From: an uncultured Nitrospiraceae bacterium
Lineage (GTDB): Bacteria; Nitrospirota; Thermodesulfovibrionia; Thermodesulfovibrionales; Thermodesulfovibrionaceae
Assembly: GCA_937139565.1 (NCBI GenBank)
Contig: CAKZQH010000053.1
Location: 1-54,914 of the forward strand
Direction: 5' to 3'
Length of the DNA stretch: 54,914 bases
The position numbers and the translations under genes are program-made. Position 1 is the first letter of the stretch. Each line of letters starts with the position of its first letter. Below the pieces are notes generated by a model that did no database searches, was not told where the DNA came from, and was given only the letters and a program-made list of their open reading frames with translations. Positions 1 through 54,914 of the stretch are shown piece by piece.

Positions 1-2
1 TA

Positions 3-458
3 GTTGTACTTGACTGGTATAGTAAAAAGATAGTTGGCTGGGACATTTCTTTAAGAAGCAGGGCTGCAGAGTGGAAGCGGGCAATAGAGATGGCTATAGA
101 CAGGGAGTTTCCTGAAGGAGTAAGGGGCAAGGGGCTAAAACTGATAAGCGACAACGGCTCACAGCCAACAGCCGTATCTTTTATGAAAGACATGGCAACC
201 CTTAGCATTGAACAGATATTTACCTCCTATAACAATCCTAAGGGGAATGCCGATACGGAGCGAATGATGAGGACGATAAAAGAAGAAGTCCTATGGCTTA
301 ATGAGTTTGGCAGTTTTGAGGAGGCAAAAGAAAAGATAGGTAGGTGGATAGAGATAGACTACAACAAACTGTATGTTCATTCGGAGCTTGGATACATATC
401 ACCTGAGGAGTTTGAGGAGCGATATTTTAGTGGAGTTTTCTTAAAAGAGACTGCGTGA
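3..458 (+). CDS. IS3-family transposase (OrfB-type integrase core), 5' end outside window
   Basis: The frame is open from base 3, so the protein begins upstream of the window. The visible part is the C-terminal half of an rve/DDE integrase core. The first catalytic Asp lies in VVLDWYSK at the extreme start, the second in LISDNGSQPT, and the Glu in GNADTERMMRTIKEE. The end (YNKLYVHSELGYISPEEFEERY) is typical of IS3-group OrfB. All three acidic residues are present, so this part is not obviously dead. The TGA stop at 456-458 is followed by non-coding DNA. Whether the element is intact cannot be judged because its left half and OrfA lie outside. Confidence 0.85.
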   Translation, partial: VVLDWYSKKIVGWDISLRSRAAEWKRAIEMAIDREFPEGVRGKGLKLISDNGSQPTAVSFMKDMATLSIEQIFTSYNNPKGNADTERMMRTIKEEVLWLNEFGSFEEAKEKIGRWIEIDYNKLYVHSELGYISPEEFEERYFSGVFLKETA

Positions 459-584
459 GGGAGATAACGAGATATGGGTTGGACTGAGAGAGTCGATTGT
501 GGGGCAAGTAAGGAAGGTGTTTTTGAATGTGTAATATCTCTACACCTTTTAGGCATTAAAAATGTCTTGAAAAAAGGGTCGCAG

Positions 585-706
585 TACAGATTAGCTTTAA
601 GAGGAGTAAAAGACATTAAGACTACATTAGGTGGTAAAGGAAAATATGAGTCTATGAAATATTTAGTTTTTTTGAATAAAATATGCCCTAAATTGATGAA
701 GTTGGG
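585..706. repeat. End fragment of the dispersed TIR element
   Basis: This stretch matches, in inverted orientation, the left ends of the larger elements at 2571-3382 and 35777-36655. Shared blocks include AGACTACATTAGGTGG, AAATATTTAGTTTTTTTGAA and the terminal TTGATGAAGTTGGGT at about 692-706. An open frame across 474-743 arises only from this relic and has no ribosome binding site or recognisable fold, so I do not call it a gene. A still shorter fragment of the same end is at 31090-31137. Confidence 0.65.
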
Positions 707-915
707 TTTTAATGACTCTCTTGCCCTTTCACCAAAAAGTTAAAAAAAGCATTAAAGGAGATTGAATTGATGGCGATGCTTGAGATAAAAATATACATCT
801 CCGTATGAATTATACTACTAATCAGCAAGACCTTAAGCAAGTAGAGAACGGTAAAATATATATTGCAACGCTCTTATTCCCAAAAAACCTCTAATTACAT
901 CTAATTATTACTCAG

Positions 916-980
916 ACATAACTTATAGCAGCCGAGCCTCAGCGATGAAATCGCTGAAAGGCTACAGCTGCTGGTTAGGC
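916..980 (-). repeat. Long imperfect hairpin downstream of the peroxiredoxin, attC-like
   Basis: The region folds into a hairpin: 940-946 pairs with 950-956 around a GAA loop, 935-938 with 960-963, and 928-932 with 967-971, with small bulges. It is flanked by ACATAAC (916-922) and GTTAGGC (974-980), which are partly complementary (5 of 7). On the minus strand the order gene stop, GCCTAAC, palindrome, GTTATGT resembles an integron attC site placed 3' of its cassette gene. A plain transcription terminator is less likely because no T-run follows on the gene's strand. The attC reading is tentative. Confidence 0.4.
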
Positions 981-995
981 CGTCTTAAACATTGT

Positions 996-1700
996 TTAAG
1001 GTTTCCACACTTCCCAGACTTTACCAACTAGCTTTAGACCTGGCTTGAGTGTGGTCTGTCCGGGTTGCCACCCAGATGGCGTTACTTCACCAGTTGCGCG
1101 TACGTGTTGAAATGCCAGAATCTGTCGGATTAACTCATCGGGATTCCGACCTACTTCTGGAGTAAGTACTTCCATAGCTCTAATTACAAAATCTGGATCA
1201 ATGATAAATCTACCCCGAATGTCCACTCCAGCTGCCTCATCATACACTCCGTAGAGTTGACCAATTTTTCCGCCAGCATCTTCAAGCATAGGGAATGGCA
1301 CTCCACCCTCAATCATCTTACTTAACTCCTGCTCCTGCCAAATCTTGTGGACAAAACGGCTATCTGTACTCATAGCAAGCACTTCCACGCCAAGGGATTT
1401 CAACTTTTCATAGCGGACAGCGACCGCTGCCAATTCGGTCGGTCAAACAAATGTAAAGTCTCCAGGATAAAAACAGAGGATAATCCATTTTCCCTTATAA
1501 TCGGAAAGTTTGACCTGTTTGAAGCCAATCCCTTCAATATAGGCATTGGCCTCAAAATCGATGGCTTGCTGACCAACGCGTGCTATCATTTTAACCTCCT
1601 TGCTTAAAGTCTCGCCCTCAATAGGTGAGACTCTCTCTTCCGCTGTGGGCACAATTGGCCCACGGGCTGGTTTTACGCAACCACTTTCTAATTCTGTCAT
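996..1700 (-). CDS. Selenocysteine-containing peroxiredoxin (AhpC/TSA family), UGA decoded as Sec
   Basis: The protein is a thiol-type peroxidase reducing hydrogen or organic peroxides. The sequence reads FYPGDFTFV, then an in-frame TGA at 1443-1445, then [14 protein letters not shown] in the same frame. The family motif here is FVCPTE, so the UGA sits exactly at the peroxidatic Cys (residue 86 of 234). Downstream, the TDS and HKIW segments and a complete C-terminal domain show no decay. The usual resolving-Cys motif (GEVCP) is GEVTP here, so the enzyme looks 1-Cys-like. The N-terminus has an extra segment with Cys8. I chose ATG 1700 because AGGGAGGTTGAA lies in front of it. A second good Shine-Dalgarno (AAGGAGGTTAAA) precedes Met at 1589 (MIARVG), and an in-frame ATG lies at 1718. 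Without Sec insertion it would be read as two pieces (1443-1718 and 996-1433). Confidence 0.87.
1416..1445 (-). promoter_or_regulatory. Bacterial SECIS element immediately 3' of the UGA codon
   Basis: In the mRNA sense, 17 nt after the UGA, the RNA can form a 6-bp stem, GGCAGC (1431-1426) with GCUGUC (1421-1416). The stem contains one G-U wobble and is capped by the tetraloop GGUC (1425-1422). The E. coli fdhF SECIS has the same GGUC loop at nearly the same distance from its UGA, and SelB reads that loop. Loop identity, distance and position behind the catalytic UGA together argue strongly for Sec insertion. Confidence 0.82.
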
Positions 1701-1778
1701 TTCAACCTCCCTGCGCATGTTATGGACGTTATAGACGGCCTAAAGCTTAACTTCAGTGTTATATTTTTACTTCATATA

Positions 1779-2009
1779 CTAAAAGTTATTAAACTCTCTC
1801 TTTTGTTTATCGAGCTTACAGTTAGTGATTTTTAAGGCTTGATTTACAGAGACATGAACCTGTAAGAACTTAGAAATATCAGGGATAATCATTACGAAAT
1901 TCGTCCCTTCGTTATATAGATTGGTATATTTTTGCCGAATGCCTTTGCAAAAATTATATAATACAGGCATTTTTTGGTCTTTATACATTTTTATTTTGTT
2001 TTCTCTCAT
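1779..2009 (-). CDS. Small hypothetical protein, possibly a relic
   Basis: A 76-residue frame begins MRENKIKMYKDQKMP, with a weak GAAGG upstream. Its middle (KYTNLYNEGTNFVMIIPDIS, then SVNQALKI) recalls small bacterial proteins with a 'REGTNxVxLDPDV...SVNEALR' pattern. That is a memory-level resemblance, not an alignment. It lies between the acquired-looking peroxiredoxin and a repeat field and could be a decayed gene. No function is proposed. Confidence 0.35.
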   Translation of the reverse strand: MRENKIKMYKDQKMPVLYNFCKGIRQKYTNLYNEGTNFVMIIPDISKFLQVHVSVNQALKITNCKLDKQKREFNNF

Positions 2010-2264
2010 CTTTGTAGCCTTCGTTGCACTTATTACTTTTATTTCATCTTAACTTTCAACTTGCATCAATACCAAAAGGAAGACTATACAATGAATTATG
2101 TTAATTCAAAATGTGTATAATTCTCAAAAATATTTAATAGCAACTTAAAAGAGATAAAGTAGAACTATACCCATAACAAATTTATCAAAAAAGTCTAAAA
2201 AAGTCAAAAATGTTGATGTAATTAAATAACAGTAGATTATTAGTACAAGGTAAGGGGAAAAGGC

Positions 2265-2390
2265 TGTCAACTAAACGCCTTTCTTCAAAAATAATCTCTT
2301 CGAAATAGTATTTTTTTCTCATAATAATTGACAAAAAGGGCAACCATCTTTTAAAGCCTGCTGATCTAAATCTAATATATAAATCTTCTC
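2265..2390 (-). repeat. Dispersed ~110-bp repeat, inverted copy of 36655-36765
   Basis: The reverse complement of this stretch is highly similar to 36655-36765. Shared blocks include AAAGATGGTTGCCCTTTT and TCGAAGAGATTATTTTTGAA, and both end in an outward-facing TTGACA (2265-2270 here). At this site no gene follows the TTGACA. The bases between this repeat and the TIR element (2391-2570), and the stretch 2010-2264, hold nothing I recognise. Confidence 0.7.
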
Positions 2391-2570
2391 ATAGGAAGTT
2401 ATCTAAATGGTTATTCGTATCCCAAAGGAGTATTCCAAATGAGAGGGAGATTTATCGTTATCGTAGCGCAAAAATGCACAGATTTTAAGAGCAGTTTATA
2501 GAAATTTCATTGACTTACAAATTTTATCTGACAAAGTCAGGTACTAATGCTAAAAGTTAGATTAATTTCA

Positions 2571-3382
2571 ACCCGACTTCATTAATTGAGGGCATATTTT
2601 ATTAAAAAAAACTAAATATTTCAGAGACTTATATTTTCCTTTCCCACCTAATGTAGTCTACTATCTTTCGTACTTTTCAAAGCCAATTTTTCCTTACTTT
2701 GTTTACTAATATCAAAAATCTTTACCTGTAAAACTTAAATCAAAAGATGAATACTATCTCCGTTGATTTCTGGTTTTAATCCATTTTATTCTACATATAA
2801 TCTTTATGCTATGAGGGTATCATGATTAACAAAAGACAAGGTTCTAATGAGATTGGTAAAGGATAGAGAGAGCTATGAGGGAGAGAATAAAAGCAGGAAG
2901 GGGATCTCTGATAACATAGCGTATGAATTTTGTCACTTTGAGCCTCTCTATGAGGCAAAGCAGTTTCTATGTAAGGCCTACGAAGAGGCGACTACGAGAT
3001 TGCTTCGCTGGCGCTCGCAATGACGACAAAAGAAAATCCTCGCAATGACATCCTTCTTTTGTCACTGCGAGGCCACTAAGTGGCCGTGGCAGTCTCAAAG
3101 ACCAACGGAATGAGATCCATTCGTCGCTTGCGCTCCTCGCTATGACATAAAAAGAAAATCCTCGCAATGACAGAAAGGGGGAGAGGTTCTAATTGCAAGA
3201 ATAGAGCAGAACAAAGAGAGATGATCAGATTCGCAAATGAGATAACAAGGCAGGAGGAAAATATAGACATTTAGAGAAAAATCGGATGGTTTAAAAATAG
3301 CTCAGAAGGCATGTAGACTAATCTTTAGATGATAACTCATTGATTTACAGTGGTTTTTAAGTTCCTAGTGATGAAGTTGGGT
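2571..3382. mobile_element. Decayed TIR element, copy A
   Basis: The left end (ACCCGACTTCATTA, 2571-2584) and right end (TGATGAAGTTGGGT, 3369-3382) are inverted repeats matching at 12 of 14 positions. The whole unit is repeated at 35777-36655, and its core again at 45905-46533. Inside are scrambled short frames and a cluster of palindromic repeats. On both sides of that cluster the word GGTTCTAAT occurs, as if the cluster had inserted into it. I see no intact transposase, so it is either a dead insertion sequence or a non-autonomous element. Bases 3383-3674, between this element and the next gene, show only relic-like short frames. Confidence 0.7.
2932..3186. repeat. Cluster of 'TCACTGCGAGG' palindromic repeats (in copy A)
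   Basis: There are several units of the form TCAyTGCGAG-hairpin-GnAGTCTC in alternating orientation. One example is the GGCCAC/GTGGCC hairpin near 3070-3085. The same unit family occurs at 30551-30850, 36134-36455 and 46014-46425. Short open frames in this region are translations of the repeats. Confidence 0.75.
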
Positions 3383-3674
3383 AATATGAAACAAAAAGCC
3401 AATCACGATGCTTATTTGCTTTGTGGACTTAAGGATTGGATAAGTAGTAAAATCAGAAAATATTTGCGGTGAAAGGCCATTAATCAATGCAAAAGGGGCT
3501 AAAGGAAGAGAGGACAGCTAAAAGATTTTTCTCTAAACATTTTAAGAGTTTTAATGAAATATAGACTAGTTAAAAAGATTCTTGGAGTGACAAAAATTGG
3601 GAGATATATATCAACAAGAATAGTAAGAAATTTTTAAAAATGAAATTAAAACATAAAAAAATAAAGGTGAAATT

Positions 3675-3995
3675 ATGAAAATAGGACTCATAATTTATTC
3701 AAACGATCCAGAGACTGTATGGAACGCTTTTCGATTTGGAAATTTTGCACTTAAAGAGGGCGATGAAGTAAAGGTGTTTTTACTTGGAAAAGGAGTTGAG
3801 TGCGAATCTCTTGATACTGACAGATTCAAAATAATGGAACAGATCCAATCTTTCGTTAACAACAACGGCAAAATATTTGCCTGTGGAACATGCCTTAAGA
3901 TACGCCAGTCTGAAGGCTCAGAGATATGTCCAGTATCAACTATGCGAGATTTATATAAGATCATGCAGGAGTGTGACAAGATTGTTACTTTCTGA
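3675..3995 (+). CDS. DsrE-family small sulfur-relay-like protein
   Basis: This 106-residue protein has the DsrE/F-like fold signature. It starts MKIGLIIYSNDPETVWNAFR with a Rossmann-like first strand, then KVFLLGKGVE, then a Cys-rich segment FACGTCLKIR (Cys70, Cys73) and Cys85, and ends with the DKIVTF strand. Family members bind or transfer sulfur as persulfide, or serve as small cytoplasmic partners. The actual partner here is unknown because no dsr or tus genes are adjacent. The start has a Shine-Dalgarno-like AAAGGTG seven bases upstream. A strong terminator overlaps the stop codon, so the gene is probably monocistronic. Confidence 0.8.
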   Translation: MKIGLIIYSNDPETVWNAFRFGNFALKEGDEVKVFLLGKGVECESLDTDRFKIMEQIQSFVNNNGKIFACGTCLKIRQSEGSEICPVSTMRDLYKIMQECDKIVTF

Positions 3996-4020
3996 ACAAA
4001 AGAAAGTAAATCATTTTTTT
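3985..4020 (+). terminator. Rho-independent terminator of the DsrE-like gene
   Basis: TTACTTTC (3985-3992) pairs with GAAAGTAA (4002-4009) and is followed by a T-run at 4014-4020. The stem begins before the stop codon of the upstream gene. Confidence 0.85.
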
Positions 4021-4021
4021 A

Positions 4022-4176
4022 CCAGCACATAAAAAAGTATCTAATGTCCGCTTTTCCTTCTCTGCCGATAGTAAATCTCTCTTCCTTGAGGGGATGATGA
4101 TAAAGAAAGCCTATTAATTCGATCCCATCTACACTTAAAAAATTAATCTATGTCCCTTCTAATCATGACCTCCTTT
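4022..4176 (-). pseudogene. Remnant of a small broken gene
   Basis: A perfect-looking Shine-Dalgarno (AAAGGAGGTC, reverse complement of 4167-4176) precedes ATG 4166, which reads only MIRRDID before a stop. Shifting frame continues FLSVDGIELIGFLYHHPLK and on to about 4022. The opening recalls the N-terminus of alpha/beta-hydrolase-like proteins, but this is a guess from a short string. It looks like the frameshifted, truncated 5' end of a lost gene. Confidence 0.25.
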
Positions 4177-4249
4177 AAATCAATAGAAAAACTAAAGCTC
4201 TTCATTTTCTTATGTAATCTATCGGCAATTTAGGCGAAAATATAAATAG

Positions 4250-4279
4250 TTGATAACTAATTTATTTATGAAGTAAAAT
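4250..4279 (+). promoter_or_regulatory. Likely promoter of leuD operon
   Basis: TTGATA (4250-4255), an 18-bp spacer and TAAAAT (4274-4279) lie about 30 bases upstream of the leuD start. They are followed by the Shine-Dalgarno AGAGGAGA. I see no leader peptide or riboswitch fold. Confidence 0.55.
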
Positions 4280-4308
4280 TAAAAATTATTTTAAAAGAGG
4301 AGAAATGT

Positions 4309-4815
4309 ATGAAAATTAAAGGTAAAGTCTGGAAATTTGGCGATAACATTGATACAGATGCCATAATTCCTGCGAGATATTTAAATACTTCTGATCCAAA
4401 GGAGCTTGCCAAGCATGTGATGGAAGATGCTGACAAAGATTTTCCGTTAAAAGTTAAAGAAGGTGATATCATAATTGCCGGAAGAAACTTTGGATGCGGT
4501 TCTTCTCGGGAGCATGCTCCTATTGCTATAAAAGCTGCAGGAATTGGAGCAGTTGTTGCAAAGAGTTTTGCACGAATTTTCTTTCGAAATGCCTTTAATA
4601 TAGGACTACCTATATTTGAAGTTCCTCTTCTTATTGACGAAGCAGATGAAGGAGATATAATCGAGATTGATATGGATTCTGGAGAAATTATAAATATTAC
4701 AAAGGCTATGAAATATCAGACAAAGCCAATTCCAGAATTCATGCAGGAGCTAATAAATTCTGGAGGGCTTGTTGAATGGACAAAAAAGAGATTAGCAGGG
4801 AGGGAAGAAAAATGA
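4309..4815 (+). CDS. leuD: 3-isopropylmalate dehydratase small subunit
   Basis: This is the small (swivel) subunit of isopropylmalate isomerase, the second step of leucine synthesis. The 168-residue length is that of the short LeuD/HacB class. Signatures are GDNIDTDAIIPARYLNT near the N-terminus, with the substrate-recognition loop YLNT (residues 25-28), and AGRNFGCGSSREHAPIA. The iron-sulfur large subunit (leuC) is not in the window and must be elsewhere. The start follows AGAGGAGAAATGT. The gene overlaps leuB by ATGA. The YLNT loop does not by itself decide between isopropylmalate and homoaconitate-type substrates; the leuB neighbour supports leucine synthesis. Confidence 0.93.
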   Translation: MKIKGKVWKFGDNIDTDAIIPARYLNTSDPKELAKHVMEDADKDFPLKVKEGDIIIAGRNFGCGSSREHAPIAIKAAGIGAVVAKSFARIFFRNAFNIGLPIFEVPLLIDEADEGDIIEIDMDSGEIINITKAMKYQTKPIPEFMQELINSGGLVEWTKKRLAGREEK

Positions 4816-5942
4816 AAAAATCTACCGAAAAAAGAATCTGTAAGAGTAAAAAATCCTCCTGTGCCTCCAAATCATATAAAATCGCTGTCATACCGGGCGA
4901 TGGTACAGGACCAGAAGTTATCCGTGAGGGCGTAAAGGTTTTAGATGCAGTGAGTAAAAGATTGGGATTTAAGCTCGATTATACCTATTTTGACTTTGGT
5001 GGAGAAAGATATCTTCGCACAGGAGAAACTCTCCCTGATAGCGCCATAGAGGAGTTAAAAAAATTCAATGCCATATATCTTGGTGCAATTGGCCATCCTG
5101 ATGTAAAACCAGGAATTCTTGAAAAGGGAATTCTTCTTAGGCTTCGCTTTGAGCTTGATCAGTATGTAAATCTAAGACCAGTCAAACTATTTCCAGGGGT
5201 GGATTGTCCACTTAAAGACAAGAAGCCAGAGGATATAGATTTTGTAGTAGTAAGGGAGAATACTGAAGGTCTTTATACGGGCTCTGGAGGTTTTCTTAAA
5301 AAGGGAACACCTGATGAGGTGGCAATACAGGTTTCCATAAATACTCGTAAGGGTGTGGAGCGTTGTATAAGGTATGCTTTTGAGTATTGTAAAAAGAGAA
5401 ATAAAAATAAGAAGCTTACCATTTGCGGGAAGACAAATGTTCTTACCTTTGCTTTTGACCTATGGGAGAGAACCTTCTATGAGGTAGCAAAGGAGTATCC
5501 AGATATTACTGTTGATTATGCTCATGTTGATGCTATTACAATGTGGTTTGTAAAAAATCCTGAATGGTTTGATGTTATCGTAACTGACAATATGTTTGGG
5601 GATATAATTACAGACCTTGGAGCTATGATACAGGGTGGAATGGGAATAGCTGCTGGAGGAAATATAAATCCTGATGGAGTTTCCATGTTTGAACCAATTG
5701 GAGGCTCAGCTCCTAAATACACTGGGAAAAATGTCATCAATCCTCTTGCTGCCATATGTGCAGGCGGAATGATGCTTGAAAACATTGGAGAAGAAATAGC
5801 AGGGAAATTAATTGAAAGAGCTGTCATAGAGGTAACAGGGAAACACCTAAAAAGCCTTGCAGCCGGTAAAATGGGATATTCAACTTCAGAAGTAGGAGAT
5901 TTGGTTGCAAAATATGTTACAGAATTACCCTTGGAGGGATAG
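4812..5942 (+). CDS. leuB: 3-isopropylmalate dehydrogenase
   Basis: This NAD-dependent oxidative decarboxylase performs the third step of leucine synthesis. Motifs include IPGDGTGPEVIREGV, GAIGHPDVKPG, the Arg-rich LRFELDQYVNLRPV, VVRENTEGLY, the metal-binding DNMFGDIITDLG and GSAPKYTGK. I take ATG 4812, which overlaps the leuD stop as ATGA and follows GGGAGGGAAG, rather than an in-frame ATG at 4776 inside leuD. The protein is then 377 residues with a Lys/Ser/Cys-rich extension of about 19 residues before the first beta strand. Related isocitrate or tartrate dehydrogenases cannot be fully excluded, but position and motifs favour LeuB. Confidence 0.9.
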   Translation: MKKSTEKRICKSKKSSCASKSYKIAVIPGDGTGPEVIREGVKVLDAVSKRLGFKLDYTYFDFGGERYLRTGETLPDSAIEELKKFNAIYLGAIGHPDVKPGILEKGILLRLRFELDQYVNLRPVKLFPGVDCPLKDKKPEDIDFVVVRENTEGLYTGSGGFLKKGTPDEVAIQVSINTRKGVERCIRYAFEYCKKRNKNKKLTICGKTNVLTFAFDLWERTFYEVAKEYPDITVDYAHVDAITMWFVKNPEWFDVIVTDNMFGDIITDLGAMIQGGMGIAAGGNINPDGVSMFEPIGGSAPKYTGKNVINPLAAICAGGMMLENIGEEIAGKLIERAVIEVTGKHLKSLAAGKMGYSTSEVGDLVAKYVTELPLEG

Positions 5943-5944
5943 AA

Positions 5945-6967
5945 ATGCTTAAGAAAAAAGAAAAATATGTAGTAGCAGTTGTAGGAGCCACTGGAGCAGT
6001 TGGAAATGAGATGATAGCAGTGCTTGAAGAAAGAGAGTTTCCGGTTGAAAGATTAAGGCTTTTTGCATCTGAAAGAAGCCTTGGTGTAAAACTTAATTTT
6101 AAAGGTGAAGAGGTTTCCGTTGAAACCCTAAGTGAAGAGTCCTTTAAAGGCATAGACATAGCTTTGTTTTCTGCTGGAGCAGAAAGATCAAAAATATGGG
6201 CTCCTGTAGCAGCAAAAAGTGGATGTGTGGTAGTGGATAATTCGAGCCAATGGAGAATGGATCCTGAAGTTCCACTTGTTGTTCCAGAAGTAAATGCGCA
6301 TGACCTTAAATGGCATAAAGGCATTATTGCCAATCCTAATTGTTCAACAATTCAAATGGTGGTTGCTTTAAAGCCCATACATGATGTGGCAAAGATAAAA
6401 AGAGTGGTTGTTACAACCTTCCAGGCTGTATCGGGAACTGGTAAAAAGGCCATGGATGAACTTTTGAAGCAAACAGTTGATCTACTTAATTTCAAAGAAA
6501 TCAAAATTGAAGTCTATCCTCACCAGATAGCATTCAATGTGCTTCCCCATATAGATAAATTCCTCGAAAATGCTTATACAAAGGAAGAGATGAAAATGGT
6601 TAACGAGACAAAAAAAATCATGGGAGACCCTTCAATAAGAGTTACTGCAACCACAGTTAGAGTGCCAGTTTTCAGAGGGCATTCTGAGAGTGTAAACATA
6701 GAAACAGAGAAAAAGTTAACAGCCGATGAGGTAAGAGAGCTACTTCGCAAGGCTCCTGGTGTTGCAGTAATCGATAACCCTGAGAAAAATGAATATCCTC
6801 TACCTATATATGCCTCTGGCAAAGATGAAGTTTTTGTAGGAAGAATAAGGGAGGATGAATCAATTGATAATGGAATAAATATGTGGATTGTATCAGATAA
6901 TCTTCGCAAAGGTGCAGCTTTGAATGCAGTCCAGATTGCTGAAGAGCTTATCAAAATGGCAGTTTAA
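5945..6967 (+). CDS. asd: Aspartate-semialdehyde dehydrogenase
   Basis: This enzyme reduces aspartyl phosphate to aspartate semialdehyde with NADPH, the branch point to Lys, Thr and Met. The 340 residues include the NADP loop VVGATGAVGNEM (about 12-23), the catalytic Cys133 in NPNCSTIQM, QAVSGTGKKAM, and the His in VFRGHSESV. The start follows TTGGAGGGATAGAA, two bases after leuB, so it is co-transcribed with leuD-leuB. Together with metK and ahcY just downstream, the block links aspartate-family precursor supply to methionine and AdoMet use. Confidence 0.95.
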   Translation: MLKKKEKYVVAVVGATGAVGNEMIAVLEEREFPVERLRLFASERSLGVKLNFKGEEVSVETLSEESFKGIDIALFSAGAERSKIWAPVAAKSGCVVVDNSSQWRMDPEVPLVVPEVNAHDLKWHKGIIANPNCSTIQMVVALKPIHDVAKIKRVVVTTFQAVSGTGKKAMDELLKQTVDLLNFKEIKIEVYPHQIAFNVLPHIDKFLENAYTKEEMKMVNETKKIMGDPSIRVTATTVRVPVFRGHSESVNIETEKKLTADEVRELLRKAPGVAVIDNPEKNEYPLPIYASGKDEVFVGRIREDESIDNGINMWIVSDNLRKGAALNAVQIAEELIKMAV

Positions 6968-6998
6968 TTTGGCTTAATAAAATTATTAGGAGGCAAAT

Positions 6999-9412
<2,414 letters not shown>

Positions 9413-9416
9413 AAAA

Positions 9417-9450
9417 GAGGGAGTATTATAATGCTCCCTCGATTGTTATT
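9417..9450. terminator. Bidirectional terminator between ahcY and nagZ
   Basis: GAGGGAG (9417-9423) pairs with CTCCCTC (9434-9440), with further A-T pairs toward the loop. T-rich sequence follows on the plus strand, and an A-rich flank (9410-9416) gives a T-run on the minus strand. It sits between two convergent genes. Confidence 0.8.
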
Positions 9451-9465
9451 AAAATTTAATTCTCA

Positions 9466-10947
9466 TTAGTGCTTATAAATGCTCTGGCTTCTTATCCTTA
9501 CAGGTAAAACTCCAGTTGCTCTTGATAAGCCTTCAGAGAGGTAATCTAAAAAAGCATAAACAGCCATTTCATTTGAATCGTACAATAAAACAATCGTGTC
9601 TATCCTTTTAGAAAGTTCAAAGTTTGTAACATAAGGATTACCAAAGGATACAAATATTGAATTTTTATTTTCCTTGATAATTTTATAAATTATCGCCTTT
9701 TCCTCCTCTTTTAGAGAGTAGCTTTGTCCTGCTGCTCTTATGTCTGTAAAAGCTGCAATAAGGGGAATTTTACCGGTTTTTTTATATTCCATCAGGTCAT
9801 AGGCCGAATCAAAGGTATATCTGAATATCTCAAATATGCTCTGAGTATAGTTTCCAACAAGATAGGGAATTATCTTACGATTCTGCAAGTCTTCTATTCT
9901 ATTTCTTATAACTGTTACAGACCTTTTAAAAGCTTGTTTCACAATAAAAGGTATTTCTTCAGAAGATTCCTCAATTGAATCCTTATCTTCAAGAGTCAAT
10001 TTTATTCTAAATTTATCTATTTTCTCTTTTGCCTCTTTGATTCTTTCTTCATTTATTAATCCTCTTTCATAAGCCTCTCCTATTTCATTAGAGGCTTTGT
10101 AAGGGTTCTCGGGATGAAGTATTATATCAGCACCAGCTTTTAGCGCTAATGCATGAGGATTATTATATGCTGATAGCGCTTTCATGTTCATGGCATCGGT
10201 GAGTACCAATCCTTTGAATCGGATTTTTTTTCTTAAAAGTTCCTTTATTGCCCATTCAGAAAGACTGGCGGGATAGTTGTCTTCAACTGGTATGCTTATG
10301 TGACCGACCATTATTGCTGAAACCTCTGCTTTTACTGCTTGTCTAAAGGGTTTAAGATGAAGATTAAGCCTGTCTGTAAGATAGGGTAAATCTAAATGAG
10401 AGTCTACAGAAACACCGCCATGTCCGGGAAAGTGCTTTCCGCAGGTTGGAAGCCCTTGTGATTGAAAGAAATTTATGATAAAACTTCCGTATTCTGATAC
10501 AACCTTTGGATTATCTGAAAATGACCTTGTGCATATTATGGGATTTTTTGGTTCTGTATTTACGTCAAGAACAGGAATAAGGGCGAGATTTATCCCCACA
10601 TCCCTTGCTTCTTTTATAACAATAGAATAAAGCTTTTCAAGTTCGTCACAGTCCTGTGGTAACTTAAATCCAGCTCTTATTGCCATCTGGCAAGGAATAA
10701 TTGTTCCACCTTTTATTTGCTGTCCTACACCTCTTTCTATATCAGAAGCAATTATAAGTGTCTTTGATGAGATACTCTGAATATGGGAAAGGAAATCTTT
10801 TACTTTCTCGTATTCACCACCGAAAATAATAAATCCTGCGATACCTTCTTCAACGAGTTTTATGATGTAATCTCTGTATGAGGAGTCTTCAATCCTATCT
10901 CCGTCAAGCCTTGCAATAATTAGATTTAAAAAACTTTTCCTTATCAT
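9466..10947 (-). CDS. nagZ: Glycoside hydrolase family 3, beta-N-acetylhexosaminidase
   Basis: NagZ-like enzymes cleave beta-1,4-GlcNAc from peptidoglycan fragments during wall recycling. The 493-residue protein has the GH3 barrel with FIIFGGEY, IASDIERG, the signature GKHFPGHGGVSVDSHLDLP and the nucleophile Asp in LVLTDAMNMKAL. It also has a C-terminal domain of about 150 residues, making it longer than the single-domain NagZ of E. coli and like the two-domain Gram-positive type. No signal peptide is seen. The start lacks a Shine-Dalgarno; instead a promoter ends 8 bases before ATG, so the mRNA is probably leaderless. Confidence 0.88.
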   Translation of the reverse strand: MIRKSFLNLIIARLDGDRIEDSSYRDYIIKLVEEGIAGFIIFGGEYEKVKDFLSHIQSISSKTLIIASDIERGVGQQIKGGTIIPCQMAIRAGFKLPQDCDELEKLYSIVIKEARDVGINLALIPVLDVNTEPKNPIICTRSFSDNPKVVSEYGSFIINFFQSQGLPTCGKHFPGHGGVSVDSHLDLPYLTDRLNLHLKPFRQAVKAEVSAIMVGHISIPVEDNYPASLSEWAIKELLRKKIRFKGLVLTDAMNMKALSAYNNPHALALKAGADIILHPENPYKASNEIGEAYERGLINEERIKEAKEKIDKFRIKLTLEDKDSIEESSEEIPFIVKQAFKRSVTVIRNRIEDLQNRKIIPYLVGNYTQSIFEIFRYTFDSAYDLMEYKKTGKIPLIAAFTDIRAAGQSYSLKEEEKAIIYKIIKENKNSIFVSFGNPYVTNFELSKRIDTIVLLYDSNEMAVYAFLDYLSEGLSRATGVLPVRIRSQSIYKH

Positions 10948-10955
10948 AGAATATT

Positions 10956-10985
10956 ATTATGAATTATTGAAGCGAAAGGATTCAA
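10956..10985 (-). promoter_or_regulatory. Promoter of nagZ, probably leaderless
   Basis: On the minus strand TTGAAT (10985-10980), an 18-bp spacer and CATAAT (10961-10956) lie 8 nt before the start ATG (10947-10945). There is no purine-rich ribosome binding site between them. Confidence 0.55.
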
Positions 10986-11058
10986 ATTTATAATCCACTT
11001 CATGATTGTAATAGAAGACTTAGGATTTTAGATGACTGAGTCATTTGAAGATAAAAAA

Positions 11059-11178
<120 letters not shown>

Positions 11179-11186
11179 ATTTTTAT

Positions 11187-11214
11187 ATTATCACAAAGCT
11201 TATATTAAATGCAA
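11187..11214 (-). promoter_or_regulatory. Dedicated promoter of the lone 5S rRNA
   Basis: TTGCAT (11214-11209), a 16-bp spacer and GATAAT (11192-11187) stand 7 nt before the 5S 5' end. The -35 box touches the ftsK stop codon. Confidence 0.6.
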
Positions 11215-11215
11215 G

Positions 11216-13363
11216 CTAAATTTTATTACCTAAAAATTTTCTCGGTTTGCCTGCTCCCTGAGGTGGCCCAACAAGACCGTCTTCCTCAAGAAGATCCATT
11301 ATTCGGGCTGCACGGTTGTAACCGATTTTAAATTTTCTCTGAATAAGAGATATGGAGATTTCACCCACCTGGTTTGCATATTCAATTACTTGCTCGTAAA
11401 GTTCATCTTTATCTGAATCATAAGAATTACCATTTTCCTTTTTTTCAACAGGTAACTGGATTGATTCAAAGAGTCCATAGTCTGGAACTCCCTGAGAGCG
11501 TAAATAGTCGGTAACTGCCTTAACTTCTTCTTCGCTTACATAGGCTCCGTGAACTCTCAATATTTTTACGCCTGAAACCATAAAAAGCATATCACCCATT
11601 CCAAGTAATTTTTCTGCTCCCTGAGCATCAAGTATGGTTCTGGAGTCAACTCGAGAACTCACCTGAAAGGCTATTCTTGCTGGGAAATTTGCCTTAATAA
11701 TGCCTGTGATTACATCTACACTTGGCCTTTGTGTTGCCACTACAAGATGAATACCTGAAGCTCTTGCCATTTGAGCAATCCGTGTTACTGATTGTTCAAC
11801 TTCCGATGGAGCGGTGAACATAAGGTCTGCAAATTCATCAATAAAGACAACAATGTATGGTAGTTTCTCCTCAGAGGATACTGACTGATTGAATGTTACT
11901 ATGTTTCTAAATCCTCGGGATGCAAAAAGCTTGTATCTTCTTTCCATCTCTACGATAACTTTTTTTAAAGCATCGGAAGCTTCCTTGGGATCGGTTATAA
12001 CAGGAGACATTAAATGGGGTATGTTTTCGTAAGTAGATAGCTCTAAGAGTTTAGGATCAATTAACAAAAGCTTTACTTCCTCAGGAGTAGACTTGTAAAG
12101 AAGGCTTAGAATCATTGTGTTTAAACAGACACTTTTTCCAGAACCAGTGGCGCCCGCTACAAGAAGATGGGGCATCTTAGAGAGATCTGTAATAACAGGA
12201 TTTCCGTATATATCTTTACCGAGTGCAAGTGTTAAATATGATTCACTTTTTTGAAATTTTTCTGAAGAGATAATTTCACCGAGTCTTACTATCTGGCGTT
12301 TTTTATTTGGCACCTCAATTCCAATTGCAGACCTACCTGGAATAGGATATATTCTTATGCTTTGGGCTTTAAGGGAAAGAGCTAATTCATCACTAAGGGT
12401 GATTATTTTACTTAGTTTTATTCCGCTTGCAGGTTCAAATTCGTACATGGTAACAACAGGACCAGGATGAACCTCATTAATCTTTCCGTGAATTCCAAAT
12501 TCAGCAAATCGTGATTCTATGCTTCTTGCTGATAAAACTAATTCCTCTTTTGAAATTGTGCTTTCAGTCTTCTCAATTTCAAGAAGTGCAAGCGGTGGCA
12601 TTTTAAATCTGCCTTCCTTTCTCTCAACTTGCTCTCTTTTTAGATTGTCCGTATCTTCAGGGGTTGAAGCTTTTTTTGTCTGCTTTTCTTTGTTAAAGTT
12701 TTTTAATGATTCTTCTGGCTTTGGAACTTTTATTATCTTTATCTCATCTTCTTCCTGCGGTGTGATTGTGTTTTTTTCCGTAGACTCTGTTTTTCTCCTT
12801 ATTAAATCTCCCTTAAGCATGAATAGGGAAGCTATTGACAGAGATAGCCAAAGTATATATGTTCCTGCAAGGGATATATATTTTTTACTTAAATCAAACG
12901 CAATTAATGAAAGTCCTTCTGCTATTTTTTTATAGGGCTCAATAAACTGCCTGAGTGGTTCGAACATAACAGAAAAAGAAAAAAGAGCCAAAGTGAGCCA
13001 AAGAATTTTTACCATCGATATGGGCTTATGTAAAAATATACGAATGCCTCCATAAATTAAAAGAATAGGGATTAAAAAAGCGCCTATTCCAAAAATGCTG
13101 AATAGTATGTCCGCCAAGTAAGAGCCTACAATTCCGCCATAATTCGATGGTTTCGAGTTTGTATAGGTAAAAAATGAGGGGTCCAAAAAATTGTAAGTAG
13201 TAAGACAAACCCCTAAGTAAACAGCAAAAGAGAAAAAAAGAAGAGATTTGAATATTTCCGAAGGTGAATACTCAGCTTGGTTATTTTTTTTTACTTCCCT
13301 TTTTAAATTTCCCTCTATTTTTTTAGTTTTAAGGGGTTTTTTATAAAAAACTTTTTTACTCAT
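11216..13363 (-). CDS. ftsK: DNA translocase FtsK/SpoIIIE
   Basis: FtsK pumps chromosomal DNA through the closing septum and helps dimer resolution. The 715-residue protein begins with a Lys-rich tail and four hydrophobic segments between about residues 30 and 185 (membrane anchor), then a charged linker (about 190-255). The motor follows, with Walker A GATGSGKSVCLN (about 402-413) and Walker B VVFIDEFADLM (about 507). It ends in a winged-helix gamma domain (YEQVIEYANQ..NRAARIMDLLEEDGLVGPP). The start ATG shares one base with the uppP stop (TGATG), so the two are translationally coupled. The linker is short compared with E. coli FtsK. Confidence 0.96.
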   Translation of the reverse strand: MSKKVFYKKPLKTKKIEGNLKREVKKNNQAEYSPSEIFKSLLFFSFAVYLGVCLTTYNFLDPSFFTYTNSKPSNYGGIVGSYLADILFSIFGIGAFLIPILLIYGGIRIFLHKPISMVKILWLTLALFSFSVMFEPLRQFIEPYKKIAEGLSLIAFDLSKKYISLAGTYILWLSLSIASLFMLKGDLIRRKTESTEKNTITPQEEDEIKIIKVPKPEESLKNFNKEKQTKKASTPEDTDNLKREQVERKEGRFKMPPLALLEIEKTESTISKEELVLSARSIESRFAEFGIHGKINEVHPGPVVTMYEFEPASGIKLSKIITLSDELALSLKAQSIRIYPIPGRSAIGIEVPNKKRQIVRLGEIISSEKFQKSESYLTLALGKDIYGNPVITDLSKMPHLLVAGATGSGKSVCLNTMILSLLYKSTPEEVKLLLIDPKLLELSTYENIPHLMSPVITDPKEASDALKKVIVEMERRYKLFASRGFRNIVTFNQSVSSEEKLPYIVVFIDEFADLMFTAPSEVEQSVTRIAQMARASGIHLVVATQRPSVDVITGIIKANFPARIAFQVSSRVDSRTILDAQGAEKLLGMGDMLFMVSGVKILRVHGAYVSEEEVKAVTDYLRSQGVPDYGLFESIQLPVEKKENGNSYDSDKDELYEQVIEYANQVGEISISLIQRKFKIGYNRAARIMDLLEEDGLVGPPQGAGKPRKFLGNKI

Positions 13364-14136
13364 CAGCTTCTAAGAAAATATAACAAAAAAATCACTAATG
13401 CTAAAACCCACCTATAGTATATAAAAATGTTCAAAGGATATTGTTTTAGAAAACTAAGAAGAAATTTAATGGCAACTATGCCTGTAATTGTTGCTGTGAT
13501 TATTCCCACAGCAAAGAGAGAGTAATCGTGAGCATAATCTATTTTTAGAGATTTACAAAAATCAAGCATTGCTGCTCCTGCAATAGCAGGTGTTGAAAGC
13601 AGAAAAGAAAATTTTGCAGCATAGGCTCTGTCAAGACCTCTAAATAGACCTGCAGCAATAGTAATTCCTGAGCGGGACACGCCTGGTATTAAAGCTATTG
13701 CCTGCGCAATGCCTATTACAAAGACATCAAGGATAGAGATATTTTCTCTATCTCTCCTTCCTAATTTTTCCGCAAGGAGCATTACTGCACCAAATACTAT
13801 AAGAGTAAAGACTATAATTAGAGGATTTCTAAGTTCGTTTTCAATTATGCTGTGAAATAAAACACCTGCCAAGCCAGCAGGAATGGTTCCAATTACAATG
13901 TAGGCGAGCATTCTTCTGTTTCTAAAAAATATATCTATCCAGTCCCTCCAGAAGCAAATCAAAAGGGAAATAAGAGTGCCCACATGCACAGCAATATCAA
14001 AGGAAAGTGAATTGACTGTTCCATCCCATCCAAAAATCCATGGAGTTATTACTAAATGGGCCGTACTACTGATTGGAAGAAACTCTGTTATGCCTTGAAT
14101 TATTCCAAGTAAAATGGCCTGAAAAATTTGATCCAT
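13363..14136 (-). CDS. uppP: Undecaprenyl-diphosphatase
   Basis: UppP (BacA family) recycles the undecaprenyl pyrophosphate lipid carrier for wall and LPS synthesis at the inner membrane. The 257 residues are almost all hydrophobic helices. Signatures are GIIQGITEFLPISSTAHLVI near the N-terminus and the PGVSRSGITIAAGLFRGLDR motif. A Shine-Dalgarno AAGGAGGAAAAG lies about 10 bases upstream. It is the first gene of the uppP-ftsK pair. This family is associated with bacitracin resistance. Confidence 0.95.
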   Translation of the reverse strand: MDQIFQAILLGIIQGITEFLPISSTAHLVITPWIFGWDGTVNSLSFDIAVHVGTLISLLICFWRDWIDIFFRNRRMLAYIVIGTIPAGLAGVLFHSIIENELRNPLIIVFTLIVFGAVMLLAEKLGRRDRENISILDVFVIGIAQAIALIPGVSRSGITIAAGLFRGLDRAYAAKFSFLLSTPAIAGAAMLDFCKSLKIDYAHDYSLFAVGIITATITGIVAIKFLLSFLKQYPLNIFIYYRWVLALVIFLLYFLRS

Positions 14137-14188
14137 AAGTTTTCTTTTCCTCCTTTAAGGGCTTCCTAAGATTTAGTAAAAGATTTCA

Positions 14189-16558
14189 TTAAATATTTCT
14201 AAGGCGAAGCCTAAGAGAATTAGTTACAACCGACACAGAACTTAGACTCATGGCAAAAGAGGCAATCATTGGATTAAGAAGAGGACCTCCAAATATATAA
14301 AGAGCACCAGCTGCAACAGGAATACTCAGAACATTGTAAATAAATGCCCAGAAAAGATTCTCCTTTATGGTGCGAAGTGTTAGTTTGTTTAGCCTTATAA
14401 GCCTTGGGATTCCCTTGAGCCCGCCGCTCATAAGGGTTATATCAGCTGCATGAATGGCAATGTCTGTGCCACTTCCCATTGCAATTCCAATATTTGCCTC
14501 TGCAAAAGAAGGAGCATCATTTATTCCATCTCCGATCATGCCAACTATTTTTCTCTCTTCAATTCGGTATTTTCTTACAATTCGGGCTTTTTCTTGGGGA
14601 AGCATATCAGAGTAGTATATTCTAATTCCAAGTTTTTCTGCCACATAGGATGTTACCTCTTTGTTGTCACCGGTTAAAATAACCACTTCAATTCCCATTT
14701 TTTTGAGGCTTTCTACTATTTCAAAGGCCTCCTTTCTGATTGTATCACTTATATAAAAAACTCCTTTTATTTCATCATCAAAGAATACATAGACATGGGT
14801 TGATGGGTCATTTAAACCTATCTCAGGAAGAGTGATGCCTCTTTTAGACATAAATTTACCGCTACCTATTAGCACTTCTTTTTCCCATTCGTTCGGAATG
14901 GCAACTTTTGCTTTAATACCTCCTCCTGGGATTATCTGAAAACTTAATGGTTCTCTTCCATATATACCCTCTCTCGCACAGTACCTAAGAATTGCCTTTC
15001 CAAGAGGATGTTCAGAGTATTTTTCAGCAGAAGCGACAATATAAAGCAGTTCCTCCTTTTCAATATTAAAAAGATCAACTCTAGTTACCTCTGGCTGTCC
15101 CTCCGTAAGAGTGCCTGTTTTATCCATAAAGAGAATATTAAGATTTCCAGCTTCCTCTAATTTCTCAATGTTTCTGATAAGAATTCCCTCACGAGCAGCC
15201 CTTCCTGTTGCAACCATTATGGCTGTAGGAGTTGCAAGTCCAAGAGCACACGGGCAGGCAACAATAAGAACAGCTATGCTGTTTTGAATCGCTATAGAGA
15301 GTTCTCCCTGAAGAAAATACCATAAAGAAAAGGTAATAATGGCAATTAACAGCACAGTAGGAACAAAGATAGATGAAATTTTATCAGCAAGTCGCTGTAC
15401 AGGAGGCTTGCCTTTTTGAGCATCTTCAATTAATTTTATTATCTGGCTTAAAAGGGATTCTTTACCTACTGCTTTTGCTTGAACTTTTAATACACCTGAA
15501 CGCAAAAGAGTTCCTCCAATTACTCTGTCACCGGAAGATTTATCTATAGGAATAGATTCTCCAGTAATCATTGACTCATCTACGCTTCCATAGCCTTCTA
15601 AGATAAGTCCATCAACAGGTATTTTTTCACTCTGCTTTATAATTACTACATCACCTGGCATGACTTCTTGAATACTTATCTCTTTTTCTTTTCCATCTCT
15701 TATCACCGTTGCTTTTTTTGGTTGAATTTCCACAAGTCTCTTTATTGCGTCAGAGGTTCTTTCTTTGGCTTTTTCTTCAAGGGTCCTACCAAAAAGTATT
15801 AGGGTAATTATTACTGCGGATGTTTCAAAATAAAAATGATGGCCATTTTGAAATAAAAGACCAAAAAGGCTATAAAAATAGGCTGCATTTGTTCCAATGC
15901 TTATTAGAGTGTTCATATTTGTTGAGCCATGTTTAAAAGCAATTAGAGCATTTCGATGAAATCTCCATCCAATAATAAATTGCACAGGAGTTGCTAAGAG
16001 AAATTGAACAAAACCATTTCCTAAAATAGGAAGATGAAACATGCTTCCAAGAAATAGCGGGAAGGTAAAGATTAGACTAAAAATTAATTCTCTTTTTATT
16101 TTTCTTATGGCTTTTTTCTTTTCCTCTTCAATTTGATAAGTTTCTGTGTATTTTTCTCCTTTTATACCTAAGGCTTTAAGAGAGGAGAGTATTTTTTCCT
16201 CCTCAACAATAGTAGATAAGTATTTAATCTCAAGGGTTTTTCCTATTATGTCTGATTTTATTTCTGTGATACCCTCTATCTCTAAAAGCTTGCTCTCAAT
16301 CAGTCTTACCAGTTCAGAATCAATTTCTTGTATTTGAAGATAAAGGTTTCTTTGACCAAAGTCATATCCTGTTGCCCTAATTACGCTCAATAGCCGGGAT
16401 ATTTTTAAAGGTTCTTCAGCTATAATAATAGCCTTTTCTGTAAGAAGATTAACAGAGGCTTCTTTTACACCCTCTACCTTTTTTAATGCTCTCTCAATGG
16501 CCTGAGCACAGGCAGAACAGGTCATTCCTTTGATAGGTATTTCAATGGTTCGCTCCAC
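14189..16558 (-). CDS. copA: Cu+-exporting P1B-type ATPase
   Basis: CopA exports cytoplasmic Cu+ using ATP. The 789-residue protein has an N-terminal heavy-metal-associated domain with GMTCSAC (Cys14, Cys17), then a second HMA-like region without the CxxC pair (about 75-135). The transmembrane core carries the CPC motif in VACPCALGLATPT (about 433). DKTGTLTEG holds the phosphorylated Asp (about 478), GDGINDAP is near 674, and NLFWAFIYNVLSIP and MSLSSVSVVTNS are the P1B-1 copper signatures of the last helices. The start is GTG, 8 nt after a -10-like box with no Shine-Dalgarno. No CopZ or CsoR/CueR is visible nearby. Confidence 0.95.
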   Translation of the reverse strand: MERTIEIPIKGMTCSACAQAIERALKKVEGVKEASVNLLTEKAIIIAEEPLKISRLLSVIRATGYDFGQRNLYLQIQEIDSELVRLIESKLLEIEGITEIKSDIIGKTLEIKYLSTIVEEEKILSSLKALGIKGEKYTETYQIEEEKKKAIRKIKRELIFSLIFTFPLFLGSMFHLPILGNGFVQFLLATPVQFIIGWRFHRNALIAFKHGSTNMNTLISIGTNAAYFYSLFGLLFQNGHHFYFETSAVIITLILFGRTLEEKAKERTSDAIKRLVEIQPKKATVIRDGKEKEISIQEVMPGDVVIIKQSEKIPVDGLILEGYGSVDESMITGESIPIDKSSGDRVIGGTLLRSGVLKVQAKAVGKESLLSQIIKLIEDAQKGKPPVQRLADKISSIFVPTVLLIAIITFSLWYFLQGELSIAIQNSIAVLIVACPCALGLATPTAIMVATGRAAREGILIRNIEKLEEAGNLNILFMDKTGTLTEGQPEVTRVDLFNIEKEELLYIVASAEKYSEHPLGKAILRYCAREGIYGREPLSFQIIPGGGIKAKVAIPNEWEKEVLIGSGKFMSKRGITLPEIGLNDPSTHVYVFFDDEIKGVFYISDTIRKEAFEIVESLKKMGIEVVILTGDNKEVTSYVAEKLGIRIYYSDMLPQEKARIVRKYRIEERKIVGMIGDGINDAPSFAEANIGIAMGSGTDIAIHAADITLMSGGLKGIPRLIRLNKLTLRTIKENLFWAFIYNVLSIPVAAGALYIFGGPLLNPMIASFAMSLSSVSVVTNSLRLRLRNI

Positions 16559-16566
16559 TTTTCTTA

Positions 16567-16610
16567 TTTTTACCTTATGAGATGTTAAGTGTCAAATTTT
16601 ATGATATAAT
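16567..16610. promoter_or_regulatory. Overlapping divergent promoters of copA (minus) and the SapC-like gene (plus)
   Basis: Minus strand: TTGACA (16595-16590), a 17-bp spacer and TAAAAA (16572-16567), 8 nt before the copA GTG. Plus strand: extended -10 TGATATAAT (16602-16610), 27 nt before the SapC-like ATG, which has a GGAGG ribosome binding site at about 16629-16633. The two boxes interleave, so the genes may compete for RNA polymerase. Confidence 0.55.
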
Positions 16611-16637
16611 TGAAAAACTGCATTTTTCGGAGGTAAG

Positions 16638-17327
16638 ATGAGAGCCATTATGAAAGCCTTTAAAAAGGCTGTTGCTTTAGATAGTCATGTGCATAGAAAT
16701 CTAAAGGTTAGAATGCCAGATAACTTTGATTTTATGAAAGATGTGGAAATTGTACCTCTTACCTATTCGGAAATTTTAGCTGCAACCATGTATTACCCAG
16801 TTTTATTTGGAATTCAGGAAGGAGGCGTTTTTCCCTTTGCAGTGATTGGCATTAACAATAGAAATGTTTTCTTAGAGGAAGAAGGGCATTGGAAGGTGGA
16901 TGTTATTCCAAATGTTTGTAAATACTTTCCCTTTGGAATTCTAAAAGATAAGGATGAATACACAATAATTTTTGATGAAAGATATGCAAACAATGATGGC
17001 CAGAGAGTGTTTGATGATGATGGAAGCGATACAGAATTTTTTTCTAAGATTAAAGCTGGGCTTACAGAGCTTGCAAGAGACTTTTATGATGCTGAGGAAC
17101 TCTCCAGAGAGCTTTTTGAAAATGGATATCTTAAACCCTTCAACCTCGATGTAGAGACAAAAGTAGGGAAAATGAAATTTAACAATGTATATATGGCAAA
17201 CTTAGAAAATCTCTCTTCTACTTTGCCTGAAAAATTGTACACTCTGAATGCAAACGGTTCGCTTTTAATCCTTCATGCCCATTACTTGAGCCTTAGAAAC
17301 TTTAAGCTTTTTAATATTTTTGCATAG
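16638..17327 (+). CDS. SapC-family protein
   Basis: This 229-residue protein matches the SapC family layout: an early HVHRNLKVR, then VPLTYSEILAATMYYPVLF, the FPFAVIGI strand, HWKVDVIPNVCKYFPFGI, an acidic loop DDDGSDTEF, and LSSTLPEKLYTLNANGSLLILHAHYLSLRNF at the end. The family takes its name from a Campylobacter S-layer-associated protein, but the biochemical role is not established. There is no signal peptide. The start has TCGGAGGTAAG upstream. Its 3' end overlaps the convergent glycosyltransferase gene by 63 bp. Adjacency to copA looks positional rather than functional. Confidence 0.75.
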   Translation: MRAIMKAFKKAVALDSHVHRNLKVRMPDNFDFMKDVEIVPLTYSEILAATMYYPVLFGIQEGGVFPFAVIGINNRNVFLEEEGHWKVDVIPNVCKYFPFGILKDKDEYTIIFDERYANNDGQRVFDDDGSDTEFFSKIKAGLTELARDFYDAEELSRELFENGYLKPFNLDVETKVGKMKFNNVYMANLENLSSTLPEKLYTLNANGSLLILHAHYLSLRNFKLFNIFA

Positions 17328-18122
17328 CAGTCTTTCAATTTCATATATTAGAAATTTTTTATCCAGGCATTTTAATTCCTTGCAAATACTGGGAAAACAG
17401 GGCAGACAACTGTTATCCCTTATTACAAAGAGATTTTCTCCAATTGGATGCCATATTACAGGGTCGGTTGGGCCAAAAATAACAACTGAGGGAACTCCTA
17501 AATATGAGCTTAAATGGCTTACTCCACTATCCAGACCAATATAAAGGGAGGCTTTTAAAAGATTTTTTGCCAAGTCAAGAACATTATTAACAAAAAGAGA
17601 TTTTATGAAAAAATTACCTTGCCTTTCTTCTGCAGGTCCAATAATATATAAGGTATTAAAGCCCATTTTTTTAAGAATTTTGTCCAGTTCAAGGAAAAAG
17701 TCAATCTCAGGATTCTTCTTTTTTGAACCACTACCTGGATGAATAATACAAAGAGACGAATTCTTTTTAGTTTTAATGCCTATATTTAAAATTTTTGAAA
17801 ACTCTTCTCCTTCTAAATTCAAAGATTTAAGATAATAATCGATGATCCATATTTTTTCCCTTACAAAAGGATCAACAAATATGGTTTTATCTGAGGAACT
17901 AAAAGTTTCTCTATCTGCAGAGAAAATTATTCTTAAATCAAAGTGTTCTTTTGGTTCATAGAAGGTCACTTTATTGCAAAATCCTGCAATTTTGGCAAGG
18001 CTAAAGTATTCACTATTACCCCATACTGTTAAATGGTAGCCTCTTTTTTTCAATATCTCTAAAACCGGATAGACAAGAAGGCTATCTCCCAAGCCACCCA
18101 TGCGATAAATTAAAATTTTCAT
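17265..18122 (-). CDS. Glycosyltransferase family 9 (heptosyltransferase-like)
   Basis: GT9 enzymes add heptose or related sugars to the LPS core on the cytoplasmic face of the inner membrane. The 285-residue protein has the N-terminal donor-fold start MKILIYRMGGLGDSLLVYPVLEIL. The C-terminal donor-binding motif is IGLDSGVSHLSSYLGVPSVVIFGPTDP, followed by the Cys-containing NSCLPCFP segment. It is shorter than WaaC/WaaF (about 320-350 residues), so the exact acceptor and sugar are open. Its start codon lies only 16 bp from that of the divergent RACo gene. Confidence 0.85.
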   Translation of the reverse strand: MKILIYRMGGLGDSLLVYPVLEILKKRGYHLTVWGNSEYFSLAKIAGFCNKVTFYEPKEHFDLRIIFSADRETFSSSDKTIFVDPFVREKIWIIDYYLKSLNLEGEEFSKILNIGIKTKKNSSLCIIHPGSGSKKKNPEIDFFLELDKILKKMGFNTLYIIGPAEERQGNFFIKSLFVNNVLDLAKNLLKASLYIGLDSGVSHLSSYLGVPSVVIFGPTDPVIWHPIGENLFVIRDNSCLPCFPSICKELKCLDKKFLIYEIERLLCKNIKKLKVSKAQVMGMKD

Positions 18123-18124
18123 GA

Positions 18125-18157
18125 TATAATTTTAAATCATGCCCAAAATAAGAACAA
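18125..18157. promoter_or_regulatory. Overlapping divergent promoters of GT9 and RACo genes
   Basis: Plus strand: extended -10 TGATATAAT (18122-18130), 8 nt before the RACo ATG at 18139. Minus strand: TTGTTC (18157-18152), a 17-bp spacer and TAAAAT (18134-18129), 6 nt before the GT9 ATG. Neither gene has a Shine-Dalgarno, and each promoter runs through the other gene's start region. Confidence 0.55.
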
Positions 18158-19941
18158 ATAGAGGAGAGGTTTTTGATGCCCATAATGAATCTATACTGCA
18201 GGTTCTAAGAAAAAATGGTATTTATCTTCCTGCCTCTTGTGGTGGAAAAGGAGTTTGCGGAAGATGTAAGATTAAAATAAAAGAAGGAACTGTCAGAACT
18301 GAATCAATCGATAACCTATCAGAAAAGGAAAAAGAGGAGGGATTTGTTCTTGCGTGTCTTACTTACTGTGAAAGTGATCTCTATGTGGATCTGCCAGAAA
18401 AACTTATAACTGTAGAGGATAGAATATCGAAGATTAAAGCTGAGTATATCGAAAAATTTTTCAAGGATAATCCTGAACTTTATGATCCTCCTGTAAAGAG
18501 AGTCAGTCTCTCTCTTTATCCACCCTCTTTAGAAGACTCAAGAGCAGATTTTGAGAGCTTATTCCATATACTGGGAAAAAGGCTTAATGTTTCACCCCTG
18601 CTTGCAGGAGAGATTTCCCGTTCCTTAAGGGATGCTAACTGGCGTATCCAGCTGGCAGTATCTGAGAGTGACATTCTTCATGTTCTCCAGAGTGATGAGA
18701 GGATTTACGGAATTGCCATTGACATAGGAACCACCACAGTTGTTCTATGCCTCGTTGATATGGAGGAGGGAAAAGTTAAAAATCTGGCTAGTTGCTATAA
18801 TTCCCAAATCTCCTATGGAGACGATGTTATAACGAGGATAATCTTCTCTGTCGAAAACCCTGATGGCCTCCATATTTTGAGAAATTCAATTATGAATGAC
18901 TTAAATGCGCTCTTAGAGACATTAGAGAAAAAAGGAAAAATTCTCTTTGGAGTGATCTCAGGTAATACTACCATGTGTCATATCTTTTGGGGCCTGAATC
19001 CAGAGCACATCAGAGTCGAACCATATGTTCCAATCTTCTCTCGCTATCCTATCTGGAAAGCCCATGAAACTCTATTAAACATTAAAAACTCTGCACCTCT
19101 ATATACCCTTCCTTCAGTAGCAGGATTTGTTGGTGGCGATATTGTGGCAGGAGTTCTTTTCAGCGGAATGTATGAGAGCGAAGAAGTATGTCTGTTCATT
19201 GACATCGGTACCAATGGAGAGATAGTTCTTGGAAACAGAGAATTTCTCCTTACAGCATCTACGTCTGCAGGACCTTGTTTTGAAGGTAGTGGCATAAGTT
19301 GTGGCATGAGAGCGACAGAAGGAGCTGTGGAGAGCTTTCAGTACTTTAAGGATACTGACTCTTTTAAAGTTAAGGTAATAGGGAACAGAAATTGTCGAGG
19401 AATATGTGGCTCAGGAATGATTGATATACTCTATGAGCTTTACAAGTCAGAGGTGATTGATAAAAGAGGAAGATTCGTTCCTGACAGCTCGTCCCATTTA
19501 AGCAGAGTCAATGATGAATGGAGATTTTTAATTAATGAAACATGTTATATCACCCAATCTGACCTTGATAACATAATTAGAGCAAAAGCAGCTATTTACG
19601 CTGGAGTGGAAACCCTTTTAAGAGAGGTTGGCATGGATAAAAAGGATATACAAAAAGTTTATATTGCTGGAGGTTTTGGAGAATTTTTAGATGTAAAAAA
19701 AGCAATCTCCATTGGAATGATTCCCAATCTCCCAGTTGAGAAATATAGCTTCCTTGGCAATTCTTCACTGGCCGGTGCTGTTATGTGCCTATTAAGCAAT
19801 GAACTCAGAGAGAAGGCTGAAGAGATCGCAAAAGGCATGACCTATATTGACCTTTCTTCTTCTAAGTTTTTCATGGATGAGTATGTGGCATCATTATTTA
19901 TTCCCCACACCGATGAAAGTAAATTTATCAGATTTGAATAG
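18139..19941 (+). CDS. RACo-type corrinoid activation protein (2Fe-2S ferredoxin plus ASKHA ATPase)
   Basis: RACo proteins use ATP and a ferredoxin domain to reduce inactive Co(II) corrinoid proteins back to Co(I), for example the corrinoid iron-sulfur protein of the Wood-Ljungdahl pathway. The 600 residues show a plant-type 2Fe-2S domain with Cys34, Cys40 and Cys43 in PASCGGKGVCGRC and Cys73 in LACLTYC. A linker of about 100 residues follows. The ASKHA-like part carries YGIAIDIGTTTVVLCLVD, GNTTMCHIFWG, VAGFVGGDIVAG and FIDIGTNGEIVLG, and near the end YIAGGFGEF. No acs or methyltransferase gene is next to it, so the target corrinoid protein is unknown. The mRNA looks leaderless. Confidence 0.88.
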   Translation: MPKIRTNRGEVFDAHNESILQVLRKNGIYLPASCGGKGVCGRCKIKIKEGTVRTESIDNLSEKEKEEGFVLACLTYCESDLYVDLPEKLITVEDRISKIKAEYIEKFFKDNPELYDPPVKRVSLSLYPPSLEDSRADFESLFHILGKRLNVSPLLAGEISRSLRDANWRIQLAVSESDILHVLQSDERIYGIAIDIGTTTVVLCLVDMEEGKVKNLASCYNSQISYGDDVITRIIFSVENPDGLHILRNSIMNDLNALLETLEKKGKILFGVISGNTTMCHIFWGLNPEHIRVEPYVPIFSRYPIWKAHETLLNIKNSAPLYTLPSVAGFVGGDIVAGVLFSGMYESEEVCLFIDIGTNGEIVLGNREFLLTASTSAGPCFEGSGISCGMRATEGAVESFQYFKDTDSFKVKVIGNRNCRGICGSGMIDILYELYKSEVIDKRGRFVPDSSSHLSRVNDEWRFLINETCYITQSDLDNIIRAKAAIYAGVETLLREVGMDKKDIQKVYIAGGFGEFLDVKKAISIGMIPNLPVEKYSFLGNSSLAGAVMCLLSNELREKAEEIAKGMTYIDLSSSKFFMDEYVASLFIPHTDESKFIRFE

Positions 19942-19976
19942 TAATATTCTTAGGCAAATCCTGATCTTTTTATGAT

Positions 19977-21092
19977 TTATTCTTTAATCGAGAGGTAAAG
20001 TTTCACTGAAAAAAATCCAAAAATAAGAGGAGTTATCCACGGAGAGATGAAAGGCGGAAGCATTTTTGAATAACCTAAAAACATAAAAAGAGAATAAACA
20101 AGCCAATAAATTATTGTAATTACAAGCCCTATTCCAACTGTTATAATTCCACTTGCCTGAAAGCTTGTTTTTGTCTTTGAAAGAATAAAGCTAAACCTTT
20201 CATAGGCACCAAGAGGTAAAGAAATTCCAAGAACCATCATAAAAAATGTAACAAAATTATACGAAAGCTTTCCACTAATATCTGTATCTATCTTTGGATT
20301 ATTAAGGCCCACCCTTTTTAAATCTTTTCTCTTCTGGAGCAGTTCTCCTATTCCAAACTCTTCTATTTTTTTAATATCTTTAAATGCAACTGCCGAAATT
20401 TTAATATCCACAGGATAAATTAAAGATTGTGCTTTTTCAATCTTTCCATTAACAAAATCGTATGTAATTACATTTTTTAAAAACAACTCTTTACTTTTTA
20501 TCTCAGCCTGTTCAGAGTCTATTCTTTTAATAAGCACATCTCCTTTAAGGATAAAAATTTTTACATCTGTTGCTATCCTTTTTTCTTGAGAAAAAGCGCC
20601 AATTTTTAAAATTGAGCCATCTTTTGTTTTTAAAAAAATATCTCTCTGCAGTTGACTTTTACCTTTTTCCGTTAACTCATCAATCATGATATTTAATTTC
20701 TTTATAAAATTAGGCTGCACAAATTCTCCAAATATAAAACCAGATATGGCAATAATAATACCTAAAATTAAAAATGGTTTTAAAAGCTCTCTTAATCTTC
20801 CTCCTGCAATAGAGAGTATCAAAAGCTCTCTACTTCTTACTCCAATTGAAAAAATAAAAAGGGAAGATATTAGAGTTACAAAAGGGATTAAATAAAACAG
20901 ATATCGGGGAATACTGTAAAAAACATATTGAATAAAGAATGTGGCTGAGGGTTTATAAAGCATAAAATCATCAATTTTCTCCACCAGTCCTACAATTGAT
21001 AGGAGAGTTGACATGGACAAAATTAAAATAAAAAACACTCGCAAAAAATCTTTAATGTAATACTTACAGACAGTATTTATTTTCATCGTCAA
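19977..21092 (-). CDS. lptG: LPS export permease LptG (YjgP/YjgQ family)
   Basis: LptG and LptF form the membrane part of the LptB2FG transporter, which extracts LPS from the inner membrane. This protein (371 residues from TTG 21092, 369 from ATG 21086) has three N-terminal helices, a periplasmic beta-jellyroll (about 125-255, with KTKDGSILKIGAFS) and three C-terminal helices. It directly follows lptF with no gap. Calling this copy LptG and the upstream one LptF is by gene order; the two are paralogues. Confidence 0.85.
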   Translation of the reverse strand: MTMKINTVCKYYIKDFLRVFFILILSMSTLLSIVGLVEKIDDFMLYKPSATFFIQYVFYSIPRYLFYLIPFVTLISSLFIFSIGVRSRELLILSIAGGRLRELLKPFLILGIIIAISGFIFGEFVQPNFIKKLNIMIDELTEKGKSQLQRDIFLKTKDGSILKIGAFSQEKRIATDVKIFILKGDVLIKRIDSEQAEIKSKELFLKNVITYDFVNGKIEKAQSLIYPVDIKISAVAFKDIKKIEEFGIGELLQKRKDLKRVGLNNPKIDTDISGKLSYNFVTFFMMVLGISLPLGAYERFSFILSKTKTSFQASGIITVGIGLVITIIYWLVYSLFMFLGYSKMLPPFISPWITPLIFGFFSVKLYLSIKE

Positions 21093-22142
21093 TTAGTTCC
21101 TTATGGCTCTGTAAAATACAAACGAAAGAAATCCCACAATAACAACCGGCGATAGTGCACCAACTTCAGCTGGTACAAATCCTGCCTTTGAGAGATTTGC
21201 TCCATATATCATAAGAACATAATAAAGTGCAAAAACAGCAAACCCTACTGTAATTCCCCCGAGTCTTCCACTTCTTCCTATTATCCTACAAAGGGTGGGA
21301 GCTAAAAAAACACTAATTATGCATAGAATAGGTAGAGAAACTCTTTTATAAAGCTCCAATTTGTAATCTATCTTTTTTTCATTTGATATCTTGGATAAAA
21401 GCTCAAAAAGGGAAAGTTCTGTATTTTTTTTAGCTATGGGATCTATATTGGGAGTCAGCATAAAAATATATTCCTTGAAGCTTACTTCATTAAGGGATGC
21501 TCCCCTGTTAAAATAAGCCTTTCCATTAATTAGGCTTAGGCTTATATTTTCCTTCTCCTTTTTTATTCTCCCCTCATTAGCCATGATTAGTTTACTGTCT
21601 TCCTTTCTTTCATCGAATATAACCACATCCCTCAAATGCATATTGTCTTTTTTTTCTCTTACAAAGATAGTAATTCCTTTAAATCCTTGATTAAAAACAC
21701 CCTCCTCTATACCAAGAGGAGCTCTTTCTGAGAGTATAGTAAGAACCTTTTCTCTCACCAAACTAATGCCTACAGGAGCAAGATAAAAACTCATAATTAG
21801 AGTTAATAAAAAAGAAATTAATCCCAAATATAAAGCAGGCTTGAATGCTTTTTTATAAGGCATACCGCTTACCATAAAAATAGTCATTTCATTGTCAGTT
21901 TGCATTCTTCCGTAAGTAAGCAGAACACCCATTAAAATAGCCATAGGAACGGTAAACACAAATAACTGAGGTTGAAGAAGAATCACTAAAAGAGAGAGAT
22001 TTAACAAATCTATTCCAACAGCGGAAAAAACCTTGCTTAATTTCATTAATTTTTCTATGACCAGTATGGCATTTAAAAAGGCTATTGAGAGAAGCATATT
22101 TTGAAGTAACTCTCGAATAATAGCCCTATAGATAATTTGCAT
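21093..22142 (-). CDS. lptF: LPS export permease LptF (YjgP/YjgQ family)
   Basis: This is the first of the two paralogous Lpt permeases (349 residues). It starts MQIIYRAIIRELLQNMLLSIAFLNAIL, has the conserved PMAILMGVLLTYGRMQTDNEM segment after the second helix, a periplasmic beta domain around 150-250, and three C-terminal helices. Its ATG overlaps the kdsD stop (TAATG), so LPS-core precursor synthesis (kdsD) and LPS export (lptFG) are translationally coupled. Confidence 0.87.
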   Translation of the reverse strand: MQIIYRAIIRELLQNMLLSIAFLNAILVIEKLMKLSKVFSAVGIDLLNLSLLVILLQPQLFVFTVPMAILMGVLLTYGRMQTDNEMTIFMVSGMPYKKAFKPALYLGLISFLLTLIMSFYLAPVGISLVREKVLTILSERAPLGIEEGVFNQGFKGITIFVREKKDNMHLRDVVIFDERKEDSKLIMANEGRIKKEKENISLSLINGKAYFNRGASLNEVSFKEYIFMLTPNIDPIAKKNTELSLFELLSKISNEKKIDYKLELYKRVSLPILCIISVFLAPTLCRIIGRSGRLGGITVGFAVFALYYVLMIYGANLSKAGFVPAEVGALSPVVIVGFLSFVFYRAIRN

Positions 22143-23131
22143 TAAAAAATTCCCTTTTTAAGAATATCGTGGATATGAATAATACCTCTGAGGGTTCCAT
22201 CAATCCCTGGAACAATTAGGCTAGTTATTGAATATCTTTGCATCATAGAAAGGGCTGACGCAGCTAATTCTTCTTCTCCGATCGTTTTTGGATTTTTGGT
22301 CATTATATCCAGAGCCTTAAGCTCGAAAAACTCTTTACCCCAACGCTGAACACCTCTTCTAACATCTCCATCTGTGATTATTCCAAGAACCTTCCTTTCT
22401 CTATCTACCACAACAACCACACCCAATCTTTTAGAAGAAATCTCAAGTACTGCATCGAGCATGATAGTATCTGGAGAGCAGATAGGAAGGGCCTCTCCAG
22501 TCTGCATGAGATCTTTTACCTTTGTAAGCATTCTTCTTCCAAGGGAACCGCCAGGATGGAAAAAAGCAAAGTCTTCCTTTTTAAAGCCATTTCGCAAAAT
22601 AAGACAAACTGCAAGCGCATCACCCATAGCAAGAGTAGCGGTAGTTGATGCAGTGGGTATGAAACCAAAAGGACAGGCTTCTTCCTCAACGGAAATGTCA
22701 AGAACCACATCTGCTTGCTTAGCGAGAGTTGAATCTGGATTTCCTGTTATGGCAATAAGCTTCACATTAAAATATTTGAGAAAAGGAATAAGCCTAACAA
22801 GCTCATCTGTCTCGCCACTATTTGATATGGCTATTACCACATCGTCTTCAGTAACCATTCCAAGGTCTCCATGACTTGCTTCGGCAGGATGCATAAAAAA
22901 TGAAGGTGTACCCGTAGATGCAAGAGTAGCTGCTATTTTTCTTCCCACAAGTCCAGATTTACCCATTCCTGTAACAACAACTCTTCCTTTTGAACTGTGA
23001 ATAATCTCCACAGCTCGCAAAAAATTCTCATTTATTCGGTCTTTTAGATTATCCACAGATTTAGCTTCGATAGTAAGTACTTTCTTTGCTAAATCAATAA
23101 GATTTTCTCTGTATTTAGGATCACAGCTCAT
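22142..23131 (-). CDS. kdsD: Arabinose-5-phosphate isomerase (KpsF/GutQ/KdsD family)
   Basis: KdsD converts ribulose 5-phosphate to arabinose 5-phosphate, the first step to Kdo in the LPS inner core. The 329 residues comprise an N-terminal SIS domain (GRVVVTGMGKSGLVGRKIAATLASTG, about 51-76; HPAEASHGDLGM; AISNSGETDEL) and two C-terminal CBS domains (about 205-329, with TDGDVRR in the first). The promoter TTGAAT-18-TAAAAT (23168-23139, minus strand) ends 7 nt before ATG with no Shine-Dalgarno, again pointing to a leaderless message heading kdsD-lptF-lptG. Confidence 0.92.
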   Translation of the reverse strand: MSCDPKYRENLIDLAKKVLTIEAKSVDNLKDRINENFLRAVEIIHSSKGRVVVTGMGKSGLVGRKIAATLASTGTPSFFMHPAEASHGDLGMVTEDDVVIAISNSGETDELVRLIPFLKYFNVKLIAITGNPDSTLAKQADVVLDISVEEEACPFGFIPTASTTATLAMGDALAVCLILRNGFKKEDFAFFHPGGSLGRRMLTKVKDLMQTGEALPICSPDTIMLDAVLEISSKRLGVVVVVDRERKVLGIITDGDVRRGVQRWGKEFFELKALDIMTKNPKTIGEEELAASALSMMQRYSITSLIVPGIDGTLRGIIHIHDILKKGIF

Positions 23132-23138
23132 GAAATTT

Positions 23139-23168
23139 ATTTTAAGTTAGGCAGGCAATTTAATTCAA
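23139..23168 (-). promoter_or_regulatory. Promoter of kdsD-lptF-lptG
   Basis: TTGAAT (23168-23163), an 18-bp spacer and TAAAAT (23144-23139), 7 nt before the kdsD ATG. No ribosome binding site lies in the short gap. Confidence 0.5.
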
Positions 23169-23176
23169 ACTATGAG

Positions 23177-23773
23177 TTATCTTTCAAGAATTAAAAAAAG
23201 ATCTCCCTCAATGAGATCATCTAAAACAGTGTATTTCTCAGTTAGTCTTTGAGCAATATTTACTAAGTAGCCCTTTTCAAAATAGGTCAGTCCAATATCC
23301 TTCGTCCTTGTATTTTTATTAAGGCATGTAAAAATAAGTTTAACTGTTGTATGATTGAATAGAATTTCTAAACACCGCTTCATTTGTTCCTCTATACCTT
23401 CCACTGCAAGATTAAATACACCTATTGCAACAGTATAGTGAAATTTCTCTTTCAGGGGTTCCTTTTCAATATCTCTTTGAATAAAATTTGCACCATTATA
23501 TTTTTCCTTGGCAATTTGGATGAGATGAGGATTTATATCAATTCCTATGTAATTGCAGCTTATTTTCCTTTTAAGAAGATAACCGTAAAAATCACCCTTT
23601 CCGCAACCAAAATCAAGAAGGCTTTTGCCTTCAGGATTAATTAGCTTAAGAATTGTGCTGTAGCGAAGAATCTGCCCTTCTTCACTCCAGCCAACAGATT
23701 CTGGTTTATCTTTAAAATGAAGTAGTCTTTTAGTGAAAAAATCTATTACATATTCCTTTGCAAGTTCATCCAT
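23177..23773 (-). CDS. Class I SAM-dependent methyltransferase
   Basis: The 198-residue cytoplasmic protein has a methyltransferase fold. Motif I is KSLLDFGCGKGDFYGYLL (about 53-70), the acidic loop at the end of strand 2 is YIGIDINPHL, then IQRDIEKE and the strand-4 segment VAIGVFNL. It resembles small unspecialised methyltransferases that act on small molecules or on lipid or envelope precursors. The substrate cannot be read from sequence. A GAGG Shine-Dalgarno lies about eight bases before ATG. It lies upstream of, and in the same direction as, kdsD, but kdsD has its own promoter. Confidence 0.75.
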   Translation of the reverse strand: MDELAKEYVIDFFTKRLLHFKDKPESVGWSEEGQILRYSTILKLINPEGKSLLDFGCGKGDFYGYLLKRKISCNYIGIDINPHLIQIAKEKYNGANFIQRDIEKEPLKEKFHYTVAIGVFNLAVEGIEEQMKRCLEILFNHTTVKLIFTCLNKNTRTKDIGLTYFEKGYLVNIAQRLTEKYTVLDDLIEGDLFLILER

Positions 23774-23817
23774 TTTTTTCCTCAGAAAATTTTGTGAGAA
23801 ATATTAAAACTTTTCTA

Positions 23818-23826
23818 TGTTATACT
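23818..23826 (+). promoter_or_regulatory. Extended -10 promoter of hisA-hisF, leaderless
   Basis: TGTTATACT (23818-23826) is an extended -10. The hisA ATG begins at 23832, five bases later, so transcription would start at or beside the start codon. I find no good -35 at the usual spacing. Confidence 0.5.
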
Positions 23827-23831
23827 AAAAA

Positions 23832-24560
23832 ATGTACATAATTCCAGCCATTGACCTCAAAAATGGCAAATGTGTAAGACTTCGTCAAGGAAAATTTGAT
23901 GAGATGACAGTGTATTTCGACAATCCTGCTGATGCAGCTAAAAAATGGCAAGATGAGGGCGCAGAGATATTACATGTTGTTGACCTTGATGGAGCAAAGG
24001 ATGGAAAACCAGTAAATCTATCTGCCATAGAAAAAATAAGAGAAGCTTTTAATGGAAGCATTGAAGTTGGCGGCGGTATAAGAAATTTTGAGACCCTAAA
24101 AACACTCCTTAACATTGGAATAGATAGAGCCATACTTGGAACCATAGCAGTTGAGAATCCTGAATTTGTAAGGAAGTCCGCAGAGCAGTTTCCAAATAAA
24201 ATTATAGTAGGAATTGATGCAAAGGACGGTTATGTAGCCGTAAAGGGATGGGTTGAGATTACAAAGATAAAAGCCACAGAACTTGCCTTAAAACTCCAAG
24301 ATTATGGGATATGGGGAGTTATTTATACAGATATTTCAAGAGATGGTATGCTTACAGGACCTAACATTAAGACAACTGAGGAGATGGTGCAATCCTTAAG
24401 TATTCCTGTAATAGCCTCTGGTGGAGTTTCTTCTCTTGAGGACATTCTCAATCTCAAAATGATAAAAGGCCTGTGGGGTGCAATCACAGGTAAAGCTATC
24501 TACGAGGGCAGAATAAACTTGAGAGAAGCAATAAAAACCGCTAAAATGGGGACTCACTAA
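23832..24560 (+). CDS. hisA: ProFAR isomerase (phosphoribosylformimino-5-aminoimidazole carboxamide ribotide isomerase)
   Basis: HisA opens the ribose ring of ProFAR in histidine synthesis. The 242-residue beta/alpha barrel shows the catalytic Asp8 in [17 protein letters not shown], both phosphate-binding loops (EVGGGIRN and ASGGVSS), and the second Asp in [14 protein letters not shown]. It is followed one base later by hisF, so the two consecutive barrel enzymes are coupled. The rest of the his pathway is not in the window. Confidence 0.96.
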
Positions 24561-24561
24561 G

Positions 24562-25398
24562 ATGCTTGCAAAAAGAATAATACCCTGCTTAGATGTAAAG
24601 GATGGAAGAGTTGTAAAGGGAGTTAATTTTCTTAATCTAAGGGATGCAGGAGACCCTGTTGAGAATGCCCTTTACTACGATGATGAAGAAGCCGATGAGC
24701 TTGTTTTTCTTGATGTAACAGCTTCCCACGAAAAGAGAAAGATAATTATCGATGTGGTTGAAAGGACTGCTTCTGTAGTTTTTATGCCCCTTACAGTTGG
24801 AGGAGGAATAAAAACAATTGATGACATAAGAGATCTCCTAAATGCTGGTGCAGACAAGGTTTCAATAAATACAACCGCGGTAAAGAATCCCTACTTTATT
24901 CAACAGGCATCATCGAGATTTGGTTCTCAGTGTATAGTAATTGCCATAGATGCAAAAAGAGTGGACAAAAATTTTAATCCAAAATCCTATACTCCTGAAT
25001 CTTGGTTTGAAGACGCAGAACTTAAAAGTGTGCTTTATAACGAAAATACAAAATTTGTCCTCTCGACTCACGGTGGAAGGCTTATGAGACCCATTGATGC
25101 AGTGGCATGGGCAAAAAAAATGGAAGCCCTTGGTGCTGGTGAGATTCTTCTTACTAGTATGGACAGAGATGGCACAAAAGAGGGTTATGATATTGAACTT
25201 ACCAAAGCAATATCTGAAGCAGTAAACATTCCCGTAATTGCATCGGGCGGTGCAGGCACCCTTGAGCATCTTTATGAAGCCTTTGCACTGGGAGGAGCAG
25301 ATGCAGCACTGGCAGCCTCTATATTTCACTTTCGAGAGTATTCGGTGCGAGAGACTAAGGAATTTTTGAAACAAAAGGGTATATCCGTACGAATATAA
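24562..25398 (+). CDS. hisF: Imidazole glycerol phosphate synthase cyclase subunit
   Basis: HisF is the cyclase half of IGP synthase; with HisH it yields IGP and AICAR. Catalytic Asp11 lies in [15 protein letters not shown] and Asp in [15 protein letters not shown]. Phosphate loops are VGGGIKT and ASGGAGT. At 278 residues it is about 25 longer than typical HisF. The extra segment lies between IDAKRVD and the STHGGR motif (about residues 134-160) and is mostly polar. The hisH partner is not adjacent. The 3' end carries a TATAAT that probably serves the next gene. Confidence 0.95.
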
Positions 25399-25399
25399 T
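25394..25399 (+). promoter_or_regulatory. -10 box for the radical SAM gene, overlapping the hisF stop
   Basis: TATAAT at 25394-25399 includes the hisF stop codon and lies 10 nt before the next ATG, which lacks a Shine-Dalgarno. I found no convincing -35, so this is tentative; read-through from hisA is the alternative. Confidence 0.35.
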
Positions 25400-25409
25400 A
25401 TAAATTTTC

Positions 25410-26678
25410 ATGAAACCTGAAAGACTATCAGTAGAGATTACAACAAGATGCAATCTAAAGTGTGAAATTTGTCCCAAGCAAAGCCCCAATTATCATCAAT
25501 TAGAAATGGACATGAGTCTTGAAACTTTTAAAAAACTTATTCCTCTCATGCCATCGCTAAAGAGCATTGTTTTAAGTGGCATAGGAGAGCCCCTTGTTCA
25601 TCCCTATTTGGAAGATTTAATCTCTCTTTGCAAAAAATACATGGAGCCACACACATCAATTGGCTTTCAGACCAATGGAGTTTTGCTTACTGAGGAAAAA
25701 ATGTCTGAGCTTATCCGAGCGGGACTTAATAAAATATGTGTATCCATTGATAGTTTAGTTCCTATAAAGGGTCTTCACGAACCCGTCTTTGCTGAAAGAG
25801 CTCTTGAAATCATAGCAAGAGAGAAGAAAAATGGCGCAGTGAGATTGCAAAGTGGTATTGAAATAGTAATAACAAAGGAAAATATAGATCAGATAATTCA
25901 AACTATACTTAAGGCAATGGAATACAAAATAGACTTCGTCATTATCTCTCACCTAATCCCCTATTCACCTGAAGCTGCCGATGCAGTAGCCTATGAGACA
26001 AACAATAAAGAAGCGGTGAGAGTATTCAAAAAATGGCTCACCAAGCTAATTGATAAAGGCTATTCCATTGACTTTTGGTTAGAACAAATGAAAAAGAAAG
26101 CCCTTCCGGAATTTTTTCCTCACGAAAGTGAACCTCTAAAACTTTTTAAAGGAATGTATGATGAAGCTGCTAAAAAAGGAATAACTTTAAATTTAAACAG
26201 TCTTATTGGGCGACAGGATAATCTTCTGAATGAAGTAGAAAAGATTCTTAATGAAGTTTCATTTTTAAGCCAAAAATTAAATCTTCAGATTCAGATTCCT
26301 TCAACAAATCCCGATCCCAAAAGAAAATGCGATTTTTTGGAAGAAAAATGCCTTTTTATAGGAGTAGATGGTGAGGTCTCACCCTGTTATTTTCTCTGGC
26401 ATAGCTTTACCTGTTATATCTCAGGATTAAAAAAATCCGTAAAAAGATGGTCCTTTGGAAATATTAACCAGATGGAACCTTTAGACATATACAACTCCAT
26501 TGAATATAAAAAATTCGTATCTTCGGTTCTTAAATATGACTTTCCTTATTGCTATGACTGCAATTTTGCTCTATGCGATCTCATGGAACTTGAAGATTTC
26601 CTTTATGACTGTTACACAAATTATGTGCCGTGCGGAGCCTGTCTATGGTGTGGTGGATTATTTTACTGTATGATATAA
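25410..26678 (+). CDS. Radical SAM/SPASM-like protein paired with AOR (Cmo-type maturase)
   Basis: The 422-residue protein has the radical SAM cluster motif CNLKCEIC (Cys14, Cys18, Cys21), GIGEPLVHPYLEDLI for AdoMet binding and VSIDS. A Cys-rich C-terminus (about 305-422; CDFLEEKC, FPYCYDCNFALC, VPCGACLWCGGLFYC) resembles SPASM auxiliary clusters. Proteins of this type sit next to tungsten-dependent aldehyde ferredoxin oxidoreductase genes (the Cmo family) and are thought to modify or insert the pterin cofactor. The AOR gene starts 36 bp downstream, which supports that role. The biochemical activity itself is inferred. Confidence 0.85.
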   Translation: MKPERLSVEITTRCNLKCEICPKQSPNYHQLEMDMSLETFKKLIPLMPSLKSIVLSGIGEPLVHPYLEDLISLCKKYMEPHTSIGFQTNGVLLTEEKMSELIRAGLNKICVSIDSLVPIKGLHEPVFAERALEIIAREKKNGAVRLQSGIEIVITKENIDQIIQTILKAMEYKIDFVIISHLIPYSPEAADAVAYETNNKEAVRVFKKWLTKLIDKGYSIDFWLEQMKKKALPEFFPHESEPLKLFKGMYDEAAKKGITLNLNSLIGRQDNLLNEVEKILNEVSFLSQKLNLQIQIPSTNPDPKRKCDFLEEKCLFIGVDGEVSPCYFLWHSFTCYISGLKKSVKRWSFGNINQMEPLDIYNSIEYKKFVSSVLKYDFPYCYDCNFALCDLMELEDFLYDCYTNYVPCGACLWCGGLFYCMI

Positions 26679-26679
26679 T
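26671..26679 (+). promoter_or_regulatory. Extended -10 promoter of the AOR gene
   Basis: TGATATAAT (26671-26679) spans the stop codon of the radical SAM gene. It is the same nine-base string seen before the SapC-like and RACo genes. The AOR ATG is 35 nt further, with a GGGGGTAGG ribosome binding site. Confidence 0.5.
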
Positions 26680-26714
26680 TGAAAATAATTTTTAAAAACA
26701 AAAGGGGGTAGGTT

Positions 26715-28445
26715 ATGAAAATTTTAAGAGTTAACATGAGTGAAGACACGCCAATGGTAAAGGTAGAGGAGATTGGTAGCTACGAAGGACTGGGTGGAAG
26801 AGGCCTCACATCAGCCATAGTGTCTAAAGAAGTAGATCCCCTTTGTCATCCACTAAGTGCAGACAATAAGCTTGTAATCGCTCCAGGACTTTTAGGTGGA
26901 ACTGCAGCTGCTATGTCTGGAAGATTATCGGTAGGCTGCAAAAGTCCACTTACAGGAACTATTAAAGAAGCAAATGCAGGTGGACAGGCTGGACAAGTTA
27001 TGGCTAGGTTAGGATATGCTGCTATTGTGCTTGAGGGAAAACCTAAGGGAGATGATATTTATAAAATCTGTATAAATAAAGATGGTGTGAAGGTTATAAA
27101 GGACAATTCTCTTAAAATGCTTCCAAATTATGAGCTTGTGGAGCGAATGAAAGGAGAATTTGGAGAAAAAATTGCTTGCATAAGCATAGGTCCTGCTGGA
27201 GAGATGAAGTTAGCTGGTGCTTCAGTGGCTGTTACTGATATGGAACTTCGACCAACAAGACATGCAGGCAGAGGCGGTGTTGGAGCTGTTATGGGATCAA
27301 AGGGCATAAAAGTTATTGTTCTCGATGATACTGGAACTACACCAAGACAGCCAAAAGATCCAGAGGCTTTTAAAGAAGCAAACAAAAAGTTCGTTATGGG
27401 ACTTCAGAAACATCCTGTAACAGGGCAAGGACTTCCAGCTTATGGAACAAATGTTCTTACAAACATAATAAATGAAGTTGGCGCTTATCCAACCTATAAC
27501 TTCAAAGAAGGACGCTTTGCAGGAGCAAGAAAAATAAGCGGAGAAGTGCAAGCTGAACTTGAAAAGCAAAGAGGAGGAAATCCAACCCATGGTTGTCATC
27601 GTGGTTGTGTTATTCGCTGTTCTGGCATTTATCACGATAAGGATGGTCATTATCTTACAAAACAACCAGAGTATGAGACTGTGTGGGCACTGGGCGGAAA
27701 CTGTGGCATAGATGATATAGATAAAATTGCCTATATGGATTTCTTATGTGATAACTTTGGAGTTGATACCATAGAAATGGGTGTAACAATTGGAGTTGCC
27801 ATGGAAGCAGGTCTCATTAAATGGGGCGATGCAGATGGAGCAATTGAACTTTTAAATGAAATCGGAAAGGGAAGTTATCTAGGCAGAATCATAGGTAATG
27901 GAGCAGCCTATACTGGTAGAGCCTTTGGTGTAGATAGAGTACCTGTTGTTAAAGGGCAGGCACTTCCAGCTTATGATCCGCGAGCAGTTCAAGGAATAGG
28001 GGTCACATATGCTACAAGCACAATGGGCGCTGATCATACTGCTGGTTATTCTATTGCTCTTAATGTGCTTAAAACAGGTGGCTTTGTTGATCCTCTTAAA
28101 CCAGAGGGACAGGTTGATCTATCAAGAAATCTCCAAATTGCTACAGCCTTTATAGATTCAACTGGAATGTGTATTTTCATTGCTTTTGCTCTACTTGATC
28201 AACCTGAAACAAATAGTGCTTTAGTTGAAATGCTTAATAGTTTCTATGGCTGGAACATGACAGATAAGGATGTGGTTGAGTATGGAAAGAAAGTTCTTAA
28301 ATTTGAAAGGGATTTTAATTTAAAAGCTGGATTTACAAAAGAACACGATAGATTGCCCAAATTTTTCTACAGAGAACCCATTCCACCTCATAACACGGTA
28401 TTTATGGTTAAAGATGAGGAACTTGATCAATTATTCAACTGGTAA
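26715..28445 (+). CDS. Tungsten-dependent aldehyde ferredoxin oxidoreductase family protein
   Basis: AOR-family enzymes carry a bis-pterin W (or Mo) centre and one 4Fe-4S cluster and oxidise aldehydes to acids with ferredoxin. The 576-residue protein starts MKILRVNMSEDTPMVK, with GLGGRGLTSAIV and the pterin-binding AMSGRLSVGCKSPLTGT and GRGGVGAVMGSKG. Cluster cysteines are Cys294, Cys298 and Cys302 in GCHRGCVIRC, plus Cys486 in STGMCIF. The neighbouring radical SAM protein and MoaD-like protein point to a dedicated cofactor set. Which aldehyde it uses cannot be told; it could equally be one of the uncharacterised AOR subfamilies. Confidence 0.9.
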   Translation: MKILRVNMSEDTPMVKVEEIGSYEGLGGRGLTSAIVSKEVDPLCHPLSADNKLVIAPGLLGGTAAAMSGRLSVGCKSPLTGTIKEANAGGQAGQVMARLGYAAIVLEGKPKGDDIYKICINKDGVKVIKDNSLKMLPNYELVERMKGEFGEKIACISIGPAGEMKLAGASVAVTDMELRPTRHAGRGGVGAVMGSKGIKVIVLDDTGTTPRQPKDPEAFKEANKKFVMGLQKHPVTGQGLPAYGTNVLTNIINEVGAYPTYNFKEGRFAGARKISGEVQAELEKQRGGNPTHGCHRGCVIRCSGIYHDKDGHYLTKQPEYETVWALGGNCGIDDIDKIAYMDFLCDNFGVDTIEMGVTIGVAMEAGLIKWGDADGAIELLNEIGKGSYLGRIIGNGAAYTGRAFGVDRVPVVKGQALPAYDPRAVQGIGVTYATSTMGADHTAGYSIALNVLKTGGFVDPLKPEGQVDLSRNLQIATAFIDSTGMCIFIAFALLDQPETNSALVEMLNSFYGWNMTDKDVVEYGKKVLKFERDFNLKAGFTKEHDRLPKFFYREPIPPHNTVFMVKDEELDQLFNW

Positions 28446-28454
28446 TAAAATTAC

Positions 28455-28478
28455 GACCCAAGAGTTTTCTCTTGGGTC
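28455..28478 (+). other. Perfect 10-bp hairpin between AOR and the MoaD-like gene
   Basis: GACCCAAGAG (28455-28464) and CTCTTGGGTC (28469-28478) form a perfect stem with a TTTT loop. No T-run follows, so it is not a standard terminator. It may stabilise the AOR mRNA 3' end or attenuate the downstream genes. Confidence 0.6.
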
Positions 28479-28502
28479 ATCTCCTAACATAAATCATAAA
28501 CG

Positions 28503-28745
28503 ATGAGAGTAATCGTTAAACTTTTTGGTGGATTAAACTCTGGGAAGGATTTTAAGCGAACCGAAGAAGGAGACATTATATTTGAATCCGTAGAGTCTTA
28601 CTCTGTTGGTCAATTAATAGATGCTCTTTCTCTTAATAAAAAACCCTTTATAGTAATCCACAACGGCATAATTTTAACCCATCTTGACATAAAATTAAAA
28701 GATGGAGATGAAATAAGTCTTTTTCCTCCTATTGCTGGTGGATAA
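28503..28745 (+). CDS. MoaD/ThiS-family sulfur carrier protein
   Basis: This 80-residue beta-grasp protein ends in the double-Gly tail PPIAGG, which is adenylated and thiocarboxylated in MoaD/ThiS carriers. Core pieces are MRVIVKLFGGL, VGQLIDALSL, VIHNGIIL and the LKDGDEISLFPPIAGG end typical of MoaD. Just downstream of AOR, it is most likely the sulfur donor for this organism's pterin (tungstopterin) dithiolene synthesis. The E1-like activator could be the MoeB/ThiF protein at 47086-47805, although it is distant. There is no clear Shine-Dalgarno. Confidence 0.85.
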   Translation: MRVIVKLFGGLNSGKDFKRTEEGDIIFESVESYSVGQLIDALSLNKKPFIVIHNGIILTHLDIKLKDGDEISLFPPIAGG

Positions 28746-28781
28746 ATTACCTGCAGAAATGGAATTAAGAAAGTATAGAAG

Positions 28782-29936
28782 ATGACATTTCATAGCTCGC
28801 CTAAACTCTTTGATATATTTTTCTCTTTTCTAAGACTTGGATTAACAGCTTTTGGTGGTCCTGCAATGGTAGCTTATATAAAAGAAGTGGCTGTGGATAA
28901 AAAAAATTGGGTCGATAAAAAGACTTTTCAAGAAGGTGTTGCACTTGCTCAGGCAATTCCAGGCGCAACAGCAATGCAGGTTGCTGCGTTTGTAGGGTTA
29001 AAAACAAGAGGAATTTCTGGTGGGATTGTAAGTTTTACGGGTTTTGCTTTACCATCTTTTATAATAATGCTCATACTTTCCACTTTATATGCAAAAACCT
29101 ATAGTCTTCCATCAATAATTGCTATTTTTAAGGGTCTTCAAGTAATAGTAGTGGCAATTGTAGCCAATGCTTTCATTACTTTTGCAAAACCCATTATTAA
29201 ATCAAAAGGCGAGATTTTTGTCTCTATCATTTCGTTTGTTCTATTTTTTCTCAAATTCAACCCCTTTTTGATAATCATACTTTGCTTTTTACTTTCGCAA
29301 ATTGTTTTCACAGATAAAACCTTCGTTGAAAAAATTCCTCATAGAAGGTTTAATTTTTCTGGTATATTTTTTCTATTTATGACATTTGGAATCGGAATTT
29401 CTTTTATTTTTTTCATGGATAAAACTCTATTTAACCTTGCAGTTACAATGATAAAAATAGATATTTTTGCCTTCGGAGGTGGATATGCTTCTCTTCCTTT
29501 AATGCTTCATGAATTTGTAGAGAGATTAAAATGGATTGATTGGAAAACCTTTATGGATGGCATAGCATTAGGACAGGTCACTCCAGGACCAATTGTAATA
29601 ACAGCCACTTTTGTTGGTTATTTACTAAAGGGTTATTTAGGAGCAATTGTTGCAACTGTTTCTGTATTTACTCCTTCGTTTATTCTAATGAGTCTTGCTA
29701 TGGAAGTTTCAGAAAGGATTAAAAATTCAAAAAGCTTTATAAGGGCAAAAAGAGGCCTGCTTGCTTCTTTTTCAGGGCTTCTTCTTTTTGCCACAATTAA
29801 ATTTGCTCAAGAATTAGACTGGAACTTAATTAAAATCCTTATGTTTTCTCTTTGTTTTGCAGCTCTTCTAAAAAAAGTTAATATTCTATATATAGTTCTT
29901 GCGGCAGCTTGCCTTTCAATATTACTTTTCAACTAA
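28782..29936 (+). CDS. Chromate transporter family (ChrA, two-domain)
   Basis: The 384-residue inner membrane protein has two homologous halves. Each opens with the family motif: FLRLGLTAFGGPAMVAYIKE...WVDKKTFQEGVALAQAIPGATAMQ and, from about residue 220, IDIFAFGGGYASLPLMLHEFV...WMDGIALGQVTPGPIVITATFVGY. There are about ten membrane spans. ChrA exports chromate. In an AOR and cofactor neighbourhood, a role with another oxyanion such as tungstate, molybdate or sulfate is conceivable, but I cannot show this. It overlaps the convergent Fur-family gene by 15 bp. Confidence 0.88.
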   Translation: MTFHSSPKLFDIFFSFLRLGLTAFGGPAMVAYIKEVAVDKKNWVDKKTFQEGVALAQAIPGATAMQVAAFVGLKTRGISGGIVSFTGFALPSFIIMLILSTLYAKTYSLPSIIAIFKGLQVIVVAIVANAFITFAKPIIKSKGEIFVSIISFVLFFLKFNPFLIIILCFLLSQIVFTDKTFVEKIPHRRFNFSGIFFLFMTFGIGISFIFFMDKTLFNLAVTMIKIDIFAFGGGYASLPLMLHEFVERLKWIDWKTFMDGIALGQVTPGPIVITATFVGYLLKGYLGAIVATVSVFTPSFILMSLAMEVSERIKNSKSFIRAKRGLLASFSGLLLFATIKFAQELDWNLIKILMFSLCFAALLKKVNILYIVLAAACLSILLFN

Positions 29937-30452
29937 GCTTTTACATTTTTCGCACAAGCCAAAAAATTGAATGTCCGATCTTTCAATAGAGAATCTAAAC
30001 TTTTCTGAAAGTACATTTTTGAATTCAAAAATTGGGTCTTTATCTTTAGTGGTATCCACTTCATAGTCAATTATTTTTCCACAGACTCGACAAACAAGAT
30101 GATAGTGTTCAATTGTTTCTTTACCGGCAATAAATTCGTATCTAGCCCGTCCATCTTTAAAATCAAATTCTCTTACGATTCCTAAATCAGTAAGAAGCTC
30201 AAGGGTCCTATAAACTGTTGCTAGTCCTATTCCTGGAAGTATTTTCTTTACTTCAAAGAATATCTCTTCAGCACTTAAATGTCCCTCTTTAGATGAGAGA
30301 ATATCAACAATTGCCTGCCTTGTTTGGGTCCACTTTAGACCGCATTCTTTAAATCTGCCTCTGCAACCACATCCTTGTCCAAACCGCATAGAAAACCTCT
30401 CAGATTTTTCTTTTAATTCATTATAACGAATTAAAAATTTTTTAGCAATCAA
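29922..30452 (-). CDS. Fur/PerR-family metalloregulator with Cys-rich N-terminus
   Basis: This is a DNA-binding repressor responding to metal or peroxide. A winged helix (KWTQTRQAIVDIL; SAEEIFFEVKKI; GIGLATVYRTLELLTDLGIV) is followed by the dimerisation and metal domain with HYHLVCRVCGKIIDY and the second Cys pair FFGLCEKCKSLVEK, the structural zinc site. The stretch GCGCRGRFKECG before the first helix is unusual. The start is TTG 30452 (176 residues, AGGAG 7 nt upstream) or ATG 30389 (155 residues, GAGAGG 6 nt upstream); the latter is nearer family length. Target genes are unknown. Confidence 0.88.
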   Translation of the reverse strand: MIAKKFLIRYNELKEKSERFSMRFGQGCGCRGRFKECGLKWTQTRQAIVDILSSKEGHLSAEEIFFEVKKILPGIGLATVYRTLELLTDLGIVREFDFKDGRARYEFIAGKETIEHYHLVCRVCGKIIDYEVDTTKDKDPIFEFKNVLSEKFRFSIERSDIQFFGLCEKCKSLVEK

Positions 30453-30550
30453 CTAAAAACTCCTAATTTGACGATAGAGTTTATCAGAAAATAGATAGAC
30501 CTGCTTCCTATTTTTTGGAATAACATAAATACGAATTAAAGAGGAGCTTT

Positions 30551-30850
30551 AGCTCCGAAGGGATCTCGTTGTTGCCTCTTCGTAGGCTTTACATAGAGAC
30601 TGCTTCAGGACATCGAGTCCCTCGCAGTGACAAAGGGAAGTGTCATCGCAAGGATTTTCTTTTCCGTCATTGCGAGGAGCATAAGCGACGAAGGGATCTC
30701 GTCGTTAAGAAGTCCCAGAGACTGCTTCGGCTACTTTGTAGCCTCGCAGTGACATCCTCTCTGTCATTGCGAGCGTCAGCGAAGCAATCTCATAAACGCT
30801 TGCTTTGGTGATGGACCCCTTCGGACCATCGAGTCCCTTGCAGTGACACG
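30551..30850. repeat. Free-standing cluster of palindromic repeats
   Basis: Units of the type TCATTGCGAGGAGC...GAAGGGATCTCGTC and TCGCAGTGACA in both orientations lie between the Fur-family gene and the kinase. Unlike the other clusters, this one is not embedded in the TIR element. Within the rest of 30453-31388, the stretch 31090-31137 is a fragment of the TIR element end; I see no gene or RNA there. Confidence 0.7.
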
Positions 30851-31388
30851 ATAAAAGCTTAGGGATGACAAAAGAAAGAACCCTCTTCAGTCAATTCATG
30901 CCCTTTTAGTGATAAAAATGTTCTAACTTCTCAGTGATTTCCCTGTTAGAATTATTGCTTCCTCACAGGTCACTCTATCCTCTATCAATCTTCGTAGAAC
31001 CATGTCATTTGTTAACCGTGATATCCTTCTCAGCAGAAAGATAATACGTTGAATACTGAGGTGTGTGAGGAAGATATAACTCTTTAAAATATTTAGTTTT
31101 TTTGAATAAAATGTGTATTCATTTGATGAAGTCGAGCTTAAGTCTGATAGCTCTTGAACTTTTCTATGTAAAATCCTCCTGCTTCGTAACTAAAACTTAG
31201 AAGATGTTGAAGATTAATTAGTTATCATCTAAGGATTAATTTCATTGCCCTAAAAGCTAAACTATCCATTTTCCCTTAGGGCTTACAACGTTCTCCACAT
31301 CAACTACTCCGCAAGATTAATCATCTCTTCAATTTCCGCTTATATGTCTCACCCATATTAATGGTCAATATGCTATCCTTACCACTCA

Positions 31389-32963
31389 TTATGGATTATT
31401 AGATGTGGAAAATTTTGTCTCTTTCCATCTGGTTGGAAGATAGATCTGAAAGGTCGTTCCCTTGCTCACAAGACTATCAACAGAAATCTCTCCAAGGTGC
31501 TCAGAGATAATCTGCTTTACAATTGGTAAGCCCATTCCAAATCTGTGTGGCTTTGTAGTATAGAAAGGCTCAAAGATTCTATCAAGATCCTCTTTTGCAA
31601 TACCTTCACCTGTGTCTGATACTGTTATGGTTACTCTATCTTTGTCCGCTGATGCTGTTAATCTTACTGTCCCGCCTTCAGGTGTAGCCTCTATTGCATT
31701 CCTTAAAACATGAAAAATAGCCACCCTCAACAAATTCTTCTGGGCATTAATCTTTAGAGGCCCTTTAATCTCTACATGAAGATTTATTCCCTTTGCTATT
31801 GCATCCTTCTCTACCACTGACACAACTCCCTTTAGCACATCGCTAATATCCTCATATCTAAACTTTGACTGTCTACTTTTCAAAAGTCTTTCAAAATCAC
31901 ACACTATTGATTCCAATTTCTCAGCTTCTGAGGAGATGATTTTCAACCTCTCATGAAGCCTCTCGGCAGTGATCTCTCTCTCAAGCAATTTCTTTGAAGT
32001 GCATCCAATTGAAATGGCAGGGTTTCTGATTCTGTCTGCAACAGTGAGAGCCATGAGGCTCATCGTTCTCTCTGCAACGAGAGTTTCCATCTCATGATTG
32101 AGCTCTATCAGATCAGCATTAATTGCCTCTATTTTTTTCTTATCTTCCGATATTCTCAGGTAAGATTCATAGGCCCTGTAGAAGAAAAAGCTTATCGAGC
32201 CAATGACAATAAAGGTAAAGGTATTTAGGCTTCCACTGTAGGGCTCAATAATCCTCCAGACACTCTCATATCCTGTGGGTATGAGCATTCTCTGAACAAT
32301 ATGTCCTACAGATCTTGAGAAGGAAAAAACTACAATTGAGGATGAAAGCCACAACATGTAGTTCCACAGAGCATTGTCCCTATCTTTTTTATAGAGCCTA
32401 ATCGCAGCATGCAGACTCAATACCGCAAGCACTATCATAAACATCGAACCTATGATATCGACAAATATTATTGGAAACAGTGGAAGCACCATAGCTAAAG
32501 ATCTCGAGGGAGTATTCTCACTCTCTAAGTGTGCTCTTAGACCGAGATAGAAGAAAAGCATGGCTGGCACAAGCCAGAGGTGGTCAAGTTTGGTAATATA
32601 GTAAACATATTCTTTGCCCTCAAGTATGATCTCTCTTTTAAAGTAATCCCACCCCTCTCTTTTACCAATGATCTGGTCAGCACTTATCCAGAATTCTGAA
32701 ATATGCCCGATAAAGGCATCTAGATTCCATAAAATAAAAAAGATTTCAGCAAATAAGAGATATCTCCAACCCCTAATCCCTTGGAGATTATCTCGGAGAA
32801 TTATCCAGATAACAAAAGCGCATGAGAGAAGAAAGTATAAATGTCCCATCTGGTGGATATAGTAACCTGGATAATTGTGAGGCACCAAAGCCCATGAATT
32901 TACAGGCATGAACAAAGATACTAAAACTGAAAATAGAATTAATCTCATAAAACCATCAGGCAC
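31389..32963 (-). CDS. Membrane histidine-kinase-like protein lacking the H-box histidine
   Basis: The 524-residue protein begins with a signal-like helix and about seven more hydrophobic segments up to residue 270, forming a multi-span sensor. A coiled-coil-like stretch follows (KIEAINADLIELNHEMETLVAERTM), then a dimerisation segment and an ATPase domain. The latter has intact N (HVLRNAIEAT), G1 (SDTGEGI), F (IFEPFYTTK) and G2 (GMGLPIVKQI) boxes. At the H-box the usual HExRNP reads DRIRNP (ADRIRNPAIS), so the phospho-acceptor His is replaced by Asp. It may be a regulatory pseudokinase or use another acceptor. No response regulator is in the window. Confidence 0.85.
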   Translation of the reverse strand: MPDGFMRLILFSVLVSLFMPVNSWALVPHNYPGYYIHQMGHLYFLLSCAFVIWIILRDNLQGIRGWRYLLFAEIFFILWNLDAFIGHISEFWISADQIIGKREGWDYFKREIILEGKEYVYYITKLDHLWLVPAMLFFYLGLRAHLESENTPSRSLAMVLPLFPIIFVDIIGSMFMIVLAVLSLHAAIRLYKKDRDNALWNYMLWLSSSIVVFSFSRSVGHIVQRMLIPTGYESVWRIIEPYSGSLNTFTFIVIGSISFFFYRAYESYLRISEDKKKIEAINADLIELNHEMETLVAERTMSLMALTVADRIRNPAISIGCTSKKLLEREITAERLHERLKIISSEAEKLESIVCDFERLLKSRQSKFRYEDISDVLKGVVSVVEKDAIAKGINLHVEIKGPLKINAQKNLLRVAIFHVLRNAIEATPEGGTVRLTASADKDRVTITVSDTGEGIAKEDLDRIFEPFYTTKPHRFGMGLPIVKQIISEHLGEISVDSLVSKGTTFQIYLPTRWKETKFSTSNNP

Positions 32964-33147
32964 TAGTTTTATTCAAATTTTTCAATAAATTAAGGCTATC
33001 CTTCACTATGACACCATAGAGCTGATCCTTCAAACCTCTCACACAATTTTACTGACAAAGTAAGGAATTGGATATAATCTCTAATTATCCGACAAGTCCT
33101 CTAAGTTGCCTCAATCAAAAAGACTATCAACTATCCTCCTCTAATTT

Positions 33148-35640
33148 TTATTTTGCCTTCGGTGGTGGAGCTTTAAATCTCAGTGGACCTATTCTGAATT
33201 TAATGCCATGATTCCTCTCGCCCCAATAACTCGTGTCTCCAACTACTGTCACTTCCTCATCCTCCTTGCCGGCTACAGTGCCTGTAAAACTTCTTGTGCC
33301 CGGGTCATAGCAAATCCCCACGTGGTTCCATGCGCCTTTTGCCAAATCAAGTGAATTCGTTAATTCAAAAGTGCCAATTTTGTATTTTTCCCTTACTCCA
33401 ATGGTAATCGGGACCCTCTCATAAGAAGCAAGTGGAATTTCATAGGTGAGATTCTCATACTCACCAAGTGCATCGCCATATACTCCGCTTTTGTTACGAT
33501 CTTTCACTATAGTGTAATAAGTCTTTCCTGCTACTTTGACCTCAACTTCGAATTCCTGAGGCTCTATTTCAAGCTTTTCATTTCGTGCAGTAAATGGTGT
33601 GATTCCGTAAATCTTATCTATGATTAAGTCTGCCTCATGGCATTTCTGAGCAGGCACTGAAGCTTTCTGGATATTAAAAAGCCCTATTTTGTAATCAAAG
33701 CCCTCGGAATTAATAAGTTCCACTTCGATTGTCTTAGTATCTATCAGGTAATCGATCTCAACTTTAAGAGACAAGCTCCCCTTTAAAAGCTCTAAGCTTA
33801 CGCTGCCATGTGCACCGTATCCAATCGTGTCTAAATTAGTTGGAGATGATGAAGGGACGTAATTTAAAGATCCGCTAAGTGGCACACCTCCACTAATTAT
33901 AGTCAGATTGCCTTTCATAACAGCTGAGGCTACAACTGCATCAACACCTGCTTCCATGAACGCACTCAGTGACAAAGAAGGTCCGATTTTTGCCTCTACT
34001 CCCCGTAAAGCGCTCAATAGTCCATTGAACACCACTACAGCTTTACCATTAAGACCTGCTTTTATGCTTACAGGAACAGGACCAATTGTGAAGTAATACT
34101 GCCAAAGGGTTTCATCAATCCCCTTGTTGATCAAATCCTCATTAAATTTTTTAGATAAGGGAATATTTTTCTCCCACCCAATATCCAAAGCTGGAATAGG
34201 TAAAAATTGAGCTTTGAGATATTCGTTTGATGCATCAACAGTAACAACTAAAATATCAACCTTCTCTCCAATTAAATTGGCATTTGCCTTGAAGAATGGC
34301 TTAATAATCAAGGGAGACTTTTCATTTTCTTTATTCATGCTAAAGTATGTACTAACGTCAAGTCCAAAATTTTCATCACCTAACGAGGTACTCCATTTTT
34401 TCAACCAATTGAAAGGCACAAAATCTTTTGGACAACCGTCTTTGGCTGAATATCCTTCTGAATATCCTTCACAGGCAATCTCAGGAGGCAAGATATTTTT
34501 CTCTATCGAAAGCATCTTTCTCTGCTGGAGTAATCTCTCGCGTGGATAGTTATACCTAATCTTTAAAACCTTTCCATCATTTAAACTATGCCCTTTTGAA
34601 GCAAGCCATTCCTGGATCTTGTTTATCTCATCTAAAAATCTATCAAATGGGATAGTCTTTCCATTTTTAAGAGTAACAGAGATTATTTTGCCATTTTCTA
34701 ACATAAGAACTGGAAGATTAGAGGGAACACGAGAAAAACCTTGGCTTTCAGAAGGGGTAGGATGAATATATGAAGGAATTTGTATAACTTTTTTATCGCT
34801 CATAACAGTTAGTTTTTGAATACCTCGAATGTTTAAAAGACTTGAAGGTATGATTTTTTTAAAATCTTCTTCAGTAAATCTTTTAAATGGAATTGGAGAG
34901 AGTTTTTCTTCTATTAAAAATTTGTCAGGCGGTACATGGATCTCCTTTAATTTTTTGGGTGTTGCAGTTTCAAAAATCCCTTTAGTTTTTCCAAGCACAC
35001 TGACTATTGGTTTGAATTTCTTAGTAAAATCAGGATGAGGAAAACAACCTTTTTTAAGATAATCTGGATCATCATCTCTCTGGATACGATAGCCATTTAC
35101 ATCTAGACTTGCATAAATTGTAAACTCTCTGTTGTCAGCTAAAGGATTTGTCCGTGGAGCCCATCCCCATATCTCTTTATAACCATTCTGAAGATCTCCC
35201 TGAGTTACTATAAAACCGATGACTTGAAATTTAGAGTATGAGTAGGGAGGGAATTCTGGCGTTGGACCATAATACTCAAGAGGATTTGTTTCAGTCTCAG
35301 AATATTTTATTCCGATCAGTCTCAAAGACATAATTTTCATAAAGCCATGTTCCTGATCTTCAACTGATCCCTCAAAGGCGCAGTTGCAGAGTTTCCTGTC
35401 ATGAATTCCCGGAATTGTTTTCTGTTTTGTGAATTTAATTCTCACACCTACAGAGATGTTGTCTTTTTTTGTGAAATTCTGTGGTTTTATGTTAATATCC
35501 TCTATCTCTGCACACCAGTATGTTTTTCCATAGGGCGATACTTTTCTCTGGTCAGGAATCTGAGGTTTCATTTGAGCAAATGAGAGAATGGGAACAAACA
35601 AAAGCCCTATTAAAAGACTCATCCAAAATCTCTTGCTCAT
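33148..35640 (-). CDS. Large secreted protein of unknown function
   Basis: I do not recognise a family. The 830-residue protein has a clear Sec signal peptide (MSKRFWMSLLIGLLFVPILSFAQ, cut after about residue 22) and no later membrane span. The Shine-Dalgarno AAGGAGG lies before ATG. The N-terminal third has beta-rich stretches with scattered Cys (CAEIED, KLCNCAF, KKGCFPHP). The middle has a Ser/Pro region (SYIHPTPSESQGF). The C-terminal half is Gly/Ser/Val-rich (LNGKAVVVFNGLLSALRGVEAKIGPSLSLSA, GSLNYVPSSSP) and resembles beta-structured surface proteins. The final region has further beta-like strands (VEVKVAGKTYYTI). It is probably periplasmic or surface-exposed. It shares orientation with the kinase-like gene downstream (184 bp gap). 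Confidence 0.8.
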   Translation of the reverse strand: MSKRFWMSLLIGLLFVPILSFAQMKPQIPDQRKVSPYGKTYWCAEIEDINIKPQNFTKKDNISVGVRIKFTKQKTIPGIHDRKLCNCAFEGSVEDQEHGFMKIMSLRLIGIKYSETETNPLEYYGPTPEFPPYSYSKFQVIGFIVTQGDLQNGYKEIWGWAPRTNPLADNREFTIYASLDVNGYRIQRDDDPDYLKKGCFPHPDFTKKFKPIVSVLGKTKGIFETATPKKLKEIHVPPDKFLIEEKLSPIPFKRFTEEDFKKIIPSSLLNIRGIQKLTVMSDKKVIQIPSYIHPTPSESQGFSRVPSNLPVLMLENGKIISVTLKNGKTIPFDRFLDEINKIQEWLASKGHSLNDGKVLKIRYNYPRERLLQQRKMLSIEKNILPPEIACEGYSEGYSAKDGCPKDFVPFNWLKKWSTSLGDENFGLDVSTYFSMNKENEKSPLIIKPFFKANANLIGEKVDILVVTVDASNEYLKAQFLPIPALDIGWEKNIPLSKKFNEDLINKGIDETLWQYYFTIGPVPVSIKAGLNGKAVVVFNGLLSALRGVEAKIGPSLSLSAFMEAGVDAVVASAVMKGNLTIISGGVPLSGSLNYVPSSSPTNLDTIGYGAHGSVSLELLKGSLSLKVEIDYLIDTKTIEVELINSEGFDYKIGLFNIQKASVPAQKCHEADLIIDKIYGITPFTARNEKLEIEPQEFEVEVKVAGKTYYTIVKDRNKSGVYGDALGEYENLTYEIPLASYERVPITIGVREKYKIGTFELTNSLDLAKGAWNHVGICYDPGTRSFTGTVAGKEDEEVTVVGDTSYWGERNHGIKFRIGPLRFKAPPPKAK

Positions 35641-35776
35641 GGTTTAAACCTCCTTTCTTAAATTACAAATGACATTCATGATGCCTTATTTTCAAAATAA
35701 ATCCATACTAAAATCTGAGTTTTTAGTCAATATTATCAGAAAATATCTGCATTGACAACTATCAAGTTGTCTATAA

Positions 35777-36655
35777 CCAAACTTCATCAATTTAGGGTAT
35801 ATTTTATTTAAAAAACTAAATATTTCAGAAACTCATATTTTCCTTTCCCACCTAATGTAGTCTAATGTCTTTTACTCCTCTTAAAGCCAATTTCTCTCTT
35901 GCTTCGTTTACTAATATCAGAAATCTTTACCTGTAAAATTTGAATCAAAAGATGAATACTCTCTCCGTTGATTTCTAGTTTTAATCCATTGTATTCTACA
36001 CATAATCTTTCTGCTATGAGGGTATCACGATTAACGAAAGACAAGGTTCTAATGAGATTGGTATAGGATAGAGAGACCTATGAAGGAGAGAATAAAGGCA
36101 GGAAGGGGATTTCTGAGAACATAGCGTATGAATTTTGTCACTGTGAGCCTCTCGATGAGGCGAAGGAGTCTCTGACCCCTCACATGTCACTGCGAGGCCA
36201 GGAAGTGGCCGTGGCCGTCTCCACCTTCCCCATATGTCACTGCGAGGGGCTCGATGCCCCGAAGCAGTCTCTATGTAAAGCCTACAAAGAAGCAACGACG
36301 AGATCCCTTCGCTTCGCTCGCAATGACCGAAAAGGGGGCTCGCAATGACGGAAGAGGGGAGAGACGAGATTGCGGAGCCTATTCCGAACGTAGTGAGGAA
36401 TCCTGCTCCTCGCCATGACATAAAAAGAGAAGCCTCGCAATGACAGAAAGGGAGAGAGGTTCTAATTGCAAGAATAGAGCGGAACGAAGAGAGATGATCA
36501 GATTCGCAAATGAGATAATAAGGCAGGAAGAAAATATAGACAGTTAGAGGAAAATCGGATGGTTTAAAAATAGCTTAGAAGGCATGCAGACTAATTTGTA
36601 GATGATAACTCATTGATTTACAGTGGTTTTTAAGTTCTTAGTGATGAAGTTGGGT
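35777..36655. mobile_element. Decayed TIR element, copy C
   Basis: This is the full-length counterpart of 2571-3382. Ends are AACTTCATCA at the left (35781-35790) and TGATGAAGTTGGGT at the right (36642-36655). The left third, right third and central palindromic cluster (36134-36455) are all shared. The flanking frames around the cluster are interrupted, so no transposase is made. On the right it abuts the ~110-bp repeat that leads into the TetR promoter. The stretch 35641-35776 shows nothing recognisable. Confidence 0.7.
36134..36455. repeat. Palindromic repeat cluster inside copy C
   Basis: Several TCACTGCGAGG-type units are present, including hairpins with GGCCAGGAAGTGGCC and GGGGCTCGATGCCCC cores. 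The arrangement parallels that at 46014-46425, with units gained or lost. Confidence 0.75.
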
Positions 36656-36765
36656 TATATATTAGATCAGCAGGCTTTAAAAGATGGTTGCCCTTTTGGT
36701 CAGTTATTATGAGTAATACCATTTCGAAGAGATTATTTTTGAAGAAAGGAGTTTGCTTGACATCT
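36655..36765 (+). repeat. Dispersed ~110-bp repeat carrying an outward TTGACA
   Basis: This is the direct counterpart of the inverted copy at 2265-2390. Its right end contains GTTTGCTTGACA; the TTGACA (36757-36762) lies at promoter distance from the TetR gene. Confidence 0.7.
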
Positions 36766-36798
36766 TCTTTTTTTATGAAGTATGTTAGTAGTTACTAC
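36757..36798 (+). promoter_or_regulatory. Promoter and possible operator of the TetR-efflux operon
   Basis: TTGACA (36757-36762), an 18-bp spacer and TATGTT (36781-36786) are followed by the palindrome GTAGTTACTAC (36788-36798), which covers the probable transcription start and ends one base before ATG 36800. The palindrome is a reasonable autoregulatory site for a TetR repressor. Confidence 0.5.
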
Positions 36799-36799
36799 C

Positions 36800-37375
36800 A
36801 TGACAAATACGAAAGATAAAATTCTTAAGTCGGCTCTAAAGCTTTTTTCTCAAAAGGGATACCTTGGAACAACTACTAAAGAAATTGCTAAAGAAGCTGG
36901 AGTGGCAGAAGTTACCCTATTCCGCTATTTTTTATCGAAGGAGAATCTTTTTACTGAAGTTTTAAAAAGCCAGTCCTTTTTGCCAACCCTTCAAGATCTT
37001 ATTCCGAAACTAAGAAAAATGGATTATTTGGATGCCTTAGAAACTACCGCAAAATATTACCTGGATCTTCTGAAAAGAAAAAGAGATCTTATCTGTATTA
37101 TGCATACTGAAATGTTTCAATATCCCTCCCAGATAAAATCAATCCACAGTAAAATTATCCATGAAGTTTACCTTGTTTTTGCTCAATATCTTGATGAACT
37201 GAAAAAAGATGAGAAGATTAGACAAAATATTAATACTGAGCAGGCATCGCTTGCCTATTTTGGAATGCTTTTTAGTCTATTCATAAAGAAGGAACTTCTA
37301 AAAAAAAGAATAGATCTAAAGAGAACCCTTCAAACCTATATTGAAATTTTTTATGAGGGCACAAGGAGGATTTGA
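36800..37375 (+). CDS. TetR/AcrR-family transcriptional repressor
   Basis: The 191-residue protein has the TetR HTH at its N-terminus: [22 protein letters not shown], then [25 protein letters not shown]. An all-helical ligand domain follows. I take ATG 36800 (MTNTKDK) rather than 36782 because the HTH begins right after it. There is no Shine-Dalgarno, so the transcript would be almost leaderless. The stop codon directly abuts the start of the first TolC gene, making this the first gene of the efflux operon and probably its ligand-controlled repressor. Confidence 0.88.
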
Positions 37376-38692
37376 ATGAGGAGTAAGATTTTACTAATTT
37401 TTATAGCTATACTAATTTTTAACTGCCAAGCTATCGCAGAGGAAAATCTAACTCTATCGGATATTTTCTCTCTTGCTATGAAAAAAGCTGAAAAAGTGAG
37501 AATTGCCGAGGAAAATCTCACGATCGCAAAAGAAGGAACATATAAAGCCCTGGCAGCTCTTTTACCTACTGTTACAGCTGCTGGTAGATATACTAATTAC
37601 AGCAAAGAAAAGCTTTATAATAATCAGATTATTCAGCCCGATAAAAGCCTAATCTGGAGTATTAGCATAGAGGAAAGACTTTCCTTAGGAGGCAGAGAAT
37701 TTACCAATTATTCTATTTCCAAGGATAATCTTGCAAGAACTGAATTTGATGTCAATTCTTTTAAAGAACAATACCTTCTAAAAGTTGCTCAGGATATTTA
37801 TAATTATCTTAAGGCAAAAAGAGCCACTGAAATAGCCCAGTCAAATGTAGAAAGACTCAAAAAGCACAGAGATGCAGCAAAGATAAGGCTAAAAGTTGGT
37901 GAAGTTACAAAAACTGATGTGTTAAGAGCAGAAGCTGAACTTAGTGGAGCCGAAGCTGAACTTATTCAAGCAAAAAACATCCTAAAGGTTGCAAAATCTG
38001 TGCTTGCAAAAGATGCAGGTATTGATAGAGATTTTGAGTTACTGGAGTCAAAGCTAATAGATCCTTACTTAGAGATTAATTTGGATACCATAAAAGCAAT
38101 AGCCAAGGAGTCCCGTCCTGAGATTAAATTTGCTCAGCTTTCAAAGGAAATTGCAAGAAAGAATGTCAATTATGCAATTGGTTCTTTTTTCCCTACACTC
38201 AGTCTTTCTGCCACATATCAGAGGCTTGACCAAACTCCCTCAAACCAGGCGACAAATAAAGAATCAAGCTATGCAATTGCAGCTATTAATTTTCCAATTT
38301 TTGAAGGTGGTTTAAGAAGAGCAGAGGTGGGAGAGGCAAAAGCAAAATTAAGACAGGCAGAGCTACAGTATGATGACACAGTAAAGGAAGTTTTGATTGA
38401 TGTGGAATCAGCCTATCATAGTTATCTTACATTCAGAGACACGATCAAATCCTTAGAAGCTGAAGTGGCATTTGCAAGAGAAAACTTTAATTCTGTATCA
38501 AAACAGTATCAATATGGACTTGCAAATAGCATTGATGTAACCGATGCAAATACCTTTCTTGTAACAGCTGAACGAAAACTTATGGAAGCCCAATATAACT
38601 ACCAGCTTGCCATCTTAAGACTAAGGCAGGCAACTGGCACGCTTCTTAAGGGATTTATCAACAACGAAATAGTTGCTGGAGGAAAGCAGTAA
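37376..38692 (+). CDS. TolC-family outer membrane efflux protein (first copy)
   Basis: This outer membrane channel forms the exit duct of tripartite pumps. The 438 residues include a signal peptide (MRSKILLIFIAILIFNCQAIAEE) and two OEP repeats of long helices and short strands. Examples are DIFSLAMKKAEKVRIAEENL, VGEVTKTDVLRAEAELSGAEAEL and YQYGLANSIDVTDANTFLVTAER, whose periodic Ala/Glu/Leu pattern is typical. It is placed between tetR and the EmrA-like adaptor with no gaps. Confidence 0.9.
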   Translation: MRSKILLIFIAILIFNCQAIAEENLTLSDIFSLAMKKAEKVRIAEENLTIAKEGTYKALAALLPTVTAAGRYTNYSKEKLYNNQIIQPDKSLIWSISIEERLSLGGREFTNYSISKDNLARTEFDVNSFKEQYLLKVAQDIYNYLKAKRATEIAQSNVERLKKHRDAAKIRLKVGEVTKTDVLRAEAELSGAEAELIQAKNILKVAKSVLAKDAGIDRDFELLESKLIDPYLEINLDTIKAIAKESRPEIKFAQLSKEIARKNVNYAIGSFFPTLSLSATYQRLDQTPSNQATNKESSYAIAAINFPIFEGGLRRAEVGEAKAKLRQAELQYDDTVKEVLIDVESAYHSYLTFRDTIKSLEAEVAFARENFNSVSKQYQYGLANSIDVTDANTFLVTAERKLMEAQYNYQLAILRLRQATGTLLKGFINNEIVAGGKQ

Positions 38693-39787
38693 ATGGCTTT
38701 TGGGAATACTGCTTTAAAGATTAAAAATTCAAGAAAAATAAAGATTATTTTACTAATAATTATTGCTTTAGCTGTTTTAATTTTTATGGGAAAGGAGATT
38801 TACTACTACATAGTCTATGAACAAACAGACGATGCCTATGTAGAAGGCACTATTGTACCTATCGCACCCCAAGTTGCAGGTAAAGTATCAAAGGTTTATG
38901 TAGATTATAACCAAAGAGTTAAAAAGGGTGATCCTCTCGTAGAAATTGAGCCTGATGACTATGTTGCAGAATTGAATGCCAAAAAAGCCACGCTCAACAC
39001 TCTTCACGCACAGAGAAATGAGATAGCTTCCTCTCTTAATGAATCTCTTGCAAAACTTAGCACTGCAGAGGCAAATCTTAATGCAGCAATAGCTCAGAGG
39101 GTACTTGCTGAAAGAGAGTATGAAAGAATTAAAGGACTTTATAAAGAAGATCTTGTCTCCAAGAGTAAGTTTGACTCTGCAGAAGCAGCTCTTAAAGTTG
39201 CTTTAGCTCAGGAAAAAGCTTCAGAATCTCAAATTAAAGAAATCAAAAATGCTATAAATACACTCAAAATAAAACTCAAAACTCAACAACATCAAATTGA
39301 GAAAGCAGAGGAAGAGTTAAAAGTTGCTGAAATAAATCTTAAAAGAACTCTTATTGTCTCTCCAATTGATGGAAGAGTGGCAAAAAAAAGTGTGCAAATT
39401 GGTCAGTATGTTAAAGTTGGACAACTTATGATGGCTGTGGTTGATGAACATGACATTTGGATTGGAGCTAACTTTAAAGAGACACAGATAGAGAAAATGA
39501 GAATAGGTCAACCAGTTAAAATAAAAGTGGATGCCTATCCGGGAAAAACCTTTAAAGGACATGTGGCAAGTTTTCAGCCAGGCACTGGAGCGGTATTTAG
39601 CCTTTTTCCACCTGAAAATGCAACTGGAAACTTTGTCAAGGTTGTGCAAAGAATTCCTGTAAGAATAATCATTGATTCAGGTTTTGATCCCAATTATCCC
39701 CTTTGGCCCGGTATGTCTGTTGTACCCTATGTGGATGTAACTGTTAATACTGGTGCAAAATTGAAGGATGTGATAGGAAAAGAATGA
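38693..39787 (+). CDS. EmrA/HlyD-type membrane fusion protein
   Basis: This periplasmic adaptor is anchored by one N-terminal helix (IKIILLIIIALAVLIFMG). The 364 residues contain the lipoyl half-motif EQTDDAYVEGTIVPIAPQVAGKVSKVYV, a long coiled-coil hairpin (about 90-215) and the second lipoyl half with LIVSPIDGRVAKKSVQIGQYVKVGQ, then a beta-barrel domain. The sequence is EmrA-like, a type normally paired with an MFS (EmrB) transporter, but no EmrB gene follows; the next gene is a second TolC. It overlaps that gene by ATGA. Confidence 0.88.
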   Translation: MAFGNTALKIKNSRKIKIILLIIIALAVLIFMGKEIYYYIVYEQTDDAYVEGTIVPIAPQVAGKVSKVYVDYNQRVKKGDPLVEIEPDDYVAELNAKKATLNTLHAQRNEIASSLNESLAKLSTAEANLNAAIAQRVLAEREYERIKGLYKEDLVSKSKFDSAEAALKVALAQEKASESQIKEIKNAINTLKIKLKTQQHQIEKAEEELKVAEINLKRTLIVSPIDGRVAKKSVQIGQYVKVGQLMMAVVDEHDIWIGANFKETQIEKMRIGQPVKIKVDAYPGKTFKGHVASFQPGTGAVFSLFPPENATGNFVKVVQRIPVRIIIDSGFDPNYPLWPGMSVVPYVDVTVNTGAKLKDVIGKE

Positions 39788-41085
39788 AAAAGCGATTAAA
39801 CGTTAATAAAACTCTGCTTATTTGCTTTATTGTTGGATTCGTTGTTTTTGCAAATCTAAATTTAGAGGCAGGAGATTCTAATAATAAGGATGCTGTTCGT
39901 ATTTACAATCTTTCTGACTGTATAAATATTGCCTTAGAGAAGAATCCAGAGCTTCTTGCATCAAAACAACAGGTAGAAAAGAGCTTTTTTAAGATCGGCG
40001 AAGCCCGTTCAGGTTATTTTCCGGATATTAATCTTAGCTTGGGCTATCAGAGAAGCTATCAAGAGATGAAAGTCCCAGAGCATTATTCTAAAAATTACTC
40101 CGGACAGATTACTCTCAGTCAAAGGCTTTTTGATTTTGGCAAAACATCTACTCAGGTGGATATTCAAAAGGAATTATATAAGGCAACGGATTCACAAAAT
40201 AGAGAAACTCTTTTGGGATTAATTTACAATGTAAAAGAAGCTTACTTTAGTCTTCTTAAAGCAAAAAAACAAAAGGAGACTGCTGAAGAGGTTTTAAAAC
40301 AGGCTAAGAAACACCTTGATCTTGCTCGGGGATTTTATGAAGTTGGACTTAAACCAAAGATTGAAGTAACAAAAGCCGAAGTTGAATTAAGCAATGCAAA
40401 GCTCAATTTAATTACAGCAGAAAAAAATCAAAGGCAGGCTCTTTTGAATTTAAAAATTGCAATGGGTGCAATATATGATGAAGATTTTGACATAAAGGAG
40501 GAAGATTATGTGATAAGAAAAATAGAAGAAAAAGAGGCTTTAAAAATTGCTCAGGAACGGAATCCTCAACTGCAATCTGTAAGATTTAATAGACAGGCTT
40601 CTATATATTCAGAAGAATTAGTAAAAAAAGAATATTTACCCACTTTTTCAGGAACAGGCAGATACGGCTACAGTGGTGAAAATTTCCCTCTTGATAGAGG
40701 ATGGAGTGTGCTCCTTGAGGTTAATATACCAATTTTTAGCGGATGGTCAACCACCTACAGACTAAAACAAGCGAAGGCAGATGTGGCTTATTATTTACAT
40801 AAAGAAGAATCACTAAAACAGCAGATAACCTCTCAAATAAAAAATCTCTTCATCCAGCTAAAAGAATCCTCTCAAAGAATCGAAACGTTAAAAACCGCAT
40901 TGAAGCAGGCTAAGGAAAATTTAGACCTTGCAATGGGACGATATGAAGTGGGAGTTGGTAGTTCCATTGAAGTTGTGGATGCAATAGTGCTATATGAACA
41001 GACTAATACTCAATATTGGCAGGCTATTTATGATTACAATGTAACCTATGCATCAATTGAGAAAATTGTAGGGATAGAAAAATGA
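39784..41085 (+). CDS. TolC-family outer membrane efflux protein (second copy)
   Basis: The 433-residue protein has a signal peptide after a short basic start (MKKRLNVNKTLLICFIVGFVVFANLNLEAG) and two OEP repeats (LSDCINIALEKNPELLASKQQV; GFYEVGLKPKIEVTKAEVELSNAKL; GRYEVGVGSSIEVVDAIVLYEQ). It differs clearly from the first copy in sequence, so it is not a recent duplicate. It overlaps both neighbours by four bases, giving tight coupling with the MacA-like adaptor that follows. Confidence 0.9.
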   Translation: MKKRLNVNKTLLICFIVGFVVFANLNLEAGDSNNKDAVRIYNLSDCINIALEKNPELLASKQQVEKSFFKIGEARSGYFPDINLSLGYQRSYQEMKVPEHYSKNYSGQITLSQRLFDFGKTSTQVDIQKELYKATDSQNRETLLGLIYNVKEAYFSLLKAKKQKETAEEVLKQAKKHLDLARGFYEVGLKPKIEVTKAEVELSNAKLNLITAEKNQRQALLNLKIAMGAIYDEDFDIKEEDYVIRKIEEKEALKIAQERNPQLQSVRFNRQASIYSEELVKKEYLPTFSGTGRYGYSGENFPLDRGWSVLLEVNIPIFSGWSTTYRLKQAKADVAYYLHKEESLKQQITSQIKNLFIQLKESSQRIETLKTALKQAKENLDLAMGRYEVGVGSSIEVVDAIVLYEQTNTQYWQAIYDYNVTYASIEKIVGIEK

Positions 41086-42242
41086 AAAAGAAGAAAAAAA
41101 TTTTAATGATTTCTCTAATTTTTTTAGCTTTGCTTTTGTCCGCTGGAGTATTCATTTTTGCTGGTGGGAAAAAGAGTGAATTTAAAACGGTAAAAGTTCA
41201 AAAAGGGGAGATAACCCAGATGGTAACAGCTACAGGAAATGTAAATCCTGTAACAACAATCATCATAGGAACCAGAGTCTCTGGAACAATTGTTGCTCTT
41301 TATGCTGATTACAACTCACATGTTAAAAAGGGGCAATTAATTGCTCAGATTGACCCAACTCCCTTTGAAAATGAATTAAAACAGGCAGAAGCAGAACTTT
41401 TAAATGCAAGGGCAACGCTTTTTAAAGCATCGATAACTCTTAAAGATTCCGAAAGAACAATGAAGAGAAAGGAAGAGCTGTTTAAAAGAGACCTTATTGC
41501 AAGAAGTGAACTTGATGATGCAGAAACAGCATACAATACTGCCAAAGCCCAGTATGAGATTGCTCTTGCTCAGGTAAAAAAAGCTGAGGCTGGATTAAGG
41601 CAGGCACAAACAAATTTAGGATATACAAAAATCGTTTCACCTGTAACCGGAGTGGTTATAGCAAAGAATGTTGAAGTTGGACAGACTGTAGCTGCCAGTT
41701 TTCAGACTCCAACCCTTTTTACTATTGCGCCTGATCTTACTAAAATGCAGGTTGACACAAATGTAGATGAAGCTGATATATCGAAAATAAAGGTAGGAAT
41801 GGAGGCTAATTTTACTGTTGACGCTTATCCAGACAGAAAATTTAATGGCACCGTATCACAAATAAGACTCTCTCCGACGGTTACGCAAAATGTAGTTACA
41901 TATAATGTGGTTATATCCGTTGATAACTCCCATCTCTTACTCAAACCTGGAATGACTGCAAATGTAACCTTTGTAGTAGCAAGCAAAAAAGATGTTATAA
42001 AAATTCCAAACTCTGCCTTAAGATTTAAAATGCCCAATACACCACCATCAAAACAGCAGGGTCTTTGGGTTATTCGTGGAGGAAAGCCCGTAAGAGTAAA
42101 TATCAAAACAGGTATAAGCGATGGAGAATGGACAGAACTTTTAGAAGGAGAAATCAGAGAGGGAGAGGAAGTTATAGTTGAAGTAGGAGGGCAGAAGAAA
42201 AGCTCACCTCAAGGCACGCCTCGCCCGCCTACAAGATTTTAA
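41082..42242 (+). CDS. macA: MacA-like periplasmic adaptor of an ABC efflux pump
   Basis: The 386-residue membrane fusion protein has an N-terminal anchor helix ([23 protein letters not shown]) and the MacA-typical [35 protein letters not shown] coiled-coil hairpin lies at about 95-180, followed by the second lipoyl half [36 protein letters not shown] and a membrane-proximal domain. The Pro-rich tail is [13 protein letters not shown]. It directly precedes the macB ATPase and permease genes, so a MacA-MacB-TolC pump is expected. Confidence 0.92.
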
Positions 42243-42246
42243 AAAT

Positions 42247-42933
42247 ATGATTATTATCGTTGAAAATGTGATAAAAATATATAAATTTGGAGAACACGAG
42301 TTAAAAGTACTTGATGATGTATCGGTATCAATTGAAAAGGGAGAATTTCTTTGCATAATGGGACCTTCGGGTTCAGGTAAATCTACATTTATGAATATTC
42401 TTGGATGCCTTGATACACCTACTTCAGGAAAATATTTTCTTGATGGCATAGATGTATCAACCTTCAAAACAGATGAACTTGCAGAGATAAGAAATAAAAA
42501 AATAGGATTTGTTTTTCAGCAGTTTAATCTCTTGCCTCGAGCAACAGCCCTTGAAAATGTTGAACTACCGTTAATATATGCTGGAGTTACACCAAAAGAG
42601 AGAAAGGAACGGGCACGGGAGATTCTGGCAAGAGTAGGGCTTGGTGAAAGAGTAAATCATTATCCAAAACAACTTAGTGGTGGACAACAGCAAAGAGTTG
42701 CGATTGCTAGAGCTCTTGTAAACAATCCAACAATTATCCTTGCTGACGAACCAACTGGCAATCTTGATTCAAAATCAAGCATTGAAATAATGGAAATTTT
42801 TAAAAAATTAAATGAAGAAAAGGGACTTACTACCATAATCGTAACTCATGAGCCTGATATAGCATCATTCGGTAAAAGACAGATAAGATTCTTGGATGGT
42901 AAAATCGTTCATGATTCAAAGAAATTAGCGTAA
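42247..42933 (+). CDS. macB: MacB/LolD-type ABC transporter ATPase
   Basis: The 228-residue nucleotide-binding protein has Walker [13 protein letters not shown], the Q-loop [22 protein letters not shown], the signature [15 protein letters not shown], Walker [16 protein letters not shown] and the switch His in [10 protein letters not shown]. In E. coli MacB this domain is fused to the permease; here it is a separate gene. Together with the permease it powers transport of macrolides, peptides or lipids. The ATG is four bases after the macA stop. Confidence 0.93.
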
Positions 42934-42943
42934 AGAGGAAAAA

Positions 42944-44173
42944 ATGATAGTCCTATCTTCAATTATCAATATCGCTCTTCGGTCGTTAATAGCAAATAAA
43001 ATGAGAACCTTTCTTGCAATTTTAGGAATAATTATAGGAGTCGGAGCTGTGGTTACAATGGTTGCAGTTGGAACAGGAGCAAGTAATAAAATATCTGAGC
43101 AAATAGCAAGCATTGGAAGCAACTTAATATTAATACTTCCAGGAGCTACTACTCAGGGAGGCATCAGAATGGGAATTGGAACACAACAAACCCTTACAAT
43201 GGCTGACGCTGAGGCAATATCAAAGGAGTGTCCTGCTGTAGTGGCTGTAGCTCCCGTTATTTCTGGAACAGCTCAGATTGTTTACGGTAATCAAAACTGG
43301 TCAACAGCAGTAATGGGAACAACTCCTGAAATGACCACTGTTCGTGAATGGGAAGTTGTGTCTGGAAGGTTTATTACAGAACAGGATGTACGAAATGGAA
43401 CAAAAGTTGCTGTAATCGGACAAACAGTAGCAGAAAAACTTTTTGGAGATTTAGATCCCATTGGCAAATTAATTAGAATAAAAAAGATCCCCTTTGAGGT
43501 AATAGGAATACTTGACAAAAAAGGTCAATCCTTTACAGGTCAGGACCAGGATGACATAATTTATGTTCCAATTACGACATCGCAAAGAACTCTCTTTGGA
43601 CAGGTTTTGCCAGGTAGAGTAAGATTAATTTATGCAAAGGCTAATTCGCTTGAAAGCATTCCAGTAGCAACTGAGCAAATAAAAACTCTTCTAAGACAAA
43701 GACACAGAATTGGAATAAATCAGGAAGATGATTTCACTGTTATGGACCTAACTCAAATGCTAAAGGCTGCTGAGGAATCTACAAAAACTATGTCCATACT
43801 TCTTGGTGCTATTGCTTCTGTTTCTCTTTTAGTTGGAGGAATAGGAATTATGAATATTATGCTTGTTTCTGTTACAGAAAGAACAAGAGAAATAGGAATT
43901 AGAATGGCAGTTGGTGCTAAGCCAAAGGATATAAGAATGCAGTTTCTTATAGAATCTCTTTTCTTGACCACAATTGGCGGAATCTTTGGACTTCTCCTTG
44001 GGATCGGAGCTTCTTTACTGCTTTCCTCTTTAATGCAATGGCCGATCAGTATATCTATTTTTTCTGCCCTTGTTGCCTTTGGATTTTCAGCTTTTGTAGG
44101 AGTTTTCTTTGGATTCTATCCGGCTTACAAAGCCTCTGTACTTAATCCAATTGAAGCATTAAGGTACGAATAG
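42944..44173 (+). CDS. macB: MacB-type ABC permease
   Basis: The 409-residue permease has a first helix after IALRSLIANKMRTFLAILGIIIGVGAVVTMVAVG. A large periplasmic MacB_PCD domain (about 45-240) follows, then three C-terminal helices with the FtsX-type segment SVTERTREIGIRMAVGAKPKDIRMQFLIESLFL. It ends with NPIEALRYE, the classic family terminus. It lies 10 bases after the ATPase, closing the operon. The product exported is not evident; the upstream tetR suggests an inducible drug or toxic-metabolite pump. Confidence 0.94.
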   Translation: MIVLSSIINIALRSLIANKMRTFLAILGIIIGVGAVVTMVAVGTGASNKISEQIASIGSNLILILPGATTQGGIRMGIGTQQTLTMADAEAISKECPAVVAVAPVISGTAQIVYGNQNWSTAVMGTTPEMTTVREWEVVSGRFITEQDVRNGTKVAVIGQTVAEKLFGDLDPIGKLIRIKKIPFEVIGILDKKGQSFTGQDQDDIIYVPITTSQRTLFGQVLPGRVRLIYAKANSLESIPVATEQIKTLLRQRHRIGINQEDDFTVMDLTQMLKAAEESTKTMSILLGAIASVSLLVGGIGIMNIMLVSVTERTREIGIRMAVGAKPKDIRMQFLIESLFLTTIGGIFGLLLGIGASLLLSSLMQWPISISIFSALVAFGFSAFVGVFFGFYPAYKASVLNPIEALRYE

Positions 44174-44463
44174 AGATAGGAGTCAGATGTTCCAGAGGTT
44201 TATTCATATTTATACCATTCCAAAAAACGGGGGCATATCAGAGACCCATTTTATTTTGATCTAACCAACCTAATTTTAGCGACATTTTCTATGATCTAAT
44301 ACATCTATTGAAATTTGTAGGTTTATTCTGTATTATAGGATTAGACTTAATAAAAATGCTGGATAAAATAGGAACTTGTTCTTCCTCTCGCTCAATTTTG
44401 TCGCTCTCTTCTCGACCGTTATTAAGAATAAGCAAATAATTTAATTCTTAGTAGGAGGAATAT
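44174..44463. other. 290-bp intergenic region without recognisable features
   Basis: AT-rich spacer between the efflux operon and the lipoprotein gene. I see no hairpin with a T-run, tRNA or open frame. The last bases give the Shine-Dalgarno TAGGAGGAA for the next gene. Confidence 0.6.
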
Positions 44464-45372
44464 ATGATAGTTGCTAGAGTATTTGTAATGATCTTTGGAT
44501 TTATAGTTTTTTTGTTTTTAAATTCTTGTGGTCCATACTACAGTGGTTCTACCGATGGCTACTTTAAAGATGTCAGCATTAGAGCCGATTTAAGAGTAAA
44601 CCCTGAAAGATATAGCGGAGCTTGCCCGGTAACATTGAGATTTGACGGAAATATTAGAGTCACCAATTTATCAGGGGGACCAATCACTGTTAACTACAGA
44701 TTCATAAGAAGCGATGGTGCATCTTCTCCGCATTATACCCACACTCTCTATGGAGATGGAGTATTGCCTGTAAATACAACTTGGAGATTAGGCAGTTCTG
44801 ATTATGGAAAAATAGATGGATGGGTATCAATAATGGTGGTTAAACCCTATTCAGTTGAATCAAACAGAGCCTATTTTACTGTTGAGTGTAGAGGCGGCGA
44901 AAAACCAGGAGATTCAATCAGAGAAGACTGCGTTTCCCTTGATCCTTCAAGAATAGAAGTTAAGAATATTTCAGGACGATGGAAAATAGTAGATGGCAAC
45001 CGATGGATCTTTGATTTTGCAGATAAGAGAAGTGAGGCAGAACAGACATTAAGAATAATCAAATACTTTGGTATGAATCAGTCATGCTTTATTGGAAGAC
45101 CTCATCCTTCATTTTCATATCTTTTAGTATCAGGACAAGCTCCAAAAGGCGAACTTTTAGGAGAAGATTGTGTATCCTTCAACCCATATAAACTTGAAGT
45201 TGTAAAAAGCTCCGGTAGATGGAAAATATCTGATGGAAGCAGATTTCTATTTGATTTTGGCAATAAAGAGGAAGAAGCCAGACAGGCCTTAATGATAATT
45301 CGTAATTACGGCTTCAAAAAAGCCTGTTATGTTGGAAGACCTGAACCAAGTTTCATGTATTTAAAAAAATAA
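44464..45372 (+). CDS. Lipoprotein with a tandemly duplicated C-terminal domain
   Basis: The 302-residue protein has a signal helix ending in the lipobox LNSC, so Cys22 or a neighbour becomes the lipid anchor. After a beta-rich domain (about 35-155, RADLRVNPERYSG...VTLRFDGNIRV), two copies of a roughly 65-residue unit follow. Unit 1 has EDCVSLDPSRIEV, SGRWKIVDGNRWIFDF, QTLRIIKYFGMNQSCFIGRP. Unit 2 has EDCVSFNPYKLEV, SGRWKISDGSRFLFDF, QALMIIRNYGFKKACYVGRP. Each unit keeps two Cys, perhaps one disulfide. The function is unknown; exposure at the outer membrane is likely. TAGGAGGAATAT precedes ATG. Confidence 0.85.
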   Translation: MIVARVFVMIFGFIVFLFLNSCGPYYSGSTDGYFKDVSIRADLRVNPERYSGACPVTLRFDGNIRVTNLSGGPITVNYRFIRSDGASSPHYTHTLYGDGVLPVNTTWRLGSSDYGKIDGWVSIMVVKPYSVESNRAYFTVECRGGEKPGDSIREDCVSLDPSRIEVKNISGRWKIVDGNRWIFDFADKRSEAEQTLRIIKYFGMNQSCFIGRPHPSFSYLLVSGQAPKGELLGEDCVSFNPYKLEVVKSSGRWKISDGSRFLFDFGNKEEEARQALMIIRNYGFKKACYVGRPEPSFMYLKK

Positions 45373-45840
45373 TCGACCCTTATAATACTGGAAGGAGAAA
45401 AATCCTAAATTCTCATTTTTAGGAACTATGATATTGAGCATATCAAATATCTCTTTTTGCTGATTTGGGAGTTTTTGAATAATTATATCATTATCATACA
45501 CCTTGCTGTTTACATTCCTTTGAATTGAGAGCACCTCTTGTAATGTATAATCTTTACCTATCGACTCCTTTAGTTGCAAAAATACTATTAAACTAATAAA
45601 AAGTAGAAAAAGATAACCTCTTGTTCTTCCTCTAAGGCATTAAGAAAAAGCTTTCTTATCTGTCTTGCCTTTCTTTCAAGGTCTAAAACAATGTATGCAT
45701 ATGCCTTATTACCATATAGATTAACCTCTCTGTGTTTTATAAAAAACCCTATTGCCGTACCTAACTGCATTCTTATAGCTTTCCTCTATGTAACATTCTC
45801 CCTGATAAGCTTCTTGTACAATACCCTTGATGACGGTAAA
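45361..45840 (-). pseudogene. Frameshifted transposase relic (tentative)
   Basis: The minus strand reads TSLPSSRVLYKKLIREN, then RKAIRMQLGTAIGFFIKHRE and LERKARQIRKLFLNALEEEQE in one frame (45840-45588). It continues after a frameshift with GKDYTLQEVLSIQRNVNSK and QQKEIFDMLNIIVPKN (45579-45361). The style (basic helices, a terminal LLNIIVP) resembles the C-terminal part of IS4/IS1634-type transposases, but I cannot place it firmly. It probably belongs to the same decayed element as the repeat core just downstream. Confidence 0.4.
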
Positions 45841-45904
45841 CTCGTTTAAAATTCTATCCCCCTCTTATACAACTCTCTAAGTTATCCTCCGAGAAAAAAC
45901 CTGC

Positions 45905-46533
45905 GACGATTAACAAAAGACAGGGATATATGGAGATTGGTAAAGGATAGGGCGACCCTATGAGAGAGCGAAAAAATCCCAGGAAGAAGATCTCTTGAAA
46001 CTTAGATTATGCATTTTTGTCAATGCGAGGCCATGAAGTGGCCGTGGCAATCTCTTTCTGTCACTGCGAGGGACTCGATGTCCCGAAGCAGTCTCAAAGT
46101 AAAGTTTACGAAAAGACAACTACGAGATCCCTTCGCTGCCGCTCGCAATGACAAAAAAAGAGAAGCCTCGCAATGACATCCTTCTTTTGTCAATGCGAGG
46201 CCACGAAGTGGCCGTGGCAGTCTCTTTCAGTCACTGCGAGGGACTCGATGTCCCGAAGCAGTCTCTAAGTAAAGCCTACGAAGAGGCAACGACGAGATTG
46301 CTTCGTCGCTTGCGCTCCTCGCAATGACAGAGAGGGGAGAGACGAGATTGCGGAGCCTGTTCCGAACGCAGTGAGGAATCCCCTTCCACGCAATGACGGA
46401 AAAGGGGGCTCGCAATTACAGAAAGAGGGAGAGGTTCTAATTGCAAGAATAGAGCGGAACGAAGAGAGATGATCATATTCGCAAATGAGATAACAAGGGA
46501 GGAGGGAAATATAGACAGTTAGAGGAAAATCGG
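45905..46533. mobile_element. Partial copy D of the TIR element with palindromic cluster
   Basis: The left block (GATTAACAAAAGACAGGG, GAGATTGGTAAAGGATAG) and right block (GAGAGGTTCTAATTGCAAG, GATGATCATATTCGCAAATG, ending AAAATCGGA) match copies A and C, but both TIR ends are missing. The centre (46014-46425) is a large palindromic cluster, with the GGGACTCGATGTCCC hairpin present twice. The rest of the region (46534-46639) has no visible feature. Confidence 0.65.
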
Positions 46534-46639
46534 AATTTATAAAGAATCTTATTTTTTTATTGAATTGAGAGTAGGCAAGCTTTATTGATAAGACCCTATT
46601 GATGCTGGAAGAATATAAATATAGGATTTTATAAGTCGG

Positions 46640-47086
46640 CTAACCTTTTTTTGCAAGCTCGTATAAATATTCCTCCAGTTCATTAGGAGATAGCGTAATC
46701 TTAGGTGGAGTTTCGTTTAATAGGGTAGCCTTGAGTATTTTGTTTATAAGTTCGTATGGAGCAAACTTTATTATAGCCTCGCCAAGGGATTCGGTGTATC
46801 GATGAATTATAAAAGATTCTGTGTACCATAGTTCGTCTTTCAAAGGTTTTATATGCTGGCAAAAGAGATTTTTTATCGTTTCTGGAGTGGCATTGAATGA
46901 GATAATCATAGATCTTACTTCATTGTTTAAACTCTGAAGTCCTTTAGATGCAGGATTCTGTCCAAGTCTGTGTTTTCCTTTTGTAATTGGTGAGAATCTT
47001 GTTAAATTTACACCAGAGCAATAGATGTGTTTTTCTCCATCAATGGGTTTAATAACAAAGTATAAAAAATCATTAACATATTCCAT
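46640..47086 (-). CDS. Uncharacterised protein coupled to ThiF/MoeB-like gene
   Basis: I do not recognise this 148-residue cytoplasmic protein. It starts MEYVNDFLYFVIKPI and continues with a mixed alpha/beta composition (YCSGVNLTRFSPITKGKHRLGQNPASKGLQSLNNEVR) and an acidic helical end (LSPNELEEYLYELAKKG). It has no signal peptide or metal motif. The start ATG shares bases with the ThiF stop (TGATG) and has GGAGGAAGG just upstream, so translation is coupled and a functional link to the E1-like enzyme is likely. A GTG at 47089 is an alternative start. Confidence 0.75.
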   Translation of the reverse strand: MEYVNDFLYFVIKPIDGEKHIYCSGVNLTRFSPITKGKHRLGQNPASKGLQSLNNEVRSMIISFNATPETIKNLFCQHIKPLKDELWYTESFIIHRYTESLGEAIIKFAPYELINKILKATLLNETPPKITLSPNELEEYLYELAKKG

Positions 47087-47805
47087 CACCTTCCTCCACA
47101 GCTTGGGCAGGAAGGGTCTTTTTGAGCCTTGAACACTTTAAAGTCAAGACTCATGCCATCCCACACAAGAAGTTTATTTTTAAGAAGCTTTCCTATTCCA
47201 ACGATATATTTTATTGCCTCAAGAGCCTGAAGAGGACCTATTACTCCAGGAGTTGCACCCACTACAGGAAATGTCTCCTTTGGTGGTGCTTCAGGGAATA
47301 AACATCTGAGGCACGGAGTTTCGGGATGATGAATGAAACTCACCATACCTTGCATTCCGTAAATTGCACCAAATACAAGAGGAATTCCCTTTTTGATAGA
47401 TACATCGTTAAGTATATACCTTGTTTCAAGATTATCCATACAGTCAAGAATCAATAAAGAGTCTCCCACAAGTTCAAAGGCATTTGATTCAGTGATTTTC
47501 TCAGTTATTGGAATTATCTCAATGTCTGGATTAAGGCTTTTAAGGGTTATTTTTGCTGAAAGAGCTTTATTTATGCCAATCCGCGAAGGACTATGAAGTA
47601 TTTGCCTGTTTAGGTTTGTAATTTCAACACTATCAAAATCACATATAATAATCTTTCCAACTCCTGCAACTGCAAGATATATGGAAACCGGGCTACCTAA
47701 ACCACCTGCACCAGCAATAAACACTTTGGAATCTTGAAGTTTTTTTTGACCTTCTACTCCCCATCCTTCAATCATCATCTGGCGATTGTACTTCAGGAAA
47801 TCCAT
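47086..47805 (-). CDS. ThiF/MoeB/HesA-family E1-like adenylyltransferase
   Basis: Enzymes of this family adenylate the C-terminal Gly of a ThiS/MoaD-like carrier. The 239 residues have FIAGAGGLGSPVSIYLAVAGVG (ATP loop, about 30-51), DFDSVEITNLNRQ (Asn/Arg binding site), LDCMDNLETRYILND, and the zinc Cys pairs CLRC and CPSC. The canonical catalytic Cys region is short, as in HesA-like members. The natural partner might be the MoaD-like protein at 28503-28745. It overlaps trpS at its 5' end by 13 bases. Confidence 0.9.
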   Translation of the reverse strand: MDFLKYNRQMMIEGWGVEGQKKLQDSKVFIAGAGGLGSPVSIYLAVAGVGKIIICDFDSVEITNLNRQILHSPSRIGINKALSAKITLKSLNPDIEIIPITEKITESNAFELVGDSLLILDCMDNLETRYILNDVSIKKGIPLVFGAIYGMQGMVSFIHHPETPCLRCLFPEAPPKETFPVVGATPGVIGPLQALEAIKYIVGIGKLLKNKLLVWDGMSLDFKVFKAQKDPSCPSCGGR

Positions 47806-48779
47806 CCGATTGCCTCTTTCATTTTACTGAGGGTTTCACCGGCTGTCTTTTTTGCCTTTTTTGAGCCCTCCTGTGCGATTTCAAGTAGTAAAGACGGATT
47901 ATCTATAAGTTTTTGGCGATTTTTCCATATCGGTTCAAGAGTGTGGATAACATGGTTTATTAAAATTTTCTTACAGTCAATGCAACCAATCTTTGCAGTT
48001 CTGCATCCCTCTGTTACCTCAGCTTTTTCTTCTTCGGTAGAGAAAATCTTGTGAAGATCAAAAACAGGGCATTTTTCAGGATCTCCTTTATCTGTTCTTC
48101 TTTTTCTGGCAGGATCTGTGACCATTGTTCTTAACTTTTCAGTAACTGTTTTAGGAGAATCAGAGAGATATATGGCATTTCCATAACTCTTAGACATCTT
48201 TCTGCCGTCAACTCCTGGAACTTTTGGAAACTCTGTAAGAAGTGCCTCTGGCTCCGGGAAAAATTCTTGACCATATAGATAGTTAAATCTTCGAGCTATT
48301 TCTCTGGATATTTCAAGATGAGGCACCTGATCTATTCCAACTGGTACATATTTAGCTCGGTAAATTATTATATCTGCTGTCTGAAGCACTGGATAGCCTA
48401 AAAAACCGTATGTATCGAGATCTTTGTCCTTAATCTGCTCTTTTTTTTCTTTGTATGTAGGAACTCTTTCGAGCCATCCAAGAGGAGTTATCATGCTTAA
48501 AAAAATGTGAAGCTCTGCATGCTCAGGAACCTGAGATTGAATAAAAATGGTAGATTTCTCAGGATCAAGGCCAGCTGCTATGAAATTCATGAGTAAATCA
48601 ATGGTGTGTTCTTTAATTTGTGAGGGATTTCCATATCCAGTGGTAAGTGCGTGCCAATCTGCTACAAAAAAGTAACATTCGTATTTATTTTGAATTTTTA
48701 CCCAGTTTGCAAGGGCTCCAATGAGATTACCAAGATGAAGTGGTCCGCTTGGCTGCATTCCGCTTAAAACTCGATCCAT
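47793..48779 (-). CDS. trpS: Tryptophanyl-tRNA synthetase
   Basis: TrpS charges tRNA-Trp. The 328-residue protein is a class I synthetase with the HIGH-type motif SGPLHLGNLIGA near residues 11-22, the FVADWHALTT segment, and the KMSKS signature in DGRKMSKSYGNAI (about 190-203). The length is that of the bacterial class. AAAGGAGG precedes ATG. It lies in a minus-strand run with the M50 protease upstream and ThiF downstream. Confidence 0.97.
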   Translation of the reverse strand: MDRVLSGMQPSGPLHLGNLIGALANWVKIQNKYECYFFVADWHALTTGYGNPSQIKEHTIDLLMNFIAAGLDPEKSTIFIQSQVPEHAELHIFLSMITPLGWLERVPTYKEKKEQIKDKDLDTYGFLGYPVLQTADIIIYRAKYVPVGIDQVPHLEISREIARRFNYLYGQEFFPEPEALLTEFPKVPGVDGRKMSKSYGNAIYLSDSPKTVTEKLRTMVTDPARKRRTDKGDPEKCPVFDLHKIFSTEEEKAEVTEGCRTAKIGCIDCKKILINHVIHTLEPIWKNRQKLIDNPSLLLEIAQEGSKKAKKTAGETLSKMKEAIGWIS

Positions 48780-48788
48780 TAAAGCCTC

Positions 48789-49445
48789 CTAAATGATTGA
48801 AAGTATGGTATAGAAAAGTTTGACTAAAGGCAAAACAAATAATTTCGTAAGACCCGTAACTATCATTAATATTACAATTATAGAACCATAGGGTTCAATT
48901 CTTTCCATAAACTCGGAATATTTGATAGGTAGCACTCCCATCAGAATTCTTCCGCCATCAAGAGGTGGTATAGGTATAAGATTAAATGCAGCGAGAACTA
49001 TGTTAATCATAATAGTGGCTTTGAGTATAAGTAAAAGGGGATTCAGTATAAAAACTGGGATTACACCCATAAATGGAAGAATTAACCATTTAAGAATAAT
49101 AGTGCAAACTATGGCTACAAGAAGATTTGCAACTGGGCCACCTAAGGCTGTAAGAGCCATTCCTGCCCTCGGATTTTTAAAATTATAGGGATTTACAGGC
49201 ACAGGTTTAGCATATCCAAAAATCCATTGTCCACTTGTAAAAATTAGTAACATCAGAGGCATTATGATCGTACCAAAGGGATCTATATGGGAGATGGGGT
49301 TAAGGGTAAGCCTTCCCTCATATTTTGCCGTATTATCTCCAAGTTTATGAGCAACCCAACCATGGGCAAGCTCGTGAAAAACTATTGCTACAAGAATTGC
49401 AGGAGCTGAAATTATTATTTGTCGAAAAATTTCAGTAAAATCCAC
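48789..49445 (-). CDS. Site-2 protease family membrane metalloprotease (M50)
   Basis: The 218-residue intramembrane zinc protease has HEXXH in VIVFHELAHGWVAHKLGD (about 20-37) and the third ligand motif NLIPIPPLDGGRIL (about 157-170), with five to six membrane helices. It is the short YwhC-like form without a PDZ domain, so RseP-type sigma signalling is not implied. The start is GTG, sharing one base with the pycB stop (TAGTG). The substrate is unknown. Confidence 0.9.
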   Translation of the reverse strand: MDFTEIFRQIIISAPAILVAIVFHELAHGWVAHKLGDNTAKYEGRLTLNPISHIDPFGTIIMPLMLLIFTSGQWIFGYAKPVPVNPYNFKNPRAGMALTALGGPVANLLVAIVCTIILKWLILPFMGVIPVFILNPLLLILKATIMINIVLAAFNLIPIPPLDGGRILMGVLPIKYSEFMERIEPYGSIIVILMIVTGLTKLFVLPLVKLFYTILSII

Positions 49446-51268
49446 TATTTAACCCTAATCATTACTTCGTCTGGATTGACCATGTCGCCTTCTTTTACAA
49501 ATATTTCATCTACAGTGCCGTCAATAGGAGCATGGATTTCATTCTCCATTTTCATAGCTTCTACTATGACAACTGTATCTCCTGCTGAGATTTTATCGCC
49601 TTTTTTCACTTTTATTTTTACTACTGTGCCTGGCATTGGTGATGTGATATCTCCCGGCTCAGATGCTCGTGGTCTAACAGATTCCTTTGGTTTTATCTCT
49701 ACTTTGCCTTCTTCGCTCGGAACAATTTCCTGTAGAGGTTCAACGATAACCTCTACAAGTTGATTGTTTACATATAAGAAATAGGGCCTTTTACCATCAA
49801 CTTTATGTCCTTTACCTCCGACTTTTACATGATATGATTCACCGTAAAGATTGATGACAAACTCAGTGGGTGCAAGGGAAGTTGAAGGCTTAACTTCCTC
49901 CTTTTTGACTGGCACTATCTCTTCTTTGATGCCTTTTTCTTTTGCTTCAAGATACTCAAGATAAACTTTTGGGAAAAGGGTATAACTAAGCAGGTCTTCT
50001 TCTGTTGGAGCTTTATCTTTAATTTCTGCTTTTGCTTTTTCAAGTTCTGGCTCAAGTAAATCAGCTGGTCTGCAAGTGATGAATTCTTCTTCACCAAGAA
50101 TTTTTTTTCTCACCTCTTCATTTACAGCAACAGGCGGCTTGCCATAGAGTCCTTTAAAATAGTTCTTTGTTTCAGTGGTAACCATCTTGTATCGTTCGCC
50201 CGTGAGAACATTCAGGGTTGCCTGTGTTCCAACTATTTGACTTGAGGGAGTAACAAGAGGTGGAAATCCAAAATCTTCTCTGACCCTTGGAATTTCTTCC
50301 ATCACTTCCTTTATTCGATGAAGGGCATTTTGTTCCCTTAATTGGTTAACGAGGTTACTTAGCATTCCTCCAGGAACTTGATATACAATTACTTTTGGAT
50401 CAGGACCAAGATATTCGCTTTCAAGAGCTTTATATTTTTTCCTTACCTCATAGAAATAATCTGCAATTTCATCTAAGAGTTCCATATTGAATTTGGGGTC
50501 TCTCTCTGTGTCTTTCAAAATATGACATACTGTTTCAAGGGGTGGCTGGGATGTTCCTCCAGCCATAGTTGAGATGGCTGTATCAACAATATCTACGCCG
50601 GCTTCGATTGCCTTGATAGTTGTTGCAACAGCTAATCCTGCCGTATCGTGGGTGTGAAGATGAATTGGAAGGTCTATCTCACTTTTAAGTCTTGCTACTA
50701 ATTCATAAGCTGTATATGGATCAAGAAGACCGGCCATATCTTTTATACAAATTATATGAGCGCCCATATCTCTCAGTTTTTTTGCAAGCTCTACAAAATA
50801 ATCTATTGTATAAATTGGACCTATAGTATAACAAAAGGCTGCTTCAACAGTGCCTCCATATTTTCTTGTGGCTTGAATGGATTTTTCCATGTTTCGTAAA
50901 TCATTTAAAGCATCAAATATTCTCAGGATGTCTATTCCATTTTCTATGGTTTTTTCTACAAATTTTTCAACTACATCATCAGCATAGTGCCTATAACCAA
51001 CAAGGTTCTGCCCTCTAAGAAGCATCTGAAGCTTTGTATTTTTTACGAGTGAGCGAATTGTCCTTAATCTTTCCCATGGATCCTCTCTTAAAAATCTAAG
51101 ACAGGAATCAAAAGTAGCACCACCCCAAACTTCAAGAGAATGAAATCCTACTTGATCCATTTTTTCTGCTATTGGAACAATGTCCTCGAGCTTCATTCTT
51201 GTGGCATGAAGGCTTTGATGGGCATCTCTAAAGGTTGTATCCATAATTTTTACTGGAGATTTTGACAT
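49445..51268 (-). CDS. pycB: Pyruvate carboxylase subunit B (carboxyltransferase plus biotin carrier)
   Basis: The 607-residue protein has the carboxyltransferase barrel with [36 protein letters not shown], the carboxylated Lys region [14 protein letters not shown] and [14 protein letters not shown] conserved PYC_OADA domain follows, then a C-terminal biotinyl domain with EAMKMENEI (biotinyl Lys at about 574). The sequence alone does not separate this subunit from oxaloacetate decarboxylase alpha. The biotin carboxylase gene directly upstream, and the absence of oadB/oadG, favour two-subunit pyruvate carboxylase making oxaloacetate. Start by GAGGTG. Confidence 0.92.
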
Positions 51269-51288
51269 ATTACACCTCGTCTTTTTAT

Positions 51289-52704
51289 TTAAACTCTGCT
51301 ATGGGCAACAATAGCAGCAGACAGAATAACTGCTAAGTCAAATGGATCCTTTGCTTCTTCATAAAGAAGGCTTGTAAGCTTTTCTTCTATGTATTTTGTG
51401 CTAAAATTGCCCTTTCTGAAGTCTTCATCTTCAAGTATTTTTATGTAAAGGGGGATGGTTGTTTTAACTCCTCTTATTATATACTCACTCAAAGCTCGAT
51501 GCATTCTTCTTACTACTTCATCCCATGTGCTTCCCCATGCTACCAGCTTAGCAAGAAGAGAATCGTAATAGGGAGGAACATTGTATCCTTCTGTGACATG
51601 TCCATCAATTCTTATGCCAAAGCCTCCTGGCGAGTAGTAAGCTGTAACTAAGCCTGTAGATGGAAGGAAGTCATTTAATGGATCTTCTGCATTGATTCGA
51701 CACTGTATTGAATATCCATCGAGATGAACATCTTCCTGTTTAATATTAAGGGGTTCGCCAGCAGCGATACGGATCATGGTTTGTACAAGGTCAATACCTG
51801 TAATTTCTTCTGTGATAGTGTGTTCTACTTGAATACGGGTATTCATTTCGAGAAAATAGAAGTTTAGATTTTCATCAACTAAAAATTCCACTGTTCCCAC
51901 ATTGTCATATCCAACAGCTTTTGCTAATTTTACAGCAGCCTCACCCATTTTCCTTCTTACTTCATCGTTAAGTAGCAAAGAGGGAGCAATTTCGATGAGT
52001 TTTTGATGCCTTCTCTGGATTGAACAGTCTCTTTCCCCAAGATAGATAGTATTCCCATACTTATCAGCACATACTTGTATTTCAATATGATGGGGTCTTT
52101 CGAGAAATTTTTCAATAAATACTCTCTCGTCTCCAAAAGCTTTTTTAGCTTCTGACATGGCTATAGGTATCTGCCTTTTTAAAGCTTCTTCATCGTAGCA
52201 GATACGAAGTCCTCTTCCTCCTCCTCCAGCTGTGGCCTTTATCATCACAGGATAACCTATTTTTTTGGCGTAATCTATAGCCTCATCTAAGCCTTTTATA
52301 GGAGGAGTTCCTGGAAGAAGAGGAATTCCATGCTCTAAAGCAATTTTTCGTGCTTCATCCTTTAGTCCCATTTTTCTAATGGCAGTTGAGTTGGGCCCTA
52401 TGAAGGTTATTCCTGCCTGAGCACAGGCTTCAGCAAATTGGGGATTTTCTGAGAGAAAACCATATCCTGGATGAATTGCATCACATCCAACATTTTTAGC
52501 TAATTCAACTATTCCATAAATATTTAGATATCCTCTAAGAGGACCTGGAGTAACAAGATATGCTTCATCAGCTTTTCTAACATATCTTGCAGTAGCATCA
52601 GGCTCGCAGTAAATTGCGACTGTTTTTATGCCAAGTTCTTTACATGCTCTTATAATTCTAAGTGCAATCTCTCCTCTGTTTGCTATTAGAACTTTTTTAA
52701 ACAT
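51289..52704 (-). CDS. pycA: Pyruvate carboxylase subunit A (biotin carboxylase)
   Basis: The 471-residue ATP-grasp enzyme carboxylates biotin on the partner subunit. Motifs are [29 protein letters not shown], the Gly-rich [40 protein letters not shown] and [24 protein letters not shown]. It precedes pycB by 20 bases, so the two form a heteromeric pyruvate carboxylase of the archaeal/deep-bacterial kind. AccC of acetyl-CoA carboxylase is similar, but the pycB partner decides. AGGGG lies upstream of ATG. Confidence 0.93.
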
Positions 52705-52880
52705 TTAGGAACCCCTTTGAATGTAAATTATTAAAATTTTAAATGATTTCTTAAAATAAATCAATAAACCGAATTGCAAAGATTGAAGTAAAAGAACAAT
52801 TTTATCACGAGTAGCTTTGATTGAAAGGTCTTTTGAGCATTTTTGATATGAAGTTAATAGAAGTTGTTTTTTAGGATTTT

Positions 52881-52909
52881 TTGATTGGAGCTTTGGTGGA
52901 TGTTATAAT
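52881..52909 (+). promoter_or_regulatory. Near-consensus promoter giving a leaderless mqnE transcript
   Basis: TTGATT (52881-52886), a 17-bp spacer and a perfect TATAAT (52904-52909) stand 8 nt before the mqnE ATG (52918). Transcription would therefore start within a few bases of the start codon. There is no Shine-Dalgarno. This is the clearest leaderless case in the window. Confidence 0.75.
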
Positions 52910-52917
52910 AAGCTTTG

Positions 52918-53991
52918 ATGCTCAGAGAGATTAGAAGAAAGGTAGAAAATGGAGAGAGAATAACAGATAAAGAGGCTCTTTTTCTTTTTAATTCAGAGGA
53001 TATTCATACCCTCGGTGAGCTAGCAGATGCAGTATCAAAAAGAATTAATGAAAACAAGGCCTATTTTATCAGAAACATTCATATAAATCTGACAAATCTT
53101 TGCATTAATCGCTGTCGTTTTTGTGCATTCTCATGCTCTAAGGATGATCCTGGAGCTTATGAAATGTCTTTGAAAGAAGTGATTGAAAAGATTAGAGTTG
53201 CGCAAAGAGACATGGGAGAATTAAGGGAGGTTCATATTGTTTCAGGCCTTCATCCCTATTGGAGTTTTGATTATTATTTGGAGATTATAAAAACGATAAA
53301 AAAAGAGTTCCCTCAGCTTGGAATAAAGGCTTTCACTGCTGTTGAAGTTGATTATTTTGCAAAAATTTCAGGCTTATCTGTTAAAGATGTCCTTTCAAAG
53401 CTCAAAGAAAGCGGAGTTGATATTATGCCTGGCGGAGGTGCAGAAATATTTTCAAAGAGAGTAAGAGATAAGATATGTCCTGAGAAAATTTCTGGAGAAA
53501 GGTGGCTTGAAATTATCAGAACTGCCCATAAACTTGGAATAAAGACTAACGCCACCATGCTTTATGGTCACGTAGAGTCCTATGAAGACCGAATTGAACA
53601 CCTAATTAAACTTAGAGAGCTTCAAGATGAAACTGGAGGCTTTCTGTCTTTTATTCCTCTTAGCTATCAACCTGAAAATACTGAAATAAAAACGCCTTTT
53701 CCCTCTGGGGTGGATGATATAAAAACAATAGCTATTTCAAGGCTTGTTCTTGATAACATCCCACACATTAAGGCTTATTGGATAATGTTAGGCGAAAAAT
53801 TAGCCCAGATTGCTTTACTTTTTGGTGCAGACTGTCTTGAGGGAACGGTAATTGAGGAGAAAATTGCTCACTCAGCAGGTGCTCGGTCAAAAAAGGGAAG
53901 GAGTTTAGAAGAGCTTATAAACTCTATCAGAGAAACAGGAAAGATTCCAGTTGAAAGAGATACCTTTTACAACTGGGTAAGAATATGGTGA
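52918..53991 (+). CDS. mqnE: Aminofutalosine synthase (futalosine menaquinone pathway)
   Basis: MqnE is a radical SAM enzyme joining 3-[(1-carboxyvinyl)oxy]benzoate to the adenosyl radical. The 357-residue protein has the cluster motif CINRCRFC (Cys62, Cys66, Cys69) after NIHINLTNL, HIVSGLHPYWSFDYYLE, and MPGGGAEIFSKRVRDKICPEK, typical of MqnE. It is followed by mqnC with a small overlap. I use ATG 52918; TTG 52915 would add one residue. The distinction from CofH/CofG relatives rests on these motifs and the mqnC neighbour. Confidence 0.93.
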   Translation: MLREIRRKVENGERITDKEALFLFNSEDIHTLGELADAVSKRINENKAYFIRNIHINLTNLCINRCRFCAFSCSKDDPGAYEMSLKEVIEKIRVAQRDMGELREVHIVSGLHPYWSFDYYLEIIKTIKKEFPQLGIKAFTAVEVDYFAKISGLSVKDVLSKLKESGVDIMPGGGAEIFSKRVRDKICPEKISGERWLEIIRTAHKLGIKTNATMLYGHVESYEDRIEHLIKLRELQDETGGFLSFIPLSYQPENTEIKTPFPSGVDDIKTIAISRLVLDNIPHIKAYWIMLGEKLAQIALLFGADCLEGTVIEEKIAHSAGARSKKGRSLEELINSIRETGKIPVERDTFYNWVRIW

Positions 53992-54914
53992 GAATAGATA
54001 AAAAACAAGCCCTTGAAATGCTAAGGGATGCTACTATTTTTGAACTTGGAAGAGAAGCAGATGAAATTAGAAAGAAGCTTCATCCAGACAAGAAGGTAAC
54101 ATTTGTTATTGATAGAAATATAAATTACACAAACATTTGTATAAATAAATGCAAATTCTGCGCTTTTTGGAGACCAAAAGACCATCCAGAGGCATATGTT
54201 ATTTCCTTCGAAGAGCTGGGTCAGAAGATAGAGGAAACAATTGAAAAAGGTGGCACCCAGATACTTTTGCAGGGAGGTGTGCATCCAGAGCTTGGTCTTG
54301 ATTTTTATATTCATATGTTAAGGTTTATAAAGGGCAATTTTAAAGTTCATGTGCACGGATTTTCACCTCCAGAGATTTCTTTTCTTTCAAAGAAAGAAGG
54401 AATAACTGTCCAAGAGGTTTTAAAGAGGCTTAAAGATGCAGGGCTTGATTCTATACCTGGTGGTGGTGCAGAAATTCTTTCAGACAGGGTAAGGGAAATT
54501 CAGTCTCCAAATAAAATAAAGTCTAAAGAATGGCTCAATGTAATGAAAGAAGCCCATAAACTTGGTATGAAAACATCAGCAACAATGATGTTTGGAAGCA
54601 TAGATAAAGAAGAGGACATTATTGAACATCTCGATGAAATAAGAAAGCTGCAAGATGAAACTGGAGGCTTTACAGCTTTTATTCCTTGGAGTTTTCAACC
54701 GGGTAACACTGAGTTAAAAAGGGAAAATCCAGAACTAATGCCTGTAGGTTCTGTTAAATATTTGCGAGTCCTATCTTTAAGTAGAATTTATCTTGATAAT
54801 TTTAAAAATATCCAGGTATCTTGGGTAACTCAGGGACTTAAAGTTGCCCAACTGGGACTTAGATTCGGAGCAAATGATTTTGGTTCAACCATGTTAGAGG
54901 AAAATGTGGTAAGA
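53985..54914 (+). CDS. mqnC: Cyclic dehypoxanthinyl futalosine synthase, 3' end outside window
   Basis: The frame ATG GTG AGA at 53985 overlaps the mqnE stop and stays open to the last base (310 codons), so the gene is truncated by the window. The protein shows the radical SAM motif CINKCKFC (Cys52, Cys56, Cys59) after NINYTNI, LLQGGVHPELGLDFY, IPGGGAEILSDRVR and FIPWSFQPGNTELKR, all typical of MqnC, which cyclises dehypoxanthine futalosine. GTG 53988 is an alternative start. It is co-transcribed with mqnE. Confidence 0.93.
   Translation, partial: MVRIDKKQALEMLRDATIFELGREADEIRKKLHPDKKVTFVIDRNINYTNICINKCKFCAFWRPKDHPEAYVISFEELGQKIEETIEKGGTQILLQGGVHPELGLDFYIHMLRFIKGNFKVHVHGFSPPEISFLSKKEGITVQEVLKRLKDAGLDSIPGGGAEILSDRVREIQSPNKIKSKEWLNVMKEAHKLGMKTSATMMFGSIDKEEDIIEHLDEIRKLQDETGGFTAFIPWSFQPGNTELKRENPELMPVGSVKYLRVLSLSRIYLDNFKNIQVSWVTQGLKVAQLGLRFGANDFGSTMLEENVVR

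Follow-up and report, generated by a model that had tools for sequence, protein, structure and literature searches.

Candidate leaderless promoters in a genome of the Thermodesulfovibrionales (Nitrospirota) and the conservation of their spacing in related genera

The window, i.e., the whole stretch of 54,914 nucleotides that was analysed, belongs to an assembly of 1.99 Mb in 113 contigs, with a GC content of 36% in the portion read. Judged by mqnE, the closest named relatives are members of Thermodesulfovibrio (69–70% identity), which places the organism in that genus or near it within Nitrospirota. A first-pass annotation of the window had proposed that at least seven genes carry a -10 box directly before the start codon and lack a Shine–Dalgarno (SD) site. 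They are listed in Table 1. Each of the seven promoter and start strings is found exactly once as written, upstream of the gene named and on its strand, and the gene names agree with NCBIfam and Pfam: MqnE, a GH3/NagZ-like protein, a copper P-type ATPase, KdsD, a family 9 glycosyltransferase, a corrinoid activator of the RACo/AcsV type and HisA. The arrangement is convincing for six of them. The case of copA is weak, because its box, TAAAAA, has no T at position 6 and the start codon is GTG; on present evidence this gene should not be counted. A radical SAM gene, already put forward as a weaker case, proved to be as weak as claimed, with its box at spacer 10, and perhaps has a very short leader. 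Few convincing open reading frames occur over the first 3.6 kb of the window (1-3600). A 5S rRNA gene is located at 11060-11176 on the minus strand, between nagZ and 11216-13363, and no match to 16S or 23S rRNA was reported in the window.

Table 1. Predicted leaderless promoters, weak cases and leadered contrasts in the window.
Feature	Positions	Strand	Promoter, spacing and gene
mqnE, predicted leaderless promoter	52881..52920	+	TTGATT-17-TATAAT-8-ATG; gene 52918-53991; MqnE by TIGR03700
hisA, predicted leaderless promoter	23818..23834	+	Extended -10 TGTTATACT-5-ATG; gene 23832-24560
RACo (AcsV-like), predicted leaderless promoter	18122..18141	+	TGATATAAT-8-ATG; gene 18139-19941
GT9 glycosyltransferase, predicted leaderless promoter	18120..18157	-	TTGTTC-17-TAAAAT-6-ATG; gene 17265-18122
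nagZ-like (GH3), predicted leaderless promoter	10945..10985	-	TTGAAT-18-CATAAT-8-ATG; gene 9466-10947
kdsD, predicted leaderless promoter	23129..23168	-	TTGAAT-18-TAAAAT-7-ATG; gene 22142-23131
copA, proposed leaderless promoter, weak	16556..16595	-	TTGACA-17-TAAAAA-8-GTG; gene 14189-16558
Radical SAM gene, weak case	25394..25412	+	TATAAT 10 nt before ATG; gene 25410-26678
Contrast, leadered gene	16602..16640	+	TGATATAAT 27 nt upstream of ATG, GGAGG SD between; gene 16638-17327
Contrast, leadered gene	26671..26717	+	TGATATAAT 35 nt upstream of ATG, G-rich SD-like stretch between; gene 26715-28445

Within the window, the leaderless type is represented by hisA, RACo, GT9 and mqnE, and the leadered type by the genes at 16638 and 26715, where the order is box, SD site, ATG. 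Not all candidates stand at the head of a divergent pair: nagZ lies downstream of the 5S rRNA gene on the same strand, and kdsD follows a same-strand gene after 45 nt. The divergent genes GT9 and RACo have their start codons at a distance of 16 nt, and their -10 boxes overlap in a nearly palindromic sequence (CATGATATAATTTTAAATCATG). At this distance, any transcription start within the gap leaves a leader of less than 16 nt. Use of one of the two promoters probably precludes use of the other.

The genome-wide analysis covered 1.08 Mb in stretches, i.e., 54% of the genome. Genes were called ad hoc on dicodon coding potential alone, so that the choice of start was not influenced by promoter or SD sequences, and were classed by their upstream neighbour as divergent, same-strand-far or operon-internal. 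A box was defined as a hexamer with at most one mismatch to TATAAT, A2 and T6 being obligatory, at a spacer of 5–9 nt to the start, and an SD site as at least 4 nt of AAGGAGGTGA. The 16S 3′ end (GGATCACCTCCTTT) was searched for in the assembly and gave no match; the enrichment of SD sites implies that the anti-SD sequence is intact.

A peak of TATAAT 8–14 nt before the starts of first genes, named in the first-pass annotation as the check on its proposal, is present genome-wide. Of the 150 divergent genes, 34 are box-positive, versus 28 of the 508 genes internal to operons (Fisher p = 7e-9). Under a first-order Markov model built on these upstream regions, 6.4% of divergent genes would be expected to carry a box (binomial p = 1e-10). 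The per-spacer count in divergent genes peaks at 5, 6 and 8. In a count that does not rely on the gene caller, exact TATAAT-Nk-ATG before an open reading frame of at least 80 codons occurs on average 10.3 times per spacer for k = 5–8 versus 4.4 times for k = 12–60, while the same count at ATGs without a reading frame has no spacing peak. When all hexamers are counted at the box position of first genes without an SD site, TATAAT ranks first, with 22 occurrences versus 0.9 expected. The promoter logo reads TGnTATAAT, with T and G at positions -3 and -2 as counted from the box and a weak TT(G) approximately 24 nt upstream of it. Taking divergent and same-strand-far genes together, the box is present in 15.4% versus a background of 7.3%, a modest ratio of signal to background in an AT-rich genome. 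Leaderless transcription, claimed to be common, would concern about 20% of divergent first genes and about 5–9% of all called genes; the box-positive share of first and internal genes is 79/856 (about 9%) before chance is subtracted, and it varies with the box definition and with imperfect start calls. Divergent pairs less than 40 nt apart number 6 of 75 in this genome versus 0 of 25 in E. coli, which is suggestive, the pairs being too few to count.

The proposed split into two initiation modes is likewise seen, the two classes of starts being almost mutually exclusive in sequence. An SD site is present in 4 of 34 box-positive versus 64 of 116 box-negative divergent genes (p = 4e-6), and in 76% of the genes that have a box further upstream, 25–29 nt from the start. 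Box-positive first genes also use ATG more often (45/51 versus 190/297 of the box-negative ones; p = 5e-4). That operon-internal genes keep clear SD sites turned out to be a tendency (69% of 508) and no rule, since hisF of this genome has no SD site of 4 bases. SD-led initiation is still the main recognisable mode. Neither an SD site nor a box is found in 163 of the 348 first genes, of which 210 in total have no SD site; many of these 163 must be due to wrongly called starts, to boxes weaker than the definition allows or to a third class (leadered, non-SD). Among the 28 operon-internal genes with a box at 5–9 nt, just 7 have an SD site, and this group suggests possible internal leaderless promoters or split operons.

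In hisA and mqnE, the distance from box to start codon is kept from genus to genus while the flanks diverge. In hisA, a box is located 4–9 nt before the start in 25 of 30 orthologues across the order, versus 10.5% in shuffled upstream sequence; it mostly takes the form TGTTATATTAATn-ATG, and upstream of it the sequences of different genera are unrelated. The adjoining hisF served as the order-wide SD-led control, replacing the SD-led gene 49445-51268, which is present in few genera of the order. Its orthologues have a box in 0 of 23 and an SD site in 17 of 23 cases, the latter unlike hisF of this genome. A search of viral contigs for hisA gave no match. The mqnE box is kept in 32 of 54 loci placed in Nitrospirota by their record titles (two close relatives included), mostly at spacer 5, versus 0 of 23 loci from other phyla.

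The remaining candidates are conserved over a shorter range. For nagZ, a box at spacer 4–9 was counted in 12 of 19 orthologues and an SD site in 1 of 19. The former count is a lower bound, because several congeners (L329, L332 and L334) keep CATAAT about 10 nt from the ATG, just beyond the counting range; within the genus, the spacing is mostly conserved. The RACo/GT9 arrangement is near-identical in all five congeners examined, in which the GT9 promoter sequence is kept upstream of RACo. The RACo box is found in 11 of 30 orthologues in all and is mostly missing outside the genus. The kdsD box is kept in two congeners; most other genera have SD or other starts, with an SD site in about half of them. 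This distribution suggests that the start mode of kdsD can switch, perhaps with involvement of operon context.

To follow the signal through the phylum, 197 genomes were scanned, and in 39 of them the count of TATAAT-N5-8-ATG was divided by that of TATAAT-N21-24-ATG. This spacing control was preferred because a control with the reversed pattern, which differs in word composition, overstates the enrichment. The ratio is above 1 in every sampled member of the order, including the genome under study (213/148), G090 (75/16), G143 (127/34) and, with the lowest value, G153 (608/537). Three match-rich genomes from other classes have ratios close to 1 (G002, 239/231; G012, 351/366; G026, 292/298). For the other families of the phylum, counts are low and the ratios mixed, e.g., 46/19 in G040 and 73/64 in G005. 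The full pipeline gave a box excess in the congener G047, in G014 and in G090; for E. coli K-12, as for G026, it gave none. The Thermus plasmid pTT27, used as a positive control, had a TAnnnT excess of 0.226 versus 0.046. In G090, a member of the same order with 62% GC, the box is found in 17.6% versus 3.4%, a signal equal to or stronger than that of the genome under study, and the rarity of background TATAAT makes it the better-suited genome for studying the signal. Its divergent genes lie close together, with a median gap of 86 nt over 17 pairs (L271-L280). The order as a whole carries the signal, which is absent from E. coli and from one sampled genome of another class.

Taken together, these genes very probably give rise to leaderless or near-leaderless mRNAs from a -10 box 5–9 nt before the start, with no SD site. 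The promoters would be ordinary ones of the housekeeping sigma factor, often with an extended -10 (TGnTATAAT) and a weak -35. With the box at this distance from the start codon, RNA polymerase would be expected to start on the A of the ATG or within a few nucleotides of it, producing an mRNA that is leaderless or nearly so and has no SD site. Ribosome recruitment would then proceed by direct recognition of the 5′-terminal AUG, probably by a 70S ribosome or a particle loaded with IF2 and initiator tRNA. Operon-internal genes and genes with a promoter at least 25 nt upstream would mostly rely on SD-led initiation.

A possible, though clearly less probable, variant is that the -10 boxes are real and that transcription starts a few nucleotides upstream of the ATG, giving leaders of 2–6 nt, with translation proceeding as for leaderless mRNA. 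Spacers of 8–9 nt, as in RACo and mqnE of this genome, are in line with this variant, for the usual start would fall 2–3 nt before the ATG. The commonest spacers, however, are 5–6, which place +1 on the A of the ATG or at most 1 nt away, and hisA as well as most mqnE orthologues have a spacer of 5. A very short leader differs from none only in degree.

It is very improbable that the boxes are chance AT-rich words of a genome with 36% GC, found before genes that have no SD site and whose long leaders start at promoters further upstream. A chance box is indeed expected in about 6% of genes, given their AT-rich upstream regions, and first genes without an SD site are mostly box-less; still, the excess over the Markov expectation, the mutual exclusion with SD sites, the conservation across genera, the signal in the GC-rich G090 and its absence from G026 and E. 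coli refute this explanation in general. It may hold for single genes such as copA. Equally improbable is a role of the AT-rich element in translation, as an enhancer or non-SD ribosome-binding site that is unstructured or bound by S1. Such AT-rich signals are known from Bacteroides and the FCB group (PMC9581028), but they would be expected in first and operon-internal genes alike, whereas the box is concentrated in first genes and is a specific TGnTATAAT at fixed spacing with a weak -35. Least probable of all are misassigned start codons with true starts downstream, after an SD site: the ad hoc caller surely placed some starts wrongly, but mqnE, hisA, RACo, kdsD and nagZ are homologous to their relatives from the proposed start onwards, or from a position within a few residues of it.

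On the preferred reading of leaderless or near-leaderless mRNAs, about one-fifth of the genes that are clearly first in their transcripts seem to begin their mRNA at the start codon, with no ribosome-binding site. It is slightly favoured, on balance, that the whole class Thermodesulfovibrionia is an unrecognised lineage using leaderless mRNAs, in which the hisA and mqnE promoters have kept their spacing throughout an order. If so, whether a start is leaderless or SD-led would be specific to the gene and stable, with switches arising chiefly from altered operon context, as in kdsD. A Nitrospirota class with conserved leaderless promoters would be a separate addition to the lineages that use them, with a neighbouring class as contrast. 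The matter also touches gene-start annotation, as gene finders that rely on SD sites alone tend to misplace leaderless starts. The hisA and mqnE promoters are ready-made test cases.

Leaderless initiation in bacteria is discussed as an ancient mode; most of its documented cases come from Actinobacteria and Deinococcus-Thermus. GTG starts are frequent among the leaderless transcripts of Actinobacteria, unlike in the genome studied here, where 45 of the 51 box-positive first genes use ATG. Leaderless mRNA being a known mode of expression, what seems new is its predicted occurrence in a Nitrospirota lineage for which no earlier description was found. Literature on Nitrospirae, Nitrospirota, Thermodesulfovibrio and Leptospirillum yielded no description of leaderless genes, and the tables of GeneMarkS-2, which predicts leaderless transcription in 21.6% of bacterial species according to the account in PMC9581028, may cover such genomes and include Nitrospirota. 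Zheng et al. (2011) regarded TA-like boxes some 10 bp ahead of the start codon as indicating leaderless genes, the full TATAAT form being found in genomes of medium or low GC such as Aquifex and Lactococcus (PMC3160421). The signal described here is of the same class as that of their TA-led genes: a peaked -10-like box, absence of an SD site, enrichment at first genes and conserved spacing in orthologues are all found. Nitrospirae are not among the leaderless groups that they name, although a representative may be contained in their pooled row "Other Bacteria 8/20" (PMC3160421). As in Mycobacterium, where leaderless transcripts were described from mapped transcription starts and ribosome profiling (as outlined in PMC3898074 and PMC4633059), leaderless and SD-led transcripts would occur in one genome, here as predicted from sequence. 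A close parallel in arrangement is offered by the well-studied Deinococcus-Thermus, in which mqnE is a model leaderless gene (PMC12340547) and a TAnnnT "-10 motif adjacent to ORFs" precedes approximately 30–40% of the ORFs (PMC12340547, PMC3160421). Both have a -10 box a few nucleotides before the start and no SD site, in genes mixed with SD-led ones. Unlike the TAnnnT motif of that group, the box is here a complete TGnTATAAT, frequently accompanied by a discernible -35, and marks about 20% of divergent first genes.
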